Below, piece after piece: positions 1 to 64,000 of a DNA stretch of 64,000 nucleotides; position 1 is the first letter of the stretch; the number at the start of each line of letters is the position of its first letter. Position numbers and translations under genes: made by a program. The notes under the pieces are model-generated. The model saw only the letters and a list, made by a program, of their open reading frames with translations, did no database searches and was not told the origin of the DNA. This stretch comes from a virus. The DNA lies in the IMG/VR virus record IMGVR_UViG_3300028844_005756, positions 1-64,000 of that record. One strand, written 5' to 3'.

Positions 1-31
1 TTTGAGTTGGGTCAATCAAACTATAGAAATA

Positions 32-59
32 AGTATATCAGACTTGAAAGAAATGTCAA
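32..59 (-). promoter_or_regulatory. sigma-70-type promoter reading out of the left edge
   Basis: On the minus strand TTGACA (59-54) is followed after 16 bases by TATACT (37-32), and TGA just before the -10 box gives an extended -10. It points left, so it would drive a gene beyond the window edge. It belongs to the family of near-consensus promoters seen elsewhere in the window. Confidence 0.7.
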
Positions 60-60
60 G

Positions 61-402
61 TTATTTTTTTAATTTTTTATGTAATTTTTGATGTGTAAAC
101 CATGCATCGGCATTAAAACTTTTGTCACAAACATATATATCAAAGTGTGGTTTTCCTCCAACAGTTACACTTGTGTGCTTACATCCCCATTCTTTTATTT
201 GTTTATTTGTCAATTCAGTCCAGTCTATACCACTTCTGGCTCCTCTTGCAGTCCAATAATGTATCTCATGACCTTCATCATATAAAGAATTTAAATACAT
301 AATCCGTTCATATATTGGCTTATGATTCGGATAGTCTTTGGAACCATCTGCCATTTTAACTTCTTCACAAATGGTTCCATCTATGTCTACGTATATAATC
401 AT
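61..402 (-). CDS. small HAD-superfamily phosphatase
   Basis: A 113-residue HAD-like hydrolase. The N-terminal VDIDGT motif supplies the nucleophile Asp6 and acid/base Asp8. YWTARG (residues 49-54) is motif II, and GGKPHFDIYVCD (82-93) gives the Lys and acidic residues of motifs III/IV. There is no cap domain, as expected for this length. It resembles the stand-alone HAD phosphatases carried by many T4-like marine phages; the substrate is unknown. It is the last gene of the minus-strand metabolic block in this window and its start overlaps the end of iscU by four bases (ATGA), which suggests translational coupling. Confidence 0.75.
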   Translation of the reverse strand: MIIYVDIDGTICEEVKMADGSKDYPNHKPIYERIMYLNSLYDEGHEIHYWTARGARSGIDWTELTNKQIKEWGCKHTSVTVGGKPHFDIYVCDKSFNADAWFTHQKLHKKLKK

Positions 403-785
403 ACGGCTCTTTCACGATAATTTTTGATTGCGGCTTTAATAGCATCTTCTGCTAAAACAGAACAATGAATTTTAACGGGAGGTAGAGAGAGTTCTTCAAC
501 TATTTCAGTATTTTTTATTTCAAGTGCCTCATCTATTGTTTTTCCTTTTACCCATTCAGTTGCTAAACTGGAACTAGCAATTGCACTTCCACAACCAAAT
601 GTTTTAAATTTAGCGTCAACTATTCTATCGTTTTCTACTTTGATTTGTAGTTTCATTACATCACCACATTCAGGTGCGCCTACTAATCCTGTACCAATAT
701 TTTCATCATCTTTAGAAAAACTTCCTACATTTTTTGGGTCATTATAATGGTCCAAGACTTCTTTGCTGTATGACATATTATTCAA
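399..785 (-). CDS. iscU: IscU-type Fe-S cluster scaffold protein
   Basis: A full-length (128-residue) IscU homologue. All three cluster-binding cysteines are present: Cys40 in GAPECGD, Cys65 in FGCGSA and Cys108 in KIHCS, together with the conserved Asp42. The LPPVK motif (101-105), which HscA-type chaperones recognise in IscU, is intact, so the protein should work with host chaperones. It assembles [2Fe-2S]/[4Fe-4S] clusters from sulfur supplied by a cysteine desulfurase, which is not encoded in this window. It overlaps the upstream A-type carrier gene by eight bases, so the two are probably co-translated. The preserved catalytic residues argue for a functional phage-carried metabolic gene rather than a relic. 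Confidence 0.9.
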   Translation of the reverse strand: MNNMSYSKEVLDHYNDPKNVGSFSKDDENIGTGLVGAPECGDVMKLQIKVENDRIVDAKFKTFGCGSAIASSSLATEWVKGKTIDEALEIKNTEIVEELSLPPVKIHCSVLAEDAIKAAIKNYRERAV

Positions 786-1131
786 TTCCTAATTTAAAAT
801 TAGAATTTAACGGTTGAAAAGATTCTCCACAACCACATTGTCCTGAATTAGTTAAAAAAACAAACCCTTGTTCAATTAAATTATCATCCTTATAATCTAT
901 AGTAATAGAACCTATAACGTTTGTCAATAGTTCTTTATCAATGATTATTCTACCACCTTCAAATGTAACATCATTGAGTTTGAGGTCATTAGTTGATTCA
1001 AGTGTCCATCTCCATCCCGAACATCCTCCTGGATTTGCTCCAACTCTTATAAATTTTTCATCTGCTTCATAAAATATATTTTTTGCTTTTTCTGTAATAG
1101 AAATTGTAAAATCTTTATCTCCAATAATCAA
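778..1131 (-). CDS. A-type Fe-S carrier (IscA/ErpA/HesB family)
   Basis: A 117-residue A-type carrier with the family's three cysteines in the usual spacing: Cys37 in GGCSG, and Cys99 and Cys101 in the C-terminal CGCGESF motif. A-type carriers accept clusters from IscU and deliver them to target enzymes. Pairing with iscU directly downstream gives a scaffold plus carrier module. I cannot tell IscA from ErpA or HesB by eye, so no symbol is given. The length is typical of the family. Confidence 0.85.
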   Translation of the reverse strand: MIIGDKDFTISITEKAKNIFYEADEKFIRVGANPGGCSGWRWTLESTNDLKLNDVTFEGGRIIIDKELLTNVIGSITIDYKDDNLIEQGFVFLTNSGQCGCGESFQPLNSNFKLGIE

Positions 1132-1140
1132 TTTTACCTC

Positions 1141-1248
1141 TTAGCGATGATGTAAAACATATCTGACTACATTATATTTTATATTAAAATTATCTGCACT
1201 TTCTTTTTCTTCTTTATATTTTTCAGAATCCAATCCTTCAGTTGTCAT
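1141..1248 (-). CDS. small protein of unknown function (35 residues)
   Basis: A short reading frame (starts MTTEGLDSEK, ends VLHHR) filling the gap between the A-type carrier and the upstream conserved gene. An AAGGAGGT sequence precedes the ATG but lies only one base from it, closer than usual, so the start or even the gene is uncertain. The product is charged and has no recognisable domain. Confidence 0.4.
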   Translation of the reverse strand: MTTEGLDSEKYKEEKESADNFNIKYNVVRYVLHHR

Positions 1249-1275
1249 ACCTCCTTGTTTGATTTATTGTTATCA

Positions 1276-1599
1276 CTAAATCCATAAATTACAATAGTAT
1301 TTACCAAACAACAAAAGTCCATTATCAACTCTTTTTCTCTTTTCTGTGCTTAATAATATAATGTTATCTTCCTTCACTTTTTCAAATGCATAAATCATTT
1401 CATCCAAAACATAGTGCCATCTTTTTTCTAAAAATTCTATATCAGTGTCATTAACTGGAGAATCATCTTCTAATTTTAATTCTTCAGGTACATCATCACT
1501 TGATACAAATGGAACAGAATATACATTATCCTTTCTTAACTTAACAAGTGCTGGATGAATAACCTGAGAAAGTTTATAATCTTCCGCTTTCTTCTGCAT
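1276..1599 (-). CDS. conserved T4-like phage protein of unknown function, N-terminally truncated
   Basis: 107 residues. The sequence resembles the C-terminal half of a protein I recall from marine T4-like phages, with the blocks SSDDVPEEL, RWHYVLDEMIYAF and DNGLLLFGKYYCNLWI. The family member I remember is considerably longer and starts with a KVYI-like strand. Here the ATG used has no ribosome-binding site. A good one (AAAGGAAA) lies upstream at an ATG in another frame (see 1574-1660), so this gene looks frame-shifted or decayed at its 5' end. Function unknown. Confidence 0.6.
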   Translation of the reverse strand: MQKKAEDYKLSQVIHPALVKLRKDNVYSVPFVSSDDVPEELKLEDDSPVNDTDIEFLEKRWHYVLDEMIYAFEKVKEDNIILLSTEKRKRVDNGLLLFGKYYCNLWI

Positions 1600-1660
1600 C
1601 TACAAGCCAATCATAAAAAAAATGCAAGTAACTACGATAACCACACAAATAAACTTTCAT
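1574..1660 (-). pseudogene. 5' fragment (28 codons) probably frame-shifted from the gene at 1276-1599
   Basis: An ATG at 1660 preceded by AAAGGAAA opens a 28-residue frame beginning MKVYLCGYRSYL. It stops at 1574, overlapping the start of the next gene in a different frame. The KVY- start matches what I remember of the family's N-terminus, so it is probably the original translation start, separated from the body by a one-base shift. A genuine mini-gene is the alternative. Confidence 0.45.
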
Positions 1661-1679
1661 GATATTTTCCTTTTAATAA

Positions 1680-2621
1680 TCAACTTTCTAATACACCCAA
1701 AACTTCATAATTTAAATTAACAGATTTTAAATTTTTAGGATCAACTACTAAAACCATTCCTAAACCACAATTAAATGTGCTTCTCATTTCATCATTTGTT
1801 AATGATGTTTTTTCTTGTAACCAACTAAACAATTCTTCATGTGCAAAATAAATTTTTGATTCTGATTTCCAGTTTATAGAATGTTTAGATGAAATACTTC
1901 TATTAATATTATTCCAACCACCTCCAGTAATGTGAGCAACTGCTTTAATATCTACTAATTTTTTTCTAAATTCATCTAAATCATTTTTATATATTTTAGT
2001 TGGTTTTAACAAATTATTTAACAGTTCTTCTGTTATTTTAATTTTATAGTCATCTTTTAGTAATTTGTTTATTAAACTAAAACCATTACTATGAAGACCG
2101 GTACTATAAAGTCCAATTAAAATATCATTCTTTTTAATTTTCTTTGTATTTTCATCTAATTTTGTACCTACTCCAAATCCACAAACATCAAAGTTTTTAT
2201 TTGTTTTAAACATTTCTGGTAATTCAGCAGTTTCACCTCCTACTAATTTTACATTTATATTTTTACAAGCACTATCTATACCTGCTATTACTTCCAGATA
2301 AAAAGATTCATTTAACTCACCTGTTGCAAAATAATCCATAAAAAAAAGAGGTTCTGCATTTTCACATAAAATATCATTCATTACCATAGCTACACAATCT
2401 TCTCCAATTGAATTCATTGGACGTTGATAAACTTCTTTAGCATATTTTGCAAGTAATACTTTTGTACCTACCCCATCACAACTCATAACAAGACTACCAT
2501 TTGACCATTGCGGAAGAACACACGTAGCTGAAAATTTACCAATTTGGTCTGAATAAGTTTTTATTTTATCTACAAGATTATTTGCCAAATTTACATCAAC
2601 TCCAGCATCTTTATAATTCAT
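1680..2621 (-). CDS. purM: phosphoribosylformylglycinamidine cyclo-ligase (AIR synthetase)
   Basis: A 313-residue PurM, slightly shorter than the bacterial enzyme (about 345). It converts FGAM plus ATP to AIR, step 5 of IMP synthesis. The start (YKDAGVD), the SCDGVGTK block near residues 47-54, LVGGETAELPEM and the VAHITGGG block are all family hallmarks of the ATP-binding half. It lies two bases downstream of purQ in a purE-D-S-L-Q-M operon, so it receives the product of the purSLQ complex encoded just upstream. Confidence 0.95.
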   Translation of the reverse strand: MNYKDAGVDVNLANNLVDKIKTYSDQIGKFSATCVLPQWSNGSLVMSCDGVGTKVLLAKYAKEVYQRPMNSIGEDCVAMVMNDILCENAEPLFFMDYFATGELNESFYLEVIAGIDSACKNINVKLVGGETAELPEMFKTNKNFDVCGFGVGTKLDENTKKIKKNDILIGLYSTGLHSNGFSLINKLLKDDYKIKITEELLNNLLKPTKIYKNDLDEFRKKLVDIKAVAHITGGGWNNINRSISSKHSINWKSESKIYFAHEELFSWLQEKTSLTNDEMRSTFNCGLGMVLVVDPKNLKSVNLNYEVLGVLES

Positions 2622-2623
2622 AA

Positions 2624-3241
2624 TTACCTTAATAAGAATTTATCTATTATTATATAACCATCTTTACTTTTGTGATGACTTTCAAAAGCACGTTCTGGAT
2701 GAGGCATTAATCCAAGAACATTACCTTTATTGTTGTATATGCCAGCTATAGCATGTAGACTTCCGTTTGGATTGAGTGGTTTGTAGCGCCAAGCTACTTC
2801 AAAATTAAAATGATCATTTTTATTACAATAAAACTGTCCGTCTCCATGTGCAATTGGTACAGTAATGTTTTTTAGATGATTATCATATAATTCAACTTCT
2901 TTGCATATGAATTTTAAAGTATTATTTTTTCTCAGTGTGCCGGTTAATATCTTTCTCTCACATAGAATCTGAAATCCATTACATATTCCTAAAACTTTTC
3001 TACCATCATTGGCATATTTTTCAATATCATTCATTGCTGGACTTAAACTTGCAAGAATACCGGCACGTAAATAATCTCCATAACTAAATCCACCTGGTAA
3101 AACATACATATCTAATTTTGGAACAGAACTTTCTTTGTGCCAAATTGTAGATACTTGGAATTCCTTATAAGTCTTTAAAAATCTAATAGTTTCTTGCTCA
3201 CAATTGGAACCAGGAAATATAACAACTCCAACCTTATACAT
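2624..3241 (-). CDS. purQ: FGAM synthase, glutamine amidotransferase subunit
   Basis: A 205-residue class I glutamine amidotransferase with the complete triad: nucleophile Cys87 in GICNGFQ, and His181 and Glu183 in MPHPERAFE. It generates ammonia for FGAM synthase, step 4 of IMP synthesis. Its start overlaps the purL stop by one base (TAATG), typical of subunits made in equal amounts. Length is close to bacterial PurQ (about 227). Confidence 0.95.
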   Translation of the reverse strand: MYKVGVVIFPGSNCEQETIRFLKTYKEFQVSTIWHKESSVPKLDMYVLPGGFSYGDYLRAGILASLSPAMNDIEKYANDGRKVLGICNGFQILCERKILTGTLRKNNTLKFICKEVELYDNHLKNITVPIAHGDGQFYCNKNDHFNFEVAWRYKPLNPNGSLHAIAGIYNNKGNVLGLMPHPERAFESHHKSKDGYIIIDKFLLR

Positions 3242-4833
3242 TAATCCTCCATTAAACCAATTGCTCCAAATACTGGAGTAGGTAATATATTTTGTCCTGA
3301 TGTTTCATTATAGAAACTCACATTGCCGCTGACAACAGGAAAGTCCAGTTTCTCACAGATTCTAGCCATTGCATCTATAGTTTCTTTAAACTCAAACATA
3401 ATCTCAGGGTTCTCAGGATTGCCGAAATTCAAACAATTTGTTAATGCTATAGGTTTAGCACCAATAGAAACTAATTTATCATAAACTGAAACTATACAAT
3501 TCTCTGCTCCTTGGTCTGGATTAATATAACTCTGATATGGAAAGCTATCAGTATAAATTGCAATTTGTTTATCTTTACCTCTGGCATCTTTTCTAGGTAT
3601 TCTGACAATAGCTACATCATCTCTAATACCCTTTATTGTATTACCTTGAACTTCACTATCATATTGAGAATGAATTAATTCTGAACTATAAAAATAATTC
3701 TCCTGTGCTTCTTCTCTTTCAAATATTGGTTTCCAGGGTCTTTCCATTTCTGGATATTCTAAAGCACTAAGCGGAAAATTACAACAAACATTACCATCCT
3801 TATACACTGTAAAATTTCCATCTTCTGTTGTATGACCAATTTCTACACAATCCAAATCCCATTTATCAAAAATAGCTTTAGCTTCTTCTATTCCCCGATC
3901 GTGCAAAACAAACAACATTCTTTCCTGAGATTCACTGAGTAAAATCTCCCAAGCTTCCATACCTGTTTCTCTTAACGGAACTTTATCTAGATTTAATTCT
4001 ATACCACATGTTCCTTTAAATAATGCAGAGCCTCCTTTTATACCTATTTCAGTAGAAGAACTGGTAAGTCCTGCTGCTCCCATATCTTGTGCGGCAATCA
4101 CATGTTCTGTTTTTGCTAGTTCAAGACAGGCTTCTATTAACAACTTTTCTAGATATGGATCTCCCACTTGTACAGTAGGGCGTAAATCTACACCATCTGT
4201 GAAACTATCACTTGCCATTACTGCTCCGCCAATACCATCTCTTCCTGTCTTAGCACCGACATATAATAATCTTCCCGGATTTTTGGCTACACTTTTTATA
4301 ATACGTTCTCTAGTATGACCAATTGCCATTGCATTTACTAGTGGATTTTTTTCATATCTTTCATTAAACTTTATTTTACTACTGACAGTGGGTACACCTA
4401 CACAATTTCCATAGTGTGTTAATCCTGCAATCACTCCATCCATAACACGTTTACTATCATCAGAAAATGCAGGGTCTCCGAAAAATAAATTATTGGTAAG
4501 TGCAATAGGTCTAAATCCCATTGTAAAGATATCACGTAGAATACCACCAACTCCGGTTGCTGCACCTTGAAATGGTTCAATATAACTTGGGTGATTATGT
4601 GACTCCATTTTAAATGCGACTTTATCAGTGCCACCAATACTAATTACTCCAGCGTTTTCACCAGGACTTGAAAAAACATATTTGTTATCTGTGTATAATC
4701 TACGTAAATGAGGCTTGCTTGTTTTATAACTGCAATGTTCACTCCACATTGCATCAAAAACGGATTCTTCTGTATGATTCGGTTTTCTATTTAATCTTTT
4801 TTCAATTTCAATTAGTTCATCTTTAGTCAACAT
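3241..4833 (-). CDS. purL: FGAM synthase, large (synthetase) subunit, lacking the C-terminal domain
   Basis: A small-type PurL. The MWSEHCSYK block (about residues 28-36), SPGENAGV, ESHNHPS and the LRETGMEAWEILLSESQERM block identify it. FGAM synthase joins FGAR, ATP and glutamine-derived ammonia. At 530 residues it is shorter than B. subtilis PurL (about 740): it ends right after PTPVFGAIGLMED, which corresponds to the end of the third structural domain, so the last (B2) domain of roughly 190 residues is absent. The end is clean, with purQ starting on the stop codon, so this looks like a settled deletion and not a sequencing frameshift. The partner subunits purS and purQ flank it. Confidence 0.9.
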   Translation of the reverse strand: MLTKDELIEIEKRLNRKPNHTEESVFDAMWSEHCSYKTSKPHLRRLYTDNKYVFSSPGENAGVISIGGTDKVAFKMESHNHPSYIEPFQGAATGVGGILRDIFTMGFRPIALTNNLFFGDPAFSDDSKRVMDGVIAGLTHYGNCVGVPTVSSKIKFNERYEKNPLVNAMAIGHTRERIIKSVAKNPGRLLYVGAKTGRDGIGGAVMASDSFTDGVDLRPTVQVGDPYLEKLLIEACLELAKTEHVIAAQDMGAAGLTSSSTEIGIKGGSALFKGTCGIELNLDKVPLRETGMEAWEILLSESQERMLFVLHDRGIEEAKAIFDKWDLDCVEIGHTTEDGNFTVYKDGNVCCNFPLSALEYPEMERPWKPIFEREEAQENYFYSSELIHSQYDSEVQGNTIKGIRDDVAIVRIPRKDARGKDKQIAIYTDSFPYQSYINPDQGAENCIVSVYDKLVSIGAKPIALTNCLNFGNPENPEIMFEFKETIDAMARICEKLDFPVVSGNVSFYNETSGQNILPTPVFGAIGLMED

Positions 4834-5044
4834 ATTTTACTTCATAATCATAGAGTAATTCGTTTACAAAAAGTTTTTTAGCAATATCATCAACGTCAGC
4901 ATCATTCTCTATTTCTAGATAATAAATCTCCCCTACGGAAATGTGAGTGATTTTTAAATCTTTTCCTACGGAGTTCAGTATTGTTTCCCCTTCTACGTCT
5001 TTGATTCCACTCCGAAGCTTTGTTTGAATTGCCACTTTTTTCAT
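4823..5044 (-). CDS. purS: FGAM synthase, PurS subunit
   Basis: A 73-residue PurS, slightly shorter than the bacterial protein (about 80-84). It is the small subunit that bridges PurL and PurQ. The pattern KLRSGIKDVEGETI, followed by GKDLKITHISVG and a C-terminal LLYDYEV, matches the family. It overlaps purL by eleven bases. Remarkably, about two thirds of the gene is also read in another frame as the C-terminal extension of purD. Confidence 0.9.
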   Translation of the reverse strand: MKKVAIQTKLRSGIKDVEGETILNSVGKDLKITHISVGEIYYLEIENDADVDDIAKKLFVNELLYDYEVKYVD

Positions 5045-6269
5045 TTTTGCCTATGTCCTTTCTGTAGATCATATTATCAAAATTGATTTTATTCACTGCA
5101 TTATACACGTTTTCTCTAGCTTTGTCAAGTGTTTTTTCAAATGTTGTTACATTTAATACTCTTCCACCATTTGTTTTGTATTTTTGAGATTGTTCATCAA
5201 ATACGGTTCCCGCGTGAAATACTTGAACACTATTATCAATTTTATCTAAACCTTCAATGCAATAACCATGTTCATATTTTTGAGGATATCCTTGTGAACA
5301 TAAAGAAACTGTAATAGCATATCCTTCATGAAATTTTGGGTCGGGTAAATTATCTAATGTTCCTTCAGAAATTGCCTTTAAATACGGAGCTAAGTCATCT
5401 TTCATAAGCATCATTAGTACTTGACATTCAGGGTCTCCAAATCTAACATTATATTCTAAGACAAAAGGACCATTTTCATTTATCATTAATCCTATATATA
5501 ATATTCCTTTATATCTACAACCTTCTAAACGCATTCCATTTAATGTAGGTTTTATAATAGTATCTTCTATTCTTTTTTTCATTTTATCAGTGACAAGTGG
5601 ATGTGGAGCAATAGCACCCATTCCGCCTGTATTTGGTCCTTCATCACCATCATTTATTCTTTTATAATCTTTACAAAATGGTAATATTTTATAGCTATCT
5701 CCGTCTGACATGACAAAACAACTTGCTTCAAAACCAAATACATAGTCTTCAAATAATACTTTATTAGAAGAAGATTTAAAAATATTATTAATAAAGATAG
5801 GTGGAATATTCCTCCAAGCTTCTTCTTGAGTTCTTGCAATTACTACTCCCTTTCCTCCACAAAGTCCATCTTCTTTTATTACTACTGGATAATATGGATT
5901 TTCTAAATCTAGTGGTTTAATACTTATAATTTTGTGGGAACGATTATTACGCATGATATCAAGGTCAAGCAACGCTTGATTCATACCATCAGGATTTCTA
6001 GTATACGTCATCCATCTTGCAGTGGGTATATCCCATCGTTGCATAAACTGTTTGGCCCACAATTTACTAGATTCTAATCTAGCCGCAAGCATACTAGGCG
6101 CAACTATTCTTATGAAACCATGTCTATCGGCAATACCATCTGCAATAGGTCCTTCAGGACCTACGACAGTTAATTCTTGCAAATCATTTACAATTTCATG
6201 ACAATGTTTTGTTAATTTCCATTTTATTGCAGATTCTCTGCCACCATTTCCTACAATTTTTACTCTCAC
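4902..6269 (-). CDS. purD: phosphoribosylamine-glycine ligase (GAR synthetase) with C-terminal read-on
   Basis: An ATP-grasp GAR synthetase (step 2 of IMP synthesis). VGNGGRESAI at the N-terminus, VIKEDGLCGGKGVVIA, the DEGPNTGGMGA block and the FGDPECQVLM block are all present. The usual PurD C-terminus (MIYRKDIG) is reached about 50 codons before the stop. The remaining 45 or so residues are basic and low in hydrophobics, run into purS in another frame, and look unlike any PurD, so the original stop codon seems to have been lost. Total length is 455 residues against about 425 in bacteria. Confidence 0.9.
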   Translation of the reverse strand: MRVKIVGNGGRESAIKWKLTKHCHEIVNDLQELTVVGPEGPIADGIADRHGFIRIVAPSMLAARLESSKLWAKQFMQRWDIPTARWMTYTRNPDGMNQALLDLDIMRNNRSHKIISIKPLDLENPYYPVVIKEDGLCGGKGVVIARTQEEAWRNIPPIFINNIFKSSSNKVLFEDYVFGFEASCFVMSDGDSYKILPFCKDYKRINDGDEGPNTGGMGAIAPHPLVTDKMKKRIEDTIIKPTLNGMRLEGCRYKGILYIGLMINENGPFVLEYNVRFGDPECQVLMMLMKDDLAPYLKAISEGTLDNLPDPKFHEGYAITVSLCSQGYPQKYEHGYCIEGLDKIDNSVQVFHAGTVFDEQSQKYKTNGGRVLNVTTFEKTLDKARENVYNAVNKINFDNMIYRKDIGKNEKSGNSNKASEWNQRRRRGNNTELRRKRFKNHSHFRRGDLLSRNRE

Positions 6270-6289
6270 ATTACAATCTCATATGTATA

Positions 6290-6823
6290 TTAAAATATAT
6301 TATTATCAACTACAGTAACATTTCCATCTTCATAATAAGTATTAAATTCAGAATTAATAATGTCTATATCTTTTTCTTGCTTTACTCTTTCGGAAATTAA
6401 TTTTTGATGAAGTGTAGTATTGTTTAGTGCTAATATTTGAAGAGATAAAAGAGCCGCATTTTTAGAATTGTTAATCGCTACTGTTGCGACAGGCACACCT
6501 CTTGGCATTTGCACAATAGATAATAAACTATCCAATCCTTCAGCAGTAGAGGTTCTTACTGGAACACCGATTACAGGAATTGTAGTTAATGCAGCAAACA
6601 TTCCTGGTAAATGTGCTGCTCCACCAGCACCGGCAATAATTACTTTAAATCCATTTTGAATAGCATTTTTAGCATATGTAGCCATTTTCAAAGGTGTTCT
6701 ATGTGCGGATAGAATTTTTTTTTCGTGGGGAATATTATATTCTTGGAGTGTGTCACATGCGGGTTTCATGATATCCCAATCACTTTTACTTCCCATAACA
6801 ACACTAACAATCGGATTTAACAT
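6290..6823 (-). CDS. purE: N5-carboxyaminoimidazole ribonucleotide mutase
   Basis: A class I PurE of 177 residues: GSKSDW binds the phosphate, followed by ILSAHRTP, with [12 protein letters not shown] in the active-site loop. It isomerises N5-CAIR to CAIR. The ATG at 6823 is chosen because GAAAGG sits seven bases upstream; a TTG five codons earlier lies inside that ribosome-binding site. First gene of the purine operon. The partner PurK is not in the window and would come from the host or another part of the genome. Confidence 0.93.
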
Positions 6824-6843
6824 GTCATTTCCTTTCAATTAAA

Positions 6844-6867
6844 AATCTTCAACTATAAAAGAAGATT
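6844..6867 (-). terminator. hairpin upstream of purE, possible terminator or attenuator
   Basis: AATCTTC and GAAGATT form a 7-bp stem with a 10-base loop. Read on the minus strand it is followed by TTTTT, giving an intrinsic-terminator shape about 20 bases before the purE start. The stem is short and AT-rich, so activity is uncertain. It could end transcripts arriving from the late block upstream. Confidence 0.4.
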
Positions 6868-6957
6868 AACATTTATAAAAAATTACAATCTCATAAAAAA
6901 TACATTGATATTTTTTTATATAAATTAAGCGGCTAATAAATTATAAGAAGTCAAGTA

Positions 6958-7170
6958 TTATTTTTTATACTCTGGCAAATCTTTATGTTTAGTAGATGCA
7001 AATTTCTTTGCATCTTTCATAGACATACCTTTAGCTATCTTTTTTACTTCATCAGAAGCATCTTTCATTCGGCCTTTTTTATAGGCGTATACCATACCCA
7101 TTAGTCTTTGTTGACTTTTAGATAAGGATTTCTCTAGGATAACTTCCCAGAATTCACTGTATCGTTTCAT
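6958..7170 (-). CDS. small conserved T4-like phage protein (DUF3008-like)
   Basis: 70 residues containing the block LSKSQQRLMGMVYAYKKG and a C-terminal DAKKFASTKHKDLPE. I recognise both from a small uncharacterised family widespread in marine T4-like phages (I believe DUF3008). Function unknown. Its start codon overlaps the stop of the upstream 54-residue gene (ATGA), and the pair sits behind a weak late-promoter-like box. Confidence 0.65.
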   Translation of the reverse strand: MKRYSEFWEVILEKSLSKSQQRLMGMVYAYKKGRMKDASDEVKKIAKGMSMKDAKKFASTKHKDLPEYKK

Positions 7171-7331
7171 TTATCTTTTTTATCATCATCTTTTTTATCT
7201 TCTTCTTTGTCATCTGCAGCTTTCTCCATAGATTCTTCTTTATCACCATCTTTATCTATATCAAGAAAATCTGGTTTCTTTTTCTTGGCGGCTTCTGTGA
7301 TTTGGTCTAAAAATAGTTTAAATGACTTCAT
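7167..7331 (-). CDS. small acidic/lysine-rich protein with capsid-targeting-like N-terminus
   Basis: 54 residues. MKSFKLFLDQITEA at the start resembles the T4 capsid-targeting peptide (MKTYQEFIAEA in T4 internal proteins), and ITE|A fits the gp21 prohead-protease rule (I/L)-x-E. The rest, KKKKPDFLDIDKDGDKEE followed by a D/E/K-rich tail, has an EF-hand-like DxDKDGD segment. Similar short proteins occur in marine T4-like phages. It may be a prohead core or internal protein; this is inference. Confidence 0.6.
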   Translation of the reverse strand: MKSFKLFLDQITEAAKKKKPDFLDIDKDGDKEESMEKAADDKEEDKKDDDKKDK

Positions 7332-7367
7332 GTTCTGTTAGATTAAAGTTAAAATATAATTTATATA

Positions 7368-7374
7368 TATTTAG
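7368..7374 (-). promoter_or_regulatory. possible weak T4-type late promoter
   Basis: CTAAATA on the minus strand, a one-base variant of the T4 late -10 box, about 37 bases upstream of the 54-residue gene. It may drive the 7331-6958 pair. Confidence 0.35.
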
Positions 7375-7382
7375 CAGGTTTA

Positions 7383-7832
7383 TTAGTTGACCTGTATAGG
7401 AATTAATTTTAGTCCAATGATATCAGCTAGTCCAGCTGTATCTTCATTACTAAGTGCAATTGCATTTCTATTTCCCAAAACATAACGATATGAATCCATA
7501 GTTGTTGCTTTAACTTCAACTTGTTCTAGTTGTCCTCTGGCAATCTTTTCTTCTATTTTTCTTTTAAGAAGATGTGGAGGTAAAACGGATATTTCACGTA
7601 CTACCGAATCTAATAAAGTTGAATCTTTACCATATAAAACAATGACTAAAGTTGTTTGAACACCTTGAATAGTATCTGTTCTACCTTCCAAAAAATACAT
7701 AAGTTCTTCACCCTCAACTTGTGTTAGTTTATTCTGAGGATGAACGGCTATAGAATTTTGAGCTTGTATAGTTGTAGTTGTTAATAAAAAAGCTACTGCT
7801 AAATTAAAAAACGTAAGTAATAGAGACCGCAT
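7383..7832 (-). CDS. exported PstS-like small periplasmic binding protein
   Basis: 149 residues. The first 24 or so form a typical signal peptide (basic start, hydrophobic core, TIQAQ cleavage region). The mature part begins IAVHPQNKLTQVEGEELMYF, which is the start of the small 'phosphate ABC transporter substrate-binding-like' proteins of Gram-negative bacteria, where HP.N....S..EL..IFLGR is characteristic; here LEGRTDTI follows. These bacterial proteins usually lie beside a porin gene, and so does this one: its start overlaps the porin gene by 29 bases. It should be periplasmic. The ligand is not predictable from sequence, and phosphate binding is not established. Confidence 0.6.
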   Translation of the reverse strand: MRSLLLTFFNLAVAFLLTTTTIQAQNSIAVHPQNKLTQVEGEELMYFLEGRTDTIQGVQTTLVIVLYGKDSTLLDSVVREISVLPPHLLKRKIEEKIARGQLEQVEVKATTMDSYRYVLGNRNAIALSNEDTAGLADIIGLKLIPIQVN

Positions 7833-8952
7833 AGATATCCCAGTATTCCTTTAGATTATTTGTAATTGCTCTTCTGTTTTCTTTCCACGTTAATTGATGT
7901 GTGCCGTTAGAATTACCATACTGACCTTTAAGAATCAAATTATCAAGATAGTCATAAGAAACACCAGCCCCCCTATGAGTTTCTTCTTCGGTATCTTCTA
8001 TGTTATCAAATCCGTAATTTGCCCATAATTTATATTTATAAGTACGATATTGAACCATTGTATTCCAAAACTGTTGTTTGGATGTAGGTAATCTAAATCC
8101 GTAAAACTGTTGCATTAAATCATTTGCAGTTCCATCAGCTTGTCTTAATCTATCTATTTTTTCTACAGTAAAAATATAATTATCCCAATAGTATTCTGCA
8201 GCATTGTATCTGTAAATATAATTTAAATCAACTTCTTTATATGTTTTTTGACTATCTGGTATAAATGGATTTAAACTATAGAATTCTGGAGTTACAAAGA
8301 AGTCAGCAGTGATACTACTTTCTATTTGACGATATCTAAAACTACGATAATTTGCTTCTAATTGATATCCATAATTAACATTCTGTTGTACTGGTTCCAT
8401 ACCAACAAAATCTTGTACGTAATCTTCTTTCGGTCTTAAATCAGTATTTTTACCAGTTAAATATTCTAACTCTAAACAGAGTCCTCCAATGTGATATCTA
8501 CCAAATAAAGAATGTCCATCAATTGATGTTAAAAGTTTTCTTGAATTTTGCCATACCATATTTGTTGGATAATATTGTAGAACAAATGGTCTTTCTGGTG
8601 CAAACTTTGTATCACTCCAAAATCCAAAAGGAACACTCAATCTACCAACTCGGTATCCACCACCAAAATCTCTATTCTTAAAATCTGCTTGTACAAATGA
8701 ATAGTTAAAGTCTAAGTATCTTTCATCATCATATGCAGTTTCAAAAGCAAACAATGAATTCCAATGTAAGTTTTTTGTTATACCTACATTTAGTTGTAAA
8801 CCAGCTTCTATATTTGTATATTCTTCTGGTACTTTGTTTTCTGATGTTTCTACATAGCTAGTAGTTAACCATGAACGTGTATTTAAACGCAATTCAGCGT
8901 ACAATAAACTGTACACTAAACAAAAGATTAGTGTGAGTATAATTTTTTTCAT
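7804..8952 (-). CDS. outer-membrane porin-like beta-barrel protein
   Basis: 382 residues with a cleavable signal peptide (MKKIILTLIFCLVYSLLYA) and alternating amphipathic strands rich in Tyr and Trp throughout. The last residues (AVSITYVF) end in an aromatic Phe, the signal read by the BAM assembly machinery. The stretch RVGRLSVPFGFW followed by RPFVLQY and a later SIDGHSLFG recalls bacterial porins of the DcaP / phosphate-porin kind. It is flanked by a periplasmic binding-protein gene and a membrane coiled-coil gene with overlapping start/stop codons, and lies behind a late promoter. Unusual cargo for a phage; it may alter host uptake or the receptor surface late in infection. Confidence 0.65.
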   Translation of the reverse strand: MKKIILTLIFCLVYSLLYAELRLNTRSWLTTSYVETSENKVPEEYTNIEAGLQLNVGITKNLHWNSLFAFETAYDDERYLDFNYSFVQADFKNRDFGGGYRVGRLSVPFGFWSDTKFAPERPFVLQYYPTNMVWQNSRKLLTSIDGHSLFGRYHIGGLCLELEYLTGKNTDLRPKEDYVQDFVGMEPVQQNVNYGYQLEANYRSFRYRQIESSITADFFVTPEFYSLNPFIPDSQKTYKEVDLNYIYRYNAAEYYWDNYIFTVEKIDRLRQADGTANDLMQQFYGFRLPTSKQQFWNTMVQYRTYKYKLWANYGFDNIEDTEEETHRGAGVSYDYLDNLILKGQYGNSNGTHQLTWKENRRAITNNLKEYWDIYAVSITYVF

Positions 8953-9593
8953 TAGGGATTTTTAGGGAGAATTTTAGATAGTTTGGAATATGCGTCAGAA
9001 ATGCTAAAAGTATTTGTTTCTATACTTTTTTCTGCGGTATTTAATCTACTGGAAACTTTCATGATCTTGTCTTCTATGACAATCATAGATTCTTTCATAG
9101 AATCCACATTGCCTTCCATGATAAACAATTGTTTTTCAACACCTCTATTGTTAACCAACATTTCAGACACTTGGGTTTTCAATAATGGCACGGAATCCAG
9201 TTTAGTTTGCATATCATATAACGAATTCCAAACAGAACCTAAACCCCCGGCAAAAACAACTCCAAGTATCGCACCTACATATTTTGAAACATTTGATTTT
9301 TTAACCGTATTACCATCCAACTCTTCTATCTTATCATGAATATGATCTAACAATTTTTCATGATTATTCTTCTCTCTATCTATAATTGACCCGACTTTAG
9401 GAAGAATAACTTTGTAAAAAAAAGTTTCAAACTCACGATTTAAATGTTCATCGTCAAATACTCTTTTACTAATATCAGTTACTTCTCTTTCAAAAGACCT
9501 TAACTTGATATCTAGTTCGTTTTGTTTTTCAAGTATCTTAACTTCATGTTTAGATAACCACTCATAAAATTGTTCTCTTGATAATTCGGACAT
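8952..9593 (-). CDS. membrane-anchored coiled-coil protein
   Basis: 213 residues. A charged, heptad-rich N-terminal half (about 1-98) precedes a single hydrophobic segment near residues 105-122 (VGAILGVVFAGGLGSVW). A second coiled-coil half follows (about 125-210). No catalytic motif is seen. Its stop shares a base with the start of the porin gene. As first gene of the late envelope cassette it could anchor or organise the other two, but that is inference. Confidence 0.6.
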   Translation of the reverse strand: MSELSREQFYEWLSKHEVKILEKQNELDIKLRSFEREVTDISKRVFDDEHLNREFETFFYKVILPKVGSIIDREKNNHEKLLDHIHDKIEELDGNTVKKSNVSKYVGAILGVVFAGGLGSVWNSLYDMQTKLDSVPLLKTQVSEMLVNNRGVEKQLFIMEGNVDSMKESMIVIEDKIMKVSSRLNTAEKSIETNTFSISDAYSKLSKILPKNP

Positions 9594-9632
9594 TTTAAAA
9601 TGGTTAAAAAAGTTAGTTAATAGAGTGTATAT

Positions 9633-9785
9633 CTATTTATCTTTTAAAACTTTTTTAGCATAATCCGTTAAAATCTCAACAATTAAATCATTTAATTTTA
9701 TATCTCTTTTGTGTGCTTCTAACGCTAATTCTATGAATGTATCGGTAGGTATATCAATAGTCACTAGTTCATCCTGTTCTTCCAT
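9633..9785 (-). CDS. small ribbon-helix-helix-like protein
   Basis: 50 residues. VTIDIPTDTFIELALEAHKRD, a strand followed by a helix, then IKLNDLIVEILTDY, is the layout of ribbon-helix-helix (Arc/MetJ-type) DNA-binding proteins. It begins directly after the stop of the next upstream gene, which has a similar C-terminal domain, so the two may be a tandem pair. Possibly a transcription regulator; the target is unknown. Confidence 0.5.
   Translation of the reverse strand: MEEQDELVTIDIPTDTFIELALEAHKRDIKLNDLIVEILTDYAKKVLKDK
9634..9641 (-). promoter_or_regulatory. T4-type late promoter for the envelope cassette
   Basis: GATAAATA on the minus strand, about 41 bases upstream of the coiled-coil gene start at 9593. 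One base from the T4 late consensus TATAAATA. It would put the coiled-coil/porin/binding-protein genes under gene 55 control. Confidence 0.55.
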
Positions 9786-9786
9786 A

Positions 9787-10107
9787 TTAACATTCCTTTA
9801 ATTTCTGTACAATATATTTCATTAATGTTGTTTCTTTCGCATGAGCCCGCATTGATAATTCTAATACTAATTTTTCTGGTAGGTCTAATATAATCATACA
9901 AGTTTCTTCTTCTTGCGTATATACTCCGCCTTCTTTATCAATCTTTTCAAAAATATTAACATTAGGATTATTTTGTAATTCAGAAATAATATTTGCATTA
10001 ATATAATCCGCTGCAGAATCAACATATGTTTCTCCGCCTGAATTAATTTCTTGTAATAAATTTTTAATATCTCTAAGTTCTTCTAACGCAGACATACTTG
10101 TTCCCAT
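9787..10107 (-). CDS. protein with C-terminal ribbon-helix-helix-like domain
   Basis: 106 residues. The N-terminal part is Asn/Glu-rich and helical (SALEELRDIKNLLQEI). The C-terminal 40 residues, MIILDLPEKLVLELSMRAH followed by TTLMKYIVQKL, repeat the strand-helix-helix layout of the 50-residue gene immediately downstream. Probably a duplicated RHH module. There may be an internal start at Met5. Confidence 0.5.
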   Translation of the reverse strand: MGTSMSALEELRDIKNLLQEINSGGETYVDSAADYINANIISELQNNPNVNIFEKIDKEGGVYTQEEETCMIILDLPEKLVLELSMRAHAKETTLMKYIVQKLKEC

Positions 10108-10113
10108 ATATTG

Positions 10114-10446
10114 TTAAGTCTCCATCATTTCCATATATATATCCAATACATCTTTATGTATCGGAAATGAATTTCCATTTTCTTCCACTATTACATATAC
10201 ACTGTCATTTTCATCATCAATATCTTCTTTATCTATATCTTCATAGTCCTCTTCATATAAATGAAATAAATCATTTAATTTATTTTCCATAGAATCTATA
10301 TCATTATTACTTAAAGTAAGTAGCATTTCTAATTCAGAACCATCAGAATAAACTATTTTTTCTTTTATTTTTACTCCATCATATTCACCAGTCCATTTAA
10401 TTGGTGCTACCGATTTAGAAAATTGAAAAATTTTAGAATTATTCAT
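10114..10446 (-). CDS. hypothetical acidic protein
   Basis: 110 residues with an acidic middle (EEDYEDIDKEDIDDEND) and no motif I recognise. Its first eight bases overlap the preceding gene (10690-10439). Second gene behind the late box at 10734-10741. Confidence 0.55.
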   Translation of the reverse strand: MNNSKIFQFSKSVAPIKWTGEYDGVKIKEKIVYSDGSELEMLLTLSNNDIDSMENKLNDLFHLYEEDYEDIDKEDIDDENDSVYVIVEENGNSFPIHKDVLDIYMEMMET

Positions 10447-10690
10447 ATTTTTTTTTCTTGTGTTGGTTAAAAGTGTTCATTACAGAGAAACTATTTAAAA
10501 TTCCAAAATCATCTACATTTAATAATTTTAAAGTGTTTTTGCTAATATTTTTTTTTACAATTTCTTCGGGAAAAATAAAACATTCATTATTTTTTGAAAT
10601 TATTTGTACTTCATTTTGTTCTAAATTAGAAGAGTAACGAATACTAACATTGACTTTTATATCGGAATCGTGTATAATAAATGGTTTCAT
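10439..10690 (-). CDS. hypothetical protein
   Basis: 83 residues, no recognised domain; a Lys-rich C-terminus (HKKKKYE). First gene downstream of a perfect T4 late box, so probably expressed late. Confidence 0.55.
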   Translation of the reverse strand: MKPFIIHDSDIKVNVSIRYSSNLEQNEVQIISKNNECFIFPEEIVKKNISKNTLKLLNVDDFGILNSFSVMNTFNQHKKKKYE

Positions 10691-10733
10691 ATTTCTTTAT
10701 TTTATTTTAGTAAGCTAATTTAAGTTTACATTC

Positions 10734-10741
10734 TATTTATA
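10734..10741 (-). promoter_or_regulatory. T4-type late promoter, minus strand
   Basis: A perfect TATAAATA on the minus strand 44 bases upstream of the gene at 10690. It shares a 137-base intergenic region with a divergent late box on the plus strand. Confidence 0.7.
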
Positions 10742-10782
10742 GAATACCACAAAAGTTTGAAAAAATCAAGTATTTTTTCAAA

Positions 10783-10790
10783 CATAAATA
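10783..10790 (+). promoter_or_regulatory. T4-type late promoter, plus strand
   Basis: CATAAATA followed by TAAG, 38 bases upstream of the tail-tube-like gene start, one base off the T4 late consensus. Divergent from the minus-strand late box at 10734-10741. Confidence 0.6.
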
Positions 10791-10827
10791 TAAGTAGTTC
10801 AAAATATTAAATAAATTAGGAGAATTC

Positions 10828-11349
10828 ATGTCAGCGCCTTCATTACTAAGTATTAACAATGGGGATTTAGATAATAATTTTTCTCAAGTAAATCGTTTTG
10901 AGATGGTATTTTCTATTCTCCCAAATGTTACATATACGTTAAACGAGGTGAATTTACCTGGATTATCAATAAGCAATCCAATAGTTCCAACTATACTAAA
11001 TCCAACTTATCATGGAGCCGATTCAGCTACTTTTGATCAATTAAATATTAATTTTTTAGTGCAGGAAGATTTTGCTAATTATTTTGAAATACATGATTGG
11101 ATAAGAGCAATTTCATTTCCTGATAGTTTTAATGATAGAAAAGATTTAGAAAGATTTGAAGGTGTTGATAGTTATGGATTTTTGACTATTAATGATAGTT
11201 ATAACCTACCTTTATATAGATTTCATTTCTATAATGTAATACCCAATACATTAACTGGTTTGAATTTGATGGCTGCGGATGCTAATGAACTACTTGCTTC
11301 AGCTTCTTTTAATTATACAATTTACAGAAGGGAAGTTGTCAAAAAATAA
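10828..11349 (+). CDS. tail-tube-fold structural protein
   Basis: 173 residues. The pattern NRFEMVFSILPNVTYTLNEVNLPGLS, then a LNINFLVQEDFANYFEIHDWI block and a C-terminal ASASFNYTIYRRE, matches the tube-fold structural proteins of T4-like marine phages (gp19-type tail tube or a baseplate-tube adaptor). Strong ribosome-binding site (TTAGGAGAATTC). It lies just upstream of uvsY-uvsW. Which tail component it is cannot be decided by eye. Confidence 0.6.
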   Translation: MSAPSLLSINNGDLDNNFSQVNRFEMVFSILPNVTYTLNEVNLPGLSISNPIVPTILNPTYHGADSATFDQLNINFLVQEDFANYFEIHDWIRAISFPDSFNDRKDLERFEGVDSYGFLTINDSYNLPLYRFHFYNVIPNTLTGLNLMAADANELLASASFNYTIYRREVVKK

Positions 11350-11368
11350 TTTTGTTTTTGGAGTTAAT

Positions 11369-11830
11369 ATGATTACCCATGAATTGATTTCTTCCGAATG
11401 GAACAACGACTATCCAAAATATGAAGATATTACAAAGAATTTATCTAATTTAGATGAGATTACATTAAGCGTTGAAAATAAGTACAACAAATACTCTGAT
11501 TTCTATTACGAAGCTTGTAAAGAACTTTATGGTTTACAAAAAAAACAAGAACAAATGGAAAAAGTATTAAAATTATATTATTCAAAAAAACCTATGTCTG
11601 ATGATGATATTGAGAAATATCAATTAGAAGCGTTACAAATTTCGTATACTAAACCTGAAATTGATATGATGGTACGTTCTGATAGTAGAATTCTTGATAT
11701 TAAAACTAAAATAAAAATGAAAGAATTAACTATTGAAAAAATTAGAACATGTATGAAATTCATTACAGATTGGAAATGGAATTTTAGTAAATTTATAGAT
11801 TTGTATAAAATTAAAAATGGAATAATTTGA
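11369..11830 (+). CDS. uvsY: UvsY-like recombination mediator
   Basis: 153 residues. UvsY loads the UvsX recombinase onto ssDNA coated with gp32. The helical C-terminal half (KIKMKELTIEKIRTCMKFI followed by W.W..SKF), the length (T4: 137) and the position directly before uvsW all fit. The start at 11369 has TTGGAG five bases upstream; a longer upstream reading is an overlap with the preceding gene. Confidence 0.7.
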   Translation: MITHELISSEWNNDYPKYEDITKNLSNLDEITLSVENKYNKYSDFYYEACKELYGLQKKQEQMEKVLKLYYSKKPMSDDDIEKYQLEALQISYTKPEIDMMVRSDSRILDIKTKIKMKELTIEKIRTCMKFITDWKWNFSKFIDLYKIKNGII

Positions 11831-11837
11831 GAGTATA

Positions 11838-13286
11838 ATGGAAAAAATAAATGTAAATTTTTTAAATCATAGTGATTGTAGATTAATTTGTTCTCCAAGC
11901 GTAATGAATGAATTGAGTGATGTTTTCTCATATTTTATACCAAGTGCAAGATATCATCCTAAATTTAAAGCTAAAAAATGGGATGGTAAAATACGCTTAG
12001 TAAATATGCGAACAAAAACTATTCCTTATGGGTTAATTCACCGTTTAAAAAATTATTGTAAGATTAAAGAATATGAATTTGAATCTGAATTTTCTTTAGA
12101 ACCTGTAGATTTTAGTGAAGAAAATGCTATAGAATTTATTGAAAATTTACAAATGCCATTTGAAGTTAGAGACTATCAGATTCAGGCATTTGTTCATGCT
12201 GTTCAGAAACAACGGTCCATTTTAGTCTCACCTACTGGTAGTGGTAAGTCTGCTATTATATATTTGCTCATGCGTTTATTCTACGAGTTAGACCGTAGGG
12301 TTTTGATGATTGTACCTACTGTTAATCTTGTAACTCAGATGAGATCTGATTTTGAGGAATATGCAATTAATATAGATAAATTATCTGTTCAAGAGGTATA
12401 TGCAGGTAGGACTAAAGAAGTTTCTTCACCAATCATGATTTCAACTTGGCAAAGTCTGCAGAATCTTGAGCGAGATTGGTTTGACCAATTTGACACCGTT
12501 GTTATTGATGAAACTCATTTAGCTACTGGAAATACACTTCAGAAAATTCTAAACTACTGTAATCATGCAGATTTCCGAGTGGGACTTACCGGAACTTTGA
12601 CTGGAGAAAAGATTCATGAGATGTTACTTATTGGTGCAATTGGTGAACCAAAGAAGATTATAACCACCAGTGAGTTGATTGATAATGAAATGTTAAGTGA
12701 TTTAAAAATCAAATGTTTGATATTAAATCATAAAAATTCTCCACCAAAAATGAACTATCAAGAAGAGATTGCCTACTTGATCTCTCACCAGAAAAGAAAT
12801 GATTTTATTATTAATTTAGCAAAATCTTTGAAAGGCAACACTCTGATTTTGTTTAATTATGTTGAAAATCATGGAGTTATTTTGTATGAGCAAATCACAG
12901 AAGAGATTGAAGATAAAAATATATTTTTCATGAGCGGTGAAACAAAGGCAGAATTACGTGAGAACATTCGCCAACACGTTAGAAACAACCATTCCGATAA
13001 TATCATTTTAGCAAGTAGCGGTGTATTTTCAACAGGAGTGAATATACCGGCATTACATAATGTAATATTTTCCTCACCAACAAAATCTAAAATTAGAGTG
13101 CTACAGTCTGTTGGTAGAATTTTGCGAAAACATGATTCTAAAAATGTTGCGACCGTCTATGACATAGCGGACAAATTATATACAACGAAGAAAAATTATG
13201 TTTTTACTCACTTTGAAGAAAGATACAAGTATTACATTGAAGAAGATTTTGATGTTAAGTACTATGAATTTAATTTAAAGACTTGA
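11838..13286 (+). CDS. uvsW: UvsW-type DNA/RNA helicase
   Basis: 482-residue SF2 helicase, close to T4 UvsW (503). An N-terminal DNA-binding region (RYHPKFKAKKWDGKIRL) precedes Walker A SPTGSGKS (about residue 131), DETH box (about 223) and GLTGTL motif III. The second RecA domain ends with a SVGRILRK motif VI. UvsW unwinds R-loops and drives branch migration, which in T4 shifts replication from origin- to recombination-dependent. The stop codon overlaps the promoter of gene 55. Confidence 0.92.
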   Translation: MEKINVNFLNHSDCRLICSPSVMNELSDVFSYFIPSARYHPKFKAKKWDGKIRLVNMRTKTIPYGLIHRLKNYCKIKEYEFESEFSLEPVDFSEENAIEFIENLQMPFEVRDYQIQAFVHAVQKQRSILVSPTGSGKSAIIYLLMRLFYELDRRVLMIVPTVNLVTQMRSDFEEYAINIDKLSVQEVYAGRTKEVSSPIMISTWQSLQNLERDWFDQFDTVVIDETHLATGNTLQKILNYCNHADFRVGLTGTLTGEKIHEMLLIGAIGEPKKIITTSELIDNEMLSDLKIKCLILNHKNSPPKMNYQEEIAYLISHQKRNDFIINLAKSLKGNTLILFNYVENHGVILYEQITEEIEDKNIFFMSGETKAELRENIRQHVRNNHSDNIILASSGVFSTGVNIPALHNVIFSSPTKSKIRVLQSVGRILRKHDSKNVATVYDIADKLYTTKKNYVFTHFEERYKYYIEEDFDVKYYEFNLKT

Positions 13287-13311
13287 CATTCTGTCAATTT
13301 TAAGATATAAT
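13283..13311 (+). promoter_or_regulatory. consensus sigma-70 promoter for gene 55
   Basis: TTGACA (13283-13288), 17 bases, TATAAT (13306-13311): a perfect match to the bacterial housekeeping consensus. The predicted leader before the gene 55 ATG is about 44 bases with AAGGAG near its end. It overlaps the last codons of uvsW. Confidence 0.85.
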
Positions 13312-13361
13312 ATATTTGTTTGATAAAAGAATTAAAAAAAACAAATTAAGGAGATTTTCTA

Positions 13362-14021
13362 ATGGCTAAAGCTAATTTTGTAGATAAGAAAAAATTTTAT
13401 GAACATCTGTTGAGTAGATATGATACTGTATTAAAAGTAAAAGCGAAGCAAAAGAAATATTATAACATGATTGAAAAAGCTAATGGAGATGCTGCAGACA
13501 AAGTTATATTAAATCAGAAAGTTAAAGAATTATTACATCGTATTCCTATTGATGATTTTATTGGAAGTTGTATCTTAAAAATATGTAAAAATCTCATTCG
13601 TAAAAAAGGTTTTATTGAATATAGCCAAACTCACAGTGAAGATATGATTGGTGATGCGATAGAAAATTGTATTCTTTACATATCTTCATTTGACCCTCGC
13701 AAATCTTCAGAACCGTTTTCATATTTTACACAAGTTGCTACATGGGCTTTTGTCAGAAGAATTGAAAAAGAAAAAAGAGAAATTTATTTTAAATTAAGAT
13801 CTTTACATAATATGGATGGACTAATTGACAGTTCATTTCAAGCGGAATATGATGATACTTATGATGGTAAAATTATGAGTGATGATTGGTTAATCCATAC
13901 ACGCAATTATGTAAATGAATATGAAGATAAAATGGAAAAGAAAAGAAATCGACAACGTAAGAAAAAAGAAAGAAAAAATTTAACAGATATGTTTGAAAAG
14001 GTGGAGGAAATAAATGAATGA
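13362..14021 (+). CDS. 55: late-transcription sigma factor gp55
   Basis: 219 residues (T4: 185). The core EDMIGDAIENCILYISSFDP, then FSYFTQVATWAFVRRIEKEK, is the sigma region 2-like segment of gp55 that binds RNA polymerase and the TATAAATA late box. A long basic tail (RNRQRKKKERKN) follows. It redirects host polymerase to late promoters, several of which are in this window, together with the sliding clamp. It has its own consensus promoter and overlaps gene 47 by eight bases. Confidence 0.88.
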   Translation: MAKANFVDKKKFYEHLLSRYDTVLKVKAKQKKYYNMIEKANGDAADKVILNQKVKELLHRIPIDDFIGSCILKICKNLIRKKGFIEYSQTHSEDMIGDAIENCILYISSFDPRKSSEPFSYFTQVATWAFVRRIEKEKREIYFKLRSLHNMDGLIDSSFQAEYDDTYDGKIMSDDWLIHTRNYVNEYEDKMEKKRNRQRKKKERKNLTDMFEKVEEINE

Positions 14022-15072
14022 GTGGGTGGCATTAATTACAGACCAACATTTTGGTGTAAGAAATAATTCACAAACGTTTTTAGATTATTATTTTAAATTT
14101 TATGATGATGTATTTTTTCCAGCATTAGAAGAATATGATGTTTTAGATATTATAGACCTTGGTGATACTTTTGATAAAAGAAAGTCAATTGATTTTAATA
14201 TATTAGATCAAGTTAAAGAAAGATATTATCAAAAATTATTAAATATGGAAAAAACAGTTTATAGTATTGTTGGTAATCATACAGCATATTATAAAAATAC
14301 TAATCGTGTGAACACATTAAAATTATTATTAAATGATTTTGAGAATGTGTATATATGCGAAGAACCTGAAGTAGTAAGAATAAATGAAAACGATGTATTG
14401 TTGATGCCGTGGATAAATGAAGAAAACAGAGACATTGCATTTGAACTTTTAGAAAAAAATCATGAATATTGTTTTGGTCATTTAGAGATTAACGGTTTTG
14501 AGATGTACAAAGGACACGTACATTCTGATGGTGAATTTGATAGTAATATTTTTAAAAATGTAAAAAATGTTTTTTCTGGTCATTTTCATCATCGCAGTAA
14601 AAAAGGAAATATTATGTATTTGGGAAATCCATATCAATTAACATGGGGTGACTATGGTGATGTGAGAGGATTTCATATGTTAAATTTTGAAACTGGTGAA
14701 TTAAAATTTATTGAAAATCCTTATCAAATGTTTCATACAATAAAGTATGACAATAAATTTGATAAAATAGATTTTGAAAAATATAGAGATACGTATGTAA
14801 AAGTTATATGTAATAAAAAAGGTAGTCAATTAAAATTTGAAACTTTTATGAAAAGATTACATCAACATAATCCTGCTGACGTAATTATAATAGAACAGGA
14901 AAATATATTTAATAATGAAGATCTTGATGATTCTTTTGAAGAAGAAAATACAAAAGAAATATGTCAAAATACTGTTAGAAAATATATTGAAGAAAATTCT
15001 ATTTCTTTTGGAAATAGATTAGAAGATAAACTATTAAATTTATTAAGAAAAGCTGAAGAAGAGGAAGTATGA
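14014..15072 (+). CDS. 47: recombination nuclease subunit gp47 (Mre11/SbcD family)
   Basis: 352 residues (T4: 339). Metallophosphoesterase motifs are in order: DQHFG near residue 8, DLGDTFDKR near 47, GNHTAYY near 88, and SGHFHHR near 188. With gp46 it forms the Mre11-Rad50-like nuclease that resects ends for recombination-dependent replication. An acidic C-terminal stretch (DDSFEEEN) is a small peculiarity. Gene 46 follows after two interposed genes, including GMP reductase. Confidence 0.93.
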   Translation: MNEWVALITDQHFGVRNNSQTFLDYYFKFYDDVFFPALEEYDVLDIIDLGDTFDKRKSIDFNILDQVKERYYQKLLNMEKTVYSIVGNHTAYYKNTNRVNTLKLLLNDFENVYICEEPEVVRINENDVLLMPWINEENRDIAFELLEKNHEYCFGHLEINGFEMYKGHVHSDGEFDSNIFKNVKNVFSGHFHHRSKKGNIMYLGNPYQLTWGDYGDVRGFHMLNFETGELKFIENPYQMFHTIKYDNKFDKIDFEKYRDTYVKVICNKKGSQLKFETFMKRLHQHNPADVIIIEQENIFNNEDLDDSFEEENTKEICQNTVRKYIEENSISFGNRLEDKLLNLLRKAEEEEV

Positions 15073-15434
15073 ATCGCAAAAATACAGATCCTCCTAAAAC
15101 GATATCTTTAGCACCCAATGCTATTTCTCCTAATTCACAAAGAAGAAGACCGAAGTCTAATTCTATATTACCGCCTAAAAAAGAAATAACCCCAGTTACT
15201 CATGAAACTATGGTTGATTATTTCTCTGATGATAAAAAGGCAGTAAGATTTGCTAAAGGAATGGGTATAAAAAAAATAGCCATAAATCGTAAAACAAATG
15301 CGATAGAATTTGAATTAGAAGAAGATTTTCATAATGTATTAAATACAATAAGTTCTTGGAAAAAAATAAGTCCTGATGTTTATTTGAGTCAACTGATTAC
15401 TGAATATTTTTTGTCAATGAAAGAGAAAAAATGA
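15069..15434 (+). CDS. hypothetical protein between genes 47 and 46
   Basis: 121 residues: a Pro/Arg/Lys-rich, probably disordered N-terminal 55, then a compact helical part ending SQLITEYFLSMKEKK. No recognised family. It overlaps the end of gene 47 by four bases (ATGA) and is followed nine bases later by GMP reductase, so the three are one transcription unit. Confidence 0.6.
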   Translation: MNRKNTDPPKTISLAPNAISPNSQRRRPKSNSILPPKKEITPVTHETMVDYFSDDKKAVRFAKGMGIKKIAINRKTNAIEFELEEDFHNVLNTISSWKKISPDVYLSQLITEYFLSMKEKK

Positions 15435-15443
15435 AGGAAATAT

Positions 15444-16511
15444 ATGCGAATTGAAAATGATGTAAAGTATGATTATAGTGATGTTCTTATTCGGCCTAAA
15501 AGGTCAACACTATCTTCTCGCAATGAAGTTTCTTTAGAAAGAAATTATGCTAGTATTAAATGGACTGGTGTTCCCATTATAGCGGCTAATATGGATGGTG
15601 TTGGTACAATTGAAATGGCAAAAAAACTTAGTGAAATGAAAATGTTTACATGTCTTAAAAAAACATACGACACTTCACAACTTATTGAATTTTTTTCTAA
15701 TAAAATAAATTGTCAACACACAGCAATGAGTATTGGAATTACAGATCATGATTTTCGTAAGTTCTGTGATGTTTATAGTATATGTCAAAATTTAAAATTT
15801 GTTTGTATTGATGTGGCTAACGGATATAGTGAAAGATTTGTAGATTTTGTTAAAAAAATACGTGAAGTTGATTTTAGAGGAATATATGATGAAAAAGCAG
15901 ATGATACATTCCGAAGACACAATCCTTTGTTCATCATTGCTGGAAATGTTGTTACTGGTGAAATGGCAGAACAATTGATTCTTAGTGGTGTTGATATTGT
16001 TAAAGTGGGTATTGGTCCTGGTTCTGCTTGTACTACTCGCATACAAACTGGAGTAGGATATCCACAACTATCTGCTGTAATGGAATGTGCTGATGCGGCA
16101 CATGGATTAGGTGGATTGATTATTGCTGATGGAGGATGTACATGTCCTGGTGATGTAGTTAAAGCATTTGCAGGTGGTGCAGACTTTGTTATGTTAGGTG
16201 GAATGTTAGCCGGTCACGATGAGGGAGGCGGAACTATTATAGAAAAAAATGATGAAAAATATATAGAGTTCTATGGCATGAGTTCCAAGAAAGCTAATGA
16301 AAAACATTTTGGTGGATTGAAAGATTACCGAGCTTCTGAAGGTAGAGAAGTTTTAATTCCTTATCGTGGTGAAGTATCTGAAACCATTCAAGAAATTCTT
16401 GGCGGATTACGTAGTGCTTGTACCTATGTTGGAGCAAGTCAATTAAAACACTTGACAAAATGCACAACATTTGTTAAAGTAAGTAATCAATATAATACTG
16501 TCTTTGCCTAA
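15444..16511 (+). CDS. guaC: GMP reductase
   Basis: 355 residues, the size of E. coli GuaC (347). GPGSACTTR holds the catalytic Cys196, and the following [30 protein letters not shown] and [11 protein letters not shown] blocks match GMP reductase more closely than IMP dehydrogenase. The CBS-domain insert of IMPDH is absent. It deaminates GMP to IMP with NADPH, which would recycle guanine nucleotides toward AMP. Placed inside the gene 47-46 unit with AAGGAA upstream of its ATG. All key residues are present. Confidence 0.88.
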
Positions 16512-16519
16512 AAAAAGAC

Positions 16520-16548
16520 TTGACATTTTAAATCATTGGTAATATAAT
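16520..16548 (+). promoter_or_regulatory. consensus sigma-70 promoter abutting the gene 46 start codon
   Basis: TTGACA (16520-16525), 17 bases, TATAAT (16543-16548), a perfect consensus. The gene 46 ATG begins at the very next base, so transcripts started here would begin several bases inside the coding sequence. Gene 46 is then more likely read from upstream, or from an internal start. Confidence 0.7.
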
Positions 16549-18285
16549 ATGCATATCATTTTTGAAAAAGTTCGTTTTCAGAACTTTCTTTCCTTTGGTA
16601 CAACCCCAACAGAAATTAATTTAGTCAATTATAAATCAACTCTTGTCACAGGCTCAAATTTTTCTGGAAAATCTTCAGCTATACTTGATACAATTACATT
16701 CTCTCTTTTTGGAAAAGCATTTAGACAAATTAACAAACCGCAACTTATTAATATGTTTAATGGAAAAGAGTGTTTAGTTGAATTACAATTTGTAAAAAAT
16801 AATGTAAGATATTTGATTAGACGAGGATTAAAACCAAACATATTTGAAATTTTTAAAAACGATCAAAAATTAGATATTGATGCTTCTGCAAAAGATCAAC
16901 AATCTGAGTTTGAAAAAAACATTTTAAATTTTACATATCAAACATTTCAACAGATTGTAGTTTTAGGGTCTGCTAATTATATACCTTTCATGCGATTAAA
17001 ACCAAATGAAAGGAGATTAGTTGTTGATGATATTTTAAATTTACATGTCTTTACCAAGATGGCAGACAATCTGAAATTAGAAATTACCGAAACTAAATCA
17101 GAATTACAAACTACTCTCAATCAACTCTTTTTAAAAGAAGAATTATTAAATTCTAAGAAAGAACATTTAGAAGCACTTTCTAATGTAAATGTTTCTACAG
17201 TTGATGAGAACTTAATAAATGAGATTAAAAATGAAAATGAAAATCTAACATTAGAAATAGAGGAAAAAGAAAGAGAATTAGAAACACTTCATATAGAAGA
17301 TGAACATGATTTGTTATCTGTAGATAGAGAATTAAATAAGTATGAAAAAATAAAAAACAAAATAATGTTTGGTGTTGAAACTCAAAAGAAAACATATGAC
17401 TTTTTTCTTGAAAATTCCAGTTGTCCAACTTGTTGTCAAAACATAGAAGAAGATTTTAGAAAAAAACAGATAGAATTAATAAAAGAAAAAATACTAGAAA
17501 AGAAAGAAGGTGTTCAACAACTCCTTGAAAAAATAACAGACTTTAAAAATATAAAAGAAGACTATATATCAATTAATAAAAATATTGATTCAAATAAAAA
17601 AAAGCAGGTTGAATTAAAAAATTTAATTCTTTCATTAAAAAATAAAATTAAAAACAATCATGAAAAAATTTCTATATTAAGAAATCCTAGTACTTTGGAT
17701 GTTGAAAAAGTGAATAAAACTGAAAAAGAAATTTTAGATATAGAAAAGACTATTAATGAATTAAAGTATAATGAAAAATTTTACAATGAAGAAACTGAGA
17801 TACAAAAAAATTGTAGTATTTTACTAAAAGATACCGGTATTAAAGCTACAATTATGAATAAGTATTTGAGATTATTAAATAAAAATATGGAATTATATTT
17901 AAAAAGATTTGGATTAAAATTAAATTTTGAATTAGATAATTCATTTAATGAAAAAATTACAAATTTTTCAGGTCATGAATTCTCATATTTTTCACTTAGC
18001 GAAGGAGAAAAACTAAGAGTTGATTTGGCTATGATGTTTTCATGGAGAAATCTTGCTACAAAGAGAGCAAAAATGAAAACAAATATTTTAATTTTAGATG
18101 AAGTGATGGATGGTGCAGCGGATGCTTTTCTCCAACAAGAACTTGTAGATTTATTAAATGAACTTGACTCCACAAATGTTTATGTTATTTCACATAGAAC
18201 AGATGGATTGCAAGATAAATTTGATAGAAATTTACATGTTGAGCGTAAAACTGGATTTTCTATTATAAAGGAAAATATATTATGA
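16549..18285 (+). CDS. 46: recombination nuclease subunit gp46 (Rad50/SbcC family)
   Basis: 578 residues (T4: 560). Walker A GSNFSGKSS (residues 35-43), a long coiled coil with the zinc-hook CPTC near residue 293, ABC signature SLSEGEKLR near 482 and Walker B ILILDEV near 512 followed by the D-loop and SHRTD. ATP-driven clamp of the gp46/47 nuclease. There is no clear Shine-Dalgarno sequence: the ATG is directly preceded by TATAAT. Confidence 0.93.
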   Translation: MHIIFEKVRFQNFLSFGTTPTEINLVNYKSTLVTGSNFSGKSSAILDTITFSLFGKAFRQINKPQLINMFNGKECLVELQFVKNNVRYLIRRGLKPNIFEIFKNDQKLDIDASAKDQQSEFEKNILNFTYQTFQQIVVLGSANYIPFMRLKPNERRLVVDDILNLHVFTKMADNLKLEITETKSELQTTLNQLFLKEELLNSKKEHLEALSNVNVSTVDENLINEIKNENENLTLEIEEKERELETLHIEDEHDLLSVDRELNKYEKIKNKIMFGVETQKKTYDFFLENSSCPTCCQNIEEDFRKKQIELIKEKILEKKEGVQQLLEKITDFKNIKEDYISINKNIDSNKKKQVELKNLILSLKNKIKNNHEKISILRNPSTLDVEKVNKTEKEILDIEKTINELKYNEKFYNEETEIQKNCSILLKDTGIKATIMNKYLRLLNKNMELYLKRFGLKLNFELDNSFNEKITNFSGHEFSYFSLSEGEKLRVDLAMMFSWRNLATKRAKMKTNILILDEVMDGAADAFLQQELVDLLNELDSTNVYVISHRTDGLQDKFDRNLHVERKTGFSIIKENIL

Positions 18286-19067
18286 TTCTACAATCTGATT
18301 TTGACGTTGGATTTGAAATAGAAGGTTTTGCATTAGAATCAAATTATATAAAAATTAAAAAACTTGCAGAAGAATATGGATTGTATTTTATCACAGGAGA
18401 TTGTAGTATAAAAGAAGATGATGATATGAAAGAACTTTCATATTATGAATATAATGGTAATGAATACTATGAAACTATTGTTCCATTTGAAATTAATACT
18501 AAACCTTTAATTGTAACACCAAAAAACATATTAAAAACAATTAATTTTTTTGTTGATTTATATAAAAATAGAATCGTTACAAATAATACATGCTCTTTGC
18601 ATATGCATGTTAAATTAAAAAAAGATAAATTAAACTCATTGAAATCATTTTACAATTCTGCAATGTGTTTAGCTTATCTAATTGAAACTCAAAAATATAA
18701 AAACTTTAAAGTGTTTGATGGAGAAAAAATGGAGCATGTATTTTGGGCAAATCCAGAATACATGTATAAAGAATATGAGCGAATGAAAAACAACTTTGAA
18801 AATATTAAAAATGTAAATCATGATAAAAGAAGAGGTCTGTTTCATACACATTCAATTGGTACACTTGAATGGAGAGGTCCTAGGAGATTATTTGATAGTA
18901 ACCCCTTAATGTTTTTAAATAATTCATTAAAGTCATATGAAGATAGAATAATACGATATACAAAATTTTTATTTAATTTAATACCCACTCTAAGAGATGC
19001 ACACAATGCAAAAGGTATTGAAAAGAAAAATTCACTTTATTGGTCACTTTATTACTTAAAGGTGTAG
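18282..19067 (+). CDS. amidoligase-like protein (COOH-NH2 ligase fold), short form
   Basis: 261 residues. The signature blocks of the putative amidoligase family (glutamine-synthetase-like fold) appear in order. VGFEIEGF near residues 9-16 (metal-binding Glu pair) and GDCSI near 39 come first. FEINTKPL (about 69) stands in place of E..SP, CSLHMHV (about 107) matches C-G-x-H-v-H, and LEWRGPRR is near 198. Family members are predicted to form amide bonds, for example in peptide tags or wall modification, but few have been tested. It overlaps gene 46 by four bases. A second, larger relative is at 46963-48351. Confidence 0.6.
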   Translation: MILQSDFDVGFEIEGFALESNYIKIKKLAEEYGLYFITGDCSIKEDDDMKELSYYEYNGNEYYETIVPFEINTKPLIVTPKNILKTINFFVDLYKNRIVTNNTCSLHMHVKLKKDKLNSLKSFYNSAMCLAYLIETQKYKNFKVFDGEKMEHVFWANPEYMYKEYERMKNNFENIKNVNHDKRRGLFHTHSIGTLEWRGPRRLFDSNPLMFLNNSLKSYEDRIIRYTKFLFNLIPTLRDAHNAKGIEKKNSLYWSLYYLKV

Positions 19068-19586
19068 ATGAATTTTAATTTAGTCACTGAAAAAGATAAT
19101 TTAGAATATCTTAAACAAGTATCAAATCCTTTTGATTTTAAGAATCCTCCCTATGACCCAACTGAATTAGCCAACACTATCTTTAATTACGTTAAAGGAG
19201 CGGAAGCATTTGGTGTTTCAGGAATTCAATTATCATTTCCATACCGTGTATTTGGTATTTTTATTGAAAATAACAAATTTCAAGTAATGTTCAATCCTAG
19301 ACTTATAGAAATTATAGACGATACAAAAGTAAATGAAAAAGAAGGATGCTTGAGTTTTCCAAATTTATTCCTAAATATAGGAAGACCAAAAATTATTAAT
19401 GTGGAATATCAAACAACTACTGGATTGATAAATAATATAGAATTATCTGATTATTTTGCAAGAGGCTTTTTACACGAATTAGATCATTTAAATGGCGTGG
19501 TGTTTACAGATTATGTAGGAAGACTTTCTCTTAAAATGACAAGAAAAAAATTGTATAAAAAAATGAAGAAGTATAAACAATCTTAA
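19068..19586 (+). CDS. def: peptide deformylase
   Basis: 172 residues. Motif 2 EGCLSFP (92-98, metal-binding Cys94) and motif 3 HELDH (136-140) are intact. Motif 1 is degenerate (GVSGIQL around 49-55 instead of GxGxAAxQ, keeping the Gln), and the residue before HELDH is Leu where Gln is common. It removes the formyl group from new proteins; phage versions are widespread in marine T4-like phages. The ATG begins directly after the stop of the amidoligase-like gene. Confidence 0.85.
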   Translation: MNFNLVTEKDNLEYLKQVSNPFDFKNPPYDPTELANTIFNYVKGAEAFGVSGIQLSFPYRVFGIFIENNKFQVMFNPRLIEIIDDTKVNEKEGCLSFPNLFLNIGRPKIINVEYQTTTGLINNIELSDYFARGFLHELDHLNGVVFTDYVGRLSLKMTRKKLYKKMKKYKQS

Positions 19587-19599
19587 AAAGGATATTTAA

Positions 19600-20259
19600 A
19601 TGCCAAATTCAGCAGCATTTTTAGCTAAAGTAGCAGAAAAACCAAAGTGGATGACCGCACAAGAAAAAGCAAAAACATTTGCAGGTCCTGGTGGTTGGTA
19701 CATGAAAAATGGAAATCCAGCCGCAGCACCAGAATTAATAGAAACTATTCCAGGATTATCAAACATGATAGATTTTGATAGTGCTGGTAATTTAGTAGCT
19801 GATGTCGGAACAATTAAAACATTATCAGCTACATTGGTCAGAAGAAATAGAAGAGGATTTAATGTAGTTATTGGTTTAGAAGAACAATTTAAAAATGATA
19901 AAGCCAATAATGTTCAATTTGTGTTAGCACTGGCTTCAGGTGCAGCCACAACTACAGATGGTAATCCAATGCCTAATTTTTCACCCGGGGGAAGTAGTAT
20001 TGTTTATGAGCTTGCAGCTGGAGCTACAACAGGTAGATTATTATTTCAATTACCTTTGTTAGATGAAGTACCAGCTACATTAACACTTACATTTCCAGCA
20101 CCTGCTATGTTGATAGTAGAAGCTACTGTTGGACCAATTGGAGTACAAACACCAACTGCAATTACAGGTCTAACAGGATTTGTAGATAGTGAAAATAGAG
20201 CATTAGATACATTAGACCTAAATGGAGTATATGGTCCAAATGATACGATATCACTATAA
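19600..20259 (+). CDS. probable virion structural or decoration protein
   Basis: 219 residues, rich in Ala, Gly, Pro and Thr, with a PKWMTAQEKAKTFAGPGGWYM start and many short strands later (LPATLTLTFPAPAMLIVEA style). The composition, its own strong ribosome-binding site and an efficient terminator directly after it suggest an abundant virion protein. No family recognised by eye. Confidence 0.5.
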   Translation: MPNSAAFLAKVAEKPKWMTAQEKAKTFAGPGGWYMKNGNPAAAPELIETIPGLSNMIDFDSAGNLVADVGTIKTLSATLVRRNRRGFNVVIGLEEQFKNDKANNVQFVLALASGAATTTDGNPMPNFSPGGSSIVYELAAGATTGRLLFQLPLLDEVPATLTLTFPAPAMLIVEATVGPIGVQTPTAITGLTGFVDSENRALDTLDLNGVYGPNDTISL

Positions 20260-20272
20260 ATAAGATTTGTCA

Positions 20273-20302
20273 ACGGCAGTTTTTATAACTGCCGTATTTT
20301 TT
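20273..20302 (+). terminator. rho-independent terminator
   Basis: ACGGCAGTT / AACTGCCGT, a perfect 9-bp stem with a 5-base loop, followed by ATTTTTT. It ends the transcription unit closing with the putative structural protein. Confidence 0.88.
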
Positions 20303-20326
20303 CACTAAGATTGGAGAACATAGAAA

Positions 20327-20524
20327 ATGCGTGATAAAGCATATCGTAAAAAACAGGAAGCTAAGAAATCTTATAAAAAATTTGTTTCCGAAATGAAACA
20401 TGAGAAGTTTAAAAATCCTGTAAAAAGTTCTAAAAATAAAAAAATGAATTTGAATAAATTAGATTACGATAATTTGACAGAAGACGATATTTTAAACTTA
20501 GAACATATGACTGATGAGGAATAA
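20327..20524 (+). CDS. small lysine-rich hypothetical protein
   Basis: 65 residues; basic first half (KAYRKKQEAKKSYKKF), acidic C-terminus (NLEHMTDEE). Good ribosome-binding site (TTGGAGAAC). First of five small unknown genes after the terminator. Confidence 0.55.
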   Translation: MRDKAYRKKQEAKKSYKKFVSEMKHEKFKNPVKSSKNKKMNLNKLDYDNLTEDDILNLEHMTDEE

Positions 20525-20527
20525 TAA

Positions 20528-20980
20528 ATGAGTTATACTCTTGAAGAATTAAGAAAACTTTCAGTCGAGGAACAAAATACATTAAACTTGGAAAGAAATG
20601 TAACTAGACAACTAATTATTAGTGCTGATAGTATAATGAATGATTTTTTTAAAAAATATAAAAAACAAGAGTTTGTCGGACCTATAAGAAAAGATATTGT
20701 AGATGCTTCTAATAACATAAGAAACAATATAATGAAAATGCTTGAAAATAAATGTTCTGAAATACTTAAACAATTTAATGAAGATTATGAAAATTTCTGT
20801 GTTAAGTTCGGTTGGTATGAAAATTTAGGTGCAAAATTTAGACATAAAATAACAAGAGATGAACTTGCTTATGAGTTGTGTGAAATTATAAGAAAAATTT
20901 ATTATGTTTATGTAGAAGATAAATTTCCTAAAAATTATAAAATAGATATAATAGAAACATATCTACTGAAAGAAAAATAA
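20528..20980 (+). CDS. hypothetical protein
   Basis: 150 residues, predicted mostly helical and charged; no recognised motif. Shares a one-base stop/start overlap with the next gene (TAATG at 20978-20982). Confidence 0.55.
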   Translation: MSYTLEELRKLSVEEQNTLNLERNVTRQLIISADSIMNDFFKKYKKQEFVGPIRKDIVDASNNIRNNIMKMLENKCSEILKQFNEDYENFCVKFGWYENLGAKFRHKITRDELAYELCEIIRKIYYVYVEDKFPKNYKIDIIETYLLKEK

Positions 20981-21195
20981 TGCAGAAAATTAATACAACA
21001 GATTTAATATTAACTACTCCTCAATGGTCTTCTTTTTGTGCTTCAGAAAAAGGTGTTAAAAAAGAAGTAATGCCAGATTTTGTTGTAGATAAAAGAACAA
21101 TAGTTGTAGACCCTATTTCAAAAAAGAAATTCTATAAATGTAGAATGGTTTCGGATAATGAAGTATATAAAGAAATTAAAAAATATTTAATGTGA
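20980..21195 (+). CDS. hypothetical protein
   Basis: 71 residues, unrecognised. The segment IVVDPISKKKFYKCRMVSD looks like a small beta hairpin. Part of the small-gene run 20327-21623. Confidence 0.5.
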   Translation: MQKINTTDLILTTPQWSSFCASEKGVKKEVMPDFVVDKRTIVVDPISKKKFYKCRMVSDNEVYKEIKKYLM

Positions 21196-21201
21196 TTAAT
21201 T

Positions 21202-21375
21202 ATGATTTTTAAAAGAAAAGCTAACCAAATTTTTTGTTTTGATAGTGAAGAAGAATTAAAAGATTATTGTGCAGAAAATAATAACATTAATATAAAAATG
21301 TTTCAAGATTTTGATGTATCAAAATATAATAAAAGAAACAAAAGATTTGACAAAATAAAATCCAATAAAATTTAA
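21202..21375 (+). CDS. small hypothetical protein (57 residues)
   Basis: Starts MIFKRKANQIFCFDSEEELK, ends in a very basic tail (KRNKRFDKIKSNKI). It fills the gap between two other small genes in the same direction with six- and two-base spacers. Function unknown. Confidence 0.5.
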   Translation: MIFKRKANQIFCFDSEEELKDYCAENNNINIKMFQDFDVSKYNKRNKRFDKIKSNKI

Positions 21376-21377
21376 AA

Positions 21378-21623
21378 ATGATTTCATTTCAAGGAAATGG
21401 AATGCATCACAATGTAAATTCAGATCACTACAAGATGTATCCCAAACATTTGCAAGAAGAGATGAGATTAATTGATGAACAATATCTGATAGTTGAGAGA
21501 TTGCAAATGGCAGACAAATTACCAGAATATCCTATTCCCGATTTTCCGCTTTCATGTGCAATGTTATATGAATTGTTTTTTGGTAAAAATAAAAAAATAA
21601 AAATTTATAAAAAAAGTCCTTGA
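21378..21623 (+). CDS. hypothetical protein
   Basis: 81 residues, no recognised domain. An N-terminal His/Asn-rich segment (GNGMHHNVNSDHYKMY) is followed by a helix and a Lys-rich end. Its last bases overlap the promoter at 21620. Confidence 0.55.
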   Translation: MISFQGNGMHHNVNSDHYKMYPKHLQEEMRLIDEQYLIVERLQMADKLPEYPIPDFPLSCAMLYELFFGKNKKIKIYKKSP

Positions 21624-21648
21624 CTTTTTGATTCTCTTGTGATATACT
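21620..21648 (+). promoter_or_regulatory. sigma-70 promoter for the VWA gene
   Basis: TTGACT (21620-21625), 17 bases ending in TGTGA, TATACT (21643-21648). The leader would be about 30 bases, with TTGGAG before the ATG at 21686. Same style as the promoters at 24187, 36656 and 37123. Confidence 0.8.
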
Positions 21649-21685
21649 CTTTCCATTAGTCAGAAAACCCACCTTGGAGAACTAT

Positions 21686-24190
21686 ATGTCTATGGAAATA
21701 TACAGTGACAGTTTGGCAAAATTGTTTGCCGCTGAGAATATTGGTGTAGAAATCAAGAAAACATCAACAGCATATTTTGATGTCAAGAATCGCAGAATGA
21801 CATTTCCAACTTGGATTCTAGAACTGCCTGTTGCCTCCCGTGAACTCCTCATGTTGCATGAAGCATCACATGCTCTCCACACACCTGAATTTGGTACTCA
21901 TGAAAAAGCCAAAGAATATGAGCAAGTTTTCAGAACTATTCTAAATGTTTTGGAAGACAAACGCATAGAAGATATGATGAAAGAAAAGTTTCCCGGTTCA
22001 AAAGCCACATTTATTCGTGGATTTTTTGAGCTTGTGAACAAGAACTTTTTTGGCATTCGTTTTCATGACAGTACAGAAGAACTTAGTTTAATTGATAGAA
22101 TGAATCTACATTTTAAAGGTGATTATTACTTTGAATGTGAATTCACAGAAGAGGAGCAATATTGGGTAGACCGCGCCGTACAAAATAAGACCTTTGAGGA
22201 AGTGTATCAAAATGCTCTAGAATTGTTTGAGTGGATTAAAAAAGAATACTCTAAAGAAGTGTTGGAAAACATCAAATTCAATTTGGATGATTTGCAATTT
22301 GGTGATAGTGATTATGATGTTGATGGTAATCCAATTCAAATGGATTTAGACAAAGTTAAAGAATCTATTGGTGAAGAAGCATTTGAAGAATTGATGAACG
22401 CAATTGAAGAGAATAGAAAAGAAGATGCGGAAAATATTATCAATCAAAATCTAAAGGATGATAGACTAGATTTTGCTGAGAATAATTCTGCGAAAACAGA
22501 TCAGAATTGGGAAAAGAACCAAGAAAATTTCATGAAGGATAGAGAGAATCAATACAATTCTTTCTCATACCGACATCCGCTAAATCTTAATATTCCAAGA
22601 AGAATCAATTGTGATGATTTTATTGTTAAAAATAGAGTTGTCACTGAAACATTAACAGAAAATTTTTCATATCTTTCCGATACAGAAAGAGAAAGTTTTC
22701 AAAACTTTATGAAAAAGCATAAAGATTCTATGCGACAGATTCTCTCTCATATGGTTAGAGAATTTTATCGCAAAAAAGCTGCAGAAGATTATCGTAGAAC
22801 GCAAGAATCTAAAACTGGTAATCTTGACTTGCACAAATTACCACATTACAAATATAATTCCGATTTGTTCCTAAACAAGTCTGTGATAAAAGATGAAAAA
22901 AATCATGGGTTTGTGTTGCTTCTAGATTGGTCTGGCTCCATGAGTTCAATCATGACCAATGCAATTTTACAATTAATCAATAAAGTTACTTTCTGTAAAG
23001 CGATTGATGTTCCATTTGTAGCATATGCATTTTCATCCGAAGCAGGAAAAAGCTATGATACTCCACAAGATATTGTGGTACATGCAACAGATGAAAATGA
23101 TTTAAGAATCGGTTATACTTATAAACTAATAGAGTTGTGTGATTCTACTAGAAAGAATTATGAAGAACAACTCCGAAATCTATATTATCTTGCATATTGC
23201 TTCATCAATAATAACATGATACCAGTTCATAGATATACATCAATGAAAAATTCTTGTGATGAATATCTACGCATACATGGTAATGAAAAAGTAGATTCAT
23301 TTCCTCAACAAAATTGGAGAGTAAGACAATTAGAACAATCTGTTGTTTTGAGTGATTTGTTTGAATTGGGTTCTACTCCACTGAACGATAGTTTAGTATT
23401 GATGAACCACGTATTACCCAAAACACAACAACGTATGAATGTGGATATCATGAACTTCATTACCATTACAGATGGTGATAGTGATTTTATTCAATCCCCA
23501 GCAAAGGTTAGCGATTCAAAGACATACAAACAAAATTGTCATCCGAAGAAAAATACCGAAACTTATACTGAGGACTCTATTGAAATTGATAAATTATATA
23601 CAATTTTTGGAAGAAATGGTACAGCATCTAATAGACGGGGTGATAACACAATTTTCTTACGTTCACTGTATTCAGATAAGATCTATGATTTAACAATGCC
23701 AGAAATGAAAGATGGTGGATATGGCCATTCAAAGAGCAGAGAACGTACACGTACATTTGCTAAAGTATTGAAACAAGAAACCGGTGCGAATGTTATTAGC
23801 ATTGAGTTGCTACCTAATAACAACAACTCTTTCAAAAAAACCATCATGTCAATGTATAACACTGATGATTTTGAAAAAATTGAAAAAATCTCCGCTGATT
23901 ATCGCAAGAATGGTTTTGCAGTAATTGAAAATGGCTATGACAAAATCTTTGCAGTGAACACAAATGTAATCTGTGAAGAATCATACAATCGTAATTACTA
24001 TTACGATGTTTCTAATCTAGATGAAGAACGTGATTATTTTGATGATATCACTCAAACTAAGGATGGTAAATATACTACCAAACAATTGAAGAATGCACTT
24101 GTGAAAAATTCTTCTCAAAAAGCAAAACGGAAGTTCCTTGCTTCCAGAATTGTTGATATTATTTCCGATAAACAGAAAATTTCTGCTTGA
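21686..24190 (+). CDS. CobT-like VWA-domain protein with HExxH motif
   Basis: 834 residues. The N-terminal part has HEASHALH (about 57-64), a zincin-like HExxH in the style of VWA/peptidase-like phage proteins. An acidic middle follows, and the C-terminal half carries a VWA domain with MIDAS DWSGS (about 413-417) and later Thr/Asp sites (STPLNDS near 561, TITDGD near 592). Together with the MoxR-type ATPase downstream it forms the CobS/CobT-like pair seen in many marine T4-like phages; in bacteria such pairs insert metals or remodel complexes. The ATG at 21686 is preferred over an upstream TTG because TTGGAG is correctly spaced before it. Confidence 0.75.
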   Translation: MSMEIYSDSLAKLFAAENIGVEIKKTSTAYFDVKNRRMTFPTWILELPVASRELLMLHEASHALHTPEFGTHEKAKEYEQVFRTILNVLEDKRIEDMMKEKFPGSKATFIRGFFELVNKNFFGIRFHDSTEELSLIDRMNLHFKGDYYFECEFTEEEQYWVDRAVQNKTFEEVYQNALELFEWIKKEYSKEVLENIKFNLDDLQFGDSDYDVDGNPIQMDLDKVKESIGEEAFEELMNAIEENRKEDAENIINQNLKDDRLDFAENNSAKTDQNWEKNQENFMKDRENQYNSFSYRHPLNLNIPRRINCDDFIVKNRVVTETLTENFSYLSDTERESFQNFMKKHKDSMRQILSHMVREFYRKKAAEDYRRTQESKTGNLDLHKLPHYKYNSDLFLNKSVIKDEKNHGFVLLLDWSGSMSSIMTNAILQLINKVTFCKAIDVPFVAYAFSSEAGKSYDTPQDIVVHATDENDLRIGYTYKLIELCDSTRKNYEEQLRNLYYLAYCFINNNMIPVHRYTSMKNSCDEYLRIHGNEKVDSFPQQNWRVRQLEQSVVLSDLFELGSTPLNDSLVLMNHVLPKTQQRMNVDIMNFITITDGDSDFIQSPAKVSDSKTYKQNCHPKKNTETYTEDSIEIDKLYTIFGRNGTASNRRGDNTIFLRSLYSDKIYDLTMPEMKDGGYGHSKSRERTRTFAKVLKQETGANVISIELLPNNNNSFKKTIMSMYNTDDFEKIEKISADYRKNGFAVIENGYDKIFAVNTNVICEESYNRNYYYDVSNLDEERDYFDDITQTKDGKYTTKQLKNALVKNSSQKAKRKFLASRIVDIISDKQKISA

Positions 24191-24215
24191 CATTTCTCCA
24201 CAACACTGATATACT
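24187..24215 (+). promoter_or_regulatory. sigma-70 promoter for the CobS-like gene
   Basis: TTGACA (24187-24192), 17 bases ending CACTGA, TATACT (24210-24215). It overlaps the stop codon of the VWA gene and is embedded in a large perfect inverted repeat (24198-24230). Leader about 35 bases, AAGGAG before the ATG. Confidence 0.85.
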
Positions 24216-24230
24216 ATTTCAGTGTTGTGG
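24198..24230. promoter_or_regulatory. 12-bp perfect inverted repeat over the promoter, candidate operator
   Basis: CCACAACACTGA and its exact reverse complement TCAGTGTTGTGG flank a 9-base centre that begins with the -10 box. Transcription from this promoter would start around 24222, inside the right arm, so the hairpin is not in that RNA. No T-tract follows. It therefore looks more like a DNA-binding site for a dimeric regulator than a terminator. Confidence 0.6.
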
Positions 24231-24257
24231 ATTTCCCCTATAATCAAGGAGATTATT

Positions 24258-25586
24258 ATGAGCCGTGAGATTGAACTTGTACGTGAACACCTGAATAATG
24301 ACGTTGCTACTCGCAAAGAGATTGTTGTTGCTGCTAAAGAACTTGGAATCAAACATGGTCCTGTGTTGCGAAAAGCAGAGAAAATTTCTCATGGTGTTTA
24401 TAAATTGGAGACTGTATTGAAAAAGACCCCACCTGTTAAAGAAAAAGTTGTAAATTTTCGGCCTAAACAAGAAGAGGTGAGTAAAGGTTATATACCTGAA
24501 AAAGACCCTTGCTTTGTTGCTTTTGGAGACTTCAGCGTAGTAGATGCCGTAATTGCATCCAAACGTTTCATGCCTGTCGTAATTACTGGCGATTCTGGTA
24601 ATGGCAAGACTAAAATGGTAGAGCAAGCTTGTGCCAAAAACAAGCGTAATTTCTATCGTATGAATATTACTGTTGAAACAGATGAGATGGATATTCTTGG
24701 CCACTACAATCTGATTAATGGTGAAACAGTATGGGAGGACTCCCCACTAGTGGAAGCCGCTAAAGTTGGTGGCATTGTATTACTAGATGAAATCTTTGCT
24801 GGCAATCCAGCACGGATGTTGGCATTGCAAGGTATTCTAGAAGGCAAGCCATTTCTAATCAAGAAAACTGGTGAACGTGTTATTCCGGCAGAAGGATTCA
24901 ATATTATTGCAACTGACAATACAAAGGGGAATGGTTCTGAATCTGGACGTTACATCGGAACTAACATTCAAAACACCGCATTTCTTGAGCGATTTGTAAT
25001 GTGTATTGACCATGACTATCCACCAAAAGCTAAAGAAATCAAGATGTTGGATAAGTACATTGAAGTATACAATATCAATATTGATGATAAGGATTATACA
25101 AATAAACTTGCGCAATGGGCAGAAGTCACTCGCAAATCTTACAAAGATGGTGCAATTGATGAACTTGTAACAACACGGAGATTGTTTCATATTTTGAACA
25201 TTTATTCCGTATTGAACGATAAAGAAAAAGCTATTCAATACGCAATCTCTAGATTTGATGAAGAAGTGCGAGATTCCTTCTTATCACTTTATAAAAAGAT
25301 TGATGAAACTGTTGTTGACCCTAATCATCAACCAATTGAAAAGGAAAACCTAGTAACATTAGACCAACTTATAGATGAAGTTTTTGATGAGAAAGAAAAA
25401 CAACATTATTTATTAGATTCTGCTGATTATGATGAAAGGCATAAGTTGTTCAAATTATATCTTGAAACTTTGGAAGAATATACAGAATTAGAGCAATCTT
25501 ATGATAGAGTTTTGCAAGCCGATTTGATTTATCAACGAAAACTTTTAATTGAAAAATTGTGGAATATTTTTGATTCCGCTTCTTAA
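24258..25586 (+). CDS. CobS-like MoxR-family AAA+ ATPase
   Basis: 442 residues. Helical N-terminal region, then Walker A GDSGNGKTK (about 111-119), Walker B VLLDEIFAG (about 174-182), IIATDNTKGNG sensor 1 region, and TAFLERFVM, the arginine-finger/pore block typical of MoxR/CobS ATPases. It works with the VWA protein encoded upstream, probably as a chaperone or chelatase motor. Phage members of this family are known by similarity only. The start at 24258 follows AAGGAGATT; an earlier ATG lies within the promoter region. Confidence 0.8.
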   Translation: MSREIELVREHLNNDVATRKEIVVAAKELGIKHGPVLRKAEKISHGVYKLETVLKKTPPVKEKVVNFRPKQEEVSKGYIPEKDPCFVAFGDFSVVDAVIASKRFMPVVITGDSGNGKTKMVEQACAKNKRNFYRMNITVETDEMDILGHYNLINGETVWEDSPLVEAAKVGGIVLLDEIFAGNPARMLALQGILEGKPFLIKKTGERVIPAEGFNIIATDNTKGNGSESGRYIGTNIQNTAFLERFVMCIDHDYPPKAKEIKMLDKYIEVYNINIDDKDYTNKLAQWAEVTRKSYKDGAIDELVTTRRLFHILNIYSVLNDKEKAIQYAISRFDEEVRDSFLSLYKKIDETVVDPNHQPIEKENLVTLDQLIDEVFDEKEKQHYLLDSADYDERHKLFKLYLETLEEYTELEQSYDRVLQADLIYQRKLLIEKLWNIFDSAS

Positions 25587-25595
25587 AACATCCTA

Positions 25596-25640
25596 AATAG
25601 TAGAGAAACAGTGGTAGTGTAAGTGTTCTCTACTATTTTA
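25596..25640 (+). terminator. rho-independent terminator
   Basis: AATAGTAGAGA pairs with TCTCTACTATT (11 bp, extendable with a bulge), loop about 20 bases, followed by TTTATT. It ends the VWA/CobS unit and precedes the glycosyltransferase gene. Confidence 0.65.
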
Positions 25641-25663
25641 TTAATTTATTTTGGAGTATATTA

Positions 25664-26563
25664 ATGGCTGAAGCAGAAAATACTGGTAATGTGTCCCCAG
25701 GTATGAAAACACAATTAGAACCTAAAGACTTTGAAGGTAAAAGTTTGATGGTTTGTATGCCTTGTTATGGTGGAATGATGGTAGCTGAAACAGCATCTCG
25801 CCTAATTGACCTCAACACTCTTTGTTCTTATTTCGGAATTAAACTTCAGTGTAAATTTATTATGAATGAAAGTTTGATTCAGAGAGCCAGAAACTATCTC
25901 ACGCATTATTTTGAAATTTCCGATTTCACTCATATGATGTTTATTGATGCTGATATTGTTTTTGATCCAAGAGATGTATTACATTTATTACATCTTTCAG
26001 ATGAAGACCATCAAGTCATTGGTGGACTTTATCCTAAAAAACATATTCTTTGGCCGAGAGTAGATAAGGCAGCAAAGGTTCCCGGATTTTTAGATGATCC
26101 TAATAAATTATCAGAATTTGGTGGGGATTTCGTTTTTAATCCCGCACATAGAGGTGAAATTGAAATTTTTAAGCCTGTAGAAGTTTTAGAAATCGGAACT
26201 GGTTTTATGATGATTAGTAAAACTGCACTAGAAACATATCGTAATGCATATCCTAATTATGAATATAGACCAGACCATAATCATTCAAAAGATTTTAATG
26301 GTTCAAAAAATATTACTGCATATTTTCATGTAGACTTCGACAGACCAGATACAACTGGTGGTGAAACTAATCGTCTTCTTTCTGAAGATTATTTCTTTTG
26401 TCAAATGTCACGTAAAGCAGGAACTAAAATCTGGGCATGTCCTTGGATGCAATTGAGTCATGTAGGAACTTACGTATATCGTGGTTCTGTACAAGCACTT
26501 GCTGCAATGGAACAAGTGAGTACAAGACAACAAGAAATTCCTACAATTGATATTAAAGGTTAA
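25664..26563 (+). CDS. GT-A fold glycosyltransferase
   Basis: 299 residues. SLMVCMPCYGG begins the Rossmann-like nucleotide-sugar half, RARNYLTHYF follows, and MFIDADIVF (near residues 91-99) holds the DxD metal motif. A GTGFMMISKTALE block and LSEDYFFCQ complete a pattern I recognise from T4-like marine phages. Possible targets are phage DNA bases, virion proteins or host surface sugars; the sequence does not say which. Ribosome-binding site TTGGAG. Confidence 0.75.
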   Translation: MAEAENTGNVSPGMKTQLEPKDFEGKSLMVCMPCYGGMMVAETASRLIDLNTLCSYFGIKLQCKFIMNESLIQRARNYLTHYFEISDFTHMMFIDADIVFDPRDVLHLLHLSDEDHQVIGGLYPKKHILWPRVDKAAKVPGFLDDPNKLSEFGGDFVFNPAHRGEIEIFKPVEVLEIGTGFMMISKTALETYRNAYPNYEYRPDHNHSKDFNGSKNITAYFHVDFDRPDTTGGETNRLLSEDYFFCQMSRKAGTKIWACPWMQLSHVGTYVYRGSVQALAAMEQVSTRQQEIPTIDIKG

Positions 26564-26569
26564 AAAAAC

Positions 26570-26598
26570 TTTACTTTTTTAAAATTATATGGTATAAT
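26570..26598 (+). promoter_or_regulatory. sigma-70-like promoter overlapping a start codon
   Basis: TTTACT (26570-26575), 17 bases, TATAAT (26593-26598). The last two bases of the -10 box are the first two of the ATG at 26597, so the 84-residue gene cannot be translated normally from this transcript. The promoter may instead serve the sliding-clamp gene at 26854. Confidence 0.55.
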
Positions 26599-26851
26599 GT
26601 TGATATATATTCAACCACATGAATTATTAGGACGGTTTAAAAATAATCAAGAATTAATTGAAAGTATGTATAATCTTGGAATAGATTATGAGACAAACAC
26701 ATTAGATTGTGTATTTGAAGATGAGTGTGTTCCAGTTTTTAGTTTTAAGAAATATGGTTTTCTCCAAGATAATCGTTGGAGTACTTACGAAATTTCTAAA
26801 GGTTCGGCTGGTATTTTAATTGAAATTGTGATCTCAAAAGAGGAGTATTAA
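26597..26851 (+). CDS. hypothetical protein upstream of the sliding clamp
   Basis: 84 residues with no recognised domain; begins MLIYIQPHELLGRFKNNQEL. Its ATG overlaps a -10 box and lacks a ribosome-binding site, so the true start may be an internal one, such as the Met at about codon 24. Two bases separate it from gene 45. Confidence 0.5.
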   Translation: MLIYIQPHELLGRFKNNQELIESMYNLGIDYETNTLDCVFEDECVPVFSFKKYGFLQDNRWSTYEISKGSAGILIEIVISKEEY

Positions 26852-26853
26852 TT

Positions 26854-27555
26854 ATGATGAAACTTTCAAAATCAGACCTATTGTTCTTATCTAACTTTGC
26901 TTCAATCAATGAATCAATTCATATCTATGAAGGAGCAATGCAAAGTACAGTTGCCAATTCTGGAAATTTATTTGCATTTGCCTCCTTTGATGAGGATTTT
27001 CCAAAAGAGTTTTGTATCTTTGATTTAAATCATTTTATTTCTGTGTACTCTTTAGTTTCATCTACAGGAGATACAGTTTTAGAATTTCCAGAAGATAAAC
27101 AATATCTGGTAATTAAATCAGATAAAACAAGCCAAGACATTCGCTTTTGTGATGCCAAACTTGTAGAAGAATTAGATAGAAATAAAAAGTATGTAATTGA
27201 AAAACCAGATATTGTATTTACAATTAGTGAGTCATTATTAGAGTATGGTAAAAAATCTGCCGCTATTAATGGTTTTACTAATTTAGTTTTTGAAGGTGAT
27301 GAAACTGATATCTATATGGTTTCTGAAACCATTACAAATAATAGTAATAATTCTTCTGAAAGACATCGTAGAAAAATTGAACAATCAAATACATCCGGAC
27401 AATCATTTTCTGCTGTATTTGAAGTTTCTAAATTAAAAATGTTGAGTGATGATTATGAAGTGAGAATTGCTGCAAAGGGCGGAGCACAGTTTACATCAAA
27501 AAATCGTGATTATAAATTTTTTGTAGCACTTCAACAACCCGTAACTTTTGAATAG
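26854..27555 (+). CDS. 45: sliding clamp gp45
   Basis: 233 residues (T4: 228). The N-terminal LSKSDLLFLSNFASINESI start, the central DLNHFISVYSL helix and the C-terminal VRIAAKGGAQFTSKNRDYKFFVAL block identify the T4-type processivity clamp. It tethers the DNA polymerase and also activates late transcription with gp55 (and gp33 in T4). Directly preceded by GAGG and part of the 45-44-62-regA replication cluster, although several small genes are interposed before 44. Confidence 0.9.
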   Translation: MMKLSKSDLLFLSNFASINESIHIYEGAMQSTVANSGNLFAFASFDEDFPKEFCIFDLNHFISVYSLVSSTGDTVLEFPEDKQYLVIKSDKTSQDIRFCDAKLVEELDRNKKYVIEKPDIVFTISESLLEYGKKSAAINGFTNLVFEGDETDIYMVSETITNNSNNSSERHRRKIEQSNTSGQSFSAVFEVSKLKMLSDDYEVRIAAKGGAQFTSKNRDYKFFVALQQPVTFE

Positions 27556-27562
27556 GATTAAT

Positions 27563-27871
27563 ATGTCTTATAATGTTTGTTCCTGTAAACTTTCTACAGG
27601 TGAAGAAATTATTGCTAAAATAGATGAAGGTCAAAATTTTTTAAACCAATCCGGCATTATAGAACTAAAACAACCTTTTGTGTTAATACAAACACAGCAG
27701 GGTATTGGAGTTATGCCTTGGATAAACACAGGTTCAACAGAATCGGTAACAATTAAAACAAGTCACGTTGTTACAATTGTTAAGACTAAATCAGAAGTAG
27801 AAGCTATGTATGTTAAAGCAACTTCAGGTATTGATATTGCAACAACAGATGCATCCTCTATTATCATGTAA
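27563..27871 (+). CDS. conserved small phage protein, possibly LSm-like
   Basis: 102 residues. VCSCKLSTGEEIIAKID, then IELKQPFVLIQTQQGIGVMPW, gives a five-strand pattern recalling LSm/Hfq-like barrels. I remember similar uncharacterised proteins beside gene 45 in marine T4-like phages. Function unknown. The start at 27563 is favoured over one five codons earlier, which overlaps the end of gene 45. Confidence 0.55.
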   Translation: MSYNVCSCKLSTGEEIIAKIDEGQNFLNQSGIIELKQPFVLIQTQQGIGVMPWINTGSTESVTIKTSHVVTIVKTKSEVEAMYVKATSGIDIATTDASSIIM

Positions 27872-27872
27872 T

Positions 27873-28445
27873 ATGAAAAACACGATTATAAGCTTGAGTG
27901 TACTTATGATATCCTCTATTACCATAAGTGCAAATGAAAAAACATCTAACATGTTTTATGATAACTCAAGATTTGAAAGAAGTGTAAAATATTGCATACT
28001 AAAGGCGAATAAAAAACAATATTTTGACTTTATAAAATCTATATTTTTGAAATATAATTTACCAAATAAATTAATTTTTATTCCTGTTATTGAAAGTTGT
28101 TTTAACCCCTATGCTAAATCTTCTCAAGGTGCATTAGGAATGTGGCAAATCAATGATATTACTGCCAGACATATTGGACTAAGAGAAGGTTTTTTCACAG
28201 ATGAAAGATATAACTGGAAAAAATCTACAGTTGCTGCAGCAAAATATTTATTATTTTTAAAAGAAAGATTTGATAGTTGGGAATTAGTTCTTGCGGCATA
28301 TAATGTAGGCCCAACTTTTTTGAAAAGTCAAATTGTAAAACATAAAACTTCTAATATTGAGAAATTGAAATTACCTAAAGAAACCAAAGATTATGTTTAT
28401 AAATTTAGAGCATTATTTAAATATTTAAAATTATCAAGGAGTTAA
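27873..28445 (+). CDS. exported lytic transglycosylase (SLT/MltD-like)
   Basis: 190 residues from the ATG at 27873. The N-terminus (MKNTIISLSVLMISSITISA) is a signal peptide. The SLT domain shows the catalytic Glu in FIPVIESCFNP (about residue 74), then SSQGALGMWQI and the LAAYNVGP block. It cleaves the glycan strands of peptidoglycan in the periplasm. With a signal peptide it could act without a holin. A separate M15 endolysin is at 33062. Confidence 0.82.
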   Translation: MKNTIISLSVLMISSITISANEKTSNMFYDNSRFERSVKYCILKANKKQYFDFIKSIFLKYNLPNKLIFIPVIESCFNPYAKSSQGALGMWQINDITARHIGLREGFFTDERYNWKKSTVAAAKYLLFLKERFDSWELVLAAYNVGPTFLKSQIVKHKTSNIEKLKLPKETKDYVYKFRALFKYLKLSRS

Positions 28446-28449
28446 TAGT

Positions 28450-28761
28450 ATGAGCAGCAATCAACCTAATAGTTTAACATCTGTTGTATTACCATCAGCA
28501 GAAGCAGATATTAAGGCAATTCAAAGAGTGTTAAAAGAAGTTTCTGATTGTATGACAAGAATTGATTCAGAAAAAGATTTTATTAAAGATGCTTTAGGTG
28601 ATTTATCAAAGCAATATCAAATTCCAAAAGTAATGTTAAATCGTGTAGCAAAAGCTTTTCATAAAAGAAATATTGCTGAAGAACGTGCAAAAACAGAGGA
28701 TGTTTTTTATTTGTATGATGGAATATTTTCTACCATAAAACAAGTAGAGAATGAAACATGA
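28450..28761 (+). CDS. DsbA-like DNA-binding / helical phage protein
   Basis: 103 residues, helical, with DCMTRIDSEKDFIKDALGDL followed by IPKVMLNRVAKAFHKRN. This matches my memory of the small proteins annotated DsbA-like (double-stranded DNA binding, late transcription) in T4-like marine phages. The assignment is tentative. Its stop overlaps the next gene by four bases. Confidence 0.45.
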   Translation: MSSNQPNSLTSVVLPSAEADIKAIQRVLKEVSDCMTRIDSEKDFIKDALGDLSKQYQIPKVMLNRVAKAFHKRNIAEERAKTEDVFYLYDGIFSTIKQVENET

Positions 28762-28850
28762 CTTCAATGATTTTATTTGCTATCGGACTTGGATTGGGTT
28801 TTGGTGCTGGCATTTACCTGTCAAAAAATGTGTTGACAACTAAAGAATAA
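28758..28850 (+). CDS. 30-residue single-pass membrane protein
   Basis: MTSMILFAIGLGLGFGAGIYL is a Gly-rich hydrophobic helix; a short polar tail follows. ATGA overlap with the preceding gene supports translation. Possibly a small membrane or lysis-related peptide; function unknown. Confidence 0.5.
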   Translation: MTSMILFAIGLGLGFGAGIYLSKNVLTTKE

Positions 28851-28861
28851 TTTGTTATAAT
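28833..28861 (+). promoter_or_regulatory. perfect-consensus sigma-70 promoter
   Basis: TTGACA (28833-28838), 17 bases, TATAAT (28856-28861). It lies inside the end of the 30-residue gene. Transcription would start near 28868, two or three bases before the ATG at 28871, so the GGAG before that ATG would be lost from the transcript. Confidence 0.8.
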
Positions 28862-28870
28862 GGAGTTGTT

Positions 28871-29065
28871 ATGAGAAGTAATAATAGGTTTGCAAAAGGA
28901 ATTCGTAGAAAAGGAGCAATTGAGCGACTTGAAAAGAATATTGCAGACTATGTGACTCTTATGAAAGAGACTAAAGACAAGGATACTTTGAAAAAATATG
29001 AGCAAAAAATTGAAAGGCATCGGACTGCCGTTGAGAATACAAAGAAGAATTTGAAAAATATTTAA
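28871..29065 (+). CDS. small basic coiled-coil hypothetical protein
   Basis: 64 residues, very basic N-terminus (MRSNNRFAKGIRRKG), then a heptad-like helix (ERLEKNIADYVTLMKETKDK). No family recognised. It would be nearly leaderless if transcribed from the consensus promoter just upstream. Confidence 0.5.
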   Translation: MRSNNRFAKGIRRKGAIERLEKNIADYVTLMKETKDKDTLKKYEQKIERHRTAVENTKKNLKNI

Positions 29066-29149
29066 ATGGAGTTATATTTTGAACTACCTAAAAATAAACA
29101 AATGTCTTTAAACCTGGAGTATGCAGATGCCATACAAAAAAATGAATGA
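29066..29149 (+). CDS. possible 27-residue peptide
   Basis: ATG directly follows the stop of the previous gene; MELYFELPKNKQMSLNLEYA is a plausible amphipathic peptide. No independent support. A 46-base gap follows before gene 44. Confidence 0.25.
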   Translation: MELYFELPKNKQMSLNLEYADAIQKNE

Positions 29150-29195
29150 ATAATTAATAGAGTGTAAATGCATAAATTTATATAATGGTATTATT

Positions 29196-30143
29196 ATGAT
29201 TGTACGTGATGAATTTTTATGGGTACAGAAGTATCGCCCTAAAAGTGTTAATGATTTAATTTTACCAGAAGATATTAAAAATACTTTAATATCTTTTGTT
29301 GAACAAGGTAGTTTGCCTAATTTTTTATTTCATTCGCAATCAGGCGGTACTGGTAAGACTAGTGCCGCTCTCGCTATAGCTCATCAATTAAACCTAGAAG
29401 TAATGATGATCAATGCTTCTGAAGAAAGAAGTATTGATATTATTCGTACAAAAATGACAGATTTCTGTTCTGCTATGTCTGTTGATGGCAGAAGAAAAAT
29501 GTTAATTCTTGATGAGGCAGACCATCTTCCTGATTTAAGTCAAAACGCTTTGAGAAACTTTTTTGAAAAGTTTTCTTCAAACTGTTCATTTGTTATGACT
29601 GCAAATCAAGCACAAAGAATTATTGCACCACTTCAATCAAGATGTGCAGTAATTGAATTTAAATTTCCAAAAGAAGAAAAACCCAAACTTGCTGGTGAGT
29701 TTTATCTAAGAGTGTGTCATATTCTTGACAGTGAAAACGTATCTTACGATAAAAAATTAATTCAACATGCAATTGTGCATTTCTTTCCGGATTTTCGCAG
29801 ATGTATAAATGAACTCCAAAGATATAGTGCAAGTGGAGAATTATCAAATAATATTTTATCAAATGTTCAAAATGAAAGTATTGAAAACTTATTAGAGGCT
29901 ATTGAAAATAAAAAATTTCAGTTAATAAGAAAATTCATACTTGAAAATTGGCATGGTACTGAGCAAGAACTTTATCGTTCTCTCTACGAAGAACTTCTAA
30001 AAAATGCTAAACCAGAATGTATTCCCGATATTATATTAATACTTTCTAAGTATGGATTTGAATCTACATTTGCTGTAGATAAAGAAATACATACATTAGC
30101 TTGTATGGTTGAACTAATGACATTACCTATACAATTTAAGTGA
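29196..30143 (+). CDS. 44: clamp-loader large subunit gp44
   Basis: 315 residues (T4: 319). AAA+ clamp-loader ATPase. It begins EFLWVQKYRPKSVNDLILP, with Walker A GGTGKTS near residue 50, Walker B ILDEADHLP near 103 and the SRC motif (LQSRCAVIEF) near 148. Four gp44 and one gp62 load the gp45 clamp. Followed six bases later by gene 62. Confidence 0.94.
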   Translation: MIVRDEFLWVQKYRPKSVNDLILPEDIKNTLISFVEQGSLPNFLFHSQSGGTGKTSAALAIAHQLNLEVMMINASEERSIDIIRTKMTDFCSAMSVDGRRKMLILDEADHLPDLSQNALRNFFEKFSSNCSFVMTANQAQRIIAPLQSRCAVIEFKFPKEEKPKLAGEFYLRVCHILDSENVSYDKKLIQHAIVHFFPDFRRCINELQRYSASGELSNNILSNVQNESIENLLEAIENKKFQLIRKFILENWHGTEQELYRSLYEELLKNAKPECIPDIILILSKYGFESTFAVDKEIHTLACMVELMTLPIQFK

Positions 30144-30149
30144 GGTAAT

Positions 30150-30587
30150 ATGTCAACAAATGTTTTTGGTTTAGAGAACCATGAAGAAGTTGAATATGAA
30201 TTAGAACCGCCCAAGAAAATAAATTTGTTTGAGTATGTAAAATCAATTAATACTAAAGAACAATATCTCGGAGATAATTTAGAAAATTACTCATCATATA
30301 TAGTTAACAAGGCTATTGCCAGTTATCAAGATTGTATTTTTTTTGTAAAAGAGATGAATCTTTATCCTGCACTTAGTGATAAAATGGAGTATGACTTTTA
30401 CTATTATAGTATTAGTAAAAGAAAAAGATTCGCTGAGTGGATGAAACGTGACCAAGATAAAATAGAACTTGTTAGCAAGTTTTATAATGTTTCTCTTAAA
30501 AAAGCTGCGGAGTTTCTGGATATACTATCCGATAGTGAATTAAAAGACATAGAAAAATCACTAACTTATGGTGTTACAGAAAAATAA
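30150..30587 (+). CDS. 62: clamp-loader small subunit gp62
   Basis: 145 residues, shorter than T4 gp62 (187). INLFEYVKSINTKEQYL, YIVNKAIASYQDCIFFVKEMN and EYDFYYYSISKRKRFAEW are the conserved gp62 blocks. It completes the clamp loader with gp44. Position between 44 and regA is as in T4. Confidence 0.85.
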   Translation: MSTNVFGLENHEEVEYELEPPKKINLFEYVKSINTKEQYLGDNLENYSSYIVNKAIASYQDCIFFVKEMNLYPALSDKMEYDFYYYSISKRKRFAEWMKRDQDKIELVSKFYNVSLKKAAEFLDILSDSELKDIEKSLTYGVTEK

Positions 30588-30592
30588 AAAAA

Positions 30593-30600
30593 TATAAATA
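30593..30600 (+). promoter_or_regulatory. T4-type late promoter upstream of regA
   Basis: TATAAATA (perfect late box) 47 bases before the regA ATG. Late expression of regA would be unusual, since T4 regA is mainly early/middle, so this may be fortuitous in AT-rich DNA. Confidence 0.45.
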
Positions 30601-30646
30601 TATTTGATGAGAATTATATGTTAAAATAAATTATTAAGGAGATTTT

Positions 30647-31069
30647 ATGTTATCCGAAGATACTATGAACGAAGATATATTTCGTGGCGTTGGAGTGGAA
30701 GTAGATTTAAAAAGTCAAGATGATTTTTTAAAAGTTAGAGAAACATTAACTAGAATTGGAATAGCTTCTAAAAAAGAAAAAAAATTATACCAATCTTGCC
30801 ATATACTACATAAACGTGGAAGATATGTAATTTTATCTTTTAAAGAACTTTTTAAATTAGATGGTAAAGAAAGTAACTTTACTGAATCAGATTTAGCTAG
30901 AAGAAACACAATTGCTAAATTACTTCATGATTGGAATTTAGTTGAAATTAAAGATTTAAATCAAGTAGAAGAACCTTTGGTTCCAATTTCTCAAATAAAA
31001 ATAATTCCACATAAAGAAAAGATTCAATGGGAATTGGTAGCTAAGTACCAAGTTGGTTCTAAAAATTAA
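30647..31069 (+). CDS. regA: translational repressor RegA
   Basis: 140 residues (T4: 122). CHILHKRGRYVILSFKELFKLDG is the RegA core, followed by the NTIAKLLHDWNLVEI block. RegA binds ribosome-binding sites of early phage mRNAs, including those of the clamp and clamp loader encoded just upstream, and blocks translation. ATG preceded by AAGGAGATTTT. Confidence 0.88.
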   Translation: MLSEDTMNEDIFRGVGVEVDLKSQDDFLKVRETLTRIGIASKKEKKLYQSCHILHKRGRYVILSFKELFKLDGKESNFTESDLARRNTIAKLLHDWNLVEIKDLNQVEEPLVPISQIKIIPHKEKIQWELVAKYQVGSKN

Positions 31070-31091
31070 TACCATTTACTAGTGATTTATT

Positions 31092-31286
31092 ATGAAAAAA
31101 ATGACAGCATTCAAAAAAAGAACTAACATTAAATTAATTGTTAGTTCTTTCAACACAAAAAAATTCATAAAAGAATTTATGAATTTAATGGATAATAAAG
31201 GTTTGAGTGAAGAACAAATAGATAAATTATTATATAATCATTGTCTATATGATAAAAATAGTCCATTAAAATTGAATAAAGGTTAA
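31092..31286 (+). CDS. small paralogue A of a duplicated gene
   Basis: 64 residues; basic N-terminus, FNTKKFIKEFMNLMDNKGLSEEQ and the C-terminus NHCLYDKNSPLKLNKG. The last 16 residues are identical to those of the next gene. Function unknown. Four-base spacing to its paralogue. Confidence 0.65.
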   Translation: MKKMTAFKKRTNIKLIVSSFNTKKFIKEFMNLMDNKGLSEEQIDKLLYNHCLYDKNSPLKLNKG

Positions 31287-31486
31287 TTATGGAAAAGGTG
31301 GTAGGTTTTAAACACCTAAAAGATAAAGAAAATATTCATACTAAATCTTTTAATAGAAAAAAATTTATAAATGAATTTGTAGAAGTCATTAAAAATGAAA
31401 AATTATCAAAAGAACAAAAAGTAGAAATACTTTCTAATCATTGTCTATATGATAAAAATAGTCCATTAAAATTGAATAAAGGTTAA
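31235..31486 (+). repeat. 52-bp perfect direct repeat at the 3' ends of paralogues A and B
   Basis: Positions 31235-31286 and 31435-31486 are identical (52 bp, exactly 200 bp apart), encoding the same C-terminal 16 residues and stop. The repeat also contains AAAGG, the ribosome-binding site for the gene that follows each copy. Confidence 0.9.
31289..31486 (+). CDS. small paralogue B of a duplicated gene
   Basis: 65 residues; FNRKKFINEFVEVIKNEKLSKEQ aligns with paralogue A, and both end NHCLYDKNSPLKLNKG. N-terminal halves have diverged while the 3' DNA is identical over 52 bases. Function unknown; the single Cys/His pair is conserved. Confidence 0.65.
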   Translation: MEKVVGFKHLKDKENIHTKSFNRKKFINEFVEVIKNEKLSKEQKVEILSNHCLYDKNSPLKLNKG

Positions 31487-31488
31487 CT

Positions 31489-32028
31489 ATGGAAAACTGG
31501 AGAGTAGTGAATGATAATAATGAACCTGTTAAGTTAGGTGTTTATAGAATATATGAACATGCCATGTTACCTACTTTTGCTACAGATGGTTCAGCATGTT
31601 TTGATGTGTATGCTTCTTTACCAGATGAGTCAACAGTTAAAGTATATAGCAGTAACTTTCAAGACTATGCTAAAGTACTTGTACGTTCTGATTGCATAAC
31701 AATTTATAATGGTCATCGTGCTATGATTCCAACTGGAATCATTTTTGATATTCCCCAAGGATACAGTGTACGCCTACATGCAAGATCTGGTTTAGCTTTA
31801 AAAAATGGTATTGTTTTAGTTAATCAGGAAGCCGTTATTGATTCTGATTATGTACAAGAAACATTTGTTTTAATTGAAAATACATCATTAGTTCCTTTTG
31901 AAGTGACAGATGGAATGAGAATTTGTCAAGGTGAACTAGTTAAAAATATACCAACACTCATCAATGAATCCGTAGTGCCACCGGAAGAACGCAATCGTAA
32001 AGGTGGCTTTGGTTCAACTGGTGTGTAA
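31489..32028 (+). CDS. dut: dUTPase (dUTP diphosphatase)
   Basis: 179 residues, trimeric all-beta dUTPase family. Motif 1 TDGSACFDVYA (33-42), motif 2 ARSGLALKNG (98-107), motif 3 AVIDSDY with catalytic Asp118, motif 4 RICQGEL, and motif 5 RKGGFGSTG (170-178) are all present. It hydrolyses dUTP to dUMP, keeping uracil out of phage DNA and feeding dTMP synthesis, which matters for AT-rich DNA. A loop of about 25 residues after motif 1 makes it longer than the usual 150. Confidence 0.9.
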   Translation: MENWRVVNDNNEPVKLGVYRIYEHAMLPTFATDGSACFDVYASLPDESTVKVYSSNFQDYAKVLVRSDCITIYNGHRAMIPTGIIFDIPQGYSVRLHARSGLALKNGIVLVNQEAVIDSDYVQETFVLIENTSLVPFEVTDGMRICQGELVKNIPTLINESVVPPEERNRKGGFGSTGV

Positions 32029-32441
32029 TGAAATTAGAACATAAACACTTTATAGTTAGAGCAGAAGTAGCAGGTACTCCTAAACTACAAGATATATCTT
32101 TTGTTGAAGATTGGATGTCACGTTTAATTAAAAGTGTTGGTATGGTTACTTTAATAGAACCTAAAGCGGTTTATTGTGACAAAGAAAATAATCGTGGAAT
32201 TACGGCAATTGCCGCACTTACAACAAGTTCAACAACATTACACATATGGGATGAGAAACCACCATGTTATTTACAATTTGATTTATATTCATGTAAATCA
32301 TTTGACTATGAACATGTTTTACACGCAATCAATGAATTCGGAATGACAAGATATGAATATTATATGTTAAATCGTGAAACTCCGTTTTCTCATATACACG
32401 CAAAAGGCCATGGACTCTTTGAACCGAGCATCTCTAAATGA
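32028..32441 (+). CDS. speD: SpeD-like S-adenosylmethionine decarboxylase proenzyme
   Basis: 137 residues, the size of bacterial type 1b SpeD. HKHFIVRAEV start, GITAIAALTTSSTTLHIWDE centre and QFDLYSCKSFD block match the phage SpeD group. Aligning on His72 (the catalytic His68 of the Thermotoga enzyme) places Ser67 as the pyruvoyl-forming residue, and Cys89 fits the catalytic Cys. The usual Glu-Ser-His cleavage context is Thr-Ser-Ser here, so self-cleavage needs testing. It makes decarboxylated SAM for spermidine. One-base overlap with dut. Confidence 0.75.
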   Translation: MKLEHKHFIVRAEVAGTPKLQDISFVEDWMSRLIKSVGMVTLIEPKAVYCDKENNRGITAIAALTTSSTTLHIWDEKPPCYLQFDLYSCKSFDYEHVLHAINEFGMTRYEYYMLNRETPFSHIHAKGHGLFEPSISK

Positions 32442-32874
32442 TGCATCTGATATAATTAAAATATTTTATCTTTATCGTGATATATTTCCCCACATCAGAA
32501 AAGACTACATAGATAGAAACCTTGAAAAAGGTAATGTTATATATGAAAATGATGTTATTATAATATATAATAAGTATTTGAAAAAAACACGATTAGGCAA
32601 CATACATGCTTTAAAAGGTAATTTTATACTACATCAAATAGTAACAAAATATAGAGATGGAAGAGCAACACAAATATTTAAAAAGTTTTTAAATGAATTA
32701 GATGATAAATTGTTTTTAACTGTAAGAAGCAGTAACACTAAAGCTATTAATTTTTATGAAAGGAATGGTATGAAATGTGTAGGGGATATTGCTTGGAAAA
32801 ACAATACACTTCCAGGTAAAGTATTTTTATATACTACACCAAATAATTTATATGAAAAATTTGCATTACTATAG
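32410..32874 (+). CDS. GNAT-family N-acetyltransferase
   Basis: 154 residues from the ATG at 32410, overlapping the end of speD. NRASLNDASDIIKIFYLY start, an IHALKGNFILHQIVTK strand with RDGRATQIFKKFL as the acetyl-CoA loop, and TKAINFYERNGMKCVG at the end are GNAT features. I recall close relatives in marine T4-like phages. Acceptor unknown; polyamines are a possibility given the neighbour but this is a guess. Confidence 0.65.
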   Translation: MDSLNRASLNDASDIIKIFYLYRDIFPHIRKDYIDRNLEKGNVIYENDVIIIYNKYLKKTRLGNIHALKGNFILHQIVTKYRDGRATQIFKKFLNELDDKLFLTVRSSNTKAINFYERNGMKCVGDIAWKNNTLPGKVFLYTTPNNLYEKFALL

Positions 32875-33043
32875 AAGAACTTTTACATTTTTTGTTATTT
32901 TTTATGCAATGTGGTTGATACTATTTTACGGCAGTTGGAATGTTGAAAATGAGTATTCTAAATTTCATCATGATAATTTCGTAAGATTATGTAAAACTAA
33001 TTATGAGAATATACATGAAAATGTACGAAGGTATTGTTCATAA
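32852..33043 (+). CDS. small single-pass membrane protein
   Basis: 63 residues. Basic start, one hydrophobic helix (FTFFVIFYAMWLILFYGSW), then a polar tail with two Cys. It precedes the M15 endolysin gene by 18 bases. Such a neighbour could be a holin or antiholin, but only the position suggests it. It overlaps the GNAT gene end. Confidence 0.5.
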   Translation: MKNLHYYRRTFTFFVIFYAMWLILFYGSWNVENEYSKFHHDNFVRLCKTNYENIHENVRRYCS

Positions 33044-33061
33044 TTTATAGGAGAATAATAA

Positions 33062-33511
33062 ATGTTTAAACTATCACAGCGGTCATTAGACAAACTAGAA
33101 GGTGTAAAACCTGAATTAGTAGATGTTGTTAAAAGAGCAATTGAGTTAACAACAGTAGACTTCGGAGTTATTGAAGGTTTACGAACAGAAGAACAACAGA
33201 AGGCACTTGTAGAAAAAGGTGCATCACAAACAATGAAATCAAAACATCTCACTGGCAATGCTGTAGACTTAATGGCATATGTTGGCGGAAGAGGATGTTG
33301 GGAATTAAATGTATATGATGAAATTGCAGATGCTGTGAAAGCCGCTGCAGAAGAACTCGGAACTCCGATTCGCTGGGGTGCTGCATGGACTGTCAGTGAT
33401 TTGCGAAATTGGGAAGGAACAGCAGAGGAAGCTATGAATGCGTATATAGACATTCGTAGAGCAGAAGGAAGAAGACCTTTTATAGATGCTCCACATTTTG
33501 AGCTTGTATAA
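33062..33511 (+). CDS. M15-family peptidase endolysin
   Basis: 149 residues, like the L-alanyl-D-glutamate peptidase endolysins of other phages. Zinc ligands His62 and Asp69 in KHLTGNAVDLM and His145 in PHFEL; GVIEGLRTEEQQ precedes. It cuts the peptide stem of peptidoglycan. There is no signal peptide, so it needs a holin. Strong ribosome-binding site (AGGAG). Base composition is visibly less AT-rich than the flanking genes. Confidence 0.85.
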   Translation: MFKLSQRSLDKLEGVKPELVDVVKRAIELTTVDFGVIEGLRTEEQQKALVEKGASQTMKSKHLTGNAVDLMAYVGGRGCWELNVYDEIADAVKAAAEELGTPIRWGAAWTVSDLRNWEGTAEEAMNAYIDIRRAEGRRPFIDAPHFELV

Positions 33512-33519
33512 AAAAATCC

Positions 33520-33547
33520 TTGACTTTTCAGATAGTTTTGATATGAT
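33520..33547 (+). promoter_or_regulatory. sigma-70 promoter for the nuclease gene
   Basis: TTGACT (33520-33525), 16 bases, TATGAT (33542-33547); leader about 40 bases to the ATG at 33593. Confidence 0.7.
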
Positions 33548-33592
33548 AGATGAATATTCACCGCTAAGAAAAATTTTAGTTAAAAAGCTACC

Positions 33593-34129
33593 ATGATTAC
33601 AAAGCAAATCATAGATAGACTGACAGATGAGGTAAAGGAATTATTTGATTTTTACGACAAAAAGAAGTTAAGAAAATCTGATAAGCAGAAATCTGAAGAT
33701 ATTTCTGGTTTGCTTGAGACAGTGATGGAAGAAATGATTGAAGGTGCGATTGCTCCAAAAGTTGATAGTGAGCCAGATATTCGTTTGAATGGTGAGCCTG
33801 TTGAGATTAAAACAACATCTGGTGATTCTTGGAGAGGTGGAGAATACTCTAAGCGAGGTGGATATTTCATTTTTGTTTCATGGAAATTGAATGAAAATAA
33901 TGTCCCATCATTTTTTATAGCTGGATTAAGTTTACAAAAAGATGATTGGATTATTAGTAAATCTAAAAATTATTATGCAACTACTTTTAATAAAAAGCAA
34001 TTATTAAAAAATCAAGATAGAGTAGATTTTTATAGTGGTAAACTCAAATCATACATGCGAGGTTCACAACAATGTATTTCTTTAGTATATGATAATACTA
34101 AAGAGTTTGATTTAAAATCTTTATTTTAA
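33593..34129 (+). CDS. PD-(D/E)xK-fold nuclease-like protein
   Basis: 178 residues. Pro61-Asp62, then Glu71-Ile-Lys73 (EPDIRLNGEPVEIKTT) is a textbook PD-(D/E)xK catalytic pattern, with an acidic helix (ETVMEEMIEG) before it that could give the N-terminal Glu. Size and layout resemble type II restriction enzymes or MutH-like nucleases. Driven by its own sigma-70 promoter, so early; host DNA degradation is a plausible role. No methyltransferase partner is in the window. Confidence 0.55.
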   Translation: MITKQIIDRLTDEVKELFDFYDKKKLRKSDKQKSEDISGLLETVMEEMIEGAIAPKVDSEPDIRLNGEPVEIKTTSGDSWRGGEYSKRGGYFIFVSWKLNENNVPSFFIAGLSLQKDDWIISKSKNYYATTFNKKQLLKNQDRVDFYSGKLKSYMRGSQQCISLVYDNTKEFDLKSLF

Positions 34130-34134
34130 AATAC

Positions 34135-34210
34135 TCCTGATTAGCTCAGTTGGTAGAGCAAATGACTGTTAATCATTGGGTCGCTGGTTCGAGTCCAGCA
34201 TCAGGAGCCA
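34135..34210 (+). tRNA. tRNA-Asn (GTT)
   Basis: Canonical cloverleaf: acceptor TCCTGAT/ATCAGGA, D-arm GCTC..GAGC, anticodon stem AATGA/TCATT with loop CTGTTAA (anticodon GTT), T-arm GCTGG-TTCGAGT-CCAGC. Discriminator G and encoded CCA (34208-34210). Confidence 0.95.
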
Positions 34211-34227
34211 AACCTTATGGAGTAATT

Positions 34228-34413
34228 ATGGCTAATGCTAAACAAAAGAAAGTTGTACGTAAAATGCTTTCGCAAATTGAAGTGATGAAAAAGAAAGCAA
34301 CTGAAAAAAAGGAATCTGCTGAAGTTATTGCAAGAAAAGAACAAAATATGTTGAATTATTATAAAGATAAATTCGGAAAAAGGTTTGATGAATTTGCTGA
34401 TATGGTAAGCTAA
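34228..34413 (+). CDS. small basic helical hypothetical protein
   Basis: 61 residues (MANAKQKKVVRKMLSQIEVM start), Lys/Glu-rich helix; no family known to me. The start at 34228 has GGAG correctly spaced; a longer reading upstream would run through the tRNA. Confidence 0.6.
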   Translation: MANAKQKKVVRKMLSQIEVMKKKATEKKESAEVIARKEQNMLNYYKDKFGKRFDEFADMVS

Positions 34414-34421
34414 AGAGATAT

Positions 34422-34508
34422 GCGGGGTGTTCCATTCACATGTCTTATATACATGCGGCAAAACAGAGTGGCGGTGCCAATGAAGTTCAATTCTTCCACC
34501 CCGTACCA
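34422..34508 (+). ncRNA. atypical tRNA-like element with encoded CCA
   Basis: 87 bases. The acceptor GCGGGGT pairs with ACCCCGT (one G-U), followed by A and CCA. The T-arm has a canonical TTCAATT loop (GAAG/CTTC stem). A 5-bp stem CATGT/ACATG closes a 7-base loop CTTATAT with U at position 33, which would read as anticodon TAT. GGCA/TGCC or TGGC/GCCA can form a variable arm. The region where the D-arm should be is only about 10 bases and does not fold. It may be an unusual tRNA (Ile-AUA?), a decayed one, or another tRNA-mimic RNA. Confidence 0.55.
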
Positions 34509-34540
34509 CATTTAAAAAAAATATATTTATTATGTAATTA

Positions 34541-34921
34541 ATGGAAAATAATACAAATAATGAAGATTTAAAGTTCAATGAACCTTTTCTTGAAAAAAAA
34601 GAAGTAACTGCAATTTCATATGATAGTTCCGTAGTAGATGAAATTGTTGAGAATGAACCGCAAATCACAAAAATTGTAACTCCTGTTGATGATTGGACCT
34701 ATTGGGCAAAATGGATTGGTAATGCGTTTCTCATTGTTGGTACATTACTTACTAATTTAGCATTACTTCCAATGAACTATATTTTTAGTTTGATTGGTTT
34801 ATTTTTATGGGCTATTGTTGCAGCACAATGGAATGACAGAAGTTTAGTTGTTTTAAATGTTTTTCTATTAGGTACAGTTGCAATGACTTTAGCCCAGCAT
34901 ATTAAAGAATATTTTTTATAA
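34541..34921 (+). CDS. membrane protein of unknown function
   Basis: 126 residues: an acidic cytoplasmic N-terminal 50, then three hydrophobic segments (about 58-75, 78-95, 102-118) around NAFLIVGTLLTNLALL, IFSLIGLFLWAIVAA and VVLNVFLLGTVAMTL. Similar small membrane proteins occur in marine T4-like phages. No motif points to a function. Confidence 0.6.
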   Translation: MENNTNNEDLKFNEPFLEKKEVTAISYDSSVVDEIVENEPQITKIVTPVDDWTYWAKWIGNAFLIVGTLLTNLALLPMNYIFSLIGLFLWAIVAAQWNDRSLVVLNVFLLGTVAMTLAQHIKEYFL

Positions 34922-34928
34922 GGTAATT

Positions 34929-35086
<158 letters not shown>

Positions 35087-35094
35087 GTTTTTTT

Positions 35095-35118
35095 AGGTGT
35101 TTTTAGTAAAAAATACCT
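35095..35118 (+). terminator. AT-rich hairpin after tRNA-Arg
   Basis: AGGTGTTTTT pairs with AAAAATACCT (10 bp with one G-U), loop four bases. No clean T-tract follows. It may be a weak terminator or a processing signal. Confidence 0.35.
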
Positions 35119-35171
35119 ATATATGATCAGAAAAAAACTATAAAGACTGAAACGTTTTTTCTGTTTTGTCA

Positions 35172-35207
35172 CCTGTCTAAACAACAGGGTTGCTGATTAG
35201 CAGCAAC
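35172..35207 (+). promoter_or_regulatory. two adjacent hairpins in the leader of the ParB-like gene
   Basis: CCTGT/ACAGG (35172-35188) and GTTGCTG/CAGCAAC with loop ATTAG (35189-35207) sit 31-66 bases before the ATG at 35238. No T-tract, so they are more likely a structured 5' leader than a terminator. Confidence 0.45.
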
Positions 35208-35237
35208 AATTCTATAACTAACCATAGGATAAGTATT

Positions 35238-36608
35238 ATGCAAACTATCAATACCCCCAGTGTAAATCTACACACAACAGAAGCTTTCACCGCAACAGAA
35301 CAAAATATTCTCAAAGAATATCTAGAAAAGAAAGAAAAGAGATTTCCTCATAGATATGATGAAACATATCTTCAAAAGAGCGGATTGCGACTTTCTGAAC
35401 ATTGTGCTATTTTAAATAAAGAAGATATTGTTGTTGAGAAACCAGGTCATTTCACAAACAATTTAGTTTGGGCAGGTGGAATCAATAATAAATTTAATGA
35501 TATTAAGAAAAGTTTAAGTGAAGATGGTTATGAATTATCACATATACCACCTGCAGTTTATTTTGATAAAAAGGAAAAAAAATATCAACTAGTTGATGGA
35601 AGAACTAGATTTAAAATTTTGGAAAATTATGATATTAGTAATATTATAGTAGATATCTATGAGAAAATTGAAGGGGCATCAGAAAAAACAGTTGAATTAG
35701 GATGTGGTAGACTACAAACACAATCAAATTTAGGAAGGGAAATTGCTGGTAAAGTTACTGATAAGGATATTATTTCAAATGTTCATTCATGGATTGAAAG
35801 TGGGTTTATCAAAAAAGAAGACTCGACTACTAAAAAAGAAGAAGATAAACAACCTGATTTGACTAGTATAATAGAGTTTATTAATGATTTTTATAATCCA
35901 TTACATGTTAAAAGTTCTAAAAAAATAAACAATTTAGCAAATGCCGCCAGAGATACATATGGACAAAATACTAAACGAATAGTTTGGATTGATGTTAAAG
36001 ATGTGCAGACTTGGTTGGGTGTAGATAAAAGAACTAATACTAGAATTCCAAATAGTCAAAGACCACCAGAAGACCTTGACAACCCTATGGATAATAAGAA
36101 TTCTTATGTTGATTCTTTTCCAGATGGAGCAACACATAGCAGGGGTACTTGTTATTTAGAAATTGATACAACTCAAGCAAGACGTGCCGTTGCTGCAGCA
36201 GCAAATCATGCTAGATTAAATCCTAACTGCGACATTAGAATTATTATATATGTTAAACAAATAACAGATAATGAAAATCCTGCAATTGCTTATAATAGAG
36301 AAATTACTAGGTTTGTTAGAACTTTTTATGGTACTCTAAATCAAATTTCAGAATGTTATTTTAATAAGGTAACTCCATTAGTTGATGTGGTTTCTATATA
36401 TGGTGCTGTACCAAGTTTAAAAGAGTATCATAATACTAAAGAACTTATTCTTCTTAATTCAGCTTCGGTTGGAACTACTGGGTCTAATCCAAAATGGTTT
36501 CAAAAAAATCCCTTAAAGTTAAATGGAATATCATCATATGATTTATTAAATACTATTTCTATCAATAATAACGAAGAAGAAGATGATGATGATAGTTGGC
36601 TTGATTAA
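35238..36608 (+). CDS. ParB-N-domain-like protein
   Basis: 456 residues from the ATG at 35238. The N-terminal third contains HIPPAVYFDKKEKKYQLVDGRTRFKILEN, the strand-loop-DGRTR-helix pattern of ParB/sulfiredoxin-like nucleotide-binding domains. The remaining 300 residues are unrecognised, and the protein ends in an acidic tail (EEEDDDDSWLD) of the kind that often binds basic or ssDNA-binding partners. It could be a DNA-modification or nuclease protein; no catalytic residues can be named. A structured leader precedes it and a strong terminator follows. Confidence 0.5.
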   Translation: MQTINTPSVNLHTTEAFTATEQNILKEYLEKKEKRFPHRYDETYLQKSGLRLSEHCAILNKEDIVVEKPGHFTNNLVWAGGINNKFNDIKKSLSEDGYELSHIPPAVYFDKKEKKYQLVDGRTRFKILENYDISNIIVDIYEKIEGASEKTVELGCGRLQTQSNLGREIAGKVTDKDIISNVHSWIESGFIKKEDSTTKKEEDKQPDLTSIIEFINDFYNPLHVKSSKKINNLANAARDTYGQNTKRIVWIDVKDVQTWLGVDKRTNTRIPNSQRPPEDLDNPMDNKNSYVDSFPDGATHSRGTCYLEIDTTQARRAVAAAANHARLNPNCDIRIIIYVKQITDNENPAIAYNREITRFVRTFYGTLNQISECYFNKVTPLVDVVSIYGAVPSLKEYHNTKELILLNSASVGTTGSNPKWFQKNPLKLNGISSYDLLNTISINNNEEEDDDDSWLD

Positions 36609-36619
36609 ATAAATATGTT

Positions 36620-36643
36620 GGGGAGATTTTTCTCCCCATTTTT
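36620..36643 (+). terminator. rho-independent terminator
   Basis: GGGGAGA/TCTCCCC with a TTTT loop, followed by ATTTTT. Ends the ParB-like gene transcript just before the promoter at 36656. Confidence 0.88.
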
Positions 36644-36655
36644 CAAAAAAATCCC

Positions 36656-36683
36656 TTGACATTTCCCCACAATCTGCTATACT
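36656..36683 (+). promoter_or_regulatory. sigma-70 promoter abutting tRNA-Asp
   Basis: TTGACA (36656-36661), 16 bases, TATACT (36678-36683). The mature tRNA-Asp starts two bases later, so initiation at the usual distance would fall inside the tRNA. The promoter may mainly serve the gene at 36783. Confidence 0.75.
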
Positions 36684-36685
36684 TT

Positions 36686-36762
36686 GGCCTGTTAGTTCAG
36701 TTGGTTAGAACGCTTGCCTGTCACGCAAGAGGTCACCGGTTCAAGTCCGGTACAGGTCGCCA
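36686..36762 (+). tRNA. tRNA-Asp (GTC)
   Basis: Canonical: acceptor GGCCTGT/ACAGGTC (one G-U), D-arm GTTC..GAAC, anticodon stem CTTGC/GCAAG with loop CTGTCAC (anticodon GTC), T-arm ACCGG-TTCAAGT-CCGGT, discriminator G, CCA encoded. Confidence 0.95.
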
Positions 36763-36782
36763 CAACTCTTTAGGAGATTCAT

Positions 36783-37088
36783 ATGTCTGAAGAACATCCA
36801 TTCGGTCGACAACTAGAAGTTATCAGTGGTTTTGAATTAGAAGACGGTTCAGCGATTAGATGCTGGAAAGACTTTGATAACGGATATTCTATTTCTACTA
36901 TCCGACATAACATGTCATATGGCGGAAAAGCAGGTCTGTATGAGATTGCCGTATTCTACAAAAGAGTAGGTAGAGAAGTAGAAGGCATCACAGATGAAGG
37001 TGATTATGTTGCTGGTTGGTTGACTTATGAAGATGTGCTTGAAAGGCATGAGAAAGTCAAGAACCTTCTACCTAATCTTCTAAACTAA
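36783..37088 (+). CDS. hypothetical protein
   Basis: 101 residues, compact alpha/beta pattern (VISGFELEDGSAIRCWKDF, YEIAVFYKRVGREVEGI), no family recognised. Good ribosome-binding site (TAGGAG). Less AT-rich than most genes here, like the helicase gene after it. Confidence 0.6.
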   Translation: MSEEHPFGRQLEVISGFELEDGSAIRCWKDFDNGYSISTIRHNMSYGGKAGLYEIAVFYKRVGREVEGITDEGDYVAGWLTYEDVLERHEKVKNLLPNLLN

Positions 37089-37092
37089 TCTC

Positions 37093-37121
37093 GGATATTC
37101 CTGGTAAATCCAGGAATATCC
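37093..37121. promoter_or_regulatory. 12-bp perfect inverted repeat directly before a promoter
   Basis: GGATATTCCTGG and CCAGGAATATCC with a TAAAT loop. It ends one base before the -35 box at 37123. No T-tract follows, so it may be an RNA 3' end stabiliser for the preceding gene or an upstream operator. Confidence 0.5.
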
Positions 37122-37122
37122 C

Positions 37123-37150
37123 TTGACATTTTCCCTCAGTCTGCTATACT
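37123..37150 (+). promoter_or_regulatory. sigma-70 promoter for the helicase gene
   Basis: TTGACA (37123-37128), 16 bases, TATACT (37145-37150). Leader about 40 bases, with AAGAGG before the ATG at 37196. Confidence 0.85.
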
Positions 37151-37195
37151 ATTTCTATTGAGTGAGACAACTCTCCACACTAGACAAGAGGCATC

Positions 37196-38731
37196 ATGAC
37201 CCCTACAGCAGAACAACAAGCAATCCTAAATGGCTTCAACACTGTAGAAGGCAACATCAAAGTTCTTGCTCTTGCAGGAACAGGTAAGACCTCCACACTC
37301 TTGGAATTGGTACAGCAGAATCCAACCCAAACTTTCCTCTACATTGCTTTCAATCGTGACGTTAAGGAAGAAGTTGAGCGCAAAGCCCGTGCCAAAGGCA
37401 TGAGCAACCTCAAAGTCAAGACTCAAAATGGTTTTGCTCTTGAGCTTGCAAGAGGTGCAGGTCTTAACTGCAACAACATCAAAGGCTACATGTCCGTCAA
37501 GGATATCATCGCCCGCCTCAACTTGACTGGCAATGACAAGTTCCTTGCATACCATGCATTTCAAGTCATGACACGTTTCATGGTTTCCCGTGATACCACA
37601 ATTGCTATGAAGCATGTACCCAAGGATGTTGAAGAAAAAATCTACAACAACATCCGCCGCTACACCAACATGACTGAAGATAAAATTCTTCAAGAAACCG
37701 ATAAGCGCAAAAAACGTGCAGTACAAATTGCACAACGTCTGTTCTCTTCTTTTGACTTCAACAGTGACGTTATGCTGCATGATGTATACGTCAAGTTGGT
37801 TCAAATGCACTACAATGAAATCCCTGTTACAGAAGACGTTGTTCTTTCTGATGAATCACAAGATGTAAATCCAGTATTCTCGGATATTATCTCCCGTGTA
37901 ACTGCCCGTGTGATTGCTGTAGGTGACAACAACCAAGCAATTTACCAGTTCCGTGGTGCAGCAGACTACCTGAAAGAAATGCCTTCAGAAGCTACATACA
38001 CTCTGACACAATCATTCCGCTTCTTGCCAGAGATTGCAGACAAGGCAAATGAATTGCTGCAGCATATGACAGACCTGCGCATCAAAGGTTTTGAAGGTGT
38101 GGAAGAAGAGAATACTTCCGCTGTACTGTGCCGCACCAATATGGGTTGTTTGACAGAAGCAATCTCAATGTTGGATCAAGGTGTTTCATTTTCTCTTGAA
38201 GGTGGAGTTGACAACGAAGGATTCCGCATGATTGAGGATTTGGTTTCTCTTTCAGATGGCAGAACATACGATGTACGACATCCTGACCTCAAAGGATTGC
38301 GCTCAATTGAAGAATTCAACAAAGAGTTGGAAGAGGATTTGCTAAATAGAGAGTGGAAAACTTCCTTGCGTGTAATTGACAAGATGGGAGGTTTTGACAA
38401 TGCATTAAACATCATTCAGCAAATCAAAGATTCTCAGCGCAAAGTTCCTGCTGATGCTGTAGTCATCACCACTATGCACAAATCAAAAGGTAAAGAGTGG
38501 AATAGTGTGCGCATTGCTGATGATGCAGAAATGGTATTCTACAAGTCTGATGTTGATGCAATGGGCAGAAGAACAAGAGTTGCCATTGAATTCAAAGATG
38601 CTCCTGTGATGGAGAAAAACCTCTTCTATGTTGCAGTTACCCGAGCAAAAAGAAACTTGGAACTCGGACTTTCTCAGCGATTGTTCTATGTTGAGAAGTC
38701 CGCAAATACAGTTATTCCAGAAGCCGCATAA
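37196..38731 (+). CDS. superfamily 1 DNA helicase (UvrD/Dda-like)
   Basis: 511 residues. Q-motif region (TAEQQAIL), Walker A LAGTGKTST (about 27-35), motif II DESQD (about 219), motif III GDNNQAIYQFRGA, motif IV QSFRF, motif V MHKSKGKEW (about 428) and motif VI VAVTRAK (about 479). A translocating ATP-dependent 3'-5' type helicase of repair or replication. Its codon use (many GCC, CGC, ATC and AAC/TTC codons) differs clearly from the AT-rich neighbours, suggesting recent acquisition. Own consensus promoter. Confidence 0.88.
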   Translation: MTPTAEQQAILNGFNTVEGNIKVLALAGTGKTSTLLELVQQNPTQTFLYIAFNRDVKEEVERKARAKGMSNLKVKTQNGFALELARGAGLNCNNIKGYMSVKDIIARLNLTGNDKFLAYHAFQVMTRFMVSRDTTIAMKHVPKDVEEKIYNNIRRYTNMTEDKILQETDKRKKRAVQIAQRLFSSFDFNSDVMLHDVYVKLVQMHYNEIPVTEDVVLSDESQDVNPVFSDIISRVTARVIAVGDNNQAIYQFRGAADYLKEMPSEATYTLTQSFRFLPEIADKANELLQHMTDLRIKGFEGVEEENTSAVLCRTNMGCLTEAISMLDQGVSFSLEGGVDNEGFRMIEDLVSLSDGRTYDVRHPDLKGLRSIEEFNKELEEDLLNREWKTSLRVIDKMGGFDNALNIIQQIKDSQRKVPADAVVITTMHKSKGKEWNSVRIADDAEMVFYKSDVDAMGRRTRVAIEFKDAPVMEKNLFYVAVTRAKRNLELGLSQRLFYVEKSANTVIPEAA

Positions 38732-38748
38732 TTTATTGGTAATAATAT

Positions 38749-38756
38749 GATAAATA
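38749..38756 (+). promoter_or_regulatory. T4-type late promoter
   Basis: GATAAATA followed by TAAAG, 34 bases before the ATG of the exported protein gene at 38790. Confidence 0.55.
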
Positions 38757-38789
38757 TAAAGAAATATAAAACTTATTCAGAGAAAATAA

Positions 38790-39284
38790 ATGAAAAAATT
38801 TCTAGCGGCACTTGCTTGTGGTGCGTTCATAATTGCCAGCACAGTGCCCGTTCAAGCAGACCCTCTTTTATTTGGTAAAGAACTTCCTCCTCCTCAACAA
38901 CAGGTAGTTCCAAAAGGAGTACAACCAAATGTAGATTATCCTACGGTAATGATTGGTCAATTCATGTCATTCTGTATTAATATGATTATGATGAAATTAT
39001 CCAGCGAAGGTGTACCAAGAAATATAGCTGCGGAAAATGCTGGATATGTATGTTCTTGTATTATGGATAGTTATCGTGAAGAAAATCAGCAAGCTGAATT
39101 TCAATTTGAATTAACAAGAAAAAATGAAGGTGATGTTCCATTGTTTAAAAAACATTATACTAACTGTAGTTTATTGAATGCTGAACGAACTGGAAATATG
39201 AACATTAACCCAAGAAAAAGCATTTGGGTTAATCAACTTAACAAACCAGAAAATATTTTAATAAATTTTAAAGAGAAAAAATGA
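38790..39284 (+). CDS. exported cysteine-containing protein of unknown function
   Basis: 164 residues. Signal peptide (MKKFLAALACGAFIIASTVPVQA). The mature part carries four or more Cys (FCINMIM, VCSCIMDSY, TNCSLLN) that could form periplasmic disulfides. No family recognised. Late promoter upstream; stop overlaps the next gene by four bases (ATGA). Confidence 0.6.
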   Translation: MKKFLAALACGAFIIASTVPVQADPLLFGKELPPPQQQVVPKGVQPNVDYPTVMIGQFMSFCINMIMMKLSSEGVPRNIAAENAGYVCSCIMDSYREENQQAEFQFELTRKNEGDVPLFKKHYTNCSLLNAERTGNMNINPRKSIWVNQLNKPENILINFKEKK

Positions 39285-39853
39285 GTCGTTTAACATTTCC
39301 AACTGTTTTTGCTAAAGAGCAAAATACATATTTTATTAAAGATAGAATGAGAATGTATTTGTTTGACCACACATCGCAATACATATTTCAACTTTCTTTT
39401 GTGTTAGGAGAAATAACTTCTACTGGTCTAGACAAGTATGTTTATGAAAAATATTCTGCAAGAGAAAAATTACAAGTTTTTTCAAACGAAGAAATAGTTT
39501 TTTCAAGAAGAACATATACTGATTCCAATGGTGACACCGTAAATCAGGTTGGTACTGATGGTTATACCTTTTTAAATGATCAACTATTGTATGATGCACA
39601 ATTAGGATATGATGCTTTTAACATTAATAAGGATTTAATTACAGTATCTGCTGGCGGTACATATTCTACATATCCAGAACAATTGGCAGCATCAAAATAT
39701 ATAATGAGAGACAAAGAATGGATAACTAAATTTGCACAAAAACACTTTTTATTAATATTTAAAGCTAATAATCTAAATCAGACACCAAAAGTTTTATACG
39801 GATTTCGTATGAGAGATTTGCGTGACCATCCATATGATAAATTTAAATATTGA
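39281..39853 (+). CDS. hypothetical protein, probably virion-related
   Basis: 190 residues. Aromatic-rich, beta-type pattern (NTYFIKDRMRMYLFDHTSQYIFQL) and FGFRMRDLRDHP near the end. Coupled to the exported protein gene behind a late promoter, so late expression is likely. No family recognised. Confidence 0.5.
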   Translation: MSRLTFPTVFAKEQNTYFIKDRMRMYLFDHTSQYIFQLSFVLGEITSTGLDKYVYEKYSAREKLQVFSNEEIVFSRRTYTDSNGDTVNQVGTDGYTFLNDQLLYDAQLGYDAFNINKDLITVSAGGTYSTYPEQLAASKYIMRDKEWITKFAQKHFLLIFKANNLNQTPKVLYGFRMRDLRDHPYDKFKY

Positions 39854-39888
39854 TTAAAAGATTTTTATAATATGAAAGAGATGTTTTT

Positions 39889-40197
39889 ATGAAAGTAGAG
39901 AAACTTAAAGAATTAGTTTTTGAAGTTGCGAACTGTGAAGAAAATAATAAAAATGGTGGTGTTGGTGGATTATATATATTATTTTCTATGTGGAGAGAAG
40001 ATAGCACATGGTCTTTTGTGCAGTCATACATTACCAAAGAGGGAGTTCACCATATGACCAGAACAATCTCTCAAGAATTGTTGGATAGGCAATATCTTAA
40101 ATTAACTTATGTAAATGGAAATACAAATGAAGTTAATATATTATTGAATACAAAAGAATATTATTATATGGAGTCTGAAGATGAAAAAGAAAGTTGA
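39889..40197 (+). CDS. hypothetical protein
   Basis: 102 residues, unrecognised; beta-rich centre (GGLYILFSMWREDSTWSFVQSY). Overlaps the next gene by 17 bases. Confidence 0.5.
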   Translation: MKVEKLKELVFEVANCEENNKNGGVGGLYILFSMWREDSTWSFVQSYITKEGVHHMTRTISQELLDRQYLKLTYVNGNTNEVNILLNTKEYYYMESEDEKES

Positions 40198-40396
40198 GTT
40201 AGATTTTGATATGCCAGAATGGGCAAAATATCATGCTGTTGATGAGAATGGTGATTTTTGTGTTTTTGATGAAAAACCTTTTCTAGTTGATAACATTGTA
40301 GGTGAAGGGATTTTTGAAACAAAAACTAATTTTATGATTTTAGCAAAAAATTGTGTAGTTGATAATTGGAAAGCCTCATTAACTCCTCTTGATTAA
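40181..40396 (+). CDS. hypothetical protein
   Basis: 71 residues, acidic beta-type protein (MPEWAKYHAVDENGDFCVFDEKP). No family recognised. Confidence 0.5.
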   Translation: MKKKVELDFDMPEWAKYHAVDENGDFCVFDEKPFLVDNIVGEGIFETKTNFMILAKNCVVDNWKASLTPLD

Positions 40397-40410
40397 AAAA
40401 AAGGTTTATT

Positions 40411-41487
40411 ATGAAAAAAAGGCGAAAACACTCTATCATTTCAATGGAACCCCATTCTGTTGAACAACTTTCTGAATTTGATATAGCCAGATATTATAAT
40501 TATTATCGTATTAATTATACAGAAAAAGATGCTAGAAATTTTTTATGTGAATTTGTCAAATCAACAAAGAAGCAAGCAATAATTAATAGTCAATCATATA
40601 TTCCATTGGCATATGGATGGTTGGCTAGAATTATTACAAATGGCAATAAAGTTCCTGTTGAGTATGTTGATAAACTCAATCATTATATTGAGAGTATTAA
40701 ACTACAAAAGAGAAAGGTTGAAAAGCCCACACTTCTACCAACAATTTCTGCAGAAAGGAAAAATAAAAATAAAGAAAATGATGCATATTCTTTTTTAGAA
40801 ACACTGATAGATAAATTATACGACACAAAGGGTAAACACACTATAAGTGCCGAATCTACTATTTTAATGTATGGTTTAAGTAAATCAAATACACAAGTTT
40901 TAGCTGAAAATTTAGAACAAGATCATCTAAGAGATTTGCGAAATATTCCAAACGATGAAGATCTTCAAGAAGGTTATTCTTTTCTTACTAAAAGACAATT
41001 AAACATAATTTTTAAAAATCTAAAGCAAGTAAAAGAAGAGTTACTATCTGTTAAAAATATTGTAACTTCAGAAAATAAGAAAACACGGGCTATTAAACTT
41101 AAACCTATTTCTGAAATTATTAAAAATATAAAGTTTAAAAATGAAGTTTACGGTCTTTCTACAGTAGAAATAAAGCATCTATTAGGCAAGCGAGTTGCGT
41201 ATGTAGTGTCTGATGCGAAACGAACTATTCTGAGATTGGAGTCTAAATCTGGATTTGATGCGAGATCTTCTTTTCTTACAAATGTGGATTCTGCTGAAAA
41301 GATTATTGTATATGGTAGATATCAAGAAAGTGCTGCAATTTATTTGGCAAAAGCAAAAACTGAAAAAGACGCAAAGAATTTAAAAAAGCACATTCGGGTT
41401 CGTAGGTATGAACCTATAGAAATTAAAAACAATGAATATCGCACTACTGATAAATTCTGTGTTATTCAAAATTATTTAGATTTATGA
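40411..41487 (+). CDS. hypothetical protein, conserved-looking
   Basis: 358 residues. A basic N-terminal (KKRRKHS), a helical middle, and a C-terminal beta-rich part around VAYVVSDAKRTILRLESKSGF. No motif identified. Ribosome-binding site AAAAGG. It heads a run of three plus-strand genes ending with the dihydroorotate dehydrogenase. Confidence 0.55.
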   Translation: MKKRRKHSIISMEPHSVEQLSEFDIARYYNYYRINYTEKDARNFLCEFVKSTKKQAIINSQSYIPLAYGWLARIITNGNKVPVEYVDKLNHYIESIKLQKRKVEKPTLLPTISAERKNKNKENDAYSFLETLIDKLYDTKGKHTISAESTILMYGLSKSNTQVLAENLEQDHLRDLRNIPNDEDLQEGYSFLTKRQLNIIFKNLKQVKEELLSVKNIVTSENKKTRAIKLKPISEIIKNIKFKNEVYGLSTVEIKHLLGKRVAYVVSDAKRTILRLESKSGFDARSSFLTNVDSAEKIIVYGRYQESAAIYLAKAKTEKDAKNLKKHIRVRRYEPIEIKNNEYRTTDKFCVIQNYLDL

Positions 41488-41497
41488 GGTAACAATT

Positions 41498-41926
41498 ATG
41501 TCTTTGAAACCAATTCCTATTATCTTTAAAGAAATATCAGATGCTAAAACACATCTAGAAAAAGTTAAAGTTTTAAAAAATAATCGCAATAGTATGGTTG
41601 ATTTACTATTGGAATTAGCATTTAGTAAAAATTTAAAAATTAATTTGCCCGATGGTGAACCACCTTATATAAAAACGGGAGAAGCAGATTTATTTAATGC
41701 TACTCTTTTATATGCTAACAGAAAGTCAATTGAATTGTTTATAAATGAAAATACAATGCATATTCCTCAAGTCAAACGTGAGCAATTATTCATAGATTTA
41801 TTAGAAAATTTGGATATCAATGAAGCAAAACTTTTATGTGAAGTTAAGGATAAAAATTTAATTTCTTATCCCGGTATTAAAAAGAAAGTTATAGAAAAAG
41901 TTTATCCCCAATGGGAACTTATTTAA
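41498..41926 (+). CDS. conserved T4-like phage protein (DUF6433-like)
   Basis: 142 residues. LEKVKVLKNNRNSMVDLLLELAF, INLPDGEPPYIK and NEAKLLCEVKDKNL resemble an uncharacterised family of marine T4-like phages that I believe is DUF6433. Helical; function unknown. One base separates its stop from the next ATG. Confidence 0.5.
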   Translation: MSLKPIPIIFKEISDAKTHLEKVKVLKNNRNSMVDLLLELAFSKNLKINLPDGEPPYIKTGEADLFNATLLYANRKSIELFINENTMHIPQVKREQLFIDLLENLDINEAKLLCEVKDKNLISYPGIKKKVIEKVYPQWELI

Positions 41927-41927
41927 A

Positions 41928-42638
41928 ATGACTCTTTATATTGCAGCACCTTTTGGAAATTATATTAAAACAGCAAATATTAGAAGTGTGGTAGGTTCTT
42001 TTACTGTAGAAAAAAGAACTGGATTATTAAAGCAGATAGCCACTACGCTAAGATACCATGATGGTGTATGGTATAATGCAATAGGATTAAGAAATCCTGG
42101 CATAGAATATGGGTTGAGAAGATATAATGAGTCAACAGGAGATATATTATCTGTAGCCGCTATCAAATCCGGAGATTGGGAAATCTTAAACAATATTATA
42201 CCTTTTAATACAGATATTGAATTAAATTTAAGTTGTCCTAATATAGAACATTTTGATGATTATAATCAAGGCATTGATAAGTTTTTAAATGGAGATAGAA
42301 AGGTAATTGCTAAACTATCACCTTTAACAACAAAAGAAACTATTGTAAGTTTAATTAATCAAGGATTTGATAGTTTTCATTGTTGTAATACATTACCAAC
42401 AGAAAAAGGCGGTATGAGTGGAAAAGGCCTTTATGTTCATATAGAAAGATTAATAAGGATCATAAAGTACTTTAAAAAAGATGCGGATATAATAGCGGGA
42501 GGAGGTATTGAAAACATAGAAGATATAAGAAAATATAATAAATTAGGAGCAACCTCATTTTCACTCGGTACTGTATGTTTTAATTTGTTTAAACTATTTA
42601 ATGTGATAAAAGAATATAAAAAAAGTAATCTTGATTAA
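41928..42638 (+). CDS. pyrD: dihydroorotate dehydrogenase-like FMN enzyme, short
   Basis: 236 residues. TIM-barrel signatures of dihydroorotate dehydrogenase: ELNLSCPN (98-105), the FMN-binding Lys129 in VIAKLSP, CCNT (152-155), GGMSGKGL (161-168) and the phosphate-binding AGGGI (190-194). About 70 residues shorter than class 1 enzymes (about 311), and the loop after NLSCPN that normally carries the catalytic Cys or Ser is unlike the family. It may oxidise dihydroorotate for UMP synthesis or have a changed substrate. It would complement the phage purine genes. Confidence 0.65.
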   Translation: MTLYIAAPFGNYIKTANIRSVVGSFTVEKRTGLLKQIATTLRYHDGVWYNAIGLRNPGIEYGLRRYNESTGDILSVAAIKSGDWEILNNIIPFNTDIELNLSCPNIEHFDDYNQGIDKFLNGDRKVIAKLSPLTTKETIVSLINQGFDSFHCCNTLPTEKGGMSGKGLYVHIERLIRIIKYFKKDADIIAGGGIENIEDIRKYNKLGATSFSLGTVCFNLFKLFNVIKEYKKSNLD

Positions 42639-42642
42639 AAAC

Positions 42643-43383
42643 TCACCTAATTTTTCTTGCTGATTTTAATTTTTTCTTTCCTTGGCAATGTGCACGTTGG
42701 CTAAACCCCTTGGGGTTATTACAGTCAATGGACTTTTTGTATTTCTTAGTCCATTTTTCAGCAATGTCATAAAATTGTTCTCTCAGAGCTTCAGATGCTT
42801 CGCCAGTAGGGTTTACATACCAACCATAAAACTTAGCATTAGGATAATCTTTTTTCAAAGAAACAAAAGAATTTAGATTTGCTTTTGAATCATCGTACAT
42901 AATGACCTTATCGTAAGTATCCTTGTTCATCAGAGAAAGAATGATTTTTTTCTTGTTTTCCTCAATAGTTCCACCCTTCATGTTACCGGCACGGTATACA
43001 TGAACTTTTTTCATATCAATTCCGTACTTACGAAAGGTATCTAAAAATAATTCTTTATCATCAAAGTCCGCTCTGGCAGTAACCATTACAACTTTATTCC
43101 CACGATTGATATCTCTCTTCAATTGTTTCATCATAGGAATGATCGGTTTTGCATTATCAAAAAATTCTTTTGCATTGCGAAAGTTCTCAAAATCAAATTC
43201 TTCACCGTCCTTGAGTTTATAGTTGGTGAACTCATGACTGTTCAGTTCCCTTATTTTTTTCCCATCTTTCATTACTCTAACTTTTGTTGATGTGTGAACC
43301 AACGTATCGTCAATATCAAAGACAACTAAAATTTTAGTGAGTGCCTCTTGCAAATTTAAAAAGAATTGTTTAAAGTTTTTCAT
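42643..43383 (-). CDS. HAD phosphatase with capsid-targeting-like N-terminus
   Basis: 246 residues. MKNFKQFFLNLQEA resembles the T4 capsid-targeting peptide, with LQE|A fitting the gp21 cleavage rule. The HAD core follows: VFDIDDTLV (nucleophile Asp22), MVTARADF (motif II), and a DDSKAN motif IV, in the manner of the polynucleotide 3'-phosphatase group. The C-terminus NNPKGFSQRAHCQG is a motif I recall from structural or packaged proteins of marine T4-like phages. ATGA overlap with the 630-residue gene upstream and a shared late promoter suggest both enter the head. Confidence 0.7.
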   Translation of the reverse strand: MKNFKQFFLNLQEALTKILVVFDIDDTLVHTSTKVRVMKDGKKIRELNSHEFTNYKLKDGEEFDFENFRNAKEFFDNAKPIIPMMKQLKRDINRGNKVVMVTARADFDDKELFLDTFRKYGIDMKKVHVYRAGNMKGGTIEENKKKIILSLMNKDTYDKVIMYDDSKANLNSFVSLKKDYPNAKFYGWYVNPTGEASEALREQFYDIAEKWTKKYKKSIDCNNPKGFSQRAHCQGKKKLKSARKIR

Positions 43384-45272
43384 GTAAAATTGTATACACG
43401 GTTATTTAAATGTATTGCACCTTTCGGTGTAAGTTTTCTTCTGAAAATAGTAAATGCTATGTAGTTTAATTGTTCATCTAGTTTATTCTTTCGTACTTCT
43501 TCTGTTTCTTTTTCCAAGTCTTTAAAGAATCCAGGACCTAAATCTTTGAAATAATCATTCACTATTATATCTATAACTTTTGTTTCAAATTTAGGTTCTT
43601 TACTAAAATCGGTTATTGATTTAGTAGAATTATGCATAAAGAATCCTTTGATTCCACTCGGCTCATCACTCTTCAATATCTTTTCAAATACTTCCAATTC
43701 TTTAGAATCTCCAAAATATTTTGCCATACCAGGCCAAATATCAACTGCAGCTAATTGTAGTTTCAATGGAACTTCTTTTTTAAGTTCATACCATCTATTT
43801 ACCCATCTACCTAAGTCACGGACACTTGTATTCTTTTCTTTAGCTTCCTTTAATGCGAATATAAATGAATCAACATCTAGTTTAGAGTTTTCAAGTTCCA
43901 TTAATACACGCACATGCATCGGCTCTTTTATGAATGCCCACTTATAAAAATAGTTTAGAAATTTAGCATCATCAGTATAATGATGCATTCCAACGGCAGC
44001 ATCTGGTTCCTTCTTGATTACTTCTTCTAGAACATCTTTGTCTAATTTAACATTGTAATCCTTACATGCTTTATAGAAAGTAGTCATTCTTGTATGCATT
44101 GCTACATTTCCTTTTGCATACAAAGGCCTAGTTTCTTTCATTGGATCGTATTTGTTCCTAATAATATCTTTTAAAATATAGTTAATCTTTTTTTCTTTAG
44201 AATCTAGTTTCTTATATTCAATTGCATGTGGTGTTTTATCCTCATATGTTTTATTATCAATGATATCCAATACTTTATAACCTGCTCTGGATAAAAATAC
44301 TGCTTGTACAGGCTCTGCCTCATGAATAATTCCATAACCACTTCTATCACTAATAGAATCATATCCAATATTAATCAACAAATTAGCCCATGCGTTAGCC
44401 GCTGGTTTTGCACCTTTCTTTTCATTTGGTGATGGGTCTTTCATTATTACCAAATCAAATTTAAAATCTCTAGATTCTTTTTTAATAAATTTATACGGGT
44501 CAGTTTTCATTTCTGCTGGAACTGATTCAACTTTATCTGGTAAAAAATCTTTTATTTTATCTTTTTCTGTTAAGTCTACTTCTGCATTAAAGCTAGTTGG
44601 ACCTTCAGCATCCTTTAAAGTATAAACCATATTGTATGTGTTATCCTTGTCATATTCTTTTGAAGTTGCTGTAAGTTGTTTTACTTTCCTTGCTTGTGCA
44701 ATTAATCCAGAAACTGTTCTAGTTATGTTCCAAAATTCAGCACCACGATTTTCAGCCTTTGCACCTTTCATTGAATGCTCAATAACAGACAACATCATAT
44801 AATACATTAGCTTTTCATTTTTAATATTCAATACATCCATCAATTTTTTAGAGGCATACTCAATTATTTTTCTCACATCCTTTTCTAGCATAGCTTGCTT
44901 ATAATCTCTACCAACATCATTAATATTTTTATTACCCTTTCTTTTAAGAATAGCTATTTTAGGTTTTTCTTTTACAAAAGGAACATTAAATCTTTTATAT
45001 TCTTTACCACCACTATACATTAAATAAACTTCTTCTAGAGGATATGTGTATACACCATTCGGAGTGTTGAATTTTGATTTGGTGTTCAATCCTACTTGTG
45101 CTGATAGTTCACCGCTTTTACCTGTTTCTGTAAATTCTTTTGCATTAGATATGAATGAAATAAAAATATCTGGGTCCTTCTCATATTTTAACAATGCCTC
45201 AACAGGAAATTGTTTTACATTCAATTCTGGATTTCTTCTAGCTTCTGTTAAAATAGTTGTAAATGATTTCAT
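43380..45272 (-). CDS. large putative packaged protein (Alt-like in layout)
   Basis: 630 residues. MKSFTTILTEARRNPEL again looks like a capsid-targeting peptide with LTE|A. The body includes NTPNGVYTYPLEEVYLMY, RGAEFWNITRTV and SGYGIIHEAEPVQAVFL, blocks that recur in large phage proteins of unknown activity. T4 Alt is a packaged ADP-ribosyltransferase of similar size (682), but I see no convincing ART triad here, so the similarity is in layout only. First gene of a two-gene minus-strand operon behind a perfect late box. Confidence 0.6.
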   Translation of the reverse strand: MKSFTTILTEARRNPELNVKQFPVEALLKYEKDPDIFISFISNAKEFTETGKSGELSAQVGLNTKSKFNTPNGVYTYPLEEVYLMYSGGKEYKRFNVPFVKEKPKIAILKRKGNKNINDVGRDYKQAMLEKDVRKIIEYASKKLMDVLNIKNEKLMYYMMLSVIEHSMKGAKAENRGAEFWNITRTVSGLIAQARKVKQLTATSKEYDKDNTYNMVYTLKDAEGPTSFNAEVDLTEKDKIKDFLPDKVESVPAEMKTDPYKFIKKESRDFKFDLVIMKDPSPNEKKGAKPAANAWANLLINIGYDSISDRSGYGIIHEAEPVQAVFLSRAGYKVLDIIDNKTYEDKTPHAIEYKKLDSKEKKINYILKDIIRNKYDPMKETRPLYAKGNVAMHTRMTTFYKACKDYNVKLDKDVLEEVIKKEPDAAVGMHHYTDDAKFLNYFYKWAFIKEPMHVRVLMELENSKLDVDSFIFALKEAKEKNTSVRDLGRWVNRWYELKKEVPLKLQLAAVDIWPGMAKYFGDSKELEVFEKILKSDEPSGIKGFFMHNSTKSITDFSKEPKFETKVIDIIVNDYFKDLGPGFFKDLEKETEEVRKNKLDEQLNYIAFTIFRRKLTPKGAIHLNNRVYNFT

Positions 45273-45291
45273 AATACTAAAAAGATTTTTT

Positions 45292-45299
45292 GATAAATA
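45292..45299 (+). promoter_or_regulatory. T4-type late promoter, plus strand
   Basis: GATAAATA 48 bases upstream of the FmdB-like gene start at 45347. Confidence 0.5.
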
Positions 45300-45317
45300 A
45301 ATGTATTGGTTATGTTA

Positions 45318-45325
45318 TATTTATA
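45318..45325 (-). promoter_or_regulatory. T4-type late promoter, minus strand
   Basis: A perfect TATAAATA on the minus strand 46 bases upstream of the 630-residue gene start (45272). It lies downstream of the plus-strand late box, so the two transcripts would overlap at their 5' ends. Confidence 0.65.
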
Positions 45326-45346
45326 AAATTTAAAATGGAGTATCTT

Positions 45347-45598
45347 ATGCCAAGCTATGATTATCACTGTGATACCTGCGAAAATGATTTTGAAATTTTT
45401 ATGTCAATTTCAAAAAGACATGAACCTATTAATGAAGAATGTTCAAAAAATAACTGTTCTCTTAAATTAAAAGTTTCATCACCAACTATCGGTTACGATA
45501 ATTTTTCTTTAACTGGTAAAAAACCAGATGAAGGCTTTCGGGATAAGTTAAGAGAAATGAAAAGAAACATTCCTGGAAATACAATTAATGTGGATTAA
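45347..45598 (+). CDS. FmdB-type zinc-ribbon protein
   Basis: 83 residues. MPSYDYHCDTCENDFE is the N-terminal zinc-ribbon half (Cys8, Cys11), with Cys32 and Cys37 after it in place of the second CxxC. The tail SPTIGYDNFSLTGKKPDEGFRDKLREM is familiar from T4-like marine phage proteins of this type. Probably a small regulatory or virion-associated zinc protein. TGGAG precedes the ATG at 45347. Confidence 0.65.
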   Translation: MPSYDYHCDTCENDFEIFMSISKRHEPINEECSKNNCSLKLKVSSPTIGYDNFSLTGKKPDEGFRDKLREMKRNIPGNTINVD

Positions 45599-45603
45599 TT
45601 AAA

Positions 45604-45674
45604 GGAGGTTTCTAATAGAGAGATATTAAATAGCTCACTCGGGTTTTATATTCTGAGTGAGTGATAGCAAACCT
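45604..45674 (+). ncRNA. structured leader upstream of phoH
   Basis: AGGTTT (45606-45611) pairs with AAACCT (45669-45674) around an inner stem CTCACTC (45634-45640) / GAGTGAG (45655-45661). A free Shine-Dalgarno-like GGAGG (45604-45608) has no start codon after it and is partly in the outer stem. It lies 35 bases before the phoH ATG. Could be a cis-regulatory RNA or the end of the FmdB transcript. Confidence 0.45.
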
Positions 45675-45708
45675 GAGTAATTCTTGTTAAAACAATACGG
45701 AGTTACTT

Positions 45709-46503
45709 ATGTCAAGAAAAAAGACACAAACTTCTAACCAAAACCGCGGATTGCAATTAAGAGAAATTGAGCCGATGACTAATGCTCAAAATTTATTATT
45801 CAATTCTTTTTATGATGGTCATCATGTAATTTCAATGGGAACGGCGGGTACAGGTAAATCTTTTTTATCTATTTTTCTTGGGTTAGAAGCAGTGTTTGAC
45901 CCACATTCTCCATACAAAAAAGTTCTCATATGTAGGTCTTGTGTGCCTTCTAGAGACATTGGTTTTTTACCAGGAACTGAAGAAGAAAAAATTTCTGTTT
46001 ATAAAAGACCATATCAATCTATTGTGCAAGAACTTTTTAAAAGAGATGACGCTTGGGAAATTCTTGAAAAGAAGGGAGTAGTGGAGTTCTGTTCTACTTC
46101 TTTTTTAAGAGGAACAACTATAGATAATACAATTATCTTTGTTGATGAAATTCAAAATTTAGCTTATAACGAAATTCATAACGTAGTCACTCGCATAGGA
46201 AAGGATTCGGCTTTAATTTTGGCAGGAGATTTTGGACAAATGGATTTAGATATGGAAGAAAGTGGGATTAAAGATTTTTTTGAAATAGCTAAAAAAACAA
46301 AAGGTTTTAAAATCGTGGTGTTTCAAGAAAAAGATATTGTCCGAAATGATTTTATTAGAGATTATATTATAGCTAAAAATCAATATGATAAAGAGAAAAA
46401 AGAAAGGATATTATACAATGGTCACAAAGTACAAAGAGAACCTTTTAATAATATTGTAGTTGCTGGTCAGCGATATTCTATAGAAGCAACCCCCGTAAAT
46501 TAA
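45709..46503 (+). CDS. phoH: PhoH-like ATPase
   Basis: 264 residues. Walker A GTAGTGKSF (about 44-52), the CRSCVPSRDIGFLPG block, Walker B FVDEIQN (about 143-149) and LAGDFGQMD sensor-like motif are all typical of PhoH. PhoH-like genes are markers of marine phages; the role in infection is unknown, and the link to phosphate stress is not established for phages. Structured leader upstream. Confidence 0.92.
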   Translation: MSRKKTQTSNQNRGLQLREIEPMTNAQNLLFNSFYDGHHVISMGTAGTGKSFLSIFLGLEAVFDPHSPYKKVLICRSCVPSRDIGFLPGTEEEKISVYKRPYQSIVQELFKRDDAWEILEKKGVVEFCSTSFLRGTTIDNTIIFVDEIQNLAYNEIHNVVTRIGKDSALILAGDFGQMDLDMEESGIKDFFEIAKKTKGFKIVVFQEKDIVRNDFIRDYIIAKNQYDKEKKERILYNGHKVQREPFNNIVVAGQRYSIEATPVN

Positions 46504-46520
46504 TCTAAATACACAAGGTA

Positions 46521-46540
46521 GGGGAATTTTAATATTCCCC
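46521..46540 (+). terminator. GC-clamped hairpin after phoH
   Basis: GGGGAAT/ATTCCCC with a 6-base loop between phoH and the next gene. A run of C/A follows, not T, so it may end transcription weakly or stabilise RNA. Confidence 0.4.
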
Positions 46541-46556
46541 CAAAACGAGAAAGTAA

Positions 46557-46961
46557 ATGCAAGAATATGAAGACATAGTAAATGATGTTTTAGATTTTTG
46601 CAAATCTAGAAAGTATACAGTAGCAGGCATAGACAAATTATTTGAACATGAAGATTTTAATATACATAATGATGAAGTTATAGCAAGAATAATGCTTTAT
46701 AACCATGCTCCATTAATGCTTGAAGTTTATAATACAAATACATTAGGATTGTTTTTTAATCTTTTTGAATGTGATCCATTTTCAGCAAGTTTATTTACTA
46801 AAGAATTTTTAGAAAAAAAAGTAGATATAATTTCTGCATTTGTTGAAATGAAAAATTCAGAAGGAAAAATAACTAAATTACTTTTTGGTGAAAAAGCAGT
46901 AGAACAATATGCAAAAGAACGTAAAACTAAATCAGAAACACCATTATTATTTTTAAATTAA
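46557..46961 (+). CDS. hypothetical protein
   Basis: 134 residues, acidic and helical; LEVYNTNTLGLFFNLFECDPF is the most distinctive stretch. No family recognised. One base separates it from the packaged amidoligase-like gene. Confidence 0.5.
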   Translation: MQEYEDIVNDVLDFCKSRKYTVAGIDKLFEHEDFNIHNDEVIARIMLYNHAPLMLEVYNTNTLGLFFNLFECDPFSASLFTKEFLEKKVDIISAFVEMKNSEGKITKLLFGEKAVEQYAKERKTKSETPLLFLN

Positions 46962-46962
46962 A

Positions 46963-48351
46963 ATGCTACCATTTAAAAGTTTTTTAACTGAAGGTATTAA
47001 AAAAAATCAAATAGATCAAGTCTTCAGCAACAATGATTTCAAAGTTGGTCTTGAATTTGAATTTTACAATGAAAGATTCTTAGAAGATAGCAATCGTCCG
47101 AGCGCAGAAGAAACATTACTACTTGGTACACTTTCTGATTTACTCACTGGTGCAAAGAAAAAAAATAGAAACATATTGAATAATAATCGTAATGTTGAAA
47201 AGAACAAAAGAAATAAAATCATAACAGATGATGATATTTTAAATGATTTTCAGACAAGAGAACGTAAGATATTATTAGGATATTTCAAAAGACAAGGATT
47301 AAATGAGAAAACTGTTGCGGACTACATCTACTACATTGTAGCTCAAGCAGGCTCTAGATTTAAAGAGTTGTATTATCCTCAAAATTATAAACAAGATGTA
47401 TTTGACAGAGTGAAAAGACAACTAAGAAAGTTGGAAAAATTTATGGATTTGCTGAACGCACAAACAGATGAGAATGTTCCATTTGCAGACGTAAGAAAAT
47501 TCTATAAGCAAGAAAGAAATTTACCACCATTCATCAAGAATCCATTGATATCTAGTAAGCATGGTGCTACTGCAAAAGCAAATAGATGGGCAATTGTAAT
47601 TGACCAATCAATTTCACCAGCACTCGGTGGTATAGAGATGGTAAGTCCTGTGATGAGACCGCAAGAGGCATTAGAAGTAACTGATAAAATGTTCAACTAC
47701 ATTAGAAATGTTGGTAATACAAAATCAATGGCATCTGCAGATGAATTTGAAGAATCAGACCCAGATTACAATGTAAGGGATGTGCAATGTGGATTACACA
47801 TCAACATATCATTTACACCAGAAAGAATGAAAAAGTTTGATGCATTAAAATTTTTACTCTTCTCTCATGAATCTCAAGTGAATAATAAAAAATTATTTGG
47901 AGATAGAAAAGATGCTGAATTTATAGATGGTACTTTAAAAGAAATAAAAGATAATTATTTTCGTACTGCAAAAACAGTAAATTTGTCACCAGAATCTTTA
48001 GGAAAATGGTTAGATGAAAAAGTAAAAAAGAACAATATGAAAACAGGTATAGCAGTATTAGTAAGCACATTACAGCTTTTTGATAAGTATACCAATATCA
48101 ATTACTCTCACTACAAATTCAGTAATAGAACTATTCGCAGAGCAGGTTCAGAACGTATTGAAATTCGTTACTTTGGTGGTGAAGGATATGAGGATAAAAT
48201 TATGACTTTCAGAAGAGTTCTTGGTGAGTTGTTATATGCTCTGGATGTAGCTACAGATCCTGAAAAAGAAAAAGATAGATACTATAAGAAAGTTTATAAA
48301 ATTTTAAATAGTATAAAAGAGTTTGATAAAGAAAAATCAAAGCGAAAGTGA
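46963..48351 (+). CDS. amidoligase-like protein, long form, with capsid-targeting-like N-terminus
   Basis: 462 residues. MLPFKSFLTEG resembles the capsid-targeting peptide with LTE|G as a gp21-type site. Amidoligase blocks follow: VGLEFEFY (about 28-35), a DQSI.. then GGIEMVSPV block (Asp and the E..SP motif, about 217-225), CGLHINISF (about 274-282) and RIEIRYFGGEGY near 405. These match the putative COOH-NH2 ligase family better than the short relative at 18282. If packaged, it could be delivered with the DNA and modify host peptides or wall; that is inference. Confidence 0.65.
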   Translation: MLPFKSFLTEGIKKNQIDQVFSNNDFKVGLEFEFYNERFLEDSNRPSAEETLLLGTLSDLLTGAKKKNRNILNNNRNVEKNKRNKIITDDDILNDFQTRERKILLGYFKRQGLNEKTVADYIYYIVAQAGSRFKELYYPQNYKQDVFDRVKRQLRKLEKFMDLLNAQTDENVPFADVRKFYKQERNLPPFIKNPLISSKHGATAKANRWAIVIDQSISPALGGIEMVSPVMRPQEALEVTDKMFNYIRNVGNTKSMASADEFEESDPDYNVRDVQCGLHINISFTPERMKKFDALKFLLFSHESQVNNKKLFGDRKDAEFIDGTLKEIKDNYFRTAKTVNLSPESLGKWLDEKVKKNNMKTGIAVLVSTLQLFDKYTNINYSHYKFSNRTIRRAGSERIEIRYFGGEGYEDKIMTFRRVLGELLYALDVATDPEKEKDRYYKKVYKILNSIKEFDKEKSKRK

Positions 48352-48391
48352 AATTATATGCCAATAAAAACTAATGTAGGTAATAAGAGTT

Positions 48392-48661
48392 ATGAGTGAA
48401 AATAAGTTAAACGAATATAATAGTTGGCGAGTATTATTTTATGAAAGTGAGGATGAACTTTATGAAGGATATTTGTTTAAATCTAAAAATGATGCTTTAG
48501 AAGCAGCAATGCAGTTTTGTAGACAAATGAGTCCCAATGAGAGAACAAAACTTATAAAAGCTAATGCTAAAGGTATGATATTAGGCGCCAGAAATTCTAA
48601 TGAATTTACTATCATAAAACCCCCCGAAAACGAAAAATTTAAAAAAAGTGAAAAACAATGA
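48392..48661 (+). CDS. hypothetical protein
   Basis: 89 residues; YNSWRVLFYESEDELYEGYLFKSKNDALEAA looks like a small alpha/beta domain. Basic tail. Four-base overlap with the nuclease gene. Confidence 0.5.
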   Translation: MSENKLNEYNSWRVLFYESEDELYEGYLFKSKNDALEAAMQFCRQMSPNERTKLIKANAKGMILGARNSNEFTIIKPPENEKFKKSEKQ

Positions 48662-49095
48662 AACATCTTTTGAGTTTATTTTTAGTATTTTGTTTATTAA
48701 TAATTACTAATATTTCATATGCAGAAGATTTAGAATTTCCTATATTCAAAAGTTGCTATGATGGTGACACTTGTAAGTTTGATATACCAGATGTGCCAGA
48801 TGTTTTTGGTAAAGGTCTTTCAATAAGAATACGTGGTATTGATACACCAGAAATACGTGGCAAATGTGAAAATGAAAAGGTTCTAGCAAAAAAGGCAAAG
48901 GAATTCATTAACTTTCTAATGAACAAAGCGACAACAATTGAAATTAAAAATGTGGAAAGAGGAAAATACTTTAGAGTAGTTGCTGATGTTTATGTTGATG
49001 GTAAATCAATTGCGGAATATATGATTCAAAACAATTACGCATTACCTTATGAAGAAAACATTGATTGGTGTAGATACAGGCGCATAAGAAAATAA
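48658..49095 (+). CDS. secreted thermonuclease-like protein (SNase family)
   Basis: 145 residues. Signal peptide (about 1-22, ending ISYA). The SNase-fold core has CYDGDTCKFDIP (DGDT), IRIRGIDTPEI (Arg and metal-binding Asp region) and KAKEFINFLM, as in staphylococcal nuclease. Three or four Cys may form disulfides. It should cut DNA/RNA in the periplasm or outside the cell; marine T4-like phages often carry one. Start overlaps the previous gene (ATGA). Confidence 0.82.
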   Translation: MKHLLSLFLVFCLLIITNISYAEDLEFPIFKSCYDGDTCKFDIPDVPDVFGKGLSIRIRGIDTPEIRGKCENEKVLAKKAKEFINFLMNKATTIEIKNVERGKYFRVVADVYVDGKSIAEYMIQNNYALPYEENIDWCRYRRIRK

Positions 49096-49214
49096 CACAT
49101 TACCTGAAGCTTTATATTAGACACCAGTTAATTTTTATAATCAAGATAAGCTTAGTTATAGCAAAACATTTAAAAAAATAAAAAAATAATTTACACCTCT
49201 CATATATTGAGTGA

Positions 49215-49222
49215 TATAAATA
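49215..49222 (+). promoter_or_regulatory. T4-type late promoter for the 967-residue virion protein
   Basis: Perfect TATAAATA, 58 bases before the ATG at 49280. The surrounding 184-base intergenic stretch (49096-49279) shows no other feature. Confidence 0.7.
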
Positions 49223-49279
49223 AATAAAACACTTCTATCGTATTTGAAATATTTAAACAAAAGAATTTTTTAGGCAACT

Positions 49280-52183
49280 ATGAGTTATATTCCCCAATTA
49301 TTATTAGCTAATACATTTGGCGAATGGTTGAATACAATAAATGATGTTATAGCTGAAAATAATAATTCAACAGCAAATGGCACACCAAATACATTAACAA
49401 GATACGATGCTAACGGTTCGCTAGAATTTAATGAGTTAAAAGTCTTTGATTTACAGCTAAAATCTGGACCTGTAATACAAGAAATCAGAACAGATTTTAC
49501 ACAAAATAATGATACGTCTTTATGTACAACTAAATCTGTATATGATTTAGTTTCGGGCGCAACTTCAGTAATTGTTCCTGTAAAAGCCAAGACATTAACT
49601 TTTGGAACAAGTGGATTATATGTAAATACTATTTCCACATCTTTCGGTCCATTAGATAACAAAACTCTAGTAACTTCAAATGCAGTTTATAATTTATTAA
49701 ACGGAATCAGAACTGTACCTATTGCATTTAATACAGACACACTTCAATTTGGTACCGGTCTTGTTATTAATGCAATAGCAGATGATTTTAGTACTATTGA
49801 TAGTAATACTGTTGCTACAACAAATGCTGTATACAATTTACTTACTGATGGAGCAATAAGTTTAAATACAGTGTTTAATAACTTAAAATTAGGAAGTGGT
49901 CCTAATATTGATAAAATTGTTACTAACTTTACAAATACACCACCTGATGATACAAGTTTAGTAACAGCACTTGCTGTATATAATCTAGTTGGTGGACCAG
50001 ATAATAATATCACTACACTAGAAGGTGTAAGCTTAGAATTATCATCTGGCAATAAAGTGACGGATATTGTACACAATTTTATGTTTATTAATAATGATTT
50101 ATTACCAACTACAAAAGCCGTTAACGATAGAATTTTTAATGTTCTCACTAGTGGAACACATACAATAAATCTTATAGCGAATACAGGTAATTTTACCGAA
50201 AGCCTAACTGCTGATGATATACACGCAAATACTGCAAATGTTGATGTATTATTAATTGCAAATAATATTAATGTTACAAACACACTATCAATAAATAACC
50301 TAACTGCTAATTATATCACTGCAAATGTAGTAGATATGCAAACAATGATTTTTGATGATTTAGTAGTTAATAATGTTCACACAGATTTTTCAACAATAAA
50401 TGATGAAACTTTAGTAACATCAAATGCAATTTATAATCTTATAACAGATGGTGATGTTTCTATAAATTCAGTGTTTAATAGTACAGAAACACAAACATTT
50501 ATATTAAATGGAAACACTGTAACTAATGTTGTTAGTGCAATAAACAATACAAATATAAATCAAAATACTTTAGCAACAACAGTAGCCATTTATGATTTGA
50601 TATCAGGTAATAATACGACATTACCTTCAGTACCACTCTCAGCAAATACACTTCAATTTCCTGGTGGTGATCCTAATGTATCAATAAATTCTATATCTAC
50701 AGACTTTTCAACTATTGATGACAATACTTTAGTTACTGCGAATGCTGTATACAATTTATTAACAGATGGTCAAATATCAATTGATTCTAAATTTACATCA
50801 TTAACTCTTGAAAATGGTGTAACTGTAAATGGAATTTTTGATTCTTTTACAACTGCAAATATTAACAGCTATTCTATTGCTACAACAGCAGCAATAGAAA
50901 ATGGATTGACTAATGGTTCTATTGCTGCTTATTTTAGAGAAATAGAAGTTGATAATGTTTTTTGTCAATTTATAAGTGTCAATAATTTAAATTATCTAGA
51001 CTCTATTTCACAAAATACATCTTCTGAGAGATTACAGGGATCAATTGTTACTCCATATGTTTATACTTCAGCTATTGAAGCATATAATGAAAAAGATGCA
51101 ACAAGCACAGGCATATTATTCGGTGATAGAGGAGCATCTCCCGCAGGTGAAACTATTTCTTCTACAACAACTGCAATATTTGCGAATGGTAATATTCAAT
51201 TAAAAATTGAAGATGGTAGTATAAATGCAATAAGCAATCCAATCATAACAACAAGTAATGTTGTAAGTGATCATATTGACTCTGATTATGCAAAGATAAA
51301 TTATATTGTTAATAAAGCAACTGCAAATACACTAGTGTTTCCTGATTTTGGAAATCAGGAATTAATTGGTAATACAGCCACTCAAACATTAACAAATAAA
51401 ACTTTAGGTAAAACAGACATATCCGGAGATATTGTACCTACAGTAGATTCAATATACAGTCTAGGTTCGCCTGCTAATAAGTTTAAAGATTTATTTTTAT
51501 CTTCAGCTACATTGTGGATTGGTGATAACATAAAATTGGATGCCTCTTCAGGTGTTGTAAAATATCTTAAAAGAGATGTCAATGCAGTACCATTTATAAT
51601 TTCTTCGTTGGGAGGTAACGGACCTAATGCGATTGCATATGTGAATACAACATTTAATTATAATCCAGCAAAAACTACTCTATCAGAATTAACATTAAAT
51701 GACCATTTAAGTTATCTAAACACTTTTGCAGGATATGAAACATCTGATGTAGGTACATTACTACCTCCTGAAGTAGATAGTAATGGAAACATTAGCTATT
51801 ATTATAATATTAATGATTATGATGAAATCATATATTCAGAAACTCCTGGTAAAAATGCTTCTGAAGTTTTAACTGATGATTTAAATGCAACTATTGATTA
51901 TCATGAAACTGATAATGTTGTTTTCAAAAAACCATATGGTGATTTTTTCTTAATAGTAAATCGAGTGTCTGAGTTGGAAGGTGTAACGGTTCATGCAAAA
52001 GTGCATGTGTTGCAAAATACAACACCTTATACTTTAAGCAATATAGTGATAAATGGAAATACAGTCTCTTCAATGAATATGTCTGGTAATTTAGAAATGC
52101 AAGTAGCAAACACTTATAATACTTACGATATTGATGCTGTTTATCTAGACAATCAGTGGTATAGCACGGTTATGGTAAAATAA
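49280..52183 (+). CDS. large repetitive virion protein, probably tail fibre or baseplate-associated
   Basis: 967 residues. An N-terminal unique part is followed by several diverged repeats of about 70-90 residues, each holding a core like DFSTIDDNTLVTANAVYNLLTDG. A segment rich in Thr/Asn and NKTLGKTDISGDI follows, with the end carrying a VDSIYSLGSPANKFKDLFLS motif common in phage tail-fibre and head-fibre proteins. Composition (Asn, Thr, Ser, Ile) fits a beta-fibre. Behind a perfect late box; a strong terminator follows. The precise virion position is not determinable. Confidence 0.65.
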   Translation: MSYIPQLLLANTFGEWLNTINDVIAENNNSTANGTPNTLTRYDANGSLEFNELKVFDLQLKSGPVIQEIRTDFTQNNDTSLCTTKSVYDLVSGATSVIVPVKAKTLTFGTSGLYVNTISTSFGPLDNKTLVTSNAVYNLLNGIRTVPIAFNTDTLQFGTGLVINAIADDFSTIDSNTVATTNAVYNLLTDGAISLNTVFNNLKLGSGPNIDKIVTNFTNTPPDDTSLVTALAVYNLVGGPDNNITTLEGVSLELSSGNKVTDIVHNFMFINNDLLPTTKAVNDRIFNVLTSGTHTINLIANTGNFTESLTADDIHANTANVDVLLIANNINVTNTLSINNLTANYITANVVDMQTMIFDDLVVNNVHTDFSTINDETLVTSNAIYNLITDGDVSINSVFNSTETQTFILNGNTVTNVVSAINNTNINQNTLATTVAIYDLISGNNTTLPSVPLSANTLQFPGGDPNVSINSISTDFSTIDDNTLVTANAVYNLLTDGQISIDSKFTSLTLENGVTVNGIFDSFTTANINSYSIATTAAIENGLTNGSIAAYFREIEVDNVFCQFISVNNLNYLDSISQNTSSERLQGSIVTPYVYTSAIEAYNEKDATSTGILFGDRGASPAGETISSTTTAIFANGNIQLKIEDGSINAISNPIITTSNVVSDHIDSDYAKINYIVNKATANTLVFPDFGNQELIGNTATQTLTNKTLGKTDISGDIVPTVDSIYSLGSPANKFKDLFLSSATLWIGDNIKLDASSGVVKYLKRDVNAVPFIISSLGGNGPNAIAYVNTTFNYNPAKTTLSELTLNDHLSYLNTFAGYETSDVGTLLPPEVDSNGNISYYYNINDYDEIIYSETPGKNASEVLTDDLNATIDYHETDNVVFKKPYGDFFLIVNRVSELEGVTVHAKVHVLQNTTPYTLSNIVINGNTVSSMNMSGNLEMQVANTYNTYDIDAVYLDNQWYSTVMVK

Positions 52184-52202
52184 TAATTCACAGGTGAATA
52201 AC

Positions 52203-52237
52203 AAAAAAGCCGAGGTTTTTACACCTCGGCTTTTTTT
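52203..52237. terminator. strong bidirectional terminator
   Basis: AAAAAAGCCGAGGT / ACCTCGGCTTTTTTT with a short loop. It lies between the convergent 967-residue gene (plus) and gene 8 (minus) and can terminate both. Confidence 0.93.
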
Positions 52238-52258
52238 ATTTAAACAGCGTTTGCACTA

Positions 52259-54598
52259 TCAGAACTGAATACTAATCTTCAAGTCTTCAGTTTGATTTTG
52301 TGAACGAGATACCATACTTCTGTTCTCAACGTAAAGAATTTTACCAGAACCAGGTAACATGCCTGGTGTATTTGCTGTATTAGCAGTAACAGTAAATGCC
52401 TCTACATTTTGAGCATCAGCAGAATGATAACCTAGTGATTTAATTTTAAAATCACCACTTGCTAAAAGTGTACCAAAATCTTTTCTTGGCTTAATTACAC
52501 GGATTCTCTTAGAGAATACATCATGATCTACAATTCTAGCAGTAGCAACTAATAGACCTGTTGAATTTGCATAAATTCCTACATCCATATCAGGTTCAAA
52601 GTTTAATGTATTACCATTCAAACTTCCTAAAGAAGCAGATGTTAAATTAATTCTATAACATTGGTCAGTTTTATAACCTCTAAACAATTCTGTATATGCA
52701 CTTGGATTCATCCAGAGTCTTGTTTGATCTGAAGAATAGGTTCTTGGATTTTTAAGAATACCAATCTTTCTGAATTCGTTACCAACTGTAAATTCATCAG
52801 ATTCTGTACCTTCAAATCTAGCATTAATCATAACATTATGACCACCTAATTCTTCTACAGCATCAAATCCATGTCCTCCTACGGGTGGAATATGTGCATG
52901 TACTGTAGCGGTAGAATAATTATTTGCAGTACCAGTAACCATAGCACTATCTACACGATAATGATATTTACCAGGATTTGTTACTCTTACATCAAGTACT
53001 CTACCCGGTCGTTCTCTATGATATCCAGGTGTTGTTGTATTAAACAATGGTTCAACAATTCCATATGCATTAAATCCATCAATAGGATCTGTTGTCGTAG
53101 TACTTTGATGATTCGCTTCAATTTTTACTCTTGGATGAATTTCAACTACAGCATCCTCATTTACTATCTGTGTTGCTGCAGGAAGACCGGCAACACCAGT
53201 AACACTTGTTCCTATCAAACTTTCTATGGTTGCAGAATCAATTGTAAATTCAATTGTGCCATCTGTAAAGTCAGAACCACTTGTTAATTGTACACCGCTG
53301 ATTGGGAATACATATCTTTTGAATGCATCTCCATTTAGAGTACTATCAGTAGAAGATTTAATTACAACACCATAATCTAACCAAGTATCTAATCCTTTAT
53401 GACCCATGGCTACTAGTCCTGCATCAGGAGTGGCCGTCCATGTTCCGCCAGCATGACTTAAATTATTTGCAAAACTAAACATATTGTAGTGAGTGTTAGA
53501 ACTTAAATCTAGTCCAGCATTTGTTCCTGCTTCTGGATCTGGAAAATCACAATTGTTAACAGTATTCCATACTATTTGGAATGTCAATGAATTTTGAGAA
53601 TCATCGTAATTTACTTGTGCAGAACTTGAACCAAATTGATAATATCCATCTCCACCCTGCATTTCATATCCCTCAACAGTTGAATCATTGGTTTCAACTG
53701 CATACTTATCTACTGTAACATTTAAGATACCGCCTGGAATAGCAGTTGTTTCAACTGTATATTGATCTGAGAAATCATTTTCAATTGTTCCATTTTCTTT
53801 ACGTATTCTTCTTACCGGAATATAAGAAGTGGTAACAAATTTTAATGCTTCTCCAGCATCAATAGTATAGTAATATTTCCATTGATATCCGTCATTATCG
53901 TCATCACCCAAAACCATATAATCTTCACTGATGCCACCATCAGTTACAAAGTTTAAAGGTTCTTGATATGATTTGTGATCCCACAGGTAAACAGTATTGC
54001 CGTTAACACCATTGAAATTTTCAACTTTTCTAAACTTACCAACACCTTGCTTTAAACACTTGTAAATTCTAAATCTTCTATTCACAGTGTGAATCAACAT
54101 GTCATCATAAAATAAGAAAGCAGAACGGTCATCGTAACCATCATATCTTGTACCCAAAGTCCAGTTCCTAAGGCCTGATTGGATCTCTACAGTTCTTTCA
54201 CGCTTAATAACGTGTGATACTTCGCTATCGGAAACTTTCTTAGCAGCAATCATATCATCCCAGTGATTAAAGTGTGAATCTTTTACACTATCAACTGGAA
54301 ATGGAGGATTGTTTTCGTTTAAATTCGGATCAATAGAACCATCCGGTGTATCAGAAGGATTCCACGGAGATACTCTACCTATAAACAAATACATTTGGTC
54401 ATCCAATGCATAGTAAGGTATAGCATTTAGGTTATTAACTGAAGGAGCAGATGTGACACTCAAATCACCATCTAGTCCAGGAGTCATGTCTTCTATTCGT
54501 ATATATCCACCAACACCATGTTCTGATTTTTCTTCAAAACTTTCTTTAAATTGTTTTGCATTACTAACACGAAAAGTATTATGCACTAGTGCGGGCAT
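52259..54598 (-). CDS. 8: baseplate wedge protein gp8 homologue, enlarged
   Basis: 779 residues (T4 gp8: 334). Two central blocks, DQMYLFIGRVSPW followed by W....AAKKV, and YQWKYYYTIDAGEALKFVT, match the gp8 family of marine T4-like phages. Position after gene 7 on the same strand is as in T4 (6-7-8). The extra 400 residues are beta-rich and repeat-poor. Structural, baseplate wedge. Followed by the bidirectional terminator. Confidence 0.65.
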   Translation of the reverse strand: MPALVHNTFRVSNAKQFKESFEEKSEHGVGGYIRIEDMTPGLDGDLSVTSAPSVNNLNAIPYYALDDQMYLFIGRVSPWNPSDTPDGSIDPNLNENNPPFPVDSVKDSHFNHWDDMIAAKKVSDSEVSHVIKRERTVEIQSGLRNWTLGTRYDGYDDRSAFLFYDDMLIHTVNRRFRIYKCLKQGVGKFRKVENFNGVNGNTVYLWDHKSYQEPLNFVTDGGISEDYMVLGDDDNDGYQWKYYYTIDAGEALKFVTTSYIPVRRIRKENGTIENDFSDQYTVETTAIPGGILNVTVDKYAVETNDSTVEGYEMQGGDGYYQFGSSSAQVNYDDSQNSLTFQIVWNTVNNCDFPDPEAGTNAGLDLSSNTHYNMFSFANNLSHAGGTWTATPDAGLVAMGHKGLDTWLDYGVVIKSSTDSTLNGDAFKRYVFPISGVQLTSGSDFTDGTIEFTIDSATIESLIGTSVTGVAGLPAATQIVNEDAVVEIHPRVKIEANHQSTTTTDPIDGFNAYGIVEPLFNTTTPGYHRERPGRVLDVRVTNPGKYHYRVDSAMVTGTANNYSTATVHAHIPPVGGHGFDAVEELGGHNVMINARFEGTESDEFTVGNEFRKIGILKNPRTYSSDQTRLWMNPSAYTELFRGYKTDQCYRINLTSASLGSLNGNTLNFEPDMDVGIYANSTGLLVATARIVDHDVFSKRIRVIKPRKDFGTLLASGDFKIKSLGYHSADAQNVEAFTVTANTANTPGMLPGSGKILYVENRSMVSRSQNQTEDLKISIQF

Positions 54599-54626
54599 AT
54601 TTTTTCTCCTATTTAAATTTTCTTAA

Positions 54627-57600
54627 TTAAACTTCAATTCGTACAGTCTCTAAAAACTCTTTTCTATTTATGTTCGGATCATTATATTCTGTTTCAAATG
54701 TATTTAGCGCACTAATATTCCAAGTATAAACCTCACTCACAGTATAATTCATTTTTAATGTGGCATGTAAATACGTCTGTTTATCATCACCTTTTCTTTT
54801 TAAATGTTTTTCAATTTCAAATCTTATATAGTCATCAGTAAAAGGTCTAATCACAGTATTTAATAAAAAATTGTCATTCGTTATTCCATTATTTATAGTG
54901 TTTATTTGACTCTCTTTAAATCCAAAGGTGTTATTTATATTTCCTTCTGAATCAAAACTTAAAATTTTCTCAAAATCTACTAAAGATATATCATCTGGAG
55001 TTGTTGAAAATGAATAATCAAAAATTTCTTTTGCAAATAATTCTGCTTGAACTGTAGGTATATTAGATTCTAAAATATAATATTTTAATTTTAAAGGAAC
55101 TTTTTCTGTTATTTCTTCTTTTAAAAAAGTATCAACTTTTTTATCTAATTGAAATAAAAAATTTCTATCTTCAATTTCATTAAATATTTTTGTTAGATTT
55201 TCATTTTGAATTAATTCTATAGTACCATCAAGGATCTTTTCAGTACCAATAATATTTGATACAGTTTCTTTAAATTTAGATTTTCCATCTTGTATATCAA
55301 CAGTTGTGATAGAATATTGAGTTTTTGGAGATACAATAGGTATTGTATTAATAATATCATATCTTAATTTAGTAAGAACTTTTGGTCTTATTTGCTTTTC
55401 TAAAAAGGATTCTGTTATTCTATCATTTAGCGATATTGCACTATTTTCATTATAGACATAAGATTCACTAAAAAATTCAATTTCTGTAGAGTCCATAAAA
55501 GATGTAGAATCTATGAAAGTATGCTTATCATTATACAATATAGATATTTCATCACTAGTTAATTCTTCCATATCAGATATAATGACATATTCTATTTCAT
55601 CATTGTTTGTCAAACCTACATCTACAGTCTTCACAGTATCATATGTGTGTTCGGCTATTTGACTATTTAAATAATTACCAATAATTTCATTTTGTTTATT
55701 AATAATAAAATCTTTTCTTCCAATTTTAGATTTATCAGAAATAAATTCTACAAGATTTTCAAATTCAAGAACAACTTCTTCTGTTGCTATTGTATTATCT
55801 AAAATAGTTGCTTGCTTATCATATACAGTAGTACTTGATGTAATTGCAGTATGTATTAAATCTAAAGTAGGATTATATGTGAATTCTAATTCATTTAGAA
55901 CAGAAACTGTTGGAATATAATCTAAATTATAAGGAACGAGTTTAAACGGTAAATAGTCATCAACAAAATTATTAAAGTATGAAGTAATTCTATCTTCATA
56001 ACTTAATGTGACATTTCTGTCAAGTAATTTGGGATTATGTTCGTATTCATCAATTACAGAGTAAATATCTGTAGTTGCATCTGCAAATGCTGTGTTACCG
56101 TATAATGTTGTAAACGGAACTATATTCACATCAATAGGTACTTTTGGATTGTATGTTATTTCTGGTTCATTCAGTACAGTAGCCGTTGGTACAGTCTCAC
56201 TTTCAAAATCCACAAAAATCTTAGGTATCATATCTAAAGAAAATTTTGTATCCACCCATCTACTAATGACTCTATCTTCTGCAAAAGTTTTGTTTCTATC
56301 AACTATTATAGTATCATCTTCAAATCCATATTCAAATGTTACATCATGAGTTGCGTCCGCAAATGCCGTGTTTCCATATAATGTTGTGAACGAAACTATT
56401 TCTGTATTTGCAAGAACAATTGGATTATATGTAATTTCAGGCTCAGAATGAACTCTTACAGTAGGAATATCACTTAAATTATAATACTTTAATTGTAAAG
56501 GTCTATAGAAACCAAAGAGAGTATTATCTGTCCAGGGTCCTATAATATCACTTAATGAAAATGTTTTATGTCTATCAAGTATTAAATTTTCGTTTTTAAT
56601 TTCAAATTCAAAATCAATATCTTGTGTAGCATCTAAGAATGTTGTATTTCCTGTTAATATTCTATTATCAATATTAATGACTTCCATATTTTCAACATAA
56701 TCTGTAATCGGCACTACTTCAAGATATGCAGTTACAGATGGTAATGTATCTTGACTATATTCACGTATAACCCATGGTCTCATAAAATGTTCTATGATTG
56801 TAAATTCATATGGGTAGATATAATCACTTCTAATTATAAGTTTATTTCTATCAATAATATTGTTTTCAATGTCTTCTTCTATTTCACCCATGATATCAAA
56901 ACTAGAATCTAAAAATGTTGTGTTTCCATAAAGAGATGAAAACAATTCAAAATTAGTGAGTAATTCTGTATTTGCTTGTCTCTCATTTCTTATGTAAGTA
57001 CCATCTATTCTTACTGAAGGTAATTTATCCAGAATATAATCATCCATTTTTATTCTAGAATAATCCTTAATTAAAATAGGAGTCCATGGTAAAATGATAT
57101 CTCCTAAATCTACATACTTATTTCTATCTTCAATTATAATAGGAATTTTTATTTCGGTTTGTGCTTCTGCAAGTTCTAATTCAAAATAAATAGCTGGAGG
57201 CGCTGCATCTGAGAATATGCTGTTTGGATGTACGAGAGGACTTACATCCTCATTTGCTGTCCGTTTACTTATAATAATCGCATCTTGAATAAATGCACTT
57301 GGTATTTTATCTAAAACATAATCTGAAAATTTAACAGGAAGATATCCAGCAATAAATTGCCTTTTCCAATTCTCAAATTGAGTATCTAATGTTATGTATT
57401 TTCTTCTATCTTCTATCTCAAAATGATTTTCTATATCTGTTTTACTAATGACTTCCGTAGAAGAATCTAAAATAACAGTGTTGGCAAAATAAATAGTTTC
57501 TTTGTCTAATACTGTAGATAAATCCTTTGATTTAGGACTTGTATACAAAAAGGGTTCTGACAATGCGCTTGTGGCGGGCATTGTGTCACCCAAATATGGT

Positions 57601-60600
57601 TTATATTTTTTATGGAGATTATAAACTATAAGATTGTTTTTGTAATCAACAATTTTTTCATCAAAATTAAAAAATAAATTTCTATTTAAAACATCAACAA
57701 ATATTTTACGATTTACATCTGTTTCTAAAGGTGTTACATCAGTTACTGCAGGGTTATCACCTCCACTTACTAGAGTGGACAATGGATCAAATCCAGATTC
57801 TGATATACCAACAAATTTATGAACAGGTGGGGGTATTACGGTAAAGTCTTGTTGAATTGATTTGCTAGGTAATGATGGGTCTAAACTGAAAGGTTCAAAT
57901 GCAAAATTATTAATGTGATTCACATGCACACTCATAAAATCAATATCACCAGAATTTACATCATTAGCAACTATGGTTGACCAAATTATAAAATTATCTT
58001 CGTTGTATATTGGTTTTAAGTTATCCAAGTCTTCAATATTTTCAAAAGTAACTAGAGTATCAACATTAAAATTTTCGCTTTCTTGAAATAATTTTCTTTC
58101 AGGTAGTAAACTATCTTCATCAAATGTAAAATTATCATAACTATCAAAAGTTAATTCATCCGAATCAAAATAAGAAGATGGTTTTATACCATATGCGCTT
58201 TTGTTTGTAGAATTCACAAAGGTATAATATATAACAGGGTCAGTATCACTACTTGAATCTGCAAAATTTAATCTTGTAATTACATATCTTAAATCAGGTT
58301 CTTTTAATTGTAATGAATCTATGTGGTGATAATTTAAAATTTTATCATCTTCTACTTCAACACTTGGTAATCCAGATTCTGTTCCTGGATGCGCATTTAT
58401 ACTTCCTAATAATATTAGAGAACTTACTCTATTCTTTTCAAACTCCTCAAAGAAATTTAAAATTACAACTTTTGCTTTTGGTTCAAATTGATGGTCAGGA
58501 CAAAGAACTGTTTCAATATCTGCAATAGATATTTGTGTTATTTTCTTATCATCATCTGAATTTATTAGAATCGCTTCTCGGAAAATCTTAGGTATTTTTC
58601 CACGTATTGCAGGTATTCTGTTTTCAAAAGACAGTGTTGATATTCTATTTTTGGGTTTATCCATAGCCGGCTGAATATCAAACTTTGCAGCAGTAGACTC
58701 AATATTTAAAAATACCGCACTATTATTTTCTTCATCAGATGATTGAATAGAAAGTGGTAATATTTGTTCATCAATATTAATAACAACATGGAGGGGAACA
58801 TCTGTTACTGAGCGTATTGCAGTATCAGTAAAAGAGTCATTGGATAATGTGCTTGTACTTTCAAAGAATAAAAAGTCTTTTATATTAATAGAAAATGAAG
58901 TAAATGTTGTCGGTCGTTCAGTTAATTTATGTTCAAATGTATCTAATACAGTTTTGAATTCTTGCTGATAAGCTAATGTTAATACTACATCTACTTCATC
59001 TGTAATTACATCACTATTCTGGAAAGTCGTCCGTAGGGGTTCCACTGTCAACGGCCCTTGGGGTGAGGGTTGTGTTGTTGGCTGTGTTTCCGCTGAAGTT
59101 AAAAAAAAAATTTCCGAAGGATTTACTATCGGATAAGGGGTTGAATCTACTGTATTATAGTCAAATATTATTGTATTTGACCTTGGTTGCATTATACTAT
59201 AACTTTCAAGGTCTATGGCTACATTTTCATAATCTACATTAATGAATGTTTTTTCTATCTTCGTTACTTTTGGTAAAGTATAATTATTTTCAATAAATGA
59301 TTGCCAACTAATTACTTCTAATATACCTTCATCTACTTCAAAAGGAACTTTAATTGTATCTTGATTATTCTTCAATGTCAGACAGTATAATAATCCTGTG
59401 TATGGAACTTCAATCTTATCTATTTCTTTATCAATATCTCTCAATTCCATTATTGCTCTTTTACCCGTACCGGCTAATGTTTCATCAGGTACTGCTAAAA
59501 AGTCTAGTTCTGTTGGTGGTTTTGTTTTTGATGATAGTTTTCGTCCTTTAATTATTTTATTTGATGTAACTAAAGCTAATTCTTGGTCTGGAGAAACTGT
59601 TATAGACACACTTGAATGATCTGTATACTGATGCATTATTCCATTATATTCTCTTGTTGCTATACTATCTGGCAATTGCCAAACTATAACACCATCTTCT
59701 TTCACATTAGCAACATGCATATAGGGTTCTAGATTTTCAAAAGTTACCCAACCATAATCTCTTGTAAGTATTTCTGCATTTGGTAAATAAGAACCTTTGC
59801 CGGATAATGTATTTCCTGAAACTAATGGTAGATATTCATTTCTTTCTGTATCAGAAAATTCTATTTCTGCGTTGCTAAATTGTTGTAAATCAGAACTAAA
59901 TCTTGGTTCATATAAATCGGTAAATGGATCTCTTACTACAATATATCCACCCTTTGCAATATCTGGCACATGTTCAAATACACGTTCTACTCTTACTCTA
60001 AAATTATAAATTGTTCTATCTGCATCTAAAGAACCAATTGCATTTTTTCTATATCCAATTACATCAGCAATCCAGTTTGCTTCATCTTCAACATTTATAA
60101 TTTTCACAAAAGATTGTACGGCTACAATACCATCATATAGTCTTGTATCAGTGATAATTGAATTTTTCTCATTTGTTTTTCCATAATCATCAAAATCTCT
60201 AAATGAATTTTCACTAGGTTTTGATATAATATCTTCTATGAAAAAACGAAATCCTTCAAAAATCGGTGCTATTGCATTTACTTCTATTTCTGGATATTCA
60301 GATGTTGCAATCTCCTCATTGTGAATAAATTCATTTTCTAATTCTATTTGATTAATAACATCACCAATAGTTGCATCTGCAAAATTTAATCTTTCTACTT
60401 CTATATGCTCAAATATTTCAGCAATTATGTAGCCACGGCTGTCTATTTCTATTTCATGCAATTCATGTGTTTTTATTCTAAAGTCAAGTTCAAGTTCAAA
60501 TTTATTTCTTATAAAATGTAAAAATCCTGCAGGATGTAATTCATCTAAAAGTAAAGGTTCTATTAAACTTGCTGGTATTTTAGTACGTATTTCATATGAA

Positions 60601-62612
60601 TAATTTTGATAATAATAACCATCATGAATATATTTGTTTGATGATAATTTACTTCTGTTGTCTAAGAAAGAATCAAAAGAATCAATGAACAACCCTTCTT
60701 CATATTCATATTCTGATTTCAAACCGTGTGCGATATCATCTTGATTAAACACTCTTTCTTCTGGATTGTGAATAAATTCAAATACATCATCTGATTTAGT
60801 CATTAAACCCATTTGAAGTGTTTTAATCTGAGCTACACCATCACCTAAAACACTTTCCAACTTAGCACTATTTGCAAGAGGATTAATCTTTATTAAATCT
60901 TTTATTTCTAAATTTAAAGTTGTGCCAAAGGGCAACCCTATCTCACTGAAATCATTTAGAATTGTATCTAATTTTATTTGATTGTTATCAAATCTTTCAT
61001 TTTGTCCTAATTCAATTTCAACAAAAGTATCCGTTTCTAAATCTTTTACTGACCTTAGTGTTATAAATCTTTTAACTTCTACGTCTTCACTGAGTATATC
61101 CAAGTCACTCAAATATATTTGTTCTTCATCAGCATTTAGAGTTACATCTCCAATACAAATAGCTTCATTAAAATCTCCAGGTGTACTTGTGCCACCTTTC
61201 ATATAAACTAAAGTATCATTCTGAATATATGCAGTATTTGCTTCGTTATTATCAAATATAACATCAAAATAGTTCAATAACTCTGCTTGTGGTAAAGGAT
61301 TTTTTGCAACAACAGGTGGAGCAAATTCATATCCTAATCCGGAATCATCAAATGTAATTTCTTTTATACCACCCATTTGAAAATCAGTAACAACATCACT
61401 GGGTAATTCTTTTAATGGAGTAGCATCTCTAAACAATATGGAATTTTCATAAACTTCATCTAGTAATGTTTCATCCTCATAAAAAGATACTGGTCTATTT
61501 TTTAATATATTGTAAAAAGAATTGAAATAAGTAGTAAGAGTTGGATTTACTTCAATTTCTGAAACATACGCACTTGCTGTGTATTCTGCATTTGTAAATG
61601 CATTGTCAAAAACAATCGGGTCACCCACACGATAGCATAAACCGGGGTCATTTATTTTTATATTAGTAATAGAATGTTTTTTAAGTTTTGTAATTTCTGC
61701 TCTACCATCACCATAATTAAACATATCACCGACTTTATGACCAATACCACCATCTGTTATTTTTAAGCCAGTAATTGAATTTTTTATTACACCTTTTACT
61801 GCTTCTAATCCTGTGGTAATATCATATCCTACTATAATTTCATTTTCTTTAAAAGTTCCATTAATGTAAACTAAATCAAGAAAGGCCTTTGTGGTGTTGT
61901 TTTGATTTTTAGTTATGATGTCACGACATATAGCAGATGCTTTTGATTTAGGTGCATAAATGCGAGTTTGATTAAATTTACTTATGCTAGAATTATATTC
62001 AATTTGTATTAAATTTTGTTCGTAATAACCACTATCAGAAAGTCTCAGTATATCTACTTTCGGATAATATAATTCTATAATATCATCAAAGAATATTCTA
62101 AAAAACCAATAGTAAGAATTTTCAGTATCTTTGTTTTTATAATAATCTAATATTTTTTTGGTAAGAATATTTGGGTCTAACCTACGAAAAATACTATGAT
62201 CAAGAGAAACATTCTTTTTAAAGTATTTCTGAAAGACTGTGAGTGCGGTTTCGTAATTAGTATTTTCCTCTATATCCTGAGCATATTGATGTATATTCTT
62301 ATATAATTTTTTAATAAAATATATTTCACCGCTAATACCATTTACTAATAATTCATTTCTATAAAAATTATTCGTTTCTGTTTCATAATCAAAATATACT
62401 CTATCTTTAGTAACTATTTTTACAATGGCTTTTGCTTTAGACAGAGAACCATATATGATGTCACCCACGGATAATTTTTTATTATCTGTAAGAAGTATTA
62501 CTGATGATTCTAAAAAATTATAATATTCCTCAATAAACTTCACAAAGTGAGGATATTGCTCTAAAAAATAATTTGGAATATGACTTTCAACCAATTCTTT
62601 AGGAGTTGTCAT
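54627..62612 (-). CDS. 7: giant baseplate wedge protein, gp7 position
   Basis: 2661 residues (T4 gp7: 1032). It starts one codon inside the end of gene 6 and lies before gene 8, the T4 order. The N-terminal 250 residues (PKELVESHIPNYFLEQYPHF, YYWFFRIFFDDIIELYYPK) look like the wedge-proximal part of marine gp7 proteins. A middle segment at about residues 938-1085 has a degenerate Hint/intein-like layout. From about residue 1690 to 2610 there are roughly ten diverged repeats of about 92 residues (DRNKTF.., IPTV.VLNEPE.TYNP). Assignment to gene 7 rests on position and N-terminal resemblance. Confidence 0.65.
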   Translation of the reverse strand: MTTPKELVESHIPNYFLEQYPHFVKFIEEYYNFLESSVILLTDNKKLSVGDIIYGSLSKAKAIVKIVTKDRVYFDYETETNNFYRNELLVNGISGEIYFIKKLYKNIHQYAQDIEENTNYETALTVFQKYFKKNVSLDHSIFRRLDPNILTKKILDYYKNKDTENSYYWFFRIFFDDIIELYYPKVDILRLSDSGYYEQNLIQIEYNSSISKFNQTRIYAPKSKASAICRDIITKNQNNTTKAFLDLVYINGTFKENEIIVGYDITTGLEAVKGVIKNSITGLKITDGGIGHKVGDMFNYGDGRAEITKLKKHSITNIKINDPGLCYRVGDPIVFDNAFTNAEYTASAYVSEIEVNPTLTTYFNSFYNILKNRPVSFYEDETLLDEVYENSILFRDATPLKELPSDVVTDFQMGGIKEITFDDSGLGYEFAPPVVAKNPLPQAELLNYFDVIFDNNEANTAYIQNDTLVYMKGGTSTPGDFNEAICIGDVTLNADEEQIYLSDLDILSEDVEVKRFITLRSVKDLETDTFVEIELGQNERFDNNQIKLDTILNDFSEIGLPFGTTLNLEIKDLIKINPLANSAKLESVLGDGVAQIKTLQMGLMTKSDDVFEFIHNPEERVFNQDDIAHGLKSEYEYEEGLFIDSFDSFLDNRSKLSSNKYIHDGYYYQNYSYEIRTKIPASLIEPLLLDELHPAGFLHFIRNKFELELDFRIKTHELHEIEIDSRGYIIAEIFEHIEVERLNFADATIGDVINQIELENEFIHNEEIATSEYPEIEVNAIAPIFEGFRFFIEDIISKPSENSFRDFDDYGKTNEKNSIITDTRLYDGIVAVQSFVKIINVEDEANWIADVIGYRKNAIGSLDADRTIYNFRVRVERVFEHVPDIAKGGYIVVRDPFTDLYEPRFSSDLQQFSNAEIEFSDTERNEYLPLVSGNTLSGKGSYLPNAEILTRDYGWVTFENLEPYMHVANVKEDGVIVWQLPDSIATREYNGIMHQYTDHSSVSITVSPDQELALVTSNKIIKGRKLSSKTKPPTELDFLAVPDETLAGTGKRAIMELRDIDKEIDKIEVPYTGLLYCLTLKNNQDTIKVPFEVDEGILEVISWQSFIENNYTLPKVTKIEKTFINVDYENVAIDLESYSIMQPRSNTIIFDYNTVDSTPYPIVNPSEIFFLTSAETQPTTQPSPQGPLTVEPLRTTFQNSDVITDEVDVVLTLAYQQEFKTVLDTFEHKLTERPTTFTSFSINIKDFLFFESTSTLSNDSFTDTAIRSVTDVPLHVVINIDEQILPLSIQSSDEENNSAVFLNIESTAAKFDIQPAMDKPKNRISTLSFENRIPAIRGKIPKIFREAILINSDDDKKITQISIADIETVLCPDHQFEPKAKVVILNFFEEFEKNRVSSLILLGSINAHPGTESGLPSVEVEDDKILNYHHIDSLQLKEPDLRYVITRLNFADSSSDTDPVIYYTFVNSTNKSAYGIKPSSYFDSDELTFDSYDNFTFDEDSLLPERKLFQESENFNVDTLVTFENIEDLDNLKPIYNEDNFIIWSTIVANDVNSGDIDFMSVHVNHINNFAFEPFSLDPSLPSKSIQQDFTVIPPPVHKFVGISESGFDPLSTLVSGGDNPAVTDVTPLETDVNRKIFVDVLNRNLFFNFDEKIVDYKNNLIVYNLHKKYKPYLGDTMPATSALSEPFLYTSPKSKDLSTVLDKETIYFANTVILDSSTEVISKTDIENHFEIEDRRKYITLDTQFENWKRQFIAGYLPVKFSDYVLDKIPSAFIQDAIIISKRTANEDVSPLVHPNSIFSDAAPPAIYFELELAEAQTEIKIPIIIEDRNKYVDLGDIILPWTPILIKDYSRIKMDDYILDKLPSVRIDGTYIRNERQANTELLTNFELFSSLYGNTTFLDSSFDIMGEIEEDIENNIIDRNKLIIRSDYIYPYEFTIIEHFMRPWVIREYSQDTLPSVTAYLEVVPITDYVENMEVINIDNRILTGNTTFLDATQDIDFEFEIKNENLILDRHKTFSLSDIIGPWTDNTLFGFYRPLQLKYYNLSDIPTVRVHSEPEITYNPIVLANTEIVSFTTLYGNTAFADATHDVTFEYGFEDDTIIVDRNKTFAEDRVISRWVDTKFSLDMIPKIFVDFESETVPTATVLNEPEITYNPKVPIDVNIVPFTTLYGNTAFADATTDIYSVIDEYEHNPKLLDRNVTLSYEDRITSYFNNFVDDYLPFKLVPYNLDYIPTVSVLNELEFTYNPTLDLIHTAITSSTTVYDKQATILDNTIATEEVVLEFENLVEFISDKSKIGRKDFIINKQNEIIGNYLNSQIAEHTYDTVKTVDVGLTNNDEIEYVIISDMEELTSDEISILYNDKHTFIDSTSFMDSTEIEFFSESYVYNENSAISLNDRITESFLEKQIRPKVLTKLRYDIINTIPIVSPKTQYSITTVDIQDGKSKFKETVSNIIGTEKILDGTIELIQNENLTKIFNEIEDRNFLFQLDKKVDTFLKEEITEKVPLKLKYYILESNIPTVQAELFAKEIFDYSFSTTPDDISLVDFEKILSFDSEGNINNTFGFKESQINTINNGITNDNFLLNTVIRPFTDDYIRFEIEKHLKRKGDDKQTYLHATLKMNYTVSEVYTWNISALNTFETEYNDPNINRKEFLETVRIEV
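54800..57560 (-). repeat. about ten diverged ~280-bp repeats in gene 7
   Basis: In protein terms each unit runs from a DRNK-like motif through a YNL..IPTV motif to NEPE.TYNP and YGNTAFADAT. Units lie near plus-strand positions 57400, 57120, 56850, 56570, 56300, 56010, 55730, 55430, 55170 and 54870. The two copies around 56070-56160 and 56340-56430 are most alike at DNA level. Confidence 0.7.
59340..59800 (-). other. degenerate Hint/intein-like domain inside gene 7
   Basis: Read in frame: GSYLPNAEILTRDYGWVTFENL (resembling the intein A block C..GDT.V.T..G...I..L), then EYNGIMHQYTD, VSPDQELALVTSN (block B, T.DH), and EVPYTGLLYCLTL (block F, VYC). A Ser replaces the usual first Cys and the B-block His is Gln; no C-terminal His-Asn is seen. 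Splicing is therefore unlikely. Confidence 0.5.
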
Positions 62613-64000
62613 GTATCAAATAACTCCGCTTTTGCTAAATTAGAAGAAGTTGATGACCTATCTATAAATGCAGAAGGTGTTATATAAATGTCATCAATAG
62701 AAATTGTTAGAATTTGTTCTTTAGATGGTATAATAATAAATTCATCACATTGAATTTCAAATGTCATTTCTGATGAATCTTCTCTTATATATGTTGGTGA
62801 AAATCCTTCTAATATAAAAATGCCAGAATCATAATCTATTTTACCTATATTTTCTTTTAGTGTAAATTCTACGTCTGAACCGGATACGTTTATTGTGAAA
62901 ACTATATCAACGCCTGTATATGTTGAATTTTCTTTTAGATAACAATTTGATATTAAATTATTATTATTATCAATATAATCAAATCTACTTGCAGTTAAAG
63001 AACCTTTTTTAATCTTGTTATTAAAATTTATATTATAATAAACTCCAATCCCAACTTCAATATTTCTTTTTTTGTATAAATTTATAGTTAAATATGAACC
63101 CATGAAATATTGACTTATATCATCTACAAGTTTAGTAATATTTGCTAATTGAAAATTACTATAAAATTTTAATAAATTATTTTTAGAATAATCAAATATA
63201 ACATTCTTCACATTATCTACAATTTCTATTTGATTCATATTAATGTCTAAGGAATCATAAACTACATTAGCATTAATTTTAATATAAGTATATTCGGGAT
63301 TAACAATTCTCGGTAGTATGGTAATTACATTTAATTGGTCAAGTCTTGACTTTATGTAATCTATTTCATAATTAGATAACAATGCTCTATTTTTTGGTTT
63401 AATCGCACAAAATACACTACCATACAACGGAGGAGTATTCTTTTCTCCACCCCAAACAGAAATTGATTCTATGAAAGGAAAATATTTCATCAAAATAATT
63501 TGATAATCTTTTTCAGTGACTGTGCGATTTTGACTGAAATATAATTTTCTTGCATTATTTCTTATATCATCGGCATTTTCTTCATCTTCTCCTTGTGAAG
63601 AAAATTGAATAGTTTCTATTAAAAACGTGTTAACAAAGTCGTTTTTATTTTCAATATCAAAAGTTACACACTCATTAGCATCTTCACCTGAAGTAACCAA
63701 ATAATTTAATTCAATTACATTATTATTTTTAATAATTTTTCCTAAAATTCCATCTCCAAAAATTATTTGATATTTTCCATTATAATTTTGTTCTATGTAA
63801 AATATTTCGGAATCTTCTGTAAGTAATGTAATATCAAATACTCTGTTGTATTTTGTGCGCAATCGTTCAAGTTCATTTTCTCTAACATGTACTGTAAGGT
63901 ATGTTAAATCTATATCTTTACTAGAAATTTCAAATTTATTTTCTAATAATAAATTATTTACAACTATTTCTTCTGATATTAAAGTGCCTTGAGTGAGTGT
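62609..64000 (-). CDS. 6: baseplate wedge protein gp6 homologue (C-terminal part, runs off the right edge)
   Basis: At least 463 residues are in the window; the frame is open to base 64000, so the 5' end lies beyond. The block IIFGDGILGKIIKNNNVIELNYLVTSG is the hallmark of gp6 and related J-type baseplate wedge proteins, and KNAPPLYG-like GEKNTPPLYGSVFC, then RIVNPEYTYIKI, follow in the usual order. gp6 dimers form the baseplate inner ring. Overlaps the gene 7 start by four bases. Confidence 0.85.
   Translation of the reverse strand, partial: TLTQGTLISEEIVVNNLLLENKFEISSKDIDLTYLTVHVRENELERLRTKYNRVFDITLLTEDSEIFYIEQNYNGKYQIIFGDGILGKIIKNNNVIELNYLVTSGEDANECVTFDIENKNDFVNTFLIETIQFSSQGEDEENADDIRNNARKLYFSQNRTVTEKDYQIILMKYFPFIESISVWGGEKNTPPLYGSVFCAIKPKNRALLSNYEIDYIKSRLDQLNVITILPRIVNPEYTYIKINANVVYDSLDINMNQIEIVDNVKNVIFDYSKNNLLKFYSNFQLANITKLVDDISQYFMGSYLTINLYKKRNIEVGIGVYYNINFNNKIKKGSLTASRFDYIDNNNNLISNCYLKENSTYTGVDIVFTINVSGSDVEFTLKENIGKIDYDSGIFILEGFSPTYIREDSSEMTFEIQCDEFIIIPSKEQILTISIDDIYITPSAFIDRSSTSSNLAKAELFDT

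Follow-up and report, generated by a model that had tools for sequence, protein, structure and literature searches.

The stretch of DNA analysed here, called the window, covers positions 1-64000 of an 85.8-kb virus record. It contains a locus of three genes, A, B and C, that is real and, as judged by selection, functional. The locus is a phage-borne variant of a bacterial pair consisting of a porin and a small periplasmic binding protein (PBP), and is not categorically new. On homology, B and C can be read as the phage version of this envelope pair, a porin-type barrel with a small periplasmic PBP-like partner. The function that we favour, at a little short of even chances, is a late remodelling of outer-membrane permeability by B and C, together with A, which would admit small solutes for phage nucleotide synthesis. 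The features of the locus are as follows.

8952-9593, minus strand: gene A, putative bitopic membrane coiled-coil protein of 213 aa (ORF, hydropathy, homologs in L005, L006, L031 and L171).
7804-8952, minus strand: gene B, predicted porin-like outer-membrane barrel of 382 aa with a signal-like segment and a C-terminal Phe beta-signal (ORF, homology).
8503-8658, minus strand: most conserved part of B, residues 99-150, beginning GRLSVPFGFWSDTKFAPERPFVLQYYPTNMVWQN (92% invariant across three phages, with the highest density of residues in common with bacteria).
7383-7832, minus strand: gene C, predicted periplasmic protein of 149 aa with a signal peptide, belonging as a divergent form to the PstS-like small PBPs (ORF, profiles).
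7819-9666, minus strand: allelic exchange tract that spans A, the spacer upstream of it and B and stops a short way into C (window versus G001, of lineage L005).
9634-9641, minus strand: candidate late box GATAAATA, of NATAAATA type, 48 nt upstream of A.
10734-10741, minus strand: canonical TATAAATA heading the whole minus-strand operon, which runs from 10690 to 7383 (motif match).

An earlier note had described three overlapping minus-strand genes, and the open reading frames lie exactly where it placed them, tightly packed within 7383-9593. A and B share one base (TAATG), and B and C overlap by 29 nt. Inspection and hydropathy were the sole basis for calling signal peptides and membrane topology. 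Pfam, NCBIfam, PHROGs and PADLOC were scanned with A, B and C and returned nothing convincing, and no ABC transporter genes occur among the neighbours.

Gene B appears to encode an outer-membrane barrel, as indicated by homology, strand pattern and beta-signal. The signal segment (MKKIILTLIFCLVYSLLYA/E, recognized by inspection) and the terminal Phe (in WDIYAVSITYVF) ascribed to B are both seen in its sequence. Of the 60 window ORFs that reach 120 aa, B alone has a beta-signal-like C terminus. The AlphaFold2 model from a three-sequence alignment shows many antiparallel strands, but at a pLDDT of 43.2 it does not establish a 16- or 18-strand barrel fold at useful confidence. Foldseek searches with this low-confidence model ranked outer-membrane barrels almost exclusively at the top, none at E<=0.001. 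Sequence searches of the PDB with B found nothing, and tblastn against 50,697 phage records gave no match to B at E 0.1. The most conserved part of B contains a GRL..PFG motif common to the bacterial relatives and probably represents the pore-lining or constriction loop. General porins have a conserved inward loop that defines the pore. Since the most conserved stretch of B is also the part shared with bacteria, pore function may well be retained.

The bacterial relatives tie B to a defined chromosomal arrangement. A profile of the three phage B sequences gave 28 matches at E<=0.1 in 369 gammaproteobacterial genomes (best 9e-8), typically ORFs of 400-450 aa around GR.K.PFG.YN.TRD...TRP.ILLPQSIY. 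One of these bacterial porins matches Porin_O_P below the Pfam cut-off. In all 20 gammaproteobacterial loci read, a small PstS-like (PBP) gene, located with a profile made from six seed loci and not from C, adjoins the porin gene, so that the claim of a known chromosomal arrangement proved true. The next gene encodes a large membrane protein in 11 of the 20 pairs, and the three such proteins checked all have the architecture dCache_3 - (PAS) - GGDEF - EAL. Compared by hhalign, B matches the bacterial porins at 8e-16 over 340 columns of its 382 residues, C terminus included. C matches the small PBPs at 1.1e-5 over 115 columns. As a control, the bacterial profiles were run over 173 window ORFs: the porin profile found B as its only significant match (5e-17, next best 1.2) and the small PBP profile found only C (6e-5, next best 0.03). 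The score of B is partly circular because the bacterial porins were found using B; neither the PBP adjacency nor the match of C depends on this. B can thus be placed in a bacterial outer-membrane barrel family, and C appears homologous to the small PBP partner of the porin, on evidence that is weak but consistent and weaker than that linking B to the porin. No convincing match to the B profile was found in 289 alphaproteobacterial genomes or in 248 genomes from the phylum of a Balneolales MAG, hence the porin-PBP pair is not present in every Gram-negative group sampled. The bacterial small PBP - porin - dCache_3-GGDEF-EAL cluster of L146-L161 (e.g., L151 at 8138-12734) is apparently uncharacterised and often has a gene for a FeeM-like N-acyl amino acid synthase as a neighbor. 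In L162, L163 and L164, the porin and small PBP genes stand in the order of the phage and adjoin a type VI secretion FHA-domain gene.

A second group of relatives stands in the phylum of G007 (MAG 'Deltaproteobacteria bacterium NP72'), where 6 of 52 genomes contain matches to the B profile (best 2.5e-8). There the porin gene precedes the PBP gene, as it does in the phage, at a distance of 6 nt, and a histidine kinase gene lies divergently beside the pair (domains checked in one case). The PBP of this group likewise is without the AWDR/SGTG motif of gammaproteobacterial small PBPs and has an EGRT-type segment. In a maximum-likelihood porin tree, phage B and the second group fall on one side of a branch supported at 95/95, a clustering in which attraction is possible given the long branches (1.4-2.6). 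Identities to this group are only 19-22%, or about 19-24% for the porin - small PBP pair. A signal-peptide staphylococcal-nuclease-like gene is found in the window at 48658-49095 (plus strand), and L183-L188 of the second group have a similar one at a distance of about 2.5 kb from their porin-PBP pair.

Gene C was described as PstS-like in the earlier note, which holds in part. C begins with a signal-like segment (...TTTTIQA/QN), keeps the overall pattern of small PBPs and resembles the small PstS-like partner of the bacterial porin, but it is not a full PstS. Neither Pfam nor NCBIfam gave a match for C, and the alignment lacks both AWDR and the SGTG/SGTGQAP motif of the gammaproteobacterial small PBPs. 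The missing motif makes phosphate binding doubtful and, together with the lack of ABC transporter genes nearby, ligand capture as well. A PstS-type substrate-binding protein would show a family match above the cut-off, a two-lobe size and ABC genes, none of which is seen for C at 149 aa. PDB sequence searches with C gave chance matches only, Foldseek on the C model (pLDDT 54) nothing, and a pattern search of bacterial genomes no relative. Because the small-PBP pattern is kept and the motif is missing, as in the second bacterial group, C seems better named a periplasmic partner of PBP descent than PstS.

Gene A has a single hydrophobic stretch at about residues 105-125 and probably adopts an N-in, C-out topology. 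In L031, a distant relative of the window phage, A occurs at 39% identity without B or C; the locus there is occupied by two genes with phrog_1644 matches and, beyond them, by one for a binding protein of the TRAP DctP type. In L171, A (46% identity) is directly followed by a C homolog (E 2e-12), with no porin. These two arrangements indicate that A is a resident phage gene separable from B and C, C an older associate, and B the most labile part. The view of a self-contained three-gene cassette, and of A as a dedicated part of it, does not survive this comparison. Relatives of A show weak profile matches to phrog_937 hemolysin and phrog_689 holin (E 0.0008-0.06). Together with the late box, these matches could suggest that A is a holin- or spanin-like coiled coil and that B and C disturb the envelope to aid lysis, or a role in the virion. 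We consider this improbable, as such matches are typical of coiled coils, the window has its genes for an endolysin (33062-33511) and a transglycosylase (27810-28445) at other places, and B and C have their relatives among chromosomal envelope genes.

The neighbors of the bacterial pairs are sensors, not transporters, which weakens a feeding role for B and C and suggests that the pair may sense instead. The bacterial pair might feed a membrane sensor, as proposed by the large membrane proteins following 11 of 20 gammaproteobacterial pairs and the divergent histidine kinase gene of the second group. The phage pair, with A replacing the sensor, would then compete with or decoy the sensor of the host. 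A would suit this role with its membrane segment and periplasmic coiled coil and its lack of an output domain, domain scans having found neither a GGDEF-EAL nor a histidine kinase domain in A. Nevertheless, L031 has A but neither B nor C, A showed no homology to the bacterial sensors, and no host genome with a matching sensor was identified, so that we regard such a hijacking as rather unlikely. A bolder version, to which we assign a slightly lower probability still, holds that the phage took from a bacterial envelope sensory module the half that receives the input, and coupled it to A. The acquired half would serve as a late decoy or silencer of a c-di-GMP or histidine-kinase nutrient sensor, with A and B swapped to match hosts or rivals.

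The triplet had been expected to recur in other phages if genuine, and it does. Intact A-B-C is found in three lineages of viral contigs, namely the window phage, L005 and L006, and three contigs are identical to the window phage in all three proteins. Protein identity to the window phage is 85% (A), 79% (B) and 99% (C) in L005 and 70%, 71% and 74-75% in L006. The triplet is absent from the 50,697 phage records by tblastn of A, B and C, and tblastn of B and C against plasmids found no relative. A, B and C are under purifying selection, with dN/dS of about 0.13-0.22 in pairs with appreciable divergence; this is within or slightly above the 0.08-0.15 of core phage genes (window versus L006). The conserved order in L005 and L006, together with these values, excludes chance ORFs. 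The narrow distribution of only three lineages could fit an ordinary passenger role, in which a pair of host origin is carried along by hitch-hiking and gives the phage no advantage. The genes have however stayed intact across lineages at dS near 1 and dN/dS of about 0.2, which leaves this scenario very little probability.

Part of the locus has been exchanged between near-identical phages. The alignment of the window with G001 spans about 62 kb and contains 466 mismatches, of which 317 (68%) fall within the 1.85-kb tract covering A and B. Identity is about 99.7% outside the tract and 80-87% per gene inside. The swapped B allele has a dS of 0.89, near the window-L006 value, so the tract was acquired from a diverged relative by recombination rather than through local mutation. 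Diversifying selection on B is ruled out by a dN/dS of 0.155. Two further differences separate these genomes. A second hotspot at 38512-38963 (about 59 differences) covers a GATAAATA box together with the first part of the signal-peptide gene at 38790-39284. At 35017-36639, a 472-aa gene of the window (35190-36608) is replaced in G001 by a gene of about 400 aa and other sequence.

Such a swap is explained more easily by conflict between phages than by altered permeability. B, with C and A, might displace, block or mask a surface structure used by related phages, resulting in superinfection exclusion or receptor replacement. The exchange of A and B as a block, a second hotspot likewise covering the start of a signal-peptide gene behind a late-type box, and the proposed late remodelling of the surface all fit this account, and the Lc/NmpC porin of lambdoid PA-2 provides a precedent. 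On the other hand, the swapped B allele shows no sign of diversification, its conserved part is the presumed pore motif, masking requires no periplasmic PBP-like partner, and a chance recombination tract could produce the same swap. Exclusion is a serious rival to altered permeability, though on balance the less likely of the two.

Late expression of A-B-C is likely, given the placement of the box upstream of A and the conservation of its position in L006. The late control proposed in the earlier note is hence plausible. NATAAATA is the late motif of S-PM2-type cyanomyoviruses (PMC2984593), and a box of this type stands at promoter distance from A as in T4-type late genes. At the homologous position, L006 has TATAAATA with diverged flanking bases. 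This conservation is partly of coding origin, since GATAAATA overlaps the stop codon of the gene upstream of A. The TATAAATA at the head of the operon is not conserved in L006. GATAAATA is not enriched in the window (4 found against 9.2 expected), and the 8 exact copies of TATAAATA are likewise below expectation, with 5 of them 51-72 nt upstream of same-strand gene starts. The case for GATAAATA as a promoter element would therefore be one of placement, not of abundance in the window.

The phage itself can be classified as T4-like and is probably marine. The UvsW-type helicase shares 41-45% identity with its counterparts in cyanophages and in Pelagibacter phage Mosig, a tail tube gene is present, and no close relative was found among phage records. 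A minus-strand block at 1680-6838 provides a near-complete purine set (purM, purQ, purL, purD and purE, with purM and purQ assigned by inspection), and an IMPDH/GMP-reductase gene lies at 15444-16511. Signals of the host conflict. PurE matches many phyla at 48-63%, and PurL is, among the groups sampled, nearer to Alphaproteobacteria (50-54%, full length) than to the NP72 phylum (46-49%), whereas Gammaproteobacteria and the NP72 phylum are the groups indicated by the porin. The TRAP DctP-type solute-binding protein gene of L031 (4141-5274, minus strand) adjoins a DUF3008-like gene at nearly the same locus. L031 (46-903, minus strand) and L171 (8186-9055, plus strand) also encode IscU-like proteins, apparently interrupted by an intein-like insertion. 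These genes adjoin one for a Bax-inhibitor-1-type membrane protein, with IscA-like genes nearby.

The abundance of purine-synthesis genes, and the solute-binding protein near the locus in the sister phage L031, are the reasons for favouring altered permeability. We propose that A, B and C would be transcribed together, late in infection, from the gp55-type box. After export, B would form an extra diffusion pore in the outer membrane, and C would reside in the periplasm, possibly docked at the pore mouth of B. A, held by the inner membrane and extending a coiled coil into the periplasm, may tether B and C. The altered permeability of the infected cell might then let small solutes enter for the large nucleotide-synthesis programme and so benefit the phage. 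The timing counts against this proposal, as late expression is late for feeding, and so does the low confidence of the structure model of B.

The locus resembles several known systems without matching any. It shares with the gammaproteobacterial small PBP - porin (- dCache_3 GGDEF-EAL) cluster the full-length porin homology, an adjacent homologous PBP, signal segments and the C-terminal Phe. It differs in the low identity (about 20%), an order inverted relative to most of these loci, where the PBP comes first, the missing motif of C, and the unrelated coiled coil A in place of a GGDEF-EAL sensor. A GGDEF-EAL or histidine kinase sensor is absent from the phage locus but is not universal in the bacterial loci either, given the 11 of 20. 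The pair of the NP72 phylum agrees with the phage locus in its order, motif-poor PBP and clustering with B, but differs in its distant sequence, long branches and a kinase missing from the phage. Likeness to PstS/PBP_like_2 (PF12849) extends to a sub-threshold match of the small PBP of L151, a bacterial relative of C (3.9e-5), while C is one small domain without the Pfam match and ABC genes of that family. We know of no porin accompanying pstS in the cyanophages P-SSM2 and P-SSM4. In both, pstS is a separate gene (PMC2984593).

Phage-encoded outer-membrane porins have precedents in Lc (PA-2) and NmpC (DLP12). B shares this property with them, but it stands in a lytic T4-like setting with a periplasmic partner and is unmatched in the phage records searched. 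To our knowledge, phage genes that rebuild the outer membrane of the host are little described outside lambdoid prophages. The presence of NmpC in DLP12 has been noted (PMC11148124). In the literature searched, with partial coverage, no paper on the PBP-porin-sensor cluster or on such a phage porin was found. The window phage thus presents a lytic T4-like phage with a two-compartment envelope pair, pore and periplasmic partner, under likely late control. Having a distant porin gene of its own and a periplasmic partner under a late promoter, the phage probably rebuilds the outer surface of its host late in infection. The swap of A and B makes the locus a possible target of selection between near-identical phages. 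The locus raises two testable questions, namely what the input of the bacterial PBP-porin-sensor cluster is and whether phages alter the permeability or the receptors of the outer membrane late in infection.
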